Assembly (NCBI GenBank): GCA_016292255.1
Contig: JAEEZZ010000096.1
Coordinates: forward strand, 1 to 37,826
Source: Oscillospiraceae bacterium
Lineage (GTDB): Bacteria > Bacillota > Clostridia > Oscillospirales > Oscillospiraceae
Direction: 5' to 3'
DNA: 37,826 bases
Shown here: in pieces, positions 1 through 37,826 of the stretch
Position numbering within the stretch: the stretch's first letter is position 1
Layout of the letters: the number at the start of each line of letters is the position of its first letter
The notes under the pieces: generated by a model
Databases searched by the model: none
What the model was told of the DNA's origin: nothing
The model's input: the letters and a program-made list of their open reading frames with translations, nothing else
Position numbers and translations under genes: made by a program

Positions 1-690
1 TCGGAGGAGCTCCTGGCGCTGGCGGATGAGAACGGAAGTATCACACTGAACCGAAGCTTTGACCGGCCCCCTGTGACCCTGCGGATCGTCGGCCGGGTCT
101 ACGGCGGGAAAAAGCTGGTGGTCTGCCCCTTCGACGCCCAGTTGATCCCGGGCAGCTCCGAGGCCTTCCAGCTGGACCGCTGCCGCTTTACGATCTCCGA
201 CGCCCGCCTGCTGGACGAGGCAAAGGCCGCCTTCGCGGAATACTTTGTCACCCCCGGGCCGTGGAACGCGGACGACCCGTTGACGGCGGGACTGCTGATC
301 CAGGACGGCGAGTTTTCCGCCGCCGCGGCTGAGCTGGAGGCTCACGTCGGCCTTTTGGGACGGCTGCGGACGGTGCTGTTGATCCTTTCCGGCTGTCTGG
401 GCCTGCTGATCGGCTTTTTGATGAACCGCCGTCGCCTGCGGGAGCTGGCCGTCATGCGCTGTCTGGGTCTGAAGCGGGGAAAGGTCCTGCTGGCCGTGGC
501 TCTGGAGCAGCTTCTGCCCCTAATCCCCGGCGTGGGGATCGGGCTCTGCGTCAGCCTGGTCCTGCTGCCGGACGGCAGCGGACTCCGAGACGGCGCGCTG
601 CAAATGCTGCTCTGGCTCGCGGGATGTCTGGTCTGCGCCGCGCTGCTGACCCAGGCGAAGCCGATCCGACTGATGAAAACGGAGGAATGA
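1..690 (+). CDS. FtsX-like ABC transporter permease, C-terminal part (5' end outside window)
   Basis: The reading frame is open from base 1, so only the last 229 residues are present. The C-terminal part has three hydrophobic segments at about residues 121-140, 160-182 and 200-218. The basic stretch MNRRRLRELAVMRCLG between the first two is the cytoplasmic loop typical of FtsX/MacB permeases, which contacts the ATPase. The preceding soluble part would be the extracytoplasmic domain. The stop codon lies next to the ATPase gene downstream, whose ribosome binding site is inside the last codons of this gene, so the two form a translationally coupled ABC exporter. Family assignment is good; the substrate cannot be told from this fragment. 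Confidence 0.8.
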   Translation, partial: SEELLALADENGSITLNRSFDRPPVTLRIVGRVYGGKKLVVCPFDAQLIPGSSEAFQLDRCRFTISDARLLDEAKAAFAEYFVTPGPWNADDPLTAGLLIQDGEFSAAAAELEAHVGLLGRLRTVLLILSGCLGLLIGFLMNRRRLRELAVMRCLGLKRGKVLLAVALEQLLPLIPGVGIGLCVSLVLLPDGSGLRDGALQMLLWLAGCLVCAALLTQAKPIRLMKTEE

Positions 691-692
691 GA

Positions 693-1355
693 ATGCTGAC
701 ACTTGACAATGTTTGTTATACTTACCGAACCAAGGCACAAACGATAGAGGCTCTGCGCGGCGTCAGCGCGGAATTTGAAGTGGGACAGTTCTATGCGCTC
801 GTCGGGCCATCCGGCAGCGGAAAGACGACGCTGCTTTCTCTGCTGGCGGGGCTGGATGTGCCGGCTTCCGGTGAGATTCGCTGGAACGGATCAGCTACCG
901 CGACGATGGACCTGGACCGCTTCCGCTTTGACCACGTTTCGGTCATCTATCAGAACTTCAATCTCTTTGCCCATTTGACAGCATTGGAAAACGCTGCTTA
1001 CCCCCTTTATCTGCGGGGAATTTCCAAAAAAGAAGCCGAAGCGAAAGCCGCCGACAAGCTGAAGCAGGTGGGCATCTCGGAGGACAAGCTCCACCGCCTC
1101 CCCAGTCATCTCTCCGGCGGTGAACAACAGAGAGTTGCCATTGCCCGGGCTCTTGTGTCTGACACCGAACTGATTCTGGCTGACGAGCCAACCGGAAATC
1201 TGGACTCAAAAAACGGGATGAGGATTGTAGAACTACTGTCAGAACTGGCTCACCGGGAAAACCGGTGCGTCATTGTCGTAACACATGACCCGACAGTCGC
1301 CGGCAAAGCAGACAATACACTCCTAATGGAGGATGGTAAACTACGTAATGATTAA
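693..1355 (+). CDS. ABC transporter ATP-binding protein (MacB/LolD/FtsE type)
   Basis: A 220-residue nucleotide-binding subunit with all ABC motifs: Walker [10 protein letters not shown] near residue 38, signature LSGGEQQR near 140, Walker B LILADEP followed by TGNLDS near 161, and the switch histidine in VVTHD near 197. Such ATPases power exporters or mechanotransmission complexes with FtsX-type permeases, matching the upstream gene. I chose the ATG at 693 because GGAGGA at 681-686 is then six bases upstream; the ATG at 687 would touch that site, and the longer frame from 624 runs inside the permease gene. The gene overlaps no other reading frame and is followed by a 233-bp gap with no obvious gene. 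Confidence 0.92.
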
Positions 1356-1513
1356 AAACGAAAGTCTACTGTTCAAGTATAACTCTATCCAGACTGACTT
1401 CCTGGAGTGTTTTCCTTTGTCTTAGTGTCCTCTGTTATAGTCGAAGTTTCGGCATTAGATGTAATATTGTGCCCGTTATTACCTCTTTTTCCTTACGGAG
1501 GGTGCCCCAAGGG

Positions 1514-1542
1514 TAGATTTTTTTCGTGCGCTGTGCTATAAT
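1514..1542 (+). promoter_or_regulatory. Putative extended -10 promoter for yedE
   Basis: TATAAT at 1537-1542 is preceded by TGC, giving an extended -10 element; the -35 region TAGATT (1514-1519) at 17 bp is weak. It lies 47 bp upstream of the transporter start. The leader between is short and shows no riboswitch-like structure. Confidence 0.5.
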
Positions 1543-1588
1543 GCTTCTGCGTGATACTTTTAAAAATATAACGAAGGGAAGCGTGTAC

Positions 1589-2671
1589 ATGAAAAAATGG
1601 TTTCGCGATAATTGGCTGCTGTTGCTGACGGGTCTGATCGTCGGCCTGGCGGCGCTGATCCTTGCCAAGCTGGGGAACCCCGGGAATATGGGCTTCTGCA
1701 TCGCCTGCTTCGAACGGGACATCGCCGGTGCCCTGGGGCTGCACGGGGCTGAGGCCGTTCAGTACTTCCGCCCGGAGATCGTGGGGATCGTCCTGGGCTC
1801 GCTGATCGCGGCCCTGTGCTTCCGGGAATTCAAGGGCAAGGGCGGCTCCTCTCCCTTCCTGCGGCTGATCCTGGGGATGCTGGTGATGATCGGCGCCCTG
1901 GTCTTTCTGGGCTGCCCCCTTCGCATGGTCATCCGGATCGGCGGCGGCGATCTGAACGCCGTGGTGGGGCTGCTGGGCTTCATTGTGGGCATCCTGATCG
2001 GCGTCGTCTTCCTGAAGAAGGGCTTCACCCTGGGTCGGGCCTATGTCCAGACCGGGGCGGAGGGCGCTGCCTTCCCGGCCCTGCTGGCCCTGGCCTTCCT
2101 GCTCTCCGCCACCGGCCTTGTAGGGCTGTTCCGCAGCTCCGAGACCGGCCCCGGCTCCATGCGGGCCCCCTGGCTGCTGGCCCTGGCCGCAGGTCTGGCG
2201 GTGGGCTTCCTGGCCCAGCGCAGCCGCTTCTGCATGGCGGGCGGCATCCGCAACGCCGTGATGTTCAAGGACTTCGGCCTGGTGGCGGCCTTCGGTACGG
2301 TCATCGTCGTGGTGCTGCTGGGCAATCTGATCCTGGGGCAGTTCAACGGCTTCGCCTTCGAAAAGCAGCCCGTGGCCCACTCTGACGGCCTGTGGAACTT
2401 CCTGGGCATGGTGGTGGTGGGCTGGGGCTCCACGCTTCTGGGCGGCTGCCCCCTGCGCCAGCTGGTGCTGGCAGGGGAGGGCAACTCCGACTCCGCCGTC
2501 ACGGTGGTGGGCATGATCCTGGGCGCGGCCATCAGCCACAATTTCAAGCTGGCCTCCTCCGGCGAAGGCTCCACCCCCAACGGCCATAACGCAGTCTGGG
2601 CCGCCCTGGTGATCCTGCTGCTGATCTCCGTGCTGTGCACCTTTGTGAAGCGGAAGGAGGGAAAGAAATGA
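1589..2671 (+). CDS. yedE: YedE/YeeE-family sulfur or selenium transport membrane protein
   Basis: A 360-residue polytopic membrane protein of the YeeE/YedE (DUF395) family. It has the duplicated layout and conserved cysteine motifs of the family: GFCIACFERD near residue 35, a GCPLRM motif in the first half, RSRFCMAGG in the middle and GGCPLRQ in the second half. In the thiosulfate importer TsuA such cysteines relay the substrate through the pore; in clostridial genomes the YedE branch is associated with selenium metabolism. The start at 1589 has GAAGGGA nine bases upstream and gives a charged MKKW start before the first membrane segment. The stop overlaps the start of the TusA-like gene (ATGA), so the two are coupled. 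Substrate (thiosulfate, sulfide or selenium species) is not resolved by sequence. Confidence 0.85.
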   Translation: MKKWFRDNWLLLLTGLIVGLAALILAKLGNPGNMGFCIACFERDIAGALGLHGAEAVQYFRPEIVGIVLGSLIAALCFREFKGKGGSSPFLRLILGMLVMIGALVFLGCPLRMVIRIGGGDLNAVVGLLGFIVGILIGVVFLKKGFTLGRAYVQTGAEGAAFPALLALAFLLSATGLVGLFRSSETGPGSMRAPWLLALAAGLAVGFLAQRSRFCMAGGIRNAVMFKDFGLVAAFGTVIVVVLLGNLILGQFNGFAFEKQPVAHSDGLWNFLGMVVVGWGSTLLGGCPLRQLVLAGEGNSDSAVTVVGMILGAAISHNFKLASSGEGSTPNGHNAVWAALVILLLISVLCTFVKRKEGKK

Positions 2672-2871
2672 TCGACGCAAGAGGCCTTTCCTGCCCCCAG
2701 CCGGTGCTGATGGTGCAGCAGGAGATCAAGCGCTCCGCGCCCGCCACGCTGACCGTCCTGGTGGACGATCAATGCGCCGTGGGCAACATTCGCCGCTTTG
2801 CCTCCAACCAGGGCTATACCGTCACCGTCACGGAGGACAACGACGAATTCACCCTGGAGCTGCGGAAATAA
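2668..2871 (+). CDS. TusA/SirA-like sulfur carrier protein
   Basis: A 67-residue protein that starts MIDARGLSCPQPV. It carries the CPxP motif of the TusA/SirA/YedF family at residues 9-12; the cysteine carries persulfide or selenium in this family. It matches the N-terminal TusA-like half of YedF but lacks the DsrE-like second domain. The ATG at 2668 overlaps the yedE stop, with GGAGGG six bases upstream. The likely job is to accept sulfur or selenium delivered by YedE at the membrane and pass it on in the cytoplasm. A strong terminator follows 37 bp after the stop and closes the two-gene operon. Confidence 0.85.
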   Translation: MIDARGLSCPQPVLMVQQEIKRSAPATLTVLVDDQCAVGNIRRFASNQGYTVTVTEDNDEFTLELRK

Positions 2872-2907
2872 GCCGATGCGCCGCGAACCAGGAACCGCAT
2901 CAGCCTT

Positions 2908-2940
2908 CGATCCCCGGCCTGCGCCGGGGATCGTTATTTT
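2908..2940 (+). terminator. Rho-independent terminator of the yedE operon
   Basis: A perfect 11-bp stem (CGATCCCCGGC at 2908-2918, GCCGGGGATCG at 2923-2933) with loop CTGC, followed by TTATTTT. Confidence 0.9.
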
Positions 2941-2944
2941 GGGA

Positions 2945-2972
2945 TAGACTTTTTCAAAAAATGTGGTATAAT
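2945..2972 (+). promoter_or_regulatory. Promoter of the lipoprotein gene
   Basis: Consensus TATAAT at 2967-2972 with the extended element TGG just upstream; a weak -35 TAGACT at 2945-2950, 16 bp away. It lies directly after the preceding terminator and 35 bp before the lipoprotein start. Confidence 0.65.
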
Positions 2973-3007
2973 AAATCCGTTATCGAGATAAACGGGAGAG
3001 TCGAACG

Positions 3008-3382
3008 ATGAGAATCTGCAAAGCTGCGGCGCTGCTGGTGCTGATCCTGGCGATCAGCCTGCTGGCAGCCTGCTCCGAGAGCCCCATGGAGCTTGCCTCC
3101 GGCACCTACGTGGGAGAGTATTCCAAGCTGGTCGGTGAGGACGTCAAGGACAGGACGCCATTTTCTCTGATCCTGAACGCGGACGGCACCGGCCTGCATT
3201 CCCGCGACGGAAGCGAATTTGAAGTCAGCTGGAGCCTGAAGGGGGAGGACGTCACGGTGCGGGAGACCTTTTTGGGTCTGAGCATCGACTACACCGGCAC
3301 CCTGAAGGACGGCAGGCTGGATCTTTTCAACGGCGACCCCGGCAAGGCGTCAACCGCCGAATACGTCTACAGAAAAAAATAA
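3008..3382 (+). CDS. Small lipoprotein of unknown function
   Basis: A 124-residue protein with a type II signal peptide: a basic start (MRICK), a hydrophobic core of about 15 residues and the lipobox LLAAC with the lipidated cysteine at residue 22. The mature part is a small, mostly beta-strand domain that resembles the short lipocalin-like/DUF-type lipoproteins common in clostridia (GTYVGEY near the start, tandem strands after it), but I cannot assign a named family. GGGAGAG lies seven bases upstream of the start. It appears to be a single-gene unit with its own promoter. Expected location: outer face of the cell membrane. Confidence 0.75.
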   Translation: MRICKAAALLVLILAISLLAACSESPMELASGTYVGEYSKLVGEDVKDRTPFSLILNADGTGLHSRDGSEFEVSWSLKGEDVTVRETFLGLSIDYTGTLKDGRLDLFNGDPGKASTAEYVYRKK

Positions 3383-3441
3383 CGCCCCCATCGCTTCCGC
3401 TTCCGGGAAGCAAAGGGCCTGAGATACGGAGGCATCCTGCT

Positions 3442-4230
3442 ATGTTTTCAGACCGTGAACGCTATCTTTACCGCAAGCCGCAGCTGGTAGAGGTCATCTG
3501 CCAGCTCCGTTTCCCCACCATTTTGTCCATCTCCGCCCGGGAGCCCGCGGATTTCCAGGAGGCCATCCGCAAGGAGTTCCCCCAGTACAAGCGCCTGCAG
3601 GAGCAGACCCAGCCCAAGGTGGCCGGCGCCCCCGGCAGCCTGCGGGTGGAGGAGGGCGAGAAGATCACCAACTATCAGTTCCTCTCCGCCGACGGCAAGT
3701 GGAAGGTCAATCTGACCAACAGCTTCATCGCCCTGGCCACCCCGGCCTATACCAAGTGGGAGGACTTTGCCGCCAAGCTGGATCTGATCCTGTCCAAGTT
3801 CATCCCCACCTACCAGCCTGCCTATTTTGAGCGGGTGGGACTGCGCTTTATCAACGTCTTTTCCCGCAAGGCCCTGGATCTGGAGGGCGTGCCCTTCCGG
3901 GATCTGTTCCAGCCAGGCTATCTGGGCCTGCTGGCGGAGGAGGACGTGCGGGAGGAGAGCTTCGCCCGCTCCGGCCAGGACATCGAAATGGCCATCTCCG
4001 GCGGCTGCCGGATCAAAATGCACGTGGGCCCCGGTATGCTGCAGCGGGGAAACGTGAAGGACGACGAGGTCAAGTTCATCCTGGACGACGACGTGTTCAT
4101 GAACGGCAAGCTCCCCGTGGCCCAGTGTGCGCCGGCCCTGCAGACCGTCCACATCCAGGCGGATCGCATCTTCGCCGGCGCGATCACCAAGCAGCTCCAT
4201 GAGGCCATGGAGCCCGCAGAGCTGCTCTGA
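3442..4230 (+). CDS. TIGR04255 family protein
   Basis: A 262-residue soluble protein that fits the sporadically distributed TIGR04255 family: it begins with a YRKPQLVEVICQLRF-type strand, has a KWKVNLTNSFIAL segment near residue 90, and the conserved YFERVGLRFINVF segment near residue 128. Length is normal for the family. The biochemical function of the family is unknown; members often occur in variable regions. GGAGG lies ten bases upstream of the ATG. The gene converges with the membrane protein gene downstream, and a long two-way terminator lies between them. The protein starts with two basic residues and shows no signal peptide or membrane segment. Confidence 0.8.
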   Translation: MFSDRERYLYRKPQLVEVICQLRFPTILSISAREPADFQEAIRKEFPQYKRLQEQTQPKVAGAPGSLRVEEGEKITNYQFLSADGKWKVNLTNSFIALATPAYTKWEDFAAKLDLILSKFIPTYQPAYFERVGLRFINVFSRKALDLEGVPFRDLFQPGYLGLLAEEDVREESFARSGQDIEMAISGGCRIKMHVGPGMLQRGNVKDDEVKFILDDDVFMNGKLPVAQCAPALQTVHIQADRIFAGAITKQLHEAMEPAELL

Positions 4231-4270
4231 ACAAAAAGCGGCTCCCATCATGGAGAGCAGCTCCCACAAA

Positions 4271-4320
4271 AGAAAGCCGATCCCGTGCGACGCTTCGCAC
4301 GGGATCGGCTTTCTTCTATT
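4271..4320. terminator. Bidirectional terminator between convergent genes
   Basis: A perfect 20-bp stem (4271-4290 with 4295-4314) closed by the loop CGCT. The outer end of the stem is AGAAAG/CTTTCT, so the transcript ends in a T-rich run on either strand. It serves both the gene ending at 4230 and the minus-strand gene ending at 4319, whose stop codon lies at the edge of the tail. Confidence 0.9.
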
Positions 4321-6061
4321 ACGCTTCGGCCTCTGCTTCCGGGGCGCTCTCCTTGGTATAATCGATCCCGGCGCCGAATTCGGCGCTGGACTGCGCCAGC
4401 TTTGCCTGGAGCAGGGTGTCCCGCTCGGCCTTCAGGCTGCGGATCAGCATTCTCCACAGCACCACAAAGACCCCATAGACAGGGATGGCAAGGAAGATGC
4501 TCGCTTGATCCAGGAGCAGAAGCAGGATCCCGCAGACAAGGAAAAACACAGGCGTAAAGAACAGGCGCTGCTTGTCCCACTTTGGCACGGCGTCCCAATC
4601 CCCCAGCTTCTCCGACAGACGCTTGAAGCCGGAGAGGGCGTTCACCAGGAGCAGGAAGGGCACGGCGAACCACAGAATACGAATGTACATGATGAACGGT
4701 GGGAGAAAGGTTACTTCGTCATCTCCGATCGACAGATAGAAGGGCGCAACAAACAGAGCCAGAGCCAGCCATACGGTGCAGGAGATCAGCTTTTTGCCCC
4801 ACAGGAAGGTCGGTTCATCCAACGGAGCGCGAAGATACGCGCACCAAAGGCACCAAAGGCTGGCTTTTGTCAGCAGCGAGACGGACCAGTGCAACGGGGC
4901 AGACCCCAGAGAATAGAGCGGCAAGTCCAGCGCGTCGAGCATGGCCAAGAGCATTGCCAGGGAAACGGCGGCCAGGAATATGTTCCAGGCACGGAGCATG
5001 GATTTGACGCCGTAATACGCGTTGGGGAAGCGCAGACCGACGGCTTTTTTGTCCTCTTTGGTGAGCTTGATGTTCCAATCCTTGAAGAAGCGCTCCACAT
5101 CGAAGGCCCAGACGCTTTGCGGCGACTTTTGCCGCTTCGCAAAGGCGGACTCTGCATAGGCGGACCGCGCATAGGCTTCCGCTTTCTCGGCTTTGGCGGA
5201 ATCCGGAAGCAGCTCCTTCGCCACGCCGGGTATATTTTCCTGCGCCCAGCTTCTGCGGTACTCCGGCGGCGCTGCGACGGCTGCGTCGGCGGCGTCGGGG
5301 TCGTAGAGATCCACCACGGCAGGGCGAAGCTCCCGGGCGACGCCTGTCCACTGAGATTCGTGCTTCCATTCCGTCCGGAGCAGCAGCTCCGAAACCGGCT
5401 GCAAAAAACAGAGGAACAGCCACCAGGCCGCAAAGAAGACCGTGAGGATCACCATTCCCAGCAGCGAGCCCAGGAAGCTGCCGTGGGTCATGGCGCCGGG
5501 GATCAGAAGCTTGAGGGCGAAGGCCAGAAACACGCAGAGCAGCAGCCGGCCGAACACCAGCTTGAAATGCTGGATCTTTTCGCTTTCCTTTGCTTCCTTT
5601 TCCCGCAGCGCCATGCGGGAGAGGGTGTTCAGGAACTCCAGGATGGTGCAGAAGGAAGTCGCGATCTCTATCATGCACAGCGCCAGGTAGAGCATACAAT
5701 ACAGCTCGATATCCTCTTGCAGCTCCCCGGTTTCCTGCAGCATGGAAAGCATACCGATGATGTGGGGCATGAGGAACGTGTCCAGAACGCAGAACAGAAG
5801 GAAAATCAGAGATATCCTTTGGGCGGAGCGGAATATTTCATCATCCAGCGCGGCCCGCCCCAGGGTGGTGATCCGCATGATCGCCACGATCATGCAGCAG
5901 GCTCGCAGGATCCAGGGCAGCCACTCCACCGCTACCGTGTCGGCAATGGGGCCCCAGGAACCAAGCAGACCGAAATACAGGGTGACAGGAACGGAGAACA
6001 GGTACAGGATCTCCGCCCGCAGGATCCGTTTCAGCGCTTGATATACGTTTGGGTATCGCAT
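4319..6061 (-). CDS. Large membrane protein with internal duplication, function unknown
   Basis: About 580 residues, with two membrane domains separated by a soluble charged linker (roughly residues 240-335, rich in Ala, Glu and Lys). Each half begins with a similar block: RYPNVYQALKRILRA near the N terminus and RFPNAYYGVKSMLRA near residue 342, each followed by four to six hydrophobic segments. This indicates an internal duplication. The C terminus is cytoplasmic-looking and acidic. I do not recognise the family. The frame is open to a GTG at 6070, but GAGGAG touches that codon; the ATG at 6061 has the same site eight bases upstream and is preferred. A long open frame on the opposite strand (4127-6337) is a shadow of this gene. 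Confidence 0.8.
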   Translation of the reverse strand: MRYPNVYQALKRILRAEILYLFSVPVTLYFGLLGSWGPIADTVAVEWLPWILRACCMIVAIMRITTLGRAALDDEIFRSAQRISLIFLLFCVLDTFLMPHIIGMLSMLQETGELQEDIELYCMLYLALCMIEIATSFCTILEFLNTLSRMALREKEAKESEKIQHFKLVFGRLLLCVFLAFALKLLIPGAMTHGSFLGSLLGMVILTVFFAAWWLFLCFLQPVSELLLRTEWKHESQWTGVARELRPAVVDLYDPDAADAAVAAPPEYRRSWAQENIPGVAKELLPDSAKAEKAEAYARSAYAESAFAKRQKSPQSVWAFDVERFFKDWNIKLTKEDKKAVGLRFPNAYYGVKSMLRAWNIFLAAVSLAMLLAMLDALDLPLYSLGSAPLHWSVSLLTKASLWCLWCAYLRAPLDEPTFLWGKKLISCTVWLALALFVAPFYLSIGDDEVTFLPPFIMYIRILWFAVPFLLLVNALSGFKRLSEKLGDWDAVPKWDKQRLFFTPVFFLVCGILLLLLDQASIFLAIPVYGVFVVLWRMLIRSLKAERDTLLQAKLAQSSAEFGAGIDYTKESAPEAEAEA

Positions 6062-6141
6062 TGGGTTCACTCCTCTGTGAATGCTTACGTTCCGGAGCCG
6101 CTTCTCAGCCTGCTTCCCTGCAGCACATGGGATGGATACGA

Positions 6142-8127
6142 TCAGGGTTCGGGTTCTACGGGATCTACCGGGTCAATGGGATCCACCGGGTCAATGGGAT
6201 CCTCGGGGTCGATGGGATCCTCGGGGTCGATGGGATCCTCGGGGTCGATGGGATCCTCCGGGTCGGTGGGATTCTCCGGGGTTTCCTCGCCTGCGTTCAG
6301 AACGGCGGACGCGGCCTTGAGGAAGGTCACCATCTGAGCGCGGCTGCAGTTGACGTCGGGGCCGAAGTGGGTCTCGTCCACGCCGCTGGTGATGCCGTTT
6401 TCCGCGGCCCAAAGCACGGCCTTGCAGAAGTAGTCGGCGTCGCCCACGTCCTCAAAGGCGCATTCGCTTCCGTTGGGCTCCGGGTGGCCTGCGGCTGCCC
6501 AGAGGAAGGTGACGATCTGCGCCCGGGAGCAGGGAGCGGCAGGGGAGAAGGTGGTGGGCGTGGTGCCTCCGGTGACGCCGTTTGCCACGGCCCAGAGCAC
6601 GGGCTTGTAGAAGTAGTCGCTTTCCGCCACGTCCTCAAAGGGATTGGCTCCCTCCGCCTCGGGGCGTCCGTAGAAGGCGTAGAGGAAGGTCACCACCTGG
6701 CCGCGGGTGAGGATGCTGTCGGGGGAGAAGGTGGTGGGGGTGGTGCCGCTGGTCAGACCGTTGAAGAAGGCCCAGTCAATGGCGTTGTGGGCCCAGTGAT
6801 CCTCTGCGGGCATATCGGTGAATACCTCCGAGGCGCACAGGGGCGCTTCCTTGGTTTCCAGGCATTGGGTGCAGGTGTAGAGGCCGGTGCTGTCGTGGAG
6901 GGTCTCTCCTTCGGTGAGGACCTTCGTCAGCGTCCAGACATGGCCGAAGGCGGGGACGGTGGCGGACATTTCCGCGCCGCAGACGCCGCAGACCCAGCTG
7001 AAAATGCCGTCCTGGGTGCAGCTGGGGATCTGGACTACCGTGCCCGCGTCCCAGCTGTGGATCCCGGTGGGCGGAACGACCTCCTCCTTGGTGGCGCCGC
7101 AGTCCGGGCAATCCAGGCGGTGCAGGCCGGACTCCACGCAGGTAGCGGCCTGGATGACCGTCGTCTCCCACTTGTGAATGCCGGTGGCGGGGATGGTCTC
7201 CTCCTTCTCAGCGTCGCAGGTCTGGCAGCTCAGGCGGCGCAGGCCGTCCTTCACGCAGGTGGCCTCCTGCACAACGGTTCCCTCGTCCCAGCTGTGTTCG
7301 CCGGTGGCGGGGATGGGGGCGGTTTTCTCCATGCCGCAGACGGAGCAGGTATATTTCCCCTCGCCGGCCGCGCCGCAGGTGGGAGCCGTCAGAACGGTGG
7401 TCACTTCCCACTTGTGGTTGGCGTCGGGGTCGCCCAGGGCCAGAGCGGTCTGGACGACCTTGTTGAGGTAATGGTAGCCGGAGACGCTCAGGTGGATGCC
7501 GCCGCCGTTGTCATAGGCCGGATCCAGCACGCCGTAGGTGTTGCTGAAGGGGGTGTTCAGATCCATGATCCGGGCGTCGTAGCCCTGGGCGGCAAATTCC
7601 TGCTGGACCTCCTCCACGCAGGCGTTGATCCGGTTGATGTTCGTAATGGTAAAGACGTCGGGATAATCGCCGCTGTAATTGGCGGGATTGATGGGCAGGA
7701 TCTTGCAGAGATAGATCACCGCGTCCGGGTTCTTCGTGTAGAAGTTTGTTAAAACCTCTTTGTAGTATTCCTTGTAGGTGGAAGACGGCGTCCCGGCGTT
7801 GTTGGTGCCGATGTTGATGACCACCGTGTCGAAGCTGCTGCCGTCCAGCTCCGAGATCAGCTGGTAGATACCCTTGTCGTATCCGTCGGCGTGATAGCGG
7901 CTCCAGTTCTCCGCGCATTCTGCGATGGTGGCGTTGACGCGGGCATAGATCCGGGCGGCCTGGATATCCGGGTTGTTTCTTTTCAGGAACACCGTGTTGG
8001 AGTCGCCGATGATGACGAGGGAGCTGTCCACCGTCAGGCAGGGCACGGTTTCCGAGGCCGAGGAGATCGGCACCGAGGCCAGCACGATCAGTGCAGCCAG
8101 CATCAGAGACAGTAAGCGTTTTCGCAT
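6142..8127 (-). CDS. Secreted SGNH/GDSL hydrolase with Cys-rich repeats and SLH domains
   Basis: A 661-residue surface protein. Residues 1-25 are a signal peptide (MRKR, then a hydrophobic core ending in SSAS). Residues 35-230 form an SGNH-hydrolase domain: block I GDSN with Ser43, a GTNN block near 107-110 and GIHLS with His212. The usual DxxH aspartate position (209) is glycine. Residues about 238-470 contain five repeats of about 45 residues with CxxC pairs and a G-H-x-W core, like small zinc-ribbon surface repeats. Three SLH domains follow (about 485-640), which bind secondary cell-wall polymers. The protein ends in a DPEDPI-type acidic tail. The ATG at 8127 has GGGAGG about ten bases upstream. 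Likely role: cell-surface esterase/deacetylase acting on glycans; substrate unknown. Confidence 0.88.
   Translation of the reverse strand: MRKRLLSLMLAALIVLASVPISSASETVPCLTVDSSLVIIGDSNTVFLKRNNPDIQAARIYARVNATIAECAENWSRYHADGYDKGIYQLISELDGSSFDTVVINIGTNNAGTPSSTYKEYYKEVLTNFYTKNPDAVIYLCKILPINPANYSGDYPDVFTITNINRINACVEEVQQEFAAQGYDARIMDLNTPFSNTYGVLDPAYDNGGGIHLSVSGYHYLNKVVQTALALGDPDANHKWEVTTVLTAPTCGAAGEGKYTCSVCGMEKTAPIPATGEHSWDEGTVVQEATCVKDGLRRLSCQTCDAEKEETIPATGIHKWETTVIQAATCVESGLHRLDCPDCGATKEEVVPPTGIHSWDAGTVVQIPSCTQDGIFSWVCGVCGAEMSATVPAFGHVWTLTKVLTEGETLHDSTGLYTCTQCLETKEAPLCASEVFTDMPAEDHWAHNAIDWAFFNGLTSGTTPTTFSPDSILTRGQVVTFLYAFYGRPEAEGANPFEDVAESDYFYKPVLWAVANGVTGGTTPTTFSPAAPCSRAQIVTFLWAAAGHPEPNGSECAFEDVGDADYFCKAVLWAAENGITSGVDETHFGPDVNCSRAQMVTFLKAASAVLNAGEETPENPTDPEDPIDPEDPIDPEDPIDPEDPIDPVDPIDPVDPVEPEP
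6160..6267 (-). repeat. Six 18-bp tandem units coding the DPEDPI tail
   Basis: Units of the form GGGATCCTCGGGGTCGAT (plus strand) repeat in frame six times; the central units are identical and the outer ones diverge. They encode the hexapeptide DPEDPI/DPVDPI at the C terminus of the SLH protein and can be expected to vary in copy number by slippage. Confidence 0.9.
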
Positions 8128-8191
8128 AGCTTGGATTCCTCCCATTCCTCTGCGGCGCGCCGCCAAGCGCATCGGCGCCGCGTTTTTCTGT

Positions 8192-8220
8192 ATTATACCA
8201 TGCTTGTATGCATATTGCAA
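8192..8220 (-). promoter_or_regulatory. Promoter of the SGNH/SLH surface protein gene
   Basis: Read on the minus strand: TTGCAA (8215-8220), 17-bp spacer, TATAAT (8192-8197) preceded by TGG. It lies about 65 bp upstream of the ATG at 8127. Confidence 0.75.
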
Positions 8221-8224
8221 GCCG

Positions 8225-8257
8225 CAGGGGCCGATTCCCGGCAGGAATCGGCCCCTG
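8225..8257 (-). terminator. Hairpin after the GlsB-like gene, probable terminator
   Basis: A perfect 14-bp stem (8225-8238 with 8244-8257), loop of five bases, six bases beyond the stop of the gene at 8264. The T run on the minus strand is poor, so termination is inferred from position and stem strength. Confidence 0.55.
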
Positions 8258-8263
8258 AAAACG

Positions 8264-8506
8264 CTATTTGATAAACTTCCGCCAGAGCCAGACGACCAGG
8301 CAGGAGCCGCCAATGCAGAGCAGGATGCCGGTGATCCAGCCGCCGCCCACGCCCAGCAGATTGCCGATCACGCCGCCGACGACGCCGCCCACCAGACCGA
8401 GGATTACGTTCAGCAGAACGTCGTCCGTCTTGCCGTGCATGATCCGGTTGGCAGCATAGCCGCACAGACCGCCGATCACGAGCTCCACGATAAGCTTGAT
8501 TAACAT
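8264..8506 (-). CDS. GlsB/YeaQ/YmgE family small membrane protein
   Basis: An 80-residue protein with three hydrophobic segments separated by glycine-rich turns. The pattern GGLCGYAANRIMHG, then a GLVGGVVGGVIGNLLG stretch, then a last segment ending WLWRKFIK, is that of the transglycosylase-associated/GlsB family (PF04226). Members are induced by stress in many bacteria, but their molecular role is not settled. AAAGGCGG lies nine bases upstream of the ATG at 8506. It is monocistronic, with a promoter of its own (8542-8570) and a hairpin right after the stop. Confidence 0.88.
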   Translation of the reverse strand: MLIKLIVELVIGGLCGYAANRIMHGKTDDVLLNVILGLVGGVVGGVIGNLLGVGGGWITGILLCIGGSCLVVWLWRKFIK

Positions 8507-8541
8507 AGAGGAATACCGCCTTTCTGTTTTTTTACGCCTTT

Positions 8542-8570
8542 ATCATAGCACGCCCGGGCGGAGATTGCAA
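8542..8570 (-). promoter_or_regulatory. Promoter of the GlsB-like gene
   Basis: Minus strand: TTGCAA (8565-8570), 17-bp spacer, TATGAT (8542-8547), 35 bp upstream of the start codon. The -35 is the same hexamer as that of the next gene's promoter at 8215-8220. Confidence 0.65.
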
Positions 8571-8597
8571 TCCTGTTTTAGATTATTGCGGACTTGG

Positions 8598-8623
8598 TTC
8601 AGAGTTCAGAGTTCAGGGTTCAG
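8598..8623 (+). repeat. Heptamer tandem repeat (TTCAGAG)
   Basis: Three and two-thirds copies of a 7-bp unit: TTCAGAG, TTCAGAG, TTCAGGG, TTCAG. It stands directly before a GTAG-hairpin element. Confidence 0.85.
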
Positions 8624-8628
8624 CGCCC

Positions 8629-8654
8629 GTAGGGTCGCGCACTGTGCGCCCGCC
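8629..8654 (+). repeat. REP-like GTAG-hairpin element A
   Basis: GTAG at 8629 followed by an imperfect palindrome centred on GCGCA-CTG-TGCGC. One of at least six such elements in the window (others at 9561-9583, 11822-11844, 11855-11877, 12100-12125 and 16527-16548). Confidence 0.6.
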
Positions 8655-8662
8655 GCTCCCCG

Positions 8663-9343
8663 TCAGCTCATTGGCCGGACTTTGACGGCGTTTGCCGGTT
8701 TCCGGATCTCTTTTTTCATCATGTTCTCTGCTCGCTTCAAGTAGCACAGGTACAGGATCCATTCCACGAACAGAGCCGTGAAAAGCGGCGCATAGATCAG
8801 CGGATAGTTCGTGATCACGCTCGCCGGAAGAACGTGCGTAGACAGAAGAACCGCCAGCAGAGGGCCGAGAAGCATCATCAACGCATTACTGATGATTAGG
8901 CAAAAGATGAATTGCTTCAATTTTACGCCCTGTTCCGCGGTGTTTCTGTCTTGCAGCGCGGACGCAAGATTCATGATGCCGTTCACGATAAAGATCGTCA
9001 CGAGAACCGACGAAAGCAGCTCCGCAAGCACCGGAACCGAAGCAAGGAGTCGGCACGGAACGAAAAGCACGAAATTCAGGACGCAAAGCACCAGCTCTGC
9101 GACGCCTGCCTTTTGGGCGATCCGGAAGGCAGGCACGTCGTATGCAGCCAAGCTGAGCGCCGGAAGCCGGATGCCTGCAATTACGATCCCAAGCCCCAGA
9201 AGGACGTAAGGAAAAGCGCCGACCGGCAAACGACCCTTCGTGACAAAGCGCAGCAGTAAAATCAATATTGCTTTGGAAAACGCAGCCAGGAACTCGGAAT
9301 AGAACAGTTTTTTGATGCCTTGACGCGCAAAATGAACTTTCAT
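8663..9343 (-). CDS. Polytopic membrane protein of unknown function
   Basis: A 226-residue protein with about six hydrophobic segments (near residues 15-30, 45-60, 80-110, 115-135, 150-180 and 185-205) and basic ends (MKVHFARQGIKK and KRAENMMKKEIRK). I recognise no family. The ATG at 9343 is preceded by AAGGAAG at nine bases; the frame stays open upstream to 9400 but without a better site. The gene is bracketed by two elements of the same repeat family in opposite orientation (8598-8654 and 9561-9622), so it may be an accessory gene. Neither neighbour appears co-transcribed. Function is unknown. Confidence 0.75.
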   Translation of the reverse strand: MKVHFARQGIKKLFYSEFLAAFSKAILILLLRFVTKGRLPVGAFPYVLLGLGIVIAGIRLPALSLAAYDVPAFRIAQKAGVAELVLCVLNFVLFVPCRLLASVPVLAELLSSVLVTIFIVNGIMNLASALQDRNTAEQGVKLKQFIFCLIISNALMMLLGPLLAVLLSTHVLPASVITNYPLIYAPLFTALFVEWILYLCYLKRAENMMKKEIRKPANAVKVRPMS

Positions 9344-9502
9344 GTGTGTTTTCTTCCTTCTTTCTTTTTGGGTTGTGGAGGCTTTCCGCAACAAGCCCAA
9401 CAGTTCTCATTATAGAACAGGCAGCGCGGTAACACCATAACAAAAAGTGCAAAAAACAGTGGGAAAAACATGCAGAAAGTGCAAAAACACCGCGCAAAGA
9501 AA

Positions 9503-9528
9503 GAGGGAAAGGATCGCTCCCTTCCCTC
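9503..9528 (-). terminator. Probable terminator of the rubrerythrin gene
   Basis: Stem GAGGGAA...TTCCCTC extended to 11 bp with one mismatch, loop TCGC; on the minus strand it is followed by TTTCTTT. It lies about 95 bp after the rubrerythrin stop, with a repeat element in between. Confidence 0.6.
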
Positions 9529-9560
9529 TGTGGAAATGTCTGATTAATAAGGCTCAAAGC

Positions 9561-9583
9561 GGACGAGCAATGCTCGCCCCTAC
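9561..9583 (-). repeat. REP-like GTAG-hairpin element B
   Basis: On the minus strand GTAG (plus CTAC at 9580-9583) is followed by GGGCGAGCA and TGCTCGTCC, a 9-bp stem with one G-U pair. Opposite in orientation to element A. Confidence 0.65.
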
Positions 9584-9592
9584 GGGCGTTCT

Positions 9593-9622
9593 CCTGTTGC
9601 CTATTACCTGTTGCCTGTCGCC
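9593..9622 (-). repeat. Heptamer tandem repeat (CCTGTTG)
   Basis: Units CCTGTTG, CCTATTA, CCTGTTG, CCTGTCG, then CC, running up to the stop codon of the rubrerythrin gene. Same period and same side of the GTAG hairpin as the TTCAGAG repeat of element A, though the unit differs. Confidence 0.8.
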
Positions 9623-10195
9623 TTACTTGAAATACCGCTTCAGCAGGCCTTCCAGCGCCTTGCCGTGTCGGGCTTCGTCACGGGCCATTTCGTGGACGGT
9701 GTCGTGGATGGCGTCCAGGCCGTTCTTCTTGGCGCAGGCGGCCAGGTCGAACTTGCCCTTGGTGGCACCATACTCGCAGTCCACCCGCCATTTCAGGTTT
9801 TCCTTGGTGGAGGCGGTCATCTTGGGCTCCAGCGCGGAGCCCAGCAGCTCGGCAAACTTGGCGGCGTGCTCGGCTTCTTCAAAGGCGGCCTTTTCCCAGT
9901 ACAGGCCGATCTCGGGATAGCCCTCGCGATGGGCAATCCGGGCCATGCAGAGGTACATGCCCACCTCGGAGCACTCGCCGGTGAAGTTGGCCTTCAGCTG
10001 CTCCATGATGTAGTTCTTGTCTTCCTCGGGGACGTTGTCCAGCTTGGCGCCGATGCCGAACTCGTGCTCAGCGGCCAGCTTGATCTCGCCCTCGACCTTG
10101 GTGAACTTGGAGCCGGGAACCTTGCAAACGGGGCAGAACTCGGGAGGGGTATCGCCCTCATGGACGTACCCGCAGACGGGACATACATACTTCAT
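9623..10195 (-). CDS. Rubredoxin-rubrerythrin (reverse-type rubrerythrin, NADH peroxidase)
   Basis: A 190-residue protein with the rubredoxin domain at the N terminus (Cys5, Cys8, Cys21 and Cys24, in CPVCGY and CPVCKV) and a ferritin-like diiron domain after it, with ECSE near residue 70, EEAEHA near 105 and DEARHG near 175. This order is reversed relative to classical rubrerythrin. Such proteins reduce hydrogen peroxide in anaerobes with electrons from NADH through the FeS4 centre. The frame is open further upstream, but the ATG at 10195 has AGGAGGT seven bases before it and starts directly on the rubredoxin fold. A weak promoter may lie at 10241-10269 (TTTACT, 17 bp, TATCCT on the minus strand). 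Confidence 0.93.
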   Translation of the reverse strand: MKYVCPVCGYVHEGDTPPEFCPVCKVPGSKFTKVEGEIKLAAEHEFGIGAKLDNVPEEDKNYIMEQLKANFTGECSEVGMYLCMARIAHREGYPEIGLYWEKAAFEEAEHAAKFAELLGSALEPKMTASTKENLKWRVDCEYGATKGKFDLAACAKKNGLDAIHDTVHEMARDEARHGKALEGLLKRYFK

Positions 10196-10294
10196 AACTG
10201 TTACCTCCTGTATAAATATATGGGTTTTGCTTCTATATATAGGATACCGCAAAAGGGCGGAAAAGTAAAGGGGGAATTTCAATTTGTATATTTA

Positions 10295-11797
10295 TTATGC
10301 CTCCGGCTTTTCCAGGCGTATGGTATCGGTGGCGACCCGCTCGCAGAAGAGCCTGTCGTGTTCCACAAAGAGGATCGTGGGCCTGCTTTCCAGCAGCAGC
10401 TCCTCGATCTGGCCCCGGGAGAGCAGGTCGATGTAGTTCAGCGGCTCGTCCCAGAGGTAGAGGTGGGCGGGCTCGCAGAGGCTCCGGGCCAGCAGCACCT
10501 TTTTCTTCTGCCCCATGCTGAACTGCTCCATGGGCTTCTCGAATTGGGCCCGGGGGAAATCCAGCTTCCGCAGGAAGGTCAAAAACATGGTGCGATCCAG
10601 GCCGTGGGCCTCGGCGTAGTCTGTCACGGAGCCGGAGAGACCGCCGGTGTCCTGGGGCAGATAGGAGATCACCAGGCCGCTGGCCAGCCGCAGGGTCCCG
10701 TCGGCCGGCGCGGCCTCCCCGGTCAGCAGCCGCAGGAGGCTGGTCTTGCCCGCCCCATTGGGCCCCACCAGACTCAGCCGCTGGCCCCGCCGGATGGAGA
10801 AGCGCACCGGCGCGAAGACGGGGCCCGCCCCGTAGTCCACCGTGACGTCCCGCAGCTCCGCCAGCAGCTCCGCCCGGTATTCCAGGCAGGGCAGCCGCAG
10901 GCTGTCCGCCTTTTCGATGTCCTTCAGCAGGCGGCTCTTTTCCTCAATGGCGGCCTCCTGCCGCCCGGCGATGGCCTTGGCCCGCTGGTTGGCCTTCCGG
11001 GACTTTTCCCCCAGATAGGGCCGCCGCCCTGCGTTCATTTCGTTCTTTTTCGGGCCGGAACCGATCTTTTCCCGCTCCGATTTGTCCGCCCAGGCTGCCT
11101 TTTCCCGGGCGGTCTGCTCCAGCCGGGAGATCTCCTTTTTCAGCCGGGCGTTCTCCGCCAGCTCGTATTCGTCCTGCCTGCGCCGATTTTCCAGCCAGGT
11201 GGAGCAGTTGCCCTTCTGTACCTGGATGGTGGCCCGGTTGATGGACAGCACGTGGTCGATGCAGCCGTCCAGAAAGGCCTGATCGTGAGAGACGAGGATG
11301 AAGCCCTTTTTCGTGTGCAGATAGCGGCTCAGCACCTCGCGGCCGTGGAGATCCAGGTGGTTGGTGGGCTCGTCGATCAGCAGGAAGCGGTTCTCCCGCA
11401 GAAAGAGCGTCGCCAGCAGCAGCTTGGTCCGCTCCCCGTTGGAGAGGGTGGCGAAGGGACGGTAGAGCGTGCCCTCGTCCAGCTCCAGCTGGGCCAGCTC
11501 CCGCAGCAGCCGCCAGCGGGGCAGCCCCGGACAGCAGCCCTCCGCGATCTCCCCGCCGGTGGCGGCTTCGTCCGCCACCGGGAAAGGGAAGTAGTCAAAG
11601 GCCACGGGGGCGCTGATGCTGCCCCGATATTCGTATTGGCCCATCAGGAGCCGTAAAAACGTGGTTTTTCCCCGGCCGTTCCGGCCCACGAAGCCCAGCC
11701 GCCAGTCGGTGTCCAGCTGAAAGCCGGCGTGTTCAAACAGCAGCTCCGCGCTGCCGTCGTATCCAAAAGTCAGATCCTGAACGGAAATCAATGCCAT
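10295..11797 (-). CDS. ABC-F ribosomal protection protein, Lsa-like
   Basis: A 500-residue protein with two ABC domains and no membrane segments. Domain 1 has GRNGRGKTT (about 38-46), LSNGERTK and LLIDEPTNHLDL; domain 2 has GPNGAGKTS, FSMGQKKK and LYLWDEPLNYIDL. The lysine- and glutamate-rich linker between them (about 210-300) is the P-site tRNA interaction motif region. The order and details (RNGRGKT, FSMGQ, WDEPLNY) match the Lsa/Vga-type antibiotic resistance ABC-F group, which displaces lincosamides, streptogramins A and pleuromutilins from the ribosome. Whether this copy gives resistance cannot be read from the sequence. AGGAGGG lies six bases upstream of the start. Confidence 0.88.
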   Translation of the reverse strand: MALISVQDLTFGYDGSAELLFEHAGFQLDTDWRLGFVGRNGRGKTTFLRLLMGQYEYRGSISAPVAFDYFPFPVADEAATGGEIAEGCCPGLPRWRLLRELAQLELDEGTLYRPFATLSNGERTKLLLATLFLRENRFLLIDEPTNHLDLHGREVLSRYLHTKKGFILVSHDQAFLDGCIDHVLSINRATIQVQKGNCSTWLENRRRQDEYELAENARLKKEISRLEQTAREKAAWADKSEREKIGSGPKKNEMNAGRRPYLGEKSRKANQRAKAIAGRQEAAIEEKSRLLKDIEKADSLRLPCLEYRAELLAELRDVTVDYGAGPVFAPVRFSIRRGQRLSLVGPNGAGKTSLLRLLTGEAAPADGTLRLASGLVISYLPQDTGGLSGSVTDYAEAHGLDRTMFLTFLRKLDFPRAQFEKPMEQFSMGQKKKVLLARSLCEPAHLYLWDEPLNYIDLLSRGQIEELLLESRPTILFVEHDRLFCERVATDTIRLEKPEA

Positions 11798-11821
11798 AAT
11801 GAACCCTCCTGAATTTCAAAT

Positions 11822-11844
11822 GTAGCGCGGGCAATCTGCCCGCC
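11822..11844 (+). repeat. REP-like GTAG-hairpin element C1
   Basis: GTAG at 11822 followed by the perfect 7-bp stem GCGGGCA-ATC-TGCCCGC (11827-11843). It is paired in the same orientation with element C2, eleven bases further on. Confidence 0.65.
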
Positions 11845-11854
11845 ATCCGCCCCC

Positions 11855-11877
11855 GTAGGGACGGCTCTCAGCCGTCC
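11855..11877 (+). repeat. REP-like GTAG-hairpin element C2
   Basis: GTAG at 11855 followed at once by the perfect 8-bp stem GGACGGCT-CTC-AGCCGTCC. Confidence 0.7.
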
Positions 11878-11917
11878 GCTCCGGTAGCGGCGCACAGCTC
11901 TGCATAAGTTCCGGCAG

Positions 11918-11950
11918 CCAAATATGCTGCGCCACGGCTTGCATATTTGG
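11918..11950. repeat. 10-bp inverted repeat
   Basis: CCAAATATGC (11918-11927) and GCATATTTGG (11941-11950), perfect, 13-base spacer. It lies about 120 bp upstream of the ABC-F gene and could be a hairpin or a protein-binding site. Confidence 0.6.
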
Positions 11951-12099
11951 GCCGTCACTTAACCGGTGCGCCACTGCATGGGCCTGCAAAAAACGAAAAT
12001 GGCCGCAGGAACCCCTGCAGCCATACGACACCTGTTCCAGGCGGGTACGTTGCGGTGATTTCCTGCTTGCGGCGCACCGATTCAGCAGCCCCGCGGATC

Positions 12100-12125
12100 G
12101 TAGGGGCGGATGCCAACATCCGCCC
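12100..12125 (+). repeat. REP-like GTAG-hairpin element D
   Basis: GTAG at 12100 followed by the perfect 9-bp stem GGGCGGATG-CCAA-CATCCGCCC. Confidence 0.7.
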
Positions 12126-12365
12126 TTTGCGGGCTGCAGAACAGATAGCTTGCGGCGCACAAAACCGGACGGCCGAAGCCGCCGGAACGCCGTATCGTCA
12201 AGTCAGGAAAACTCAGCGCATCTTATCCCTCCGTTCTTTGCGTTCAGTATAGCACAAAACGCACCCGCTTGCAAGGCTTTTGAGAAAAATGAGAAAAATG
12301 ATCCCATGCACGGAAAAATCGGTTCACAGATATTTTTGAAAAAGCGGCCCGCAGATATTTTATAG

Positions 12366-12394
12366 TTGACGGCGGCGCAAAAATGTGGTAGAAT
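12366..12394 (+). promoter_or_regulatory. Promoter of tRNA-Thr
   Basis: TTGACG (12366-12371), 17-bp spacer, TAGAAT (12389-12394) with TGG before it. It ends 19 bp before the tRNA 5' end. Confidence 0.8.
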
Positions 12395-12413
12395 ACCATA
12401 GCTAAGGAAATAT

Positions 12414-12489
12414 GCTACTGTGGCTCAGTCGGTAGAGCAGCTGATTCGTAATCAGCAGGTCGCCGGTTCAAGTCCGGCCAGTAGCTCCA
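12414..12489 (+). tRNA. tRNA-Thr (anticodon CGU)
   Basis: A 76-base tRNA with encoded CCA. The acceptor arm pairs GCTACTG with CAGTAGC; the D arm is GCTC...GAGC; the anticodon stem GCTGA/TCAGC holds the loop TTCGTAA with anticodon CGT; the T arm is GCCGG-TTCAAGT-CCGGC. The 3' part, from the anticodon loop to one base past CCA, is the core of the island attachment site, and the insertion leaves the gene intact. Confidence 0.95.
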
Positions 12490-12490
12490 C
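12445..12490. repeat. attL: 46-bp direct repeat in the tRNA-Thr 3' part
   Basis: Identical over 46 bp to 28032-28077. The bases just outside differ (GA versus CG on the left, T versus G on the right). Together with the adjacent tyrosine integrase this defines the ends of an integrated element of about 15.6 kb. Confidence 0.93.
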
Positions 12491-12493
12491 TGG

Positions 12494-12526
12494 CACCCGG
12501 TTTTCGCAAGAAAATCGGGTGTTTTG
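12494..12526 (+). terminator. Terminator supplied by the island downstream of tRNA-Thr
   Basis: A 12-bp stem with one G-U pair (CACCCGGTTTTC at 12494-12505, GAAAATCGGGTG at 12510-12521), GCAA tetraloop, then TTTTGT. It lies inside the island, five bases after the tRNA, and replaces the native terminator that was carried to 28079-28114. Confidence 0.88.
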
Positions 12527-12580
12527 TCTCCAAAAGCGCCTCGAAAATGGAGTTTTTCCTCCACTTTGGCCTCAAAGCGG

Positions 12581-12627
12581 TTTGGGTCAGCGTTTGGGTC
12601 AAGCGCCTGACCCAGATTAGACCCAAA
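12581..12627. repeat. Integrase arm-type repeats, left end (TTTGGGTCA)
   Basis: Two TTTGGGTCA copies start at 12581 and 12593 (12 bp apart); TGACCCA at 12608 and GACCCAAA at 12620 are the reverse complement, also 12 bp apart. The right end has the same motif in the opposite orientation at 27887-27907. The 12-bp phasing suggests a protein binding array, most simply the integrase N-terminal domain. Confidence 0.65.
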
Positions 12628-12741
12628 CGTGGAAAGAAATGGAACGCGCCGGAGACCGTCAAAGACGATTTCCGGCGGGTCCATTCTCTGTCATTGCCAC
12701 GGGCGGCGCCGCCGCCCGTGGCAATCCGTTTCTTTCCTTCG

Positions 12742-13926
12742 TCACGTATTCTGCGCGGGATTATTCTGTTCCGGGGCGATCCCCGTGCTGACCAGGCTCC
12801 CCATGATGGCCGCTGCCTGGTGCTGGGCAGCCGTGGTGGTGTGGGTGTAGGTAGCCAGGGTGAAGCCAGCGTTGCTGTGACCCAGCATGGCGGAGACGGT
12901 CTTCACGTCCACGCCGTTCTGTAAGGCCAGCGTTGCGAAGGTGTGCCGCAGATCGTGGAAACGGATATGCTCCAGCCCGGCCTCCTTCAAAATCTTCTTG
13001 TGGAGATTCACCACTGAATCTGGATGGTATATTTCCCCGGTCACCGGCGAAGGGAAGATGCAGTCGCTGTCCGGAAATGCAATTTTTTGCTTTCTGAGAA
13101 GGTCAAGCGTCTCCTGGGACAGTGCGATTTTTCGGATCGAATTTGCCGTCTTGGGCGGGATTGCCGTCAGCTTTCCGTCCGTCACGTAGGCCTGCTTGCT
13201 GACGGAGATCGTCTGTTCCTTCCAGTCTACGTCCGACCAGAGGAGAGCAACCAGCTCGCTCTTTCGCATGCCTGTGGTCAGTTCCAGGAAGAACATTGGA
13301 AGCAGTCCTCTTGCTTCAGCCGCTTTCAGATACGCCTGCACCTGCTCCGGCTCCAGCGTTTTCATTTCCTTCTTCACCAGCTTCGGCGGCTTGCAGTCGT
13401 CCACCGGATTGTATTGCAGCAGTTTCTCTCGGACTGCTGCCTGGAGGCAGGTATGAAGCATCGTGTGGATGCCGCGAATGTAGGATGGGCTGAGGCCGGG
13501 ATTCTTCTCCTTCTGCGCCTCTCGAAGGCGTCCGCTTGTGCGGAGCTGATTGTAGAATTTCTGGATTTCGATGGCTCGGAGCTTGCTGAGCTTGATCTTC
13601 CCCAGCTTCGGGATGATGTGTTTGTCGATGAACATCTGGTAGTACCGGGCGGTGCTGGGCCGGAGATTGGGCTTGCAGTAGACATCATACCACAGCGTTA
13701 CCCATTGGCCGAGGGTGTAGCGATCCGCCCGGATCATGTCCACTCGCCCGCTTTTCTCAATGGCCTCTTTTAGCTTCTCCCGCACCTCTGCCTGAGTTCT
13801 GCCGAGGACGTTCTTGAGAATCGCCTTCCCGGTATCGGGATCGTATCCGGCAGTGAACCGGCCTTCCCAGCGTCCGTCCTTCCGCTTGCGGATGTTACCC
13901 TCGCCGTTGGCTCGTTTCTTTGCCAT
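12742..13926 (-). CDS. Tyrosine-type site-specific integrase
   Basis: A 394-residue phage/ICE-type integrase. Residues 1-60 are an AP2-like arm-binding domain (KKRANGEGNIRKRKDGRWEG start, typical of Tn916-type integrases), about 65-170 the SAM-like core-binding domain, and 185-375 the catalytic domain. The catalytic residues are visible: Arg221 (TGMRKSEL), Lys259, His324 and Arg327 (HDLRHTFA), His350 (LGHSN) and the nucleophile Tyr360 (ATYTHTT). The frame reaches a GTG at 13935, but that codon touches AGGAG; the ATG at 13926 has the site eight bases upstream. The gene points toward attL and the tRNA. No separate excisionase gene is obvious next to it. Confidence 0.95.
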   Translation of the reverse strand: MAKKRANGEGNIRKRKDGRWEGRFTAGYDPDTGKAILKNVLGRTQAEVREKLKEAIEKSGRVDMIRADRYTLGQWVTLWYDVYCKPNLRPSTARYYQMFIDKHIIPKLGKIKLSKLRAIEIQKFYNQLRTSGRLREAQKEKNPGLSPSYIRGIHTMLHTCLQAAVREKLLQYNPVDDCKPPKLVKKEMKTLEPEQVQAYLKAAEARGLLPMFFLELTTGMRKSELVALLWSDVDWKEQTISVSKQAYVTDGKLTAIPPKTANSIRKIALSQETLDLLRKQKIAFPDSDCIFPSPVTGEIYHPDSVVNLHKKILKEAGLEHIRFHDLRHTFATLALQNGVDVKTVSAMLGHSNAGFTLATYTHTTTAAQHQAAAIMGSLVSTGIAPEQNNPAQNT

Positions 13927-14402
13927 GCGTTTCACCTCCTGCCTTGTTAACCAAGGATTATATCACTTTTTCAAAAAATATCCAGATCAAAGAGCGAAAG
14001 ACACAGAATGTTATCAATTGGCCTTGGCCTCAATCCCTTGTCTTTGTCTACTGCGTCTCAGATTTTGACCTGCTGAATGGCACAATAATGATTATGAAAA
14101 ACCTGTACACGCGCCTCTCTGCTGCTGCAACGAATGCGGATGGGTTACGACCTTACCCCGGCAAAACAAACCGCACACAGCGGCAGGATTCTCAAAAAGA
14201 GGGGGTTTTAGGGGGGTATTAACAGGAGGTCGACCCAGGCTATTACGATAGCATTACAGTCGTTTTGCAGTTTTTTGTGGAAGTGCCACCGCTGTTTTTT
14301 CACTTTTTGTTATGTCCATTCCTTAGCCCATATGTATAATTGCTATGGTACCATACGGACATTTTCGTGTGAGGGCGATTCCGTACGTAACAGAAATAAG
14401 AC
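13927..14402. other. Gene-free stretch upstream of the integrase
   Basis: No convincing gene on either strand. It holds one copy of an island-specific repeat (14040-14070, see 27785-27815) and G-rich runs at 14200-14218. A possible second TATAAT stands near 14335. An excisionase would be expected about here in many elements, but no frame with a ribosome binding site was found. Confidence 0.5.
14040..14070 (+). repeat. Island repeat R, copy 1
   Basis: 31 bp that match 27785-27815 at 28 positions; core CTACTGCGTC then CAGATTTTGACC. Weaker copies occur at 15061-15090 and 16168-16198. Confidence 0.6.
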
Positions 14403-14431
14403 TTGATAAAGCTTTTGGTTACCCGTATAAT
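14403..14431 (+). promoter_or_regulatory. Promoter of the membrane-anchored gene at 14463
   Basis: TTGATA (14403-14408), 17-bp spacer, TATAAT (14426-14431), 31 bp upstream of the start codon. Confidence 0.75.
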
Positions 14432-14462
14432 GAGCAGGTAGAATAACGCTGGAGGAATGAAA

Positions 14463-15026
14463 ATGAAAAAACGCATTACATCAATTCTGAAGAAGTTTGG
14501 CGTAATCGTGGTGATCCTTGTTGTTGCAATTACAATCCTTGAACTGCTGGGCTTTCGTTTCATGTCCAAAAACGTGTTGATGTATGATTCGGAAGAAAGT
14601 CCTGTGATTCATACTTCGGATTGGGACTTTTACTATTTTACTTTTTCATTTGAAGAAGACGGCGAAGAGTGTGGGAAGTATATTGCAGGATTCCAGCCTG
14701 TAAAGCGGTATGGCTTAATGTACAAAAGACTGGATGAGTTCGAACCGAAATACGCTGTTTATACTGCAGACGGTAATGAATACCTTGGCGCTCTGTATTG
14801 TTTTGAAGGAAGAGAAACCCAGTATTATTTCTTCCGACTTCTTGCGACAGGCGGATCCTTGCCCCCGCTGTTTGTTGAAAACTGGGTTAAAGCAAGTGCG
14901 GTCACAATCAACGGCCAGAAGTATGAACTGCAGGAACACTCTTTCTTTTCAACGAATGTGAATTTTTCGTCCTTTTTCTTTGCGAACTGTGAACTTGTAC
15001 TTCGCCCCTTCGAGGCTGAGGAATAA
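14463..15026 (+). CDS. Membrane-anchored protein of unknown function
   Basis: A 187-residue protein with one N-terminal membrane anchor (basic start, hydrophobic residues about 13-30) and a soluble domain outside the cell or in the periplasm-like space, rich in aromatic residues and beta-strand patterns (DWDFYYFTFSF, YYFFRL). I recognise no family. GGAGG at 14451-14455 is seven bases upstream of the ATG at 14463; the ATG at 14457 would touch it. It is AT-rich like the rest of the island, has its own good promoter and is followed by a repeat R copy, so it is likely a single-gene cargo unit. Confidence 0.75.
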   Translation: MKKRITSILKKFGVIVVILVVAITILELLGFRFMSKNVLMYDSEESPVIHTSDWDFYYFTFSFEEDGEECGKYIAGFQPVKRYGLMYKRLDEFEPKYAVYTADGNEYLGALYCFEGRETQYYFFRLLATGGSLPPLFVENWVKASAVTINGQKYELQEHSFFSTNVNFSSFFFANCELVLRPFEAEE

Positions 15027-15060
15027 TTACCAAGAACATGACTTTGGCTGAATCTGTAGG

Positions 15061-15090
15061 TCTTGTCTTCTGCGTCACATTTTTTGATCG
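15061..15090 (+). repeat. Island repeat R, copy 2 (degenerate)
   Basis: Shares TCTTGTCTTCTGCGTC and TTTTTTGA with the repeat at 14040-14070. It follows the gene ending at 15026. Confidence 0.4.
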
Positions 15091-15190
15091 ATTGGTATGG
15101 CCAACAATCGAAATTGCCGAGCAGGCAAGACGATGCTATGATACATTGTGGTATCCGTATTTGATATATTGATGATGGAGACTTGAATAA

Positions 15191-15400
15191 TTGAGAAAGA
15201 ACAAACAGATTTCATTGGAAATCGTAATCATTTATGCTGTGTTTGCGTTTGTGTGGACAATTCTCACAATCTTAAGCATTATTAAAGAATCGCGAATTGA
15301 CCTCCTCATAATCATGAAAATTTTAGCGACTGTAGGATATACAATATCATTCATAATTTCGCTGTATAGATATTGCGCTGAGAAGGATAATGAAGAATAG
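15191..15400 (+). CDS. Small two-helix membrane protein
   Basis: A 69-residue protein with two hydrophobic helices (about residues 10-28 and 40-60) and charged ends (MRKNKQ and EKDNEE). The start is TTG at 15191 with GGAG ten bases upstream; no ATG is available early in the frame. AT-rich. I recognise no family; small membrane proteins next to defence genes can be toxins or immunity factors, but nothing here shows that. Confidence 0.55.
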   Translation: MRKNKQISLEIVIIYAVFAFVWTILTILSIIKESRIDLLIIMKILATVGYTISFIISLYRYCAEKDNEE

Positions 15401-15416
15401 TTTAGCGGTTCATCCG

Positions 15417-15679
15417 CAGGGAAGTGGGTTCGGGCTGCTGCCCGGTTTGCCTGAGGCGGCCATTGGACAGCCACAGGCTCTGCTTGCCTCAGCGTTCCAA
15501 CGCAGGAATCGTGAATATTGGGTGACGCCCTAAAAAGCCTTGGAAAACTCTGAGGAAAATGGAACTACGACTCCTATTTTCGCATGGATCAGCTTTTACG
15601 ACTCCACTTTTTGGAGAAGAGCAAAACCCGCAAAAACCCTTACAACGTCGGCGTTGCCGGCGATTGTGAATCGGAGTGA
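15417..15679 (+). pseudogene. Remnants of one or two genes
   Basis: Frame 15417-15533 reads QGSGFGLLPGLPEAAIG... and ends YWVTP-stop; frame 15563-15679 reads NYDSYFRMDQLLRLHFLEKS... and ends GDCESE-stop. Both have protein-like composition but no start codon with a ribosome binding site, and the first is preceded by the stop of another gene. They look like truncated ends of older cargo genes. I cannot name the families. Confidence 0.4.
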
Positions 15680-15940
15680 GGGGCGGTCACGACCCCACTC
15701 CTTTCTCCTGCTTGGATATCGACCCGAGCAAATATGGCGTCACAGAGGAGAAAAACGCTGCTGTTTCCAGCGCCAGGGCCGGTCAAAATGGCGCCTCGCT
15801 CTCGCACCTCGCAGGGGCATAGATTCCGGAATCTGAGGGGGGGTATCCCTACCTTACCCTTTCAAAACCGTGTCAAAAAACCATTGCTGTGACTGGACTT
15901 TTTTCGTTCTAAATGCGTAGGATGGCACTGCTCTGTATTG

Positions 15941-15977
15941 GCATCGTTTCGCCGTCAGAATCACAGCGAAACGATGC
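15941..15977. repeat. 12-bp perfect inverted repeat
   Basis: GCATCGTTTCGC (15941-15952) and GCGAAACGATGC (15966-15977), 13-base loop. An outer GCTCTG/CAGAGC pair extends it, with a six-base bulge on the left. No T run follows, so it is not a typical terminator. Confidence 0.7.
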
Positions 15978-16167
15978 AGAGCCTAAGGAATGGCAAACGC
16001 TCCGCCATAGCCCTGCAACCGGTTTGCCTGAGTATGGGGGGCATCCTTACTCTACCCTATCATGGAAAAGCGCACACAGGCCGACAACGCGCCTCACGTG
16101 GTCGGACACAGGTTTTCTATGTTCTGCAACGATTTGCGGAGCCCAGGGCCAGGGCTCCGCTTTCGTA

Positions 16168-16198
16168 CTCTTTGATTACTGCAAACCAATTTTTGACG
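16168..16198 (+). repeat. Island repeat R, copy 4 (degenerate)
   Basis: CTCTTTGATTACTGC then TTTTTGACGC; the middle differs from the other copies. It abuts the stop codon of the minus-strand gene at 16200. Confidence 0.45.
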
Positions 16199-16199
16199 C

Positions 16200-16490
16200 T
16201 CAGGCATCGTCGATGGACGGGATCTCCGCGGATCGCATCACGTCGATCATCAGCCTGGCTGCCAGGGTGAAGCCAAGCTCGAAGGCTTCCTCTTCCGTTA
16301 CGCTGACAACGTCGTTGAAGGCGTCGATGGTCTTTTTGTACTGCTCGTTCTGTTCTTCGGACAGCATTGCTTTCAGCTTGTCCTGGTTCTTGGCGTACAG
16401 GCACAGCGTCCGCTCCAAAGGCGAGCCCGACTTCACGGGCCGGTCCTTATAGGTCAGCCCGCAGGTCCAGATCTCTTCCAGCATGCTCAT
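16200..16490 (-). CDS. DUF6809-like small protein
   Basis: A 96-residue all-alpha protein. The layout MSMLEEIWTCGLTYKDRPVK, then a helix with LLEKL-type hydrophobics (LERTLCLYAKNQDKLKAML), then ELGFTLAARLMIDVM fits the DUF6809 family of clostridial mobile elements, whose function is unknown. AGGAGG lies seven bases upstream of the ATG at 16490. The start overlaps the stop of the upstream gene (ATGA), so the two are translationally coupled. Confidence 0.75.
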   Translation of the reverse strand: MSMLEEIWTCGLTYKDRPVKSGSPLERTLCLYAKNQDKLKAMLSEEQNEQYKKTIDAFNDVVSVTEEEAFELGFTLAARLMIDVMRSAEIPSIDDA

Positions 16491-16807
16491 TTTCTCACCT
16501 CCTCCCGTCCTACGAGAGGAGCGCGTGGCGCACACTGTGTGCCGCTACAGGATTCCTCTCTATCCCTGGTGATACAACAAGACGACGCTGCATCGGACAA
16601 TTCCGATACCTCGTCGCCTTGTTCTGCCATTTGCAATGCCGTGAGAAAGGTCTGCTTTACGGTCAGCAGGTCGATCCACGTTCTTTCGTCGCATCCCTCC
16701 GGGACGCCGTTGGTGATTACCTCCTGCATGACGGCGTTCAGGATTCCGCCGTACTTCTCGCCCAGGCCCTCGCCCAGATACAGGTCGCTGATGGGTATTC
16801 TTGCCAT
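16487..16807 (-). CDS. Small protein of unknown function, coupled to the DUF6809-like gene
   Basis: A 106-residue protein. It begins MARIPISDLYLGEGLGEKYG, followed by a helical region (ILNAVMQEVITNG, WIDLLTVKQTFLTALQMAEQG). AGGAGG lies eight bases upstream of the ATG at 16807. The last 25 or so residues are encoded by a GTAG-hairpin repeat (16527-16548) and look foreign to the rest (CSGTQCAPRAPL), which suggests the native C terminus was replaced. The family is not known to me; the pairing with a DUF6809 gene is the main context. Confidence 0.65.
   Translation of the reverse strand: MARIPISDLYLGEGLGEKYGGILNAVMQEVITNGVPEGCDERTWIDLLTVKQTFLTALQMAEQGDEVSELSDAASSCCITRDREESCSGTQCAPRAPLVGREEVRK
16527..16548 (-). 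repeat. REP-like GTAG-hairpin element E, inside a coding region
   Basis: Minus strand: GTAG (plus CTAC at 16545-16548), then GGCACAC and GTGTGC with a one-base bulge. It lies within the 3' end of the gene at 16487-16807 and keeps its frame open. Confidence 0.55.
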
Positions 16808-16937
16808 GTGTCGTGCCTCCTCTTTCTGTAGGTTTCCGACACAACACATACCACAACTTTTGCCGAAAGTCCAGACCAAAGATGTTTTTTTTTGATTAAC
16901 TTTCAGATTTGGCAGAAAAACATAATAACGAAAAATC

Positions 16938-16965
16938 TTGCTTTTTCAACAAAAACAGATATAAT
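16938..16965 (+). promoter_or_regulatory. Promoter of the defence operon
   Basis: TTGCTT (16938-16943), 16-bp spacer, TATAAT (16960-16965), 43 bp upstream of the abiH-like start. The region is very AT-rich and also separates the divergent small-gene pair. Confidence 0.65.
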
Positions 16966-17008
16966 TATCCTGTATAGGTATAAGCATTTGAACCGTGTGA
17001 GGTGCCTT

Positions 17009-18346
17009 ATGGATGTTTTTATGATCGGGAACGGGTTTGACCTGCACTATTGTCTGCCTACTACATATACCTGCTTTTTGCGCACAGTCGAGAATATCTG
17101 CAAGCGGCTGGCATCGGGAGAGCAATTGACCTCTGTTGCTCAGATTATCAGCGATCCCGAACTCCATAGCATCGATAGAGCAATGAAGCGTTGCTTCGAT
17201 ACCTACGGATCATCCTATGATGCAGAGATAGATCCTTCTCAAGTTGATAAGATATTCCGTCATGCAGAACACAATATGTGGTTCTCCTATTTACTCAATT
17301 CCTTTGCGCCTGAAAAAGGATGGATTGATTTTGAACAGGAGATTGGTAAAGTAATAGCCGTCATTACTTCCTCGATGGAGAACTATGAAAGGGTTGGAGA
17401 TCCCAGTAAAATAAATCTTATAGTTGATGCAGTTGACACAAATACAAACCGTGTGCTTCAGTACTTTAAATGTTTTTATGACGAGAATAATGTACATCAG
17501 GGTTTTTACAGAGACGTTGCTGGCAACACAATATCAGAAGGCTACGCTTATCCAGTTCTGAGAGAATATATTGCAGAAGAACCGTATGGTTCAAAAAACT
17601 ATACTATTAGTTTATCGAATATTTCGGAATCATTATTTACTTCGCTTCAGGAGCTTGTGAATATGCTCGCAGCATACCTATCATTTTTTGTAGATAGACC
17701 TGTTGCACGGCTGATAAAGAAAAACCAATTTAAAAAAGACGAGATGCTTTGTAATTGGAAATGGCGGGATTCAACAGTTGTGTCATTCAACTACACACAT
17801 ACATTGGAGCAACTGTACTATGCTTCCCAGAATCCGATTAAAGACGTGTTTTATATCCACGGCGAACTTAGCAATCCAAAGCGCCAGAACTCCGGTAATC
17901 TCGTCCTGGGTATAAATGCAGACAAGTCTGACAATCTTGATCAGGTAGATGTCACATTCCTACCCTTCAAGAAATACTACCAGCGGGCTTTTCACAGAAC
18001 TGATTTGCCATACATTAGCTTTCTTTCGAAGTATACTCCCGATGAACTGCATGAGAACTTTTACAACCTATATGTGATAGGGCACTCCCTTGATATTACA
18101 GATCAGGAAGTGATTCGTGACTGCTTCTCACGTGCCATAACAATCCACATTTTTTACTATAGCCCAAGCGATCTTTCAACGAAGATAAGCAACCTTGTAA
18201 AGATTTACAAAAAGAATGGCTTCGATGAGCTACGCACTAAGAAAAACCTGCAGTTTCATCCAATTGATACTTTGAAAGAGGCTGAACCGTTTCCCTCAAA
18301 ACCTTTTCCTATGCCGCCTCCGCCAATTGTATGGAATATCAAATAA
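17009..18346 (+). CDS. AbiH family abortive infection protein
   Basis: A 445-residue protein of the AbiH family (PF14253), known from lactococcal phage abortive infection. The hallmark N terminus is present (MDVFMIGNGFDLHYCLPTTY), as are the conserved VVSFNYTHTLEQLY with a following YIHGEL (about residues 250-290) and the C-terminal YVIGHSLDITDQEV (about 352-365). The mechanism of AbiH is not established. I chose the ATG at 17009, with GAGG six bases upstream; the frame is open further upstream without a suitable site. The gene is AT-rich, and only 33 bp separate it from mod, so it probably leads the operon. Confidence 0.92.
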   Translation: MDVFMIGNGFDLHYCLPTTYTCFLRTVENICKRLASGEQLTSVAQIISDPELHSIDRAMKRCFDTYGSSYDAEIDPSQVDKIFRHAEHNMWFSYLLNSFAPEKGWIDFEQEIGKVIAVITSSMENYERVGDPSKINLIVDAVDTNTNRVLQYFKCFYDENNVHQGFYRDVAGNTISEGYAYPVLREYIAEEPYGSKNYTISLSNISESLFTSLQELVNMLAAYLSFFVDRPVARLIKKNQFKKDEMLCNWKWRDSTVVSFNYTHTLEQLYYASQNPIKDVFYIHGELSNPKRQNSGNLVLGINADKSDNLDQVDVTFLPFKKYYQRAFHRTDLPYISFLSKYTPDELHENFYNLYVIGHSLDITDQEVIRDCFSRAITIHIFYYSPSDLSTKISNLVKIYKKNGFDELRTKKNLQFHPIDTLKEAEPFPSKPFPMPPPPIVWNIK

Positions 18347-18379
18347 GCACTCCAAAAGAAAACAACAAGGAGATTACGC

Positions 18380-20143
18380 ATGTCAAACAAATTGGAACTG
18401 ACCTGGATCGGGAAGGAGACGCCCATCCGCATTGAGCCGCGGATTCTGATTGAGAACGCGGCGCTGTCTAACTGCACAAATGATCCCGATACAGAAAACA
18501 TGCTGATCCACGGAGACAACCTCCTTGCGCTGAAGGCCTTGGAAAGCAAATATGCCGGACAGATCAAGTGTATCTATATCGATCCGCCGTATAATACGGG
18601 CGCTGCCTTCGAATACTACGATGATAATTTGGAGCATTCGATTTGGGTCAACTTAATGCGAGCACGTTTAATTGCGCTACAGAAACTTTTAGCTCCAGAA
18701 GGGACAATTTGGATCCAAATCGACGATGAAGAACAGGCGTATTTAAAAGTGCTTTGTGATGAAATATTTGGTCGTAATAACTTTATAAATATGGTTTCGG
18801 TAAATATGAAAAATATTGCCGGTGCTTCTGGAGGCGGTGAAGACAAACGATTAAAAAAGAACTGTGAGTTTGTTCTTATATATGCGAAAGACTATGAGTC
18901 TTTTTCTCCGTTCAAAAATGCGTATGATTATGTTGAAATGTATGATTACGTTGTTGCATATAGAGAGAACGGAAAAAACTGGCACTACACATCGGTGCTA
19001 TTATCTGCGGGAATAAAGGAATATATTTGCTCTACCGTAGATGGAGACGGGAATGAAATTAAGCTTTTTCGTCGTAATGGTGCAATCGTAAAATCCATAC
19101 GCCAGATAATGAAAGAAGAGGGTTTATCCGAAAAAGAAGTTTACTATAAATATGGAAACCGCATTTTTGAAGCAAAAGATGCACAATCATCAATACGCAC
19201 ACGCGTACATGATGCGAAAGTTGAAAACAGTATATCTGATGATATAATTTCAATTGAATATGTCCCCAAAACAGGTAAGAATAGAGGAATACTATACGAG
19301 CAATTTTATAAAGGTGATAGTTGCCGACTGTTTGCCTGGTTGGGAGATATAAGCGAAATGATAGATGGGGTTCTATATAAACGAGACCGAAAAGGAACAT
19401 ATTGGGATTATACATCCAATATCAATAATTTGACAAAAGAAGGTGGCGTTGTATTTCCAAAAGGGAAAAAACCGGAAGCCTTAGTTAGTAGAATTCTTGA
19501 TATGACCACAAATCCGAATGATCTCATTCTTGATTCCTTCCTTGGCTCTGGCACCACTGCCGCCGTAGCCCATAAAATGGGGCGGCGTTATATTGGTATT
19601 GAAATGGGCGACCATGCTTATACCCATTGCAAGCTTCGGTTAGATAAGGTAATTGCCGGGGATGACCCTGGTGGGATCACAAAGGCGGTCAACTGGCTGG
19701 GTGGCGGTGGATATCGGTTCTACGAGCTTGCTCCGTCTCTGATCAACGAAGATCCCTTTGGAGAAGCGATAATTAACCCCGCCTATGACGCGGATATGCT
19801 GGCGGCGGCGATGGCCCTGCACGAAGGCTTTACCTACCAACCGGACAGCACTATGTTCTGGAAGCAGTCTGTGGGCAGCGAAAACAGCTATCTGTTTGTC
19901 ACCACCCGGCACCTGAACAGCCCCTTCCTGGATTCCATCCGGGACAGCATGGAAGAAGGCGAGTATCTGATCATTGCCTGCCGTTCCTTTGAAGCCGGGC
20001 TGGATCGGGTGTACAAGAATATCACGATTAAGAAAATCCCTCAAATGCTGCTGGATCGCTGCGAGTTTGGCAGGACAGATTACAATCTGAATATCGTCCA
20101 CCCGCCCGTGTATGAGGATGAGGAGGAAGAAACGGATGAGTGA
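18380..20143 (+). CDS. mod: Type III restriction-modification DNA methyltransferase (Mod)
   Basis: A 587-residue beta-class adenine methyltransferase. The catalytic motif IV DPPYNTG is at residues 68-74 and the AdoMet-binding motif I (DSFLGSGTT) at about 383-391, an order typical of type III Mod. Between them lies the target recognition region. Mod methylates one strand of an asymmetric site and gives the complex its specificity. AAGGAG lies seven bases upstream of the ATG. Base use is mosaic: roughly 18600-19510 is AT-rich, while both ends are GC-richer, which suggests exchange of the recognition region. The 3' end overlaps res. Confidence 0.93.
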   Translation: MSNKLELTWIGKETPIRIEPRILIENAALSNCTNDPDTENMLIHGDNLLALKALESKYAGQIKCIYIDPPYNTGAAFEYYDDNLEHSIWVNLMRARLIALQKLLAPEGTIWIQIDDEEQAYLKVLCDEIFGRNNFINMVSVNMKNIAGASGGGEDKRLKKNCEFVLIYAKDYESFSPFKNAYDYVEMYDYVVAYRENGKNWHYTSVLLSAGIKEYICSTVDGDGNEIKLFRRNGAIVKSIRQIMKEEGLSEKEVYYKYGNRIFEAKDAQSSIRTRVHDAKVENSISDDIISIEYVPKTGKNRGILYEQFYKGDSCRLFAWLGDISEMIDGVLYKRDRKGTYWDYTSNINNLTKEGGVVFPKGKKPEALVSRILDMTTNPNDLILDSFLGSGTTAAVAHKMGRRYIGIEMGDHAYTHCKLRLDKVIAGDDPGGITKAVNWLGGGGYRFYELAPSLINEDPFGEAIINPAYDADMLAAAMALHEGFTYQPDSTMFWKQSVGSENSYLFVTTRHLNSPFLDSIRDSMEEGEYLIIACRSFEAGLDRVYKNITIKKIPQMLLDRCEFGRTDYNLNIVHPPVYEDEEEETDE

Positions 20144-22787
20144 CCGCTTTCCCCAATATACCACCGACTATATCAGCGGCGTCATGTCCCTGCGCAAGCC
20201 GCAGAAAAAGTCGCTGGAAATCTTAGCGGATATTCTGAACAGTATCACCCTGCGCAAAGGGATGAACCTGCGCGGGGCGCTTGGCGCGGTCCACGCCATG
20301 TATCCGACCTGTTCTGATTTTGAGCGGGAGTTTCTGTCGCTGACCTTCGCTCTGGCAACCGGCGTCGGCAAAACCCGTCTCATGGGCGCCTTCATTGCCT
20401 ATCTCTACACGCAGCACGACATCAGAAACTATTTTGTCGTTGCCCCGAACACGACGATTTATGAGAAGCTGAAAAAGGACCTTTCCGATCAAAACGGTAA
20501 GAAATACGTATTCAAGGGCCTGGGCTGCTTTGCCGCCGCTCCACAGATCATTACGGACGACGACTACCGAACCAAGAGCATTTCCCTGTTTGAATCGGAT
20601 ATCCGCATTTTTGTCTATAATATCGACAAGTTCAACAAGGAAAGCGCCAATATGAAGAAGCTCAACGAGATCATCGGAGACTCCTTCTATCGGTATCTTT
20701 CCAATCTCTCCGATTTGGTCCTGATTATGGACGAGTCCCACCATTACCGGGCGGAAAAAGGGGCGGAAGCGTTGAACGAGCTGCGCCCGCTCCTGGGCCT
20801 GGAGCTGACCGCGACGCCCTACGTCAGGCAGGGTACAAAACAGGTGAATTTCAAAAACGTCGTTTACGAGTACCCGCTTTCCGCCGCAATCGCAGACGGC
20901 TATACCCGGACGCCCTTCGCCGTGACCCGATCCGATATCAATTTCTTCAACTTCGGAGACGAACAGCTTGACAAGCTGATGCTGCAGGATGGAATTTCCT
21001 GTCATGAAAACGCAAAGCACGCTTTGGAGGTATATGCCGCCAACCATGGGAAAGAGCGCGTTAAGCCCTTTATGTTGGTGGTCTGCAAGGACACGAACCA
21101 TGCAAACTGGGTGGAACAGTATGTACGTTCCGACGCGTTCCGAAACGGAGCCTACAGTGGAAAAACCATCGTTGTCCACTCAAAAAAGACTGGAGCGGAA
21201 ACCGAAGCGAACATGCGTCTGCTTCTCGATGTGGAGCAGGCGGACAATCCCGTGGAAATCGTGATCCACGTGAATATGCTGAAGGAAGGCTGGGACGTCA
21301 ACAATCTTTATACCATCGTCCCGCTGCGAACTGCTACATCAAAGATTCTGCGGGAGCAAATGGTGGGGCGTGGCCTAAGGCTTCCCTACGGAGAGCGCAC
21401 CGGCGACGAGACCGTTGACTCTGTAAGACTGACCGCCCATGATAAGTTCGGAGAGATATTGGAAGAGGCCCAGCGCGGCGATTCTATTTTCAAAGCCGGA
21501 AATATCATCAAAGCAGAGGACCTCAAGCCCAGCGAAATCACATATCCCACCGTGGCTATGGAACTGCCATCTCAGGAAACGCATGAGGAGGCTTATGCGC
21601 AGACAGGGCTCCAGCAGTCTCCTGAGAACGACGCCGTATTTGCCGCAGCGCAGAATAAGATCCGGCAAGCCATTGCGCAAATATACCGGGATGCTTCTCC
21701 GCATACCGATCCAGCACAATCGATTCGGCAAGCTGCCGAGAACGTCTCTGCCCAGCTTGCGGAAGATCAGGACTTAGGTGAGACCTTCCGCAACAATGAA
21801 AACCCCTTCTCTGACTGGATCGTTCATGAGACAGAGAAGACACACGCAGCAACAAAGGCAAAATTCATTCCAATCCCCCGTATCAGAATCACTGATGCGG
21901 GTGTGGAAGAATACAATTTCACGGATTTTGATTTGGATCTCAGCGATTTTGACCACGTTCCGATCAGCAACGAGCTGCTGATCCAAAATTTGACAGATCC
22001 GGCAGACCGGCAGCGGATTCATGGCGACACCATCGACTTCGAGGCATACAAGCCTGGAAAGGTTATTTTGACAGAGCTCCGAAAGAAGCCGGAAATCGAC
22101 TACGAAAAATGCCCCGCTCTGATTCAAAAGCTGATAACCCAACTGCTTGCGCACTACGAAACGCGGCACGGCGAGAATGGAATGCGGAACATTGTAATGA
22201 TGTACCGCAGGGATATTGCCAACAAGCTGTACAATCAAATGATGAAGCACTTCTATTGCACCAACGGCATGCTTCAGGAAGAGGTCATTGGGACAAGCGA
22301 TCACAATTTGGCCCAGGCATATAGCTGGGACGAAAAGGTGGACCTGTTCGGGACCTTCCATGGCAACATTCGAAACGTACTCTTTACCGGGATAAAGAAA
22401 GGCGTCTTTGCGGAGGCCAAGTTCGACAGCAAGGAAGGCGAGCTGACACTTGCCCACGTTCTGGAAAGGGACCCGGACGTGCTCAAATGGCTCAGACCGC
22501 ATCCCCGGGAATTTGACATCACCTACAACCACGGGCATAATTATGAGCCTGATTTTGTCGTGGAAACTGAGGACATCATCTATCTTGTCGAGGTCAAGGG
22601 CGAAGACAAACTGAAGGACCCAGATGTCTTGGCAAAGAAGACCCGGGCGATCCAATACTGTGCCGTCGCTTCCCGCTGGGGGAACGCAAATGGCTATAAA
22701 GAGTGGAGATACTTGTTTATTCCTTCTAAGCAGGTGCTTCCAAACTCTTCCTTCAAACAATTAGCAGTGCGATTCAAGGAACTGTAG
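20136..22787 (+). CDS. res: Type III restriction enzyme helicase-nuclease subunit (Res)
   Basis: An 883-residue superfamily 2 translocase and nuclease. Walker A ATGVGKT is at residues 74-80, the DExH box DESHH near 198, and LTATP near 223. The second RecA domain holds REQMVGRGLRLP near 409. The C-terminal PD-(D/E)XK nuclease shows EPDFVVE near 804 and LVEVKG near 816, the expected D...ExK pattern. With Mod it cuts DNA after ATP-driven communication between two unmethylated sites. The ATG at 20136 overlaps the mod stop codon and has AGGAGG nine bases upstream, so the two are coupled. All key motifs are present, so it looks intact. Confidence 0.94.
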   Translation: MSDRFPQYTTDYISGVMSLRKPQKKSLEILADILNSITLRKGMNLRGALGAVHAMYPTCSDFEREFLSLTFALATGVGKTRLMGAFIAYLYTQHDIRNYFVVAPNTTIYEKLKKDLSDQNGKKYVFKGLGCFAAAPQIITDDDYRTKSISLFESDIRIFVYNIDKFNKESANMKKLNEIIGDSFYRYLSNLSDLVLIMDESHHYRAEKGAEALNELRPLLGLELTATPYVRQGTKQVNFKNVVYEYPLSAAIADGYTRTPFAVTRSDINFFNFGDEQLDKLMLQDGISCHENAKHALEVYAANHGKERVKPFMLVVCKDTNHANWVEQYVRSDAFRNGAYSGKTIVVHSKKTGAETEANMRLLLDVEQADNPVEIVIHVNMLKEGWDVNNLYTIVPLRTATSKILREQMVGRGLRLPYGERTGDETVDSVRLTAHDKFGEILEEAQRGDSIFKAGNIIKAEDLKPSEITYPTVAMELPSQETHEEAYAQTGLQQSPENDAVFAAAQNKIRQAIAQIYRDASPHTDPAQSIRQAAENVSAQLAEDQDLGETFRNNENPFSDWIVHETEKTHAATKAKFIPIPRIRITDAGVEEYNFTDFDLDLSDFDHVPISNELLIQNLTDPADRQRIHGDTIDFEAYKPGKVILTELRKKPEIDYEKCPALIQKLITQLLAHYETRHGENGMRNIVMMYRRDIANKLYNQMMKHFYCTNGMLQEEVIGTSDHNLAQAYSWDEKVDLFGTFHGNIRNVLFTGIKKGVFAEAKFDSKEGELTLAHVLERDPDVLKWLRPHPREFDITYNHGHNYEPDFVVETEDIIYLVEVKGEDKLKDPDVLAKKTRAIQYCAVASRWGNANGYKEWRYLFIPSKQVLPNSSFKQLAVRFKEL

Positions 22788-22804
22788 AACAGTGAGGTGT
22801 TGAC

Positions 22805-23812
22805 ATGGAGGCCAATAGACGTGCTAATGCTGTCATGTTTGGATTTGACTTTCAAGTGAATGCTGCTATCGTGCTAATGCTTGAAAATATAAAAGACATC
22901 CAATCTCTTCGGATAGAGAGTGAGAATGAAGACATTGATATTGAATTGTGTAATGGTAACCACATTTTAGCACAGGCGAAATCGGTTGAAAAGAGCAGTT
23001 CGGATTTTAGCCATGTTCGGGAAAAACTCAAAAATGCGCTGAAATCGCTATCTGAAGGTTGCGCAAAAGTAAGTGCAGAAAAGCTGATTTTGATTACGAA
23101 TTCTCCTAATCCACTAAATGAAGAAGCATCCCGCAGTATTTTCTATGGAGCTGCCCACCGTAATTTCGATACTTTGCCAGAATCGTCACAAAAAATCATA
23201 ACTGGTTTTCTATCGGAAATTGAGCGTCCATTAAATCCCGAACAGTTTTCCATTCAGGTCCTTCCCTTTGAAACGGATAATGAGGCGGAACGTTACAAGG
23301 TTGTTTTGCAGGTCATTAATGATTTTATTGGTGATTTAAAGTTGTCTAATAGCGGTCTCGGAAAGCGATTACACCGCATATGGTTTGAGGAGACTTTTAG
23401 AAACGGAAGTAAGAAAAATACAGAGATCAAACTTTCCAAAAAAAGTTTGATTTGGCCTATAATAGTGATTGTCACCGACGTTGAGAATACAGACCAAGAC
23501 TTTGTTGACAGATTTGATACTGTCCAATACGATGAGGTAGTACACAGGTACAAGGAAACTATTGACTCATGCTGTGAAAAAATGGAGTTTTTTACAAAGA
23601 TTCTCTTTGATTTCAATGCATATAACAACACCGGAAAACCAAAAGAAAAATCGCTGAATTTTGTAGAGGATTGCTGGAGAAATTACGCATCTGAATTTGA
23701 AGGAGACGGCATTGATTGTGATACCGTAGAAGCCCTTACCAAAGTTGTTGTGTACAATGTTATTCGAAGAAGAATTGAAATAAATAAGATCAAGCAGGGG
23801 GTATCCCTATGA
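22805..23812 (+). CDS. Cap4/DUF4297-like nuclease candidate of a two-gene defence system
   Basis: A 335-residue soluble protein. Residues 12-60 match the restriction-endonuclease-like core seen in Cap4/DUF4297 dsDNA nucleases: GFDFQVNAA helix, then ESENEDIDIEL (acidic residues 38-47), then a strand ending LAQAKSV with Gln57 and Lys59 as the QxK motif. Residues 60-335 are helical, with no known domain that I recognise. It starts 17 bp after res, and its stop overlaps the start of the SMC-like gene by four bases. In Lamassu systems a Cap4-like LmuA is paired with an SMC-like LmuB, and in ABC-3C systems an ABC ATPase is paired with a middle component and effector; this pair resembles both. Family assignment of the nuclease fold is by pattern only. 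Confidence 0.6.
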   Translation: MEANRRANAVMFGFDFQVNAAIVLMLENIKDIQSLRIESENEDIDIELCNGNHILAQAKSVEKSSSDFSHVREKLKNALKSLSEGCAKVSAEKLILITNSPNPLNEEASRSIFYGAAHRNFDTLPESSQKIITGFLSEIERPLNPEQFSIQVLPFETDNEAERYKVVLQVINDFIGDLKLSNSGLGKRLHRIWFEETFRNGSKKNTEIKLSKKSLIWPIIVIVTDVENTDQDFVDRFDTVQYDEVVHRYKETIDSCCEKMEFFTKILFDFNAYNNTGKPKEKSLNFVEDCWRNYASEFEGDGIDCDTVEALTKVVVYNVIRRRIEINKIKQGVSL

Positions 23813-25260
23813 TCATAAAATCTATCCACATTAAAGAAGGCTTATACAGTCGTTTTATTGAGTTTTCTGACAATGCCAATTTAATACACAGCAAACAAAA
23901 CAGCAAAGGAAAAACGACGCTCCTCAGATTTTTGCTATATTCGCTTGGTTATAATATTCCAAACACTAAAAAAATTAAGTTTGAACGCTGTGAGGTCGAA
24001 ACTGTTATTTTTTCAGAAAAGTATGGTGACGCTACACTTGCAAGATTCAATAGTAACAGTATCATTCTATCAAGTGATAGTGTCCGCCAGACTTATGTCC
24101 TTCCAGAGCAGCTGCAAGAGCTTCACGGTTTATTATTCGGGACAGATAATGCCGATGTGTTAGATAATCTTCTCGGTGCTTTCTATATAGATCAAGAGAA
24201 GGGGTGGACGCTGCTTAATAGAGGTGTTGCCATAGGCAGTATTCATTTCAAAATTGAGGATTTAATTCGCGGTCTGTCAGGAATAGATTGCTCAAAATTA
24301 ATTCGACAAGAAGAAAAGCTGTTAAGAGAGCTAAATAAATATAGGCAGATGTTCAGTGTCGCAAAATACCAAGAGACCATTGAAGTCGACAGCGGTTCCC
24401 TTGCAGTAGAGCACTATGAGGATAGGCTTGATGCAGATTTAGAACAGTTAAAAATCCAGCAGAACAGGCTAAAGAAAGAATTGAAAAGACTTGACCGGAC
24501 AATAAAGGATAACAAGCAGTTTGCAACATTTATAGCTGAGATGAAACTGCTTGTCAAGGGACCAGATGGAACAGCAATTCCTGTAACAGCAGATAATATT
24601 GTTGGCTTTGATGATAATTTCGAGTACCTTATAACAAAGCACAAGCTAATCTCCTCCGAGCTTGCCTTGGTTCTATCTGCAATTGCTTCTCATGAGGATC
24701 AGATGAGAGCAGAAAACGAGCAAATGTCTTTTTGGGAGTCTGAAACAATGGTACAAGCCTTTGACAGAAGAATTGCAGCGCTTCAAATAAATGCGGTCCC
24801 AATTGAGAAAGAAATAAGAAAAATAGAAAGCGAATTAAAAGCGGTGCGCCAAGCTATCACAGAAAACACCAAAGCCAACAATCCTGTTGTTACTTCTCTT
24901 TATCGAAATATGGTTAAATATGCGAGTGAATTAGGCGTTGGAGACGAAGAGACAATTGCAGCGAGGTATTTATTTACTTCTAATCTTAGAGAGCTTTCCG
25001 GGGCAGTTTTACACAAAACAGTATTTGCATTTCGTTTGGCGTATATCATTGAGATAGAGCGAGCTATTGGCATTAAATTACCGCTAATACTTGATTCTCC
25101 AAGCGGCAAAGAAGTTGACCAAGAAAACATCAAGTTGATGATGAACATTCTCAAAAGGGATTTCTCTGATCATCAAATTATCATCGCATCAATTAATATG
25201 TACGATTTTGATCCGCTGAATATTATTGAGATAATAAACCGTCTGATTGAGTTCGAATAA
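23809..25260 (+). CDS. SMC/Rad50-like ABC ATPase of the two-gene defence system
   Basis: A 483-residue ATPase with head-coil-head order. The N-terminal Walker A-like loop is SKQNSKGKTTLL (residues 28-39), with Asn-Ser in place of the usual Asn-Gly. A coiled coil rich in Glu, Lys and Leu spans about 165-370, with a break near 235-290. The C-terminal Walker B is LPLILDSPSGKEVD near 424; the residue after the conserved Asp is Ser, so the usual catalytic Glu is not where expected. This LDSP type is seen in ABC-three-component and related conflict ATPases. It is short compared with LmuB or Rad50. It is coupled to the nuclease-like gene by an ATGA overlap. Likely role: sensing DNA ends or structures and controlling the nuclease. 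Confidence 0.75.
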   Translation: MIIKSIHIKEGLYSRFIEFSDNANLIHSKQNSKGKTTLLRFLLYSLGYNIPNTKKIKFERCEVETVIFSEKYGDATLARFNSNSIILSSDSVRQTYVLPEQLQELHGLLFGTDNADVLDNLLGAFYIDQEKGWTLLNRGVAIGSIHFKIEDLIRGLSGIDCSKLIRQEEKLLRELNKYRQMFSVAKYQETIEVDSGSLAVEHYEDRLDADLEQLKIQQNRLKKELKRLDRTIKDNKQFATFIAEMKLLVKGPDGTAIPVTADNIVGFDDNFEYLITKHKLISSELALVLSAIASHEDQMRAENEQMSFWESETMVQAFDRRIAALQINAVPIEKEIRKIESELKAVRQAITENTKANNPVVTSLYRNMVKYASELGVGDEETIAARYLFTSNLRELSGAVLHKTVFAFRLAYIIEIERAIGIKLPLILDSPSGKEVDQENIKLMMNILKRDFSDHQIIIASINMYDFDPLNIIEIINRLIEFE

Positions 25261-25280
25261 TATAGAAATATATAAATGAT

Positions 25281-25328
25281 TTTTTTGCCAATTCTTTGAA
25301 GCCATAATAGCTGCGGGTTGGCAAAAAA
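25281..25328. repeat. 11-bp inverted repeat between the SMC-like and OLD-like genes
   Basis: TTTTTTGCCAA (25281-25291) and TTGGCAAAAAA (25318-25328), perfect, 26-base loop. It could end transcription of the long operon or form part of a leader for the next gene. Confidence 0.7.
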
Positions 25329-25329
25329 C

Positions 25330-25378
25330 TGCACAGCTTCTCGGTTTATATATTTGAATGATGCGAATATGCTGTGCA
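25330..25378. repeat. 8-bp inverted repeat upstream of the OLD-like gene
   Basis: TGCACAGC (25330-25337) and GCTGTGCA (25371-25378), perfect, 33-base AT-rich loop. It follows the previous inverted repeat with one base between. Confidence 0.6.
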
Positions 25379-25440
25379 ACACTTTAATCTGCGTTTTATA
25401 TTTTCTGTATTGCGTCGTAGAATTTGCAGGAGAATTCTAA

Positions 25441-27021
25441 ATGTACAAACTAAAATCAATAGTTTTTCAGAATCACCCTATTCTTGGTAATCTTTCACTG
25501 GATTTTTGCGATCAAGATGGAAAGCCCGTTGATACAGTTATTTTGGCGGGTGAAAACGGCGCTGGAAAAAGCACGTTGTTAGATGCACTATATACATTCA
25601 TCAGCGGAAAAGCTGATTTCAAAGTCATTGCAGAATATGCGTTGGATACCGCGGAAATATCATTTAATGCTGCAACATCGCACAATCTTTATAATCAACT
25701 GCTAAATTTGAATGCAGGAAAAAACCAGGACGCTTGGCACAACAATACGGACGGTCATCTAGATATACGTCCTATGGCTGGAATTTATTCTGATATTGAT
25801 ATCAATTTCAATGCAAAAGAAGTATCCTCTATTACCTCTATGGGGTTAGACTCTGTAGTAGAATCACAACGATCTAACAGCAATCTACCGACCCAAATTA
25901 ATCAACTAATTATTGACATTCAAGCTTTAGATGATGCTGATATTGCAAATGCTGTTCGAAAAAACCCAGAAGGTCGATATTTGAAAGGTACTATAGATGA
26001 ACGAATGTCGCGTTTTACAAATGCATTTAGTCGTATGTTTGATAATTTATCCTATAGCAGAATAATAACTGAGAAAAGACGGAAAACAATTCTGTTCCAA
26101 AAAAACGGCATTGAAATTCCAATTGAAGCATTAAGTTCGGGAGAAAAGCAAGTTGTCTACAGAGGTTGCTTTTTGTTAAAAGATGTTAATGCATTAAATG
26201 GGGCGTTTGTATTTATTGATGAACCTGAAATCAGTCTTCACCCTACATGGCAGATGAGAATCATGGATTATTACAAGAGTATTTTTACAAATGCAAAAGG
26301 GGTTCAGACTTCGCAACTATTTGTCGCAACCCACTCTCCATTTATTATTCATAATGAAACACGGAAAAACGACAAAGTTATTGTCCTTTCCCGAGATATC
26401 AATGGAACTATTATTGTAAAAGATAAGCCCGAGTATTATAAATGCACTTCAATAGAGCTAATAAAGGATGCGTTTTCTATTAGCCATTTCCAGTTTGATA
26501 AGCCAACAGTTTTTTTAGAGGGTAGAACAGACGAAGAATATTTTAAAAAAGCTTGTGAAGTCTTTGGCTTTGACATTCCCTTTCAGTTTAAATGGATCGG
26601 ATTCTTGGATGATAATAATACTGAGCATTTTACCGGGAGTTCGTCTTTGAATCAAGCTTATAATTTTCTTGCTGGCCAAGAGATAAAATGTAAAACTGTT
26701 TTTCTGTTTGATTGTGATACCAACAAAAATGAGTTTCAAACGAGAAACCTATATGTCCGAAGAATGCCATATTTTGAAAACTCAAAAAAGATGAAAAAAG
26801 GCATCGAAAATGCCTTGGTGTTAGATGATATAGACATATCCTCTTTCTACAAATCGAAGGAAAAAGAAGGAGATTATGGTGAACGCAAAATTATTACTGA
26901 GTTTTTGAAAATGGATTGTTGCAGATTTATTTGTTCTCTTAATCACGCGACTTTGGAAACAGTCTTTATTCATCTAAAAGAAACCATTATGAGCTTGACT
27001 ACGCTTTTTTCTGAGGAGTAA
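25441..27021 (+). CDS. OLD-family ATP-dependent nuclease (ABC ATPase plus TOPRIM)
   Basis: A 526-residue protein. The ABC-type ATPase shows Walker A GENGAGKST (37-45), signature LSSGEKQ near 231, Walker B FVFIDEPEISLHP near 256 and the switch ATHSP near 295. A TOPRIM-like region follows, with FLEGRTDEEYF near 358 (the conserved Glu) and FLFDCDTN near 421 (the DxD). This is the arrangement of OLD-family nucleases, known from phage P2 Old, and of related defence ATPases. No UvrD-like helicase gene follows, so it is not a Gabija-type pair. AGGAG lies eight bases upstream. An AriA/PARIS-like or retron-type ATPase is a less likely alternative. It probably has its own promoter in the structured 180-bp gap upstream. 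Confidence 0.82.
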   Translation: MYKLKSIVFQNHPILGNLSLDFCDQDGKPVDTVILAGENGAGKSTLLDALYTFISGKADFKVIAEYALDTAEISFNAATSHNLYNQLLNLNAGKNQDAWHNNTDGHLDIRPMAGIYSDIDINFNAKEVSSITSMGLDSVVESQRSNSNLPTQINQLIIDIQALDDADIANAVRKNPEGRYLKGTIDERMSRFTNAFSRMFDNLSYSRIITEKRRKTILFQKNGIEIPIEALSSGEKQVVYRGCFLLKDVNALNGAFVFIDEPEISLHPTWQMRIMDYYKSIFTNAKGVQTSQLFVATHSPFIIHNETRKNDKVIVLSRDINGTIIVKDKPEYYKCTSIELIKDAFSISHFQFDKPTVFLEGRTDEEYFKKACEVFGFDIPFQFKWIGFLDDNNTEHFTGSSSLNQAYNFLAGQEIKCKTVFLFDCDTNKNEFQTRNLYVRRMPYFENSKKMKKGIENALVLDDIDISSFYKSKEKEGDYGERKIITEFLKMDCCRFICSLNHATLETVFIHLKETIMSLTTLFSEE

Positions 27022-27067
27022 CTCCCCCCTAACTCACAGAGACCTTGAATGTATGTGGCATATGGTA

Positions 27068-27096
27068 TTGACAAAAAACAAAATGTTGTGTATAAT
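27068..27096 (+). promoter_or_regulatory. Consensus promoter of hicAB
   Basis: TTGACA (27068-27073), 17-bp spacer, TATAAT (27091-27096): a perfect sigma-70-type promoter. Confidence 0.92.
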
Positions 27097-27102
27097 AGAA
27101 CC

Positions 27103-27121
27103 GTAACTGAAATTTAGTTAC
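27103..27121. promoter_or_regulatory. Probable HicB operator
   Basis: A 19-bp palindrome with one mismatched pair, GTAACT at 27103 and AGTTAC at 27116 around an AT core. It lies just after the -10 element and before the hicA ribosome binding site, as expected for autorepression by an RHH-type antitoxin. Confidence 0.72.
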
Positions 27122-27136
27122 ATAAAGGAGGTTGCC

Positions 27137-27394
27137 ATGCCGAAGAAAGACCAACTTTGGAAGAAGCTCTTTGCCGCCAGGATCCCGAGGAATTTCACGA
27201 CTGCCGATCTGGACGCGCTGATGAGCAAATGCGACTGTGAAAAATTCTACGGCGGGCGCGGCTCAGCCATTGCCTATGTCCACAAGAAGACCGGGCGGGT
27301 GTTGATGTTTGACGGGCCTCATCCGGGCAATGAGCTGTACATCTATCAGGTGAAGAAGGTACGGGAGTTTCTGCAGTCTCTCGATGAAGAATAG
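27137..27394 (+). CDS. hicA: HicA-family toxin (mRNA interferase)
   Basis: An 85-residue protein with the HicA double-stranded-RNA-binding-like fold: the start KLFAARIPRNFTTADLDALM, the central GRGSAIAYVHKKTGRVLMF, and the C-terminal GPHPGNELYIYQVKKVREFL, which holds the PHPGNE motif of the family. The usual G-S-H motif in the centre reads GSA here, so the catalytic histidine may be the one in YVHKK or in PHPG. AAGGAGG is five bases upstream of the ATG. HicA toxins cleave mRNA in the absence of HicB. The toxin gene comes first, as is common for hicAB. Confidence 0.86.
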   Translation: MPKKDQLWKKLFAARIPRNFTTADLDALMSKCDCEKFYGGRGSAIAYVHKKTGRVLMFDGPHPGNELYIYQVKKVREFLQSLDEE

Positions 27395-27404
27395 GAGGGA
27401 TCTT

Positions 27405-27767
27405 ATGTCTGATCTGTTGGAATACAAAGGCTATCACGGCACAGTCGAGTACTCTGCTGAGGACGGCATCCTCTGCGGCTCTGTGTTTGGCGTCAACGAT
27501 TCTTTGAACTACCACGGCATGGGCCTGGAAGAGTTGGAGGCATCTTTCCATAGCTGCGTTGACAATTATCTTTCGCTCTGTGCGCAGATCGGCAAGCAGC
27601 CTGAAAAAGAGTTCAAGGGCTGCTTCAACGTCCGTATTGCGCCGGAGCTGCACCGTGCTGCCGCTCTTGCTGCCGCGAAGGAAGGCTGTTCTTTGAATCA
27701 ATGGATCTCCGAAGCGGTCAGAGAACGCACTCGAAAAGTTGCATCCTATCAACAGCCGCGGGCGTAG
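27405..27767 (+). CDS. hicB: HicB-family antitoxin
   Basis: A 120-residue antitoxin. Residues 1-65 form the partial RNase H-like HicB fold that binds the toxin (EYKGYHGTVEYSAEDG, then GMGLEELEASFHSCVDNYL). Residues about 74-110 are a ribbon-helix-helix DNA-binding domain (GCFNVRIAPELHRAAALAA, LNQWISEAVRERT). The ATG at 27405 has AGGAGG six bases upstream and lies ten bases after hicA. The RHH domain is expected to bind the palindrome at 27103-27121. Confidence 0.9.
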   Translation: MSDLLEYKGYHGTVEYSAEDGILCGSVFGVNDSLNYHGMGLEELEASFHSCVDNYLSLCAQIGKQPEKEFKGCFNVRIAPELHRAAALAAAKEGCSLNQWISEAVRERTRKVASYQQPRA

Positions 27768-27784
27768 TGTTCCGCTGGCTGGTA

Positions 27785-27815
27785 GTCTTTGATTACTGCG
27801 TCGCAGATTTTGACC
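27785..27815 (+). repeat. Island repeat R, copy 3
   Basis: 31 bp with 28 matches to 14040-14070; it contains the short palindrome CTGCGTCGCAG. It lies 18 bp after hicB. Confidence 0.6.
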
Positions 27816-27886
27816 GGCATGATTTCGCTGAAAACTGCTTGACCCGGATCGCGTCGTGAATATGGGTTTTGCGGTACGGTGAGACT

Positions 27887-27907
27887 TGACCCAAACCGTG
27901 ACCCAAA
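27887..27907. repeat. Integrase arm-type repeats, right end (TGACCCAAA)
   Basis: TGACCCAAA at 27887-27895 and 27899-27907, 12 bp apart, the reverse complement of the pair at 12581-12601. Confidence 0.65.
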
Positions 27908-28031
27908 CGCGGAAACGAGCCGATGGAATCAGCGGAGCGGAGACCAGATCCGGCTCGCAAAACCGGCTAAAACACCCGGCAGAAAGGGCCGGATAGGGCC
28001 ATAGAGCAGGGTGCGGAAGCTTGGACGAACG

Positions 28032-28077
28032 TTCGTAATCAGCAGGTCGCCGGTTCAAGTCCGGCCAGTAGCTCCAC
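28032..28077. repeat. attR: 46-bp copy of the tRNA-Thr 3' part
   Basis: Identical to 12445-12490. Only the anticodon loop, T arm, acceptor 3' strand and CCA are present, so this copy is not a functional tRNA. Confidence 0.93.
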
Positions 28078-28078
28078 G

Positions 28079-28114
28079 AAGCCCCGGATTTCGGCAGAAA
28101 TCCGGGGCTTTGTG
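28079..28114 (+). terminator. Original terminator of tRNA-Thr, displaced by the island
   Basis: A perfect 14-bp stem (AAGCCCCGGATTTC at 28079-28092, GAAATCCGGGGCTT at 28097-28110), loop GGCA, then TTTGTG after the stem. It directly follows attR. Confidence 0.85.
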
Positions 28115-28185
28115 CGTCAAAAAGCGGTCAAAGACATTCCGTTCCGACATCACAGAAAACACACACAAATTTCGCCCACCGGCGC

Positions 28186-28214
28186 TTGCTTGAATTTGTG
28201 AAAAATGGTATACT
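28186..28214 (+). promoter_or_regulatory. Promoter of the symporter gene
   Basis: TTGCTT (28186-28191), 17-bp spacer, TATACT (28209-28214) with TGG before it. Confidence 0.65.
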
Positions 28215-28252
28215 GATACAGCGACCTAATAATTATTGAACGGAGTGAACGT

Positions 28253-29482
28253 ATGAAGAAAAGGAAAAAGCTGTCCCTGGCGGCGCAGATCTTCATCGCG
28301 CTGCTTCTGGGCATCGTCGTGGGCGTATGCCTGACGAAGAACGCCAACATCGCCACCTCCTACATCAAGCCCTTCGGTACGATTTTCCTCAACCTGATCA
28401 AGTGGGTCGTCACGCCGCTGGTCTTTTTCTCCATCATGGCCGGCGTTATCTCCATGCGCGACATCCGCAAGGTCGGCTCCATCGGCGTCAAGACCATCGT
28501 CTACTACATGGTCACCACGGCCTTTGCCATTACCATCGGTCTGATCCTGGCCAACATCTTCAAGAGCTTCTTCCCGGTGCTCCAGACGTCAGATCTGAGC
28601 TACGAGGCCTCGGAGCCGGTCAACTTCATGGACACCCTGGTGGGGATCTTCCCCTCCAACTTCCTCAAGCCCTTTGTCGAGGCAAATATGCTGCAGATCA
28701 TCGTGGCCAGCATTGTCATCGGCTTCGCGCTGCTGCTCATTAAGGACAAGCACGCCGACATGGAATTCAAGCTGGTGGATATCCTCAACGACACCTTCCT
28801 CAAGGCCATGGAGCTGATCGTGAAGCTCTCGCCCATCGGCGTGTTCTGCCTGATCTGCCCGGTGGTGGCCGAGAACGGCCCCGCAGTCCTGGGCTCCCTT
28901 GCAAAGGTCCTGCTGGTGGCCTACATCGGTTATATCCTCCATGCGATCATCGTATATTCCCTCTCCGTCCGGACGCTGGCAGGCTTGAGCCCGCTGAAAT
29001 TCTTCAAGGGGATGCTGCCCGCCATCATGTTTGCTTTTTCCTCCGCCTCCTCTGTGGGCTCCCTGCCCATCAACATGGAGTGCTCGGAGAAGCTGGGCGC
29101 GGATAAGGACATCTCCTCCTTCGTTCTGCCCCTGGGAGCGACCATCAACATGGACGGCACCGCCATCTATCAGGGCGTGTGCGCCATCTTCATTGCCTCC
29201 TGCTTCGGCATCAGCCTGACTCTGACGCAGATGCTGAGCATCATCCTCACCGCGACGCTGGCGTCCATCGGTACCGCCGGCGTGCCCGGCGCCGGCATGG
29301 TCATGCTGGCGATGGTGCTGCAGTCCGTGGGTCTGCCGGTGGAGGGCATCGCCCTGGTCGCCGGTGTGGATCGCATTTTTGACATGGGCAGGACCACCGT
29401 CAACATTGTGGGCGACGCCTCCTGCTCCATCATCGTCACCGCGCTGGAAAAGCGCAAGGCCGCCAAGGCCGCGGCAAAATAA
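28253..29482 (+). CDS. Dicarboxylate/amino acid:cation symporter (DAACS family)
   Basis: A 409-residue transporter of the GltP/DctA/SstT family. The family signatures are present: the serine-rich loop FAFSSASSVGSLPI near residue 263, the sodium/substrate motif NMDGTAIYQG near 300, GTAGVPGAG near 343, and DMGRTTVNIVGD in the last helix near 380. Eight membrane segments plus two re-entrant loops are expected. It imports glutamate, aspartate, serine/threonine or C4-dicarboxylates with Na+ or H+; the substrate is not clear. GGAG lies seven bases upstream of the ATG. Transcribed alone, between its own promoter and a terminator. Confidence 0.93.
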   Translation: MKKRKKLSLAAQIFIALLLGIVVGVCLTKNANIATSYIKPFGTIFLNLIKWVVTPLVFFSIMAGVISMRDIRKVGSIGVKTIVYYMVTTAFAITIGLILANIFKSFFPVLQTSDLSYEASEPVNFMDTLVGIFPSNFLKPFVEANMLQIIVASIVIGFALLLIKDKHADMEFKLVDILNDTFLKAMELIVKLSPIGVFCLICPVVAENGPAVLGSLAKVLLVAYIGYILHAIIVYSLSVRTLAGLSPLKFFKGMLPAIMFAFSSASSVGSLPINMECSEKLGADKDISSFVLPLGATINMDGTAIYQGVCAIFIASCFGISLTLTQMLSIILTATLASIGTAGVPGAGMVMLAMVLQSVGLPVEGIALVAGVDRIFDMGRTTVNIVGDASCSIIVTALEKRKAAKAAAK

Positions 29483-29537
29483 CGATCCGCGAAACGCTCT
29501 TCCGGATCGTTCGGGATCTGAGCGCGCAACCCGGTAT

Positions 29538-29594
29538 AAATCAAGCTGAGAAGAAGGACCGAAAACGTCCTTTCCTCTCAGCTTGATTTTTGCT
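29538..29594. terminator. Terminator of the symporter gene, possibly bidirectional
   Basis: A 13-bp stem (AAATCAAGCTGAG at 29538-29550, CTCAGCTTGATTT at 29577-29589) with further inner pairing (GGAC/GTCC), then TTTTTGC. It lies between convergent genes. Confidence 0.85.
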
Positions 29595-29637
29595 TTGACG
29601 GCGCAGGCGCGACAAAAAGCGTCCCGAGCCCCAGCGC

Positions 29638-30516
29638 CTATGGGGCAAACAGGCTTGTCTGGGGGCAGGGCTCCGGCAGCTCCCCGATGAACCGGAAGCA
29701 GGCCTCCGGGGTCGAAAGCAGGCCGTTTTCCCTGCAGATCTTCTGAAACAGCGCACGCAGCGCCCCGGCCCGGGGGCTGGGCAGCTGGTAGGCGTTTCCG
29801 TATTCCCGGATATACCGCTCCTTCAGCCCCGGAAAGTGCCTGTCCAGGGCTGCGTAGTAGTATTCCCGGTCTCCGTCCCGCAGGGTCATGCCCATGCCGA
29901 AGTCGATCACGCCCCTGACCCCCACCCGGGCGCATTCCTCCAGGATGGCAAGGACGTTTTCTTCGGTATCGTTGAGATAGGGCAGGATGGGCGTCAGCCA
30001 CACCACGGTGGGGATGCCCCGCTCCCGCAGGGCGGCCAGGACTTCGATCCGCCGCCTGGTGTTGCAGACCCCCGGCTCCAGGATCCGGCACAGACCGTCG
30101 TCATAGGTGGTTAGGGTCATCTGCACCACGCATTTGGCGGAGCGGTGGATCGCCTCCAGCAGGTCGATGTCCCGCAAGACCAGGTCTGATTTCGTCTGGA
30201 CCGACGCGCCGAAGCCGTAGCGGTGAATGATCTCCAGGCAGCTTCGGGTCAGACCCAGGGACGCCTCGCAGGGCATATAGGGATCCGACATGGACCCGGT
30301 GCCGATCACACAGCGCCGCTTTTTGGCCCGCAGGGCCTGTTCCAGCAGAGCCGGGGCGTTTCGCTTCACCGCAACGTCCTCAAAGGGATGGTCGAAGCGG
30401 TAGCACCGGCTCCTGCTGTCGCAGTAGATGCAGCCGTGGGTACAGCCCCGGTAGATATTCATTCCGCAGTAGTCTCCCGTTCCCGTCAGGATCCCCTTTG
30501 CCTCCACAAAATGCAC
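29638..30516 (-). CDS. SPL-family radical SAM protein
   Basis: A 292-residue radical SAM protein. The FeS cluster motif CxxxCxxC is at RGCTHGCIYCDSRS (cysteines 25, 29 and 32). The region after it (GTGSMSDPYMPCE, then LTRSCLEIIHRYG) and the C-terminal part fit the spore photoproduct lyase-like (SPL) group, formerly annotated Rv2578c-type. True SplB has an additional cysteine near the C terminus, and this one is shorter, so DNA repair activity is not assured. The start is GTG at 30516, preceded by AGGAAAGGGGG. The gene is 42 bp downstream of the tetR-type gene on the same strand and may be co-transcribed with it. Confidence 0.82.
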   Translation of the reverse strand: MHFVEAKGILTGTGDYCGMNIYRGCTHGCIYCDSRSRCYRFDHPFEDVAVKRNAPALLEQALRAKKRRCVIGTGSMSDPYMPCEASLGLTRSCLEIIHRYGFGASVQTKSDLVLRDIDLLEAIHRSAKCVVQMTLTTYDDGLCRILEPGVCNTRRRIEVLAALRERGIPTVVWLTPILPYLNDTEENVLAILEECARVGVRGVIDFGMGMTLRDGDREYYYAALDRHFPGLKERYIREYGNAYQLPSPRAGALRALFQKICRENGLLSTPEACFRFIGELPEPCPQTSLFAP

Positions 30517-30558
30517 GGCAGCCGCCCCCTTTCCTGTTTTCAGATCCCGGGCCGTCCG

Positions 30559-31080
30559 TTATCTCCGGATAAAGCGGAAAATCAGCGAGGTGATCCGCGC
30601 AGGGCTTTCCCGCTTCTCCTTGTTGATCCATTTATGAACCATCTCATAGACCCCGTGGAGGATAAAGCAGGAAAAATACTCGTACTCCTCCTCGGTCATA
30701 TCCGCTTTCAGCTCCAAGCCCATGCGGCGGATGGGCTCCAGGGTGAACAGCTTTTCGGGAAACTGCGGGTCCACGTTGGAGTTCAGCAGCAGCCGGACAA
30801 ACTCGATATCCTGCTCCAGATAGCACATGACCTGCACCACCAGCTCTTCACTGGGATCCGTCTGGGAAACGAACACGGTCTCAACGCTGTGGAACAGATC
30901 GTTCTCCATCTCGGCCAGCAGATCGAACTGACTTCCGTAGTATTTATAGAAGGTGGAACGGTTGATGCCGGCCTTCTGGCACAGCTCGCGAATGGAGATC
31001 TGATAGATGCTTTGGGTCTGCAGCATTTCGGTCAGACTGTTTTTCAGCAGCTTTTTGGTGAGTGCAATTCTCTGATTCAT
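30559..31080 (-). CDS. TetR/AcrR family transcriptional regulator
   Basis: A 173-residue regulator. The N-terminal helix-turn-helix is clear: ISIRELCQKAGINRSTFYKYYGSQFDLL at about residues 28-56. The C-terminal part is a helical ligand-binding and dimer domain of the kind in clostridial TetR proteins next to MMPL exporters. GGAG lies seven bases upstream of the ATG at 31080. It is divergent from the MMPL gene, and the palindrome at 31129-31175 is the likely operator. A long frame that extends far upstream on this strand is an antisense shadow of the MMPL gene. Confidence 0.9.
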   Translation of the reverse strand: MNQRIALTKKLLKNSLTEMLQTQSIYQISIRELCQKAGINRSTFYKYYGSQFDLLAEMENDLFHSVETVFVSQTDPSEELVVQVMCYLEQDIEFVRLLLNSNVDPQFPEKLFTLEPIRRMGLELKADMTEEEYEYFSCFILHGVYEMVHKWINKEKRESPARITSLIFRFIRR

Positions 31081-31128
31081 AACGACGCTCCAAAAAATCT
31101 TCACAAAATCAACACATTTCTCCCCGAT

Positions 31129-31175
31129 GTTGGATTTACAACCAAACAGAAAAATCTGTTGGTTGTAAATCCAAC
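31129..31175. promoter_or_regulatory. Long palindromic operator for the TetR regulator
   Basis: GTTGGATTTACAACCAA (31129-31145) and its exact reverse complement (31159-31175), 13-base spacer with a further CAGA/TCTG pair. The right arm contains the -35 hexamer of the MMPL promoter. Confidence 0.85.
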
Positions 31176-31191
31176 ACGTGTTTATTATACT
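31163..31191 (+). promoter_or_regulatory. Promoter of the MMPL exporter gene
   Basis: TTGTAA (31163-31168), 17-bp spacer, TATACT (31186-31191). It overlaps the operator, so a bound TetR dimer would block it. Confidence 0.72.
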
Positions 31192-31248
31192 AAACTGGAA
31201 GAGCTCTGTCAAGACAGGAAACAATATGCCGCAGAGAGGAGTGGAACT

Positions 31249-33954
31249 ATGCTGAAAAAGGCGTCGTCTTTTATCGTGGAAAAACGCGTTGCCATCCTGA
31301 TCCTCATGCTGATCCTTGCCCTGGCCGGCGCCATCTGCTCGCGCTTCGTCACCATCAACGAGGATCTGACCAAGTATCTTCCGGACGACTCCAGAATGAA
31401 GGTCGGCATGGACGTGATGAACGACAATTTCCCGGCCATCGAGCTGCCGAATACCATGCGCGTCATGATCGACGACCTGTCTGACGCGGAAAAGGCGGCG
31501 ATCCCGGCGCAGCTGGCCGCCATTGCCAACGTGGAAAGCGTGGAATACGAGCCTGTCAGCCAGGAATACAACCGGGACAACCACACCCTGTATGTGATCC
31601 ATATGTCCTGCGCCTACGGCAGCGCGGGGGAAGGGGAGCTCGAGGCGGCTCTGGCGTCCCGGTTCTCTGACCGGCAGATCGTCTGGCACAACGACGCCAC
31701 CAGTATGCCCACCATTCCGGTGATCGTCTACGTCATCGTGCTGCTCATTCTGCTGGCGATCCTGTTTACCATGTGCGGCTCCTGGCTGGAGCCTGTGCTG
31801 TTCCTGGCGGCGATCGGCTGCGCTGTGCTGATCAATCTGGGAACGAATCTGATCCTGGGCAGCGTGTCCAATATGACCCACTCCATCGCCGCGATCCTGC
31901 AGCTGGTTTTGTCTATGGACTACTCCATCATTCTGATGAACCACTACCGGCAGGAGCGGGAGAAGGAGCCGGATAAGCTCCTGGCGATGAAGCAGGCCTG
32001 GGTGAACGCCTTCCCGTCCGTCTCCTCCAGCGCCCTCACCACGGTTGCGGGGCTGCTGATGCTGCTCTTTATGAGCTTCAAGATCGGCGCGGACATCGGG
32101 ATCGTCATGGCCAAGGGCGTGTTCCTCAGCATGGTTTGCGTGCTGACGGTGCTGCCCGCCCTCATTTTGCTCTTTGACCGGCAGCTGCTGAAAACCGCCA
32201 AAAAGGAACTGCATATCCCCACGCGCTGGGCGGCGCGGTTCAGCTTCAAGGCGCGCTACGCAGTGGCGGGCGTCTTTCTCCTGCTGTTTGTCGGCTTCTA
32301 TTTTCTCCAGACCCAGACCGGGATCGCCTATTCCCTGGTCCGGGACGATCCCGTGGCCGATATCTTCCCCAAGCGGAATCCGATCGTTCTGGTGTATGAG
32401 AACCGGGACGAGGAACAGATCCGGGCGCTGTCCGACCGGCTGGAGGCGGACAGCGGCGTCTGCTCCGTAACAAGCTACAGCCGGACGCTGGGCAAGGCCT
32501 GCACCGCCGAGGAGCTGGCGGCCATGTTCGGGGAGATGGGCGGCAGTATGGATCTGAACCCCGCCCTGCTGCGGCTGCTGTACTACCGGCATTACACCGG
32601 CGGAGAAACCGGGAGGATGACCGCAGGGGCGTTTTTGTCCTTCCTGTCCGATCATGTGCTGAGCGACGAGAGCTTTGCGGCCTTCCTCGACGACGATATG
32701 CGGGAGAAGGCAAGCCTGCTCAGGCTGTTTGCGGATCCGGAGGCGCTGCAGAGGCAAATGAAGGCGCAGGAGCTGGCCGCGCTTTGCGCCGAGTTCGCCG
32801 ATTGGATGGACGCCTCCGCCCTGGACAGCGTGTTCCTGCTTTACAGCGCCCAAAACGGAGGGAAAAACACCATGTCGGCGGCGGAGCTTGTGGATTTCAT
32901 CCTTTCCGACCCGCTGATGCAAAGCTATCTGAGCAGCATTTCCCCTGAGCAGGCCAAGACTCTGTCCGCTGCGAAGGGCATGATGGACGCGGTGATCGGC
33001 GGCCAGGCGTACTCCGCGGAGGAAATGCAAAAACTCCTGGGCGGAATGAGTGATCGGCTTGACAAATCCGCTGTGGAAATGCTATATTTGTACAAAGAAA
33101 GCATCGAAGGGTATGACCCTGCCTGGACGATGACCCCCGAGGCCCTGTTCCGGGAGCTGACGGAGCAGGTCGTGAACGATCCTCGCTTTTCTCCCTGGAT
33201 CAATGCCGAGCTGCGTATGAAGCTGCAGCTGGGGCAGTCGGTGCTGGAGGCCGGAAAGGCGCAGCTGGTTTCCCAACGGTATTCCCGCATGGTGTTCACC
33301 ACCACCTATCCGGAGGAGAGCGCCGCTACCACCGCGTTTTTGCAGAATCTGGAGGCGGAGCTGGATCGGATCCCGGAAGGGGAGAGCTACCTCATCGGCA
33401 ACGCGGTCATGGCCTACGAAATGCAGCAGATCTTTGACGGCGAGCTGTTGTTGATCACGCTGCTGACGGCGTTCGCCATTTTCCTGATCGTCGCGTTGAC
33501 CTTCCGTTCGCTCTTTGTGCCGGGGCTGCTGGTGCTGCTGGTGCAGTGCGGCGTCTATATCACCGTGACCGTCACCGGGATCATGAGCGGCAGTATGTAC
33601 TACATGGCGCTGCTGATGGTGGAGTGCATTCTGATGGGCGCGACCATCGACTACGGGATCCTGTTCACCAACTATTACCGGGAGCACCGCCGGACGGCGG
33701 GGATCCGGGAAGCGCTGGAACGGGCGTACGAGGGATCCGTGCATACTATTCTGACCTCCGGCCTGATCCTGGTGCTGATCACAGCTGCCGTGGGCAGGCT
33801 GTTCGAGGACGAAACGGTGACGGAGATTATCCGGACGCTTTCCATCGGATCTCTCAGCGTGATCCTGCTGATCCTGTTTATCCTGCCCGGCACCCTGGCC
33901 GCCTGCGATAAGCTGGTCACAAGAAAAAAGGACAGAAGCGAGACCGAAACCTGA
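31249..33954 (+). CDS. MMPL/RND superfamily exporter
   Basis: A 901-residue transporter with the duplicated MMPL layout: an N-terminal membrane segment, a large extracytoplasmic loop, then five or more segments (about residues 165-335), and the same order again in the second half (loop about 360-720, segments about 725-890). Conserved blocks include LSMDYSIILMNHYRQE and SSSALTTVAGLLML in the first half, and ATIDYGILFTNYYREHR in the second. MMPL proteins export lipids or hydrophobic compounds with proton motive force. The start at 31249 has GAGGAG seven bases upstream; the much longer frame from 30223 is antisense to other genes. Control is by the divergent TetR regulator. Substrate unknown. 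Confidence 0.93.
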   Translation: MLKKASSFIVEKRVAILILMLILALAGAICSRFVTINEDLTKYLPDDSRMKVGMDVMNDNFPAIELPNTMRVMIDDLSDAEKAAIPAQLAAIANVESVEYEPVSQEYNRDNHTLYVIHMSCAYGSAGEGELEAALASRFSDRQIVWHNDATSMPTIPVIVYVIVLLILLAILFTMCGSWLEPVLFLAAIGCAVLINLGTNLILGSVSNMTHSIAAILQLVLSMDYSIILMNHYRQEREKEPDKLLAMKQAWVNAFPSVSSSALTTVAGLLMLLFMSFKIGADIGIVMAKGVFLSMVCVLTVLPALILLFDRQLLKTAKKELHIPTRWAARFSFKARYAVAGVFLLLFVGFYFLQTQTGIAYSLVRDDPVADIFPKRNPIVLVYENRDEEQIRALSDRLEADSGVCSVTSYSRTLGKACTAEELAAMFGEMGGSMDLNPALLRLLYYRHYTGGETGRMTAGAFLSFLSDHVLSDESFAAFLDDDMREKASLLRLFADPEALQRQMKAQELAALCAEFADWMDASALDSVFLLYSAQNGGKNTMSAAELVDFILSDPLMQSYLSSISPEQAKTLSAAKGMMDAVIGGQAYSAEEMQKLLGGMSDRLDKSAVEMLYLYKESIEGYDPAWTMTPEALFRELTEQVVNDPRFSPWINAELRMKLQLGQSVLEAGKAQLVSQRYSRMVFTTTYPEESAATTAFLQNLEAELDRIPEGESYLIGNAVMAYEMQQIFDGELLLITLLTAFAIFLIVALTFRSLFVPGLLVLLVQCGVYITVTVTGIMSGSMYYMALLMVECILMGATIDYGILFTNYYREHRRTAGIREALERAYEGSVHTILTSGLILVLITAAVGRLFEDETVTEIIRTLSIGSLSVILLILFILPGTLAACDKLVTRKKDRSETET

Positions 33955-34038
33955 CCGTGCCCGGCGCCGTCCGGGCAGTCAACACGGCCGTTTTGCCGAC
34001 CGGATATGCCCGCCCGGGCGAGAGAGGAGCATTGGGCA

Positions 34039-35208
34039 ATGGAAAGCGGTTTTTTCCTCTTTTACACAGAGGCGAACATCGTCTGCATCCTGCTGTTCGG
34101 CATCCTGCTGCTCAACGACCACATCAGCATGAACAAGCAGGAAAAGCAAATCGTCTTTGACCGTGCGCTGATTGTGCACATCCTGTACTTTATTTCGGAT
34201 ATCTTTTGGGCGGGCGTGCTGTCCAACATACTGCCGCGGACGCGTTTTTCCGTCGCGTTTCTGAACTTTACCAATTTCGTGCTGCTCTCGGCCATCGCCT
34301 ATGAGTGGGCGCTGTTCGCCGCGGTCTCGGAGCGGCTGACGTTCTACAGCTCCAAGCGCGGGCGCATCCAGTTCCGGATCCCCTTTCTTGTCATGCCCAT
34401 CCTCATGGCCGTCGCCTATGTGGTGGCGCCCGCGTTCTGGGTCAACGAAAAGGGCGATCTGAACGTCCTGTATTATCCGCTGATGCTGGTCGCGCCGCTG
34501 ACCTACGTTTTTATCTCCTGCTTCCTGTCCCTGCGTAGGGCGAAGCAAACGGAGGATCCGGAGGAGCGCAGGCATTTCCGGGTGATCGGCCTGTATCCGC
34601 TGTCGGTGGTGTTTTTCGGCGTCATCCAGCTTTCCTTCATCAACGCGCCCCTGTTCTGCTTCGGCTGCACCATCATGATGCTGTTCTTCTACATCCGCGC
34701 GATGAACGACCGGATCTCCCTGGATCCGCTGACCAAGATCAACAATCGCGTCCAGCTGCTCCGCTACGCTGCCCAGGAGGGCTCTCACCGCCGTGAGAAT
34801 CTGAAGGCCTTCGTCATCATGGCGGACGCCAACGATTTCAAGAGCATCAACGACAACTACGGCCACGCCGAGGGCGACCGGGCGCTGGTGATGATCGCGG
34901 ACTCCCTGCGCTCCTGCGTCGCTGCCTTGGGCTCCTCCTATTGCCTGTGCCGCTACGGCGGAGACGAGTTTGCCATCGTTGTCCACGCCGAGCGGGCCGC
35001 GAACGTGGATCGCCTGCTGGACAGCATCCGTTCCACCCTGGCGGAGGCCTGCACCACGGAGCGGATCCCCTATGAGCTCAGCATTTCCGTGGGATACGAC
35101 GAGTGGGACGAGGGGGTGGAGAGCTTCCATGACAGCCTGAAGCGTGCCGACGCCAAGCTCTACGAGGAGAAAAAATCCAGGAAAGCCGGAGCTGCGTCCG
35201 CGCAGTGA
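34039..35208 (+). CDS. Membrane-bound diguanylate cyclase (GGDEF)
   Basis: A 389-residue protein. Residues 1-230 have about seven hydrophobic segments, with no named sensor domain that I recognise. Residues about 232-385 are a GGDEF domain: DPLTKINNR near its start, DANDFKSINDNYGHAEGD near 275, and RYGGDEFAIV near 315, with the GGDEF motif intact. There is no RxxD inhibitory site five residues before the motif. It should make cyclic di-GMP, in answer to a membrane signal. The ATG at 34039 has GAGGAG about ten bases upstream. It follows the MMPL gene by 84 bp on the same strand and may be transcribed from the same promoter. Confidence 0.9.
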   Translation: MESGFFLFYTEANIVCILLFGILLLNDHISMNKQEKQIVFDRALIVHILYFISDIFWAGVLSNILPRTRFSVAFLNFTNFVLLSAIAYEWALFAAVSERLTFYSSKRGRIQFRIPFLVMPILMAVAYVVAPAFWVNEKGDLNVLYYPLMLVAPLTYVFISCFLSLRRAKQTEDPEERRHFRVIGLYPLSVVFFGVIQLSFINAPLFCFGCTIMMLFFYIRAMNDRISLDPLTKINNRVQLLRYAAQEGSHRRENLKAFVIMADANDFKSINDNYGHAEGDRALVMIADSLRSCVAALGSSYCLCRYGGDEFAIVVHAERAANVDRLLDSIRSTLAEACTTERIPYELSISVGYDEWDEGVESFHDSLKRADAKLYEEKKSRKAGAASAQ

Positions 35209-35226
35209 GCCCGGGATCCGAATCAA

Positions 35227-35263
35227 CGGGGAGCCCCGCCGCATGGCCGGGGCTCCCCGCTTT
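35227..35263. terminator. Bidirectional terminator between convergent genes
   Basis: A 12-bp GC-rich stem (CGGGGAGCCCCG at 35227-35238, CGGGGCTCCCCG at 35248-35259), loop of nine bases, then CTTTGT. It lies between the diguanylate cyclase gene and the convergent acetyltransferase gene. Confidence 0.72.
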
Positions 35264-35274
35264 GTATGCTGTTT

Positions 35275-36012
35275 TCAGGACTCCGAGATCCACCGGAAGC
35301 GGGGCAGGGTCTTGCCGTCCTGCTCCACGGTTTCGTTCCACATTTCCACGGGCCGCACCCACAGGCCGCCGTCGTCGTAGCACTTCCGGTAGACCACCAG
35401 GGGCGCTTCCGTCTCCGAGTGGCGGGCAATGCCGATCACCTGGTATTCCCGGCCCTTGAAGTGGCGATACCGGCCAGGAAGAACGGCCTTTTCCGCCTCC
35501 GCAAGGGCCAGCTGCGCCCATTCGGAACGCTGGATAACGTAATAGGTCAGATCCCGCTCCGCCCCCAGGTAGCTCAGCTCTTTTTCGGAAAAGTGGTGGT
35601 AGCACATCCCACACTTCTCCATGATCCGCCGGGAGGCGTCGTTGCCGGTGAAGAAGGAGGCGTAGACCCTTTGCAGGCCCCGCTCCTCGAAGCACCAGCT
35701 CAGGAAGCGGCGGACGGCCTCGGTGCCGTAGCCCTTGCCCCAGTGGGAAGAGCCGATGCCGTAGCCGATCTCGCAGGCCCCGTCCTTTTCGTCAAAGTAC
35801 AGGATGATCCCGATCAGCCCCCCGGTCTGCTTCAAGCGGATGGCAAAAAGGCTCTCGTTGGAAAGATACCGGGAAAAGTCAAAGTCCTCCAGCCGCTCCG
35901 CGTAGGTGCAGACAAAGGTCTCCAGCACCTTTTTGTCGTGGGAGATATTCTCAAAATAGTCCGCCCGGTCGCTCTCCCGCAGCCGGTCAATGATCAATCG
36001 TTCGCTTTGCAT
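35275..36012 (-). CDS. GNAT acetyltransferase fused to a DUF1653 domain
   Basis: A 245-residue two-domain protein. Residues 1-165 are a RimJ/RimL-type GNAT acetyltransferase; the acetyl-CoA loop is at SSHWGKGYGTEA near 88-99, followed by a YASFFTGNDASRRIMEKCGM segment. Residues about 180-240 are a DUF1653 domain (GRYRHFKGREYQVIGIARHSE, then a MWNETV segment). DUF1653 usually stands alone or next to other small enzymes; its function is unknown. The ATG at 36012 has AGAGGAAA about nine bases upstream. Substrate cannot be told; N-terminal amines of proteins or small molecules are both possible. Confidence 0.85.
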   Translation of the reverse strand: MQSERLIIDRLRESDRADYFENISHDKKVLETFVCTYAERLEDFDFSRYLSNESLFAIRLKQTGGLIGIILYFDEKDGACEIGYGIGSSHWGKGYGTEAVRRFLSWCFEERGLQRVYASFFTGNDASRRIMEKCGMCYHHFSEKELSYLGAERDLTYYVIQRSEWAQLALAEAEKAVLPGRYRHFKGREYQVIGIARHSETEAPLVVYRKCYDDGGLWVRPVEMWNETVEQDGKTLPRFRWISES

Positions 36013-36121
36013 GGCGTTGTTTCCTCTCTTGTATCAATTCAGCGGCTTTAACGAAGATACACCGTGCCGTTGACCGTTTCTTTGCGTGTATTATACCGGA
36101 AAACCCGCTGTTTTTCAAGGC

Positions 36122-36150
36122 TTGTATTTCGCCCTTCTTACCTCTATACT
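36122..36150 (+). promoter_or_regulatory. Promoter for the gene at 36232
   Basis: TTGTAT (36122-36127), 17-bp spacer, TATACT (36145-36150). The 80-bp leader after it can code a short peptide frame that ends at the start of the gene (last residues IERLEEET), but it has no ATG. Confidence 0.65.
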
Positions 36151-36231
36151 AAAGACACTTCTGTATGACTTGACAGAACAATACGCCAGCTTGATCGAAC
36201 GACAGATCGAGCGTTTGGAGGAAGAAACGTG

Positions 36232-36774
36232 ATGCAGAAAACGACGTTTTACCATGGCAGCGTCATCGGCGGGCTGGATACCATTCTGGCAAATTCAAAG
36301 TCCCACGCTGACGGGAGCAGCGTGGCCTACTTTACCACGGATCGGGTCTACGCCCTGGTCTGCTGCCGGAGCAGGCAGGAAAACTTCGTCACCATGGGGC
36401 CGAGAGACGGGGTTCAGCACTATTTTGAACGCTTCCCGGATCAGCTAAAGGTTCTGTACGATGGAAAGGAAGGCTTCCTCTACCGGCCCATTTCTCCCAC
36501 GGATCTGAAAAATACCAAGGGCCACACCTGGGAGAGCCCCGTGGACGTGCCTGTGGTGCTGGCGGAGCATATCCCGAACGTCTATCCGGAAATTCTCCGG
36601 GAGGAGGCTGCCGGAAATGTGATCGTCCACCGCTACGCCGAGATCGACCCCGCCGAGCAAAAGATGCACGCAAACTATATCCGGGATCATCTGGACGATC
36701 CGGATTCTGCCGAGTACCGAGCGTTTCTGAACCGGCACTTTTCCCACTTGTGGGACGCGAAAACGACGGAATAA
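36232..36774 (+). CDS. Protein of unknown function (YHGS-type N terminus)
   Basis: A 180-residue soluble protein. It begins MQKTTFYHGSVIGGLDTI and has AYFTTDRVYALVCC near residue 40. A YHGS start followed by a TTDR-x-YAL block is reminiscent of small ADP-ribosyltransferase-like proteins (DUF3990-type), but the rest gives no clear match, so I do not assign that function. The ATG at 36232 is taken as the start, with GGAGG ten bases upstream; a GTG at 36229 is the alternative. The next gene follows after 58 bp on the same strand. Confidence 0.7.
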   Translation: MQKTTFYHGSVIGGLDTILANSKSHADGSSVAYFTTDRVYALVCCRSRQENFVTMGPRDGVQHYFERFPDQLKVLYDGKEGFLYRPISPTDLKNTKGHTWESPVDVPVVLAEHIPNVYPEILREEAAGNVIVHRYAEIDPAEQKMHANYIRDHLDDPDSAEYRAFLNRHFSHLWDAKTTE

Positions 36775-36832
36775 TACGGAAAAAGAGATGGACGCAAAGC
36801 AGTAAATAACTCAAAAACCGGAGGACACGATT

Positions 36833-37678
36833 ATGGAAATCAGTGCGTTGAAGCTGAAGGACCTGCAGCCCTCGCAGTTTTATATTTCTGAAAAGAAGCT
36901 GCGGGATATTGAAGGCTGGCTGGACCCGGCAGATCTCTCCTGCTTCGAGCCGATCCCGGTCAAGCTGTTGGACGGAAGACCGGTTATGACGGACGGACAT
37001 ACCAGAGCTGTTGCCGCGCTGCGGGCCGGGTTGGAAGCGGTTCCCCTGGTCTGGGATACGGACGAGCTGTCTTGGGATATGTACCGTGCCTGCGTCGCAG
37101 CCTGCCGGGAACAGGCGATCACCTTGCCCTGCCAGCTGCTGTCACGGATCATCCCGGAGGAGGAATACCGGGAAAAATGGGACAAATGGTGCGACCGTAT
37201 GCAGGCGGAGATCGAACGAAACAGGATCGTTGTCAAGCCGTATACCGAAGAAGCCATCCCGGACGTTCTGGCATTTGAAAAGGAACTCCGGTCGGAAGAA
37301 GACTTCTGGGGCTGGGAGATCGACGCGGCGTATATCAATCGTGTTACGGACAGCTTCCGCGACAAGCGGTTTTCCAACTCGATTTCTTTGCTGGCCTATC
37401 AAAACGAGCGGGTGATCGGCCGAATTGACGCTGTTTTGATCCCTTCCCATTTTGACGGTTCTATCAAAGCTTACTTGGATTGGATTTGTGTGTTAAAAAG
37501 CTGCCGTCATAAGGGCGCGGCACAAAAGCTGCTTTCCACCCTGCGGGAGAACCTAAAGGCGCAGCAGGTTGACACATTGATTGCTCTGACTGCCAGCAAT
37601 GAGGAAGCACAAAGGTTTTATCAAGCTGTCCCCGATTCCGTCATGCGAGATATCGGAATTTGGATCGACATCAAATGA
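36833..37678 (+). CDS. ParB-like domain fused to a GNAT acetyltransferase
   Basis: A 281-residue fusion. Residues 1-75 resemble the ParB/sulfiredoxin-like fold: LKLKDLQPSQFYISEKKL start, then PIPVKLLDGRPVMTDGHTRAVAA with DGHTR at 54-58, the phosphate-binding-type motif of that fold. Residues about 133-281 are a GNAT domain with a KPYTEEAIPDVLAFEKEL start, LDWICVLKSCRHKGAAQKLL near 222-241 (the acetyl-CoA loop) and ASNEEAQRFYQ near 258. GGAGG lies about ten bases upstream of the ATG. ParB-like folds can bind CTP or act as small kinases; the combined function is unknown. The coding region is complete and ends ten bases before the insertion sequence. Confidence 0.8.
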   Translation: MEISALKLKDLQPSQFYISEKKLRDIEGWLDPADLSCFEPIPVKLLDGRPVMTDGHTRAVAALRAGLEAVPLVWDTDELSWDMYRACVAACREQAITLPCQLLSRIIPEEEYREKWDKWCDRMQAEIERNRIVVKPYTEEAIPDVLAFEKELRSEEDFWGWEIDAAYINRVTDSFRDKRFSNSISLLAYQNERVIGRIDAVLIPSHFDGSIKAYLDWICVLKSCRHKGAAQKLLSTLRENLKAQQVDTLIALTASNEEAQRFYQAVPDSVMRDIGIWIDIK

Positions 37679-37719
37679 GAGGAAAAAGGGGCTGTGAAAA
37701 AAGTCCCAAGACAAACAAA

Positions 37720-37753
37720 TGGCTCCCAGGCTCAAAAAAGGGCTTGGGAGTCA
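37720..37753 (+). terminator. Hairpin just inside the insertion sequence end
   Basis: A stem of about 13 bp with G-U pairs (37720-37732 with 37741-37753), loop of A and G residues, followed by TTCGTTT. It would stop read-through from the chromosome into the transposase gene and end the transcript of the gene at 36833. Confidence 0.6.
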
Positions 37754-37781
37754 TTCGTTTATGTGGTACAATTTAACTGTC

Positions 37782-37826
37782 ATGAAAAACCTTACCACTG
37801 ACAGATATTATAATCCAAAACAAACA
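37782..37826 (+). CDS. Transposase N terminus (partial)
   Basis: The frame ATG AAA AAC... reads MKNLTTDRYYNPKQT and is open to the edge of the window. A YYNPKQ-type start is compatible with IS1182-family transposases. Only 15 residues are present, so this is a context-based call. Confidence 0.45.
   Translation, partial: MKNLTTDRYYNPKQT

What the first reader, a model, noticed from the sequence alone, without database searches (positions are those of the whole stretch)
22805..25260. Candidate two-gene anti-phage system: Cap4-like nuclease plus compact SMC-like ATPase
Two genes overlap by four bases. The first has the acidic ESENEDIDIEL block and the QAK motif of a Cap4/DUF4297-type nuclease; the second is an SMC-like ATPase with an atypical Walker A (NSKGKTT) and an LDSP Walker B lacking the usual Glu. 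The pair resembles Lamassu (LmuA-LmuB) and ABC-3C systems but the ATPase is only 483 residues, and no third gene is seen. It may be a distinct subtype.
Basis: partly seen in the sequence, partly recalled or inferred. Interest (0 to 1): 0.85.

Follow-up and report, generated by a model that had tools for sequence, protein, structure and literature searches.

The report
Compact hook-less two-gene Lamassu defence
Two overlapping bacterial genes encode a small relative of the known Lamassu anti-phage system, a predicted DNA-cutting enzyme likely held in check by a DNA-sensing ATPase that lacks the zinc hook seen in many of its relatives; the pair was already listed as an unexplained defence candidate, so the main gain is a likely mechanism for it.

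Summary
In detail: two genes (335 and 483 aa) overlap by ATGA, with an E..ED..QAK nuclease motif, an NSKGKTT Walker A and an LDSP Walker B. It is not an unnamed system: both proteins match PADLOC's candidate pair PDC-M46A/B over full length. Profiles, solved structures and gene order place it with two-gene (type I) Lamassu: the ATPase's only PDB sequence match and best fold match is LmuB of the LmuAB-DNA complex 9ux7, and the nuclease aligns with chain C of that complex over 270 residues, C-terminal domain included. The real differences are an ATPase about 80 residues shorter and a missing zinc hook: CxxC in the arm in 0 of 120 listed family proteins, with a conserved predicted beta-hairpin in its place. 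The nuclease gene precedes the ATPase gene in 85 of 88 loci; the pair is also on small plasmids and in a phage. Here it lies in a 15.6-kb integrase-bearing island in a tRNA-Thr gene. Function is inferred, not tested; the nuclease link to LmuA is weak by sequence.

The parts
22805..23812 (+). PDC-M46A / LmuA-like nuclease, 335 aa: Cap4-type PD-(D/E)XK domain (about 1-223) plus helical C-terminal domain (about 224-335)
22916..22981 (+). nuclease active-site stretch, residues E38..E42-D43..Q57-A-K59
   Evidence: E38, Q57, K59 86 of 86, D43 85 of 86, E42 78 of 86; aligned with DYKCDIEI..YQIK of LmuA
23809..25260 (+). PDC-M46B / compact LmuB-like ABC ATPase, 483 aa
   Evidence: PADLOC PDC-M46B 645 bits, LmuB 4.7e-24; only PDB sequence match 9ux7 LmuB E 4.3e-4; AF2 pLDDT 87.3, pTM 0.69; Foldseek 9ux7_A E 2.8e-15
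23899..23919 (+). Walker A NSKGKTT (residues 31-37)
   Evidence: N31, G34, K35 in 88 of 88
24190..24210 (+). Q-loop stretch DQEKGWT (residues 128-134); name of the loop recalled
   Evidence: invariant (used as a search pattern, so partly built in); DQD in the three two-gene LmuB
24541..24606 (+). arm apex, predicted beta-hairpin (residues 245-266) at the place of the zinc hook
   Evidence: strands 248-250 and 256-258 in the model; no CxxC in the arm in 120 listed proteins and 88 aligned rows; mean 2.23 bits against 1.75 and 1.59 in the flanking coils
24994..25005 (+). ABC signature-like LSGA (residues 396-399); identification by eye
   Evidence: G398 88 of 88
25090..25113 (+). Walker B LDSPSGKE (residues 428-435), Ser in place of the catalytic Glu
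   Evidence: D429, S430, P431, E435 88 of 88; DSPxxxE in 119 of 120 listed family proteins and 117 of 120 listed LmuB relatives

Best explanation
The two overlapping genes encode a compact, zinc-hook-less relative of two-gene (type I) Lamassu, in which the Rad50/SMC-like ATPase is predicted to clamp foreign DNA ends or hairpins and to unleash the partner Cap4-type nuclease, which would then cut DNA and likely abort phage or plasmid spread. Shown here: homology of the ATPase to LmuB and, more weakly by sequence but well by predicted fold, of the nuclease to LmuA; their fixed order and pairing; the nuclease motif; the Walker A and the Glu-less Walker B; the missing hook. Inferred: ATP binding with slow or no hydrolysis acts as a one-way switch; the helical C-terminal domain of the nuclease docks on the ATPase in the resting state; release and oligomerisation activate the nuclease, as reported for LmuA; the beta-hairpin at the apex takes the place of the zinc hook as arm-to-arm contact or sensor.
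Confidence: 0.74

Rival explanations
1. A separate kind of two-gene system: a DUF4297/Cap4 nuclease recruited independently to a Rad50-like ATPase, working by DNA-end processing (Mre11-Rad50-like direct cutting of invading DNA) rather than by Lamassu-type release of the nuclease.
Against: The ATPase profile hits only LmuB in the PDB; the nuclease aligns through its C-terminal domain with chain C of the LmuAB complex; Glu-less Walker B and two-gene order are shared with LmuAB, whereas Rad50 keeps its Walker-B Glu (recalled).
Confidence: 0.15
2. Accessory module of the neighbouring type III restriction-modification genes: the pair starts 17 bases after the Res stop codon and could serve as a back-up nuclease for that operon.
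For: 17-base gap to the upstream stop codon. Of 7 representatives of recurrent neighbour clusters elsewhere, 4 are restriction or methylase genes and 1 is PDC-S02; the other 2 are a resolvase and an integrase. In L036 a type I specificity frame runs into the nuclease gene.
Against: No neighbour cluster recurs in more than 13 of 88 loci, and that one is represented by a resolvase/recombinase; a 7.6-kb plasmid carries the pair with no annotated restriction gene; only 14 of 81 loci have a same-strand gene ending within 30 bases upstream.
Confidence: 0.06
3. A nuclease-neutraliser (toxin-antitoxin-like) pair that mainly stabilises its mobile element.
For: It sits on small plasmids and a phage and in an integrase-bearing island.
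Against: The presumed restraining partner is an ATPase with conserved nucleotide-binding motifs and LmuB homology, not a labile antitoxin.
Confidence: 0.05

Closest known systems
PDC-M46 (PADLOC candidate system, PDC-M46A + PDC-M46B)
   Same: full-length profile matches of both proteins; the window pair is a member
   Different: no difference found; in the one library paper that names it the passages seen call it an unpublished candidate and give no mechanism
Lamassu type I (two-gene LmuA-LmuB; PDB 9ux7, LmuAB-DNA complex; that 9ux7 is the type I system is inferred from its two-protein title)
   Same: two genes, nuclease first, Cap4-type nuclease, Rad50-like ATPase with degenerate Walker B (DS....E), end-to-end profile and fold matches
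   Different: ATPase 483 aa against 562-565; no zinc hook, predicted beta-hairpin apex instead; very low pairwise identity
Lamassu type II / DdmABC / ABC-3C
   Same: nuclease and ATPase folds (9hqx, 9hr5, 9uxh, 9nyg)
   Different: has a middle component (LmuC/DdmB/MC), for which no recurrent gene is found here
CBASS Cap4
   Different: no SAVED hit in Pfam for the window's nuclease and no cyclase among the scanned neighbours
DUF4297-HerA
   Different: partner is a coiled-coil ABC ATPase, not HerA

Membership tests
PDC-M46 (PADLOC) | PDC-M46A and PDC-M46B side by side | tested here: met
   461 and 645 bits, residues 1-335 of 335 and 1-481 of 483
Lamassu type I | SMC/Rad50-like ATPase homologous to LmuB | tested here: met
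   LmuB 4.7e-24; 9ux7 LmuB as only PDB sequence hit; hhalign 96.9; best fold match
Lamassu type I | effector LmuA: N-terminal enzymatic domain plus C-terminal docking domain | tested here: met
   met by fold: 9ux7_C aligned 15-325; LmuA profiles 9.3e-7 and, for a plasmid member, 2.2e-12 over 2-291. Weak by direct profile comparison with 3 LmuA (probability 51.9). Docking itself not testable here
Lamassu type I | two genes, lmuA then lmuB, no lmuC | tested here: met
   85 of 88 loci with A before B; no recurrent third gene
Lamassu type I | ATPase lacks the catalytic Walker-B Glu (PMC10586767 passage: generally Glu to Gln in LmuB) | tested here: met
   Ser, not Gln, in 88 of 88; Ser also in the two-gene LmuB examined and in 9ux7
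Lamassu type I | zinc hook at the arm tip (common, not defining: 'many (but not all)' homologues, PMC10586767 passage) | tested here: not met
   no CxxC in the arm in 120 listed proteins (9 of 120 have one at residue 69, in the head) or in 88 aligned rows, 25 of which have one to three arm cysteines but no CxxC
Lamassu type I | anti-phage or anti-plasmid activity by abortive infection | not testable with these tools
   needs a bench assay
Lamassu type II / ABC-3C | middle component between nuclease and ATPase genes | tested here: not met
   the two genes overlap or lie within 14 bases in 83 of 83 scored loci; no recurrent neighbour
CBASS | cyclic-nucleotide cyclase gene and SAVED-type sensor domain | tested here: not met
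   no such Pfam hit in the pair or in 16 further island and flank ORFs scanned, no such PADLOC hit in the 8 scanned; judged from these scans, not from the fold lists

The most novel reading that the evidence does not exclude
A hook-free branch of Lamassu in which a conserved beta-hairpin at the tip of a shortened coiled-coil replaces the zinc hook, making the smallest self-contained Lamassu: a two-gene switch that travels on plasmids under 10 kb and in a phage genome, and so must tell its own small circular carrier from the plasmids and phages it attacks.
Probability: 0.4. Interest if true: 0.6.

Novelty: new variant of a known kind. Interest (0 to 1): 0.4.

Why it matters
It turns an unexplained entry of a defence catalogue (PDC-M46) into a testable mechanism and gives a minimal Lamassu in which the role of the zinc hook can be asked directly: if the hook is dispensable, dimerisation and sensing must rest on the heads or on the hairpin. 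Its presence on small plasmids is a natural test of how a Lamassu-like system spares its own carrier.

Tried and rejected
ABC-3C / type II reading: rejected for lack of a middle gene. CBASS and HerA-DUF4297 readings: only the nuclease domain is shared. A third gene: up to three ORFs on each side (445 ORFs) were clustered over 88 loci; the largest cluster (13 loci) is represented by a resolvase/recombinase. The AAA gene downstream (25441-27021) is 180 bases away; clear relatives lie near the pair only in L026 and L027, on the other strand, and weak partial matches in L069 and L070, so it is not counted as a part. Terminator-like sites were no more than in shuffles (2 found, 1.6 expected); promoter-like sites were somewhat more (13 found, 7.5 expected, sd 2.9), but none lies just upstream of the first gene. 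A scan of viral contigs with a three-row LmuB alignment gave no relative. L036, where the nuclease frame continues from a type I specificity gene, was read as a run-on or fusion and not as evidence of a fused effector. P0212, a WYL-ATPase join on one contig, was set aside as a possible chimera, though it is one of the 120 proteins counted. Families that do not appear in the VIA lists are not taken as excluded.

Dropped rows: of 88 loci, three lack the nuclease (L032 cut by the contig edge, L068 a partial ATPase near the locus start, L080 a broken ATPase); L010, L014 and L024 have the nuclease in two frames and L036 has the ATPase in two, so 83 of 90 loci (the 88 plus L001, the window itself, and L002) entered the overlap count. 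Some loci are near-duplicates (for example L002 and L035 score alike, as do L048/L049/L057 in part) and were not thinned for that count. The folded alignments used 86 and 88 chosen rows, not all of the 826 and 1900 homologues, of which only the best 120 each were listed. Start codons were chosen nearest to the profile start. L100 and L101 were fetched and not studied further.

Full report
Observation. The window holds two genes on the + strand, 22805-23812 (335 aa) and 23809-25260 (483 aa), that share the four bases ATGA. Part of this is built in, since the loci were fetched with the patterns DQEKGWT or LDSPSGKE[VI]; in the best 120 homologues of a word search 119 keep DSPxxxE.

Name. PADLOC has models for exactly this pair: PDC-M46A (461 bits, residues 1-335 of 335) and PDC-M46B (645 bits), with LmuA (9.3e-7) and LmuB (4.7e-24) as the next other names. 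Pfam gives nothing for the window's nuclease and nothing above cut-off for the ATPase; NCBIfam gives a 19-bit DUF4297 match far under its 300-bit cut-off. One paper of the library names PDC-M46; its passages call it an unpublished candidate from Payne et al. 2021 and report one case in the Bacillus cereus group where PDC-M46 and Lamassu were called on the same genes (PMC11811056, passages only).

Two-gene LmuAB in the same phylum. Three of 299 genomes carry an LmuB above 200 bits; the fourth match is the window's own ATPase. Their loci show an LmuA of 349-357 aa directly before an LmuB of 565 aa; for one of them PADLOC gives LmuA 424 bits and LmuB 685 bits. These LmuB have the Walker B DSPNNxE and a CPxC hook. 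Profile comparison of the window family with 31 LmuB, these three and 28 homologues whose gene context was not looked at: probability 96.9, E 1.7e-10, 424 columns, with the hairpin of our family opposite the hook. All 120 listed homologues of one of these LmuB have a CxxC (in the 31 aligned rows there are two or three cysteines in the arm region); of the 120 listed members of our family none has it in the arm and 9 have one at residue 69, in the head. In the more diverse 88-row alignment, 25 rows have one to three arm cysteines but none forms CxxC. The hairpin stretch 245-266 is among the best conserved parts of the arm (2.23 bits against 1.75 and 1.59 in the flanking coils; the best windows start at 244-245 and 257-259). 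The LmuB used here are one hooked subfamily, and a review says that many but not all LmuB have a hook (PMC10586767, passages), so loss of the hook is a real difference but not without precedent.

Pairing and spread. In 80 genome and 8 viral loci (in the genomes 103 relatives were found and the best 80 kept) a nuclease match stands directly before the ATPase gene in 85 of 88. In 83 loci with both genes whole, 61 have the 4-base overlap and the rest lie between -11 and +14 (the 83 include the window's own copy L001 and L002). Hosts named in the records, mostly metagenome-assembled genomes, include Clostridia, Bacteroides, Fibrobacter, Akkermansia, spirochaetes, Gastranaerophilales and an alphaproteobacterium. 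The pair is patchy: 2 of 98 relatives and 2 of 299 genomes of the phylum, each count including the window's own genome. Eight plasmids, four of them under 10 kb, carry an ATPase relative; the two looked at, 7.6 and 9.0 kb, carry the pair, as does one phage genome. Nuclease and ATPase distances correlate at r 0.946 over 67 pairs, which fits joint inheritance. No third family recurs in more than 13 of 88 loci.

Place in this genome. The pair lies in an island of GC 0.45 (pair 0.38) within flanks of 0.59. The island is bounded by a 46-base exact repeat, 12445-12490 (the 3' part of tRNA-Thr 12414-12489) and 28032-28077, and starts with a tyrosine integrase (12742-13935, minus). It also carries AbiH, a type III restriction-modification pair, an AAA ATPase gene and a HicA-like/HicB pair.

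How it most likely works. Reviews describe Lamassu as an LmuB sensor for DNA ends or hairpins, probably poor at ATP hydrolysis, that frees the Cap4-type LmuA, which tetramerises, cuts DNA non-specifically and kills or stalls the cell (PMC10586767, PMC12409362, PMC12904381; passages only). Titles of PDB entries agree: LmuACB in a nuclease sequestration state, LmuACB on DNA, LmuA tetramer on DNA. By homology the window's pair would do the same with two proteins. Every step of this is inferred for the present pair. The primary structural papers on Lamassu were not held and were not read.

Verdict. The finding is real, already catalogued as PDC-M46, and best read as a compact, hook-less branch of two-gene Lamassu.

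Noticed in passing
12445-28077: 15.6-kb genomic island in a tRNA-Thr(CGT) gene: 46-base exact direct repeat 12445-12490 / 28032-28077, tyrosine integrase 12742-13935 (minus), GC 0.45 against 0.59 outside.
   Followed up: partly
16892-22787: AbiH-family gene (16892-18346, PF14253 113 bits) followed by a type III restriction-modification pair (Mod 18380-20143, Res 20112-22787) directly before the finding.
   Followed up: partly
25441-27021: AAA_21 ATPase gene with PtuA/AriA-like PADLOC matches and, by eye, a TOPRIM-like C-terminal part (FLEGRTDEEYF...FLFDCD); possibly an OLD-type defence gene.
   Followed up: partly
27137-27767: HicA-like (26.4 bits, cut-off 27) and HicB genes overlapping near the island's end.
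   Followed up: no
14040-14073, 15059-15092, 16168-16201, 27785-27818: Four copies of a 34-base element (the other three 65-88% identical to the reference copy) near both ends of the island; meaning unknown.
   Followed up: no
L036:5767-8001: A type I specificity-subunit frame runs without stop into the nuclease gene; fusion or run-on.
   Followed up: partly
P0212: 580-aa protein joining a WYL-domain regulator to about the last 80% of the ATPase; one contig, possible chimera.
   Followed up: no
L102, L103, L104: The pair on a 7.6-kb Lactiplantibacillus plasmid, a 9.0-kb Latilactobacillus plasmid and in Ruminococcus phage NatCom_2329.
   Followed up: partly
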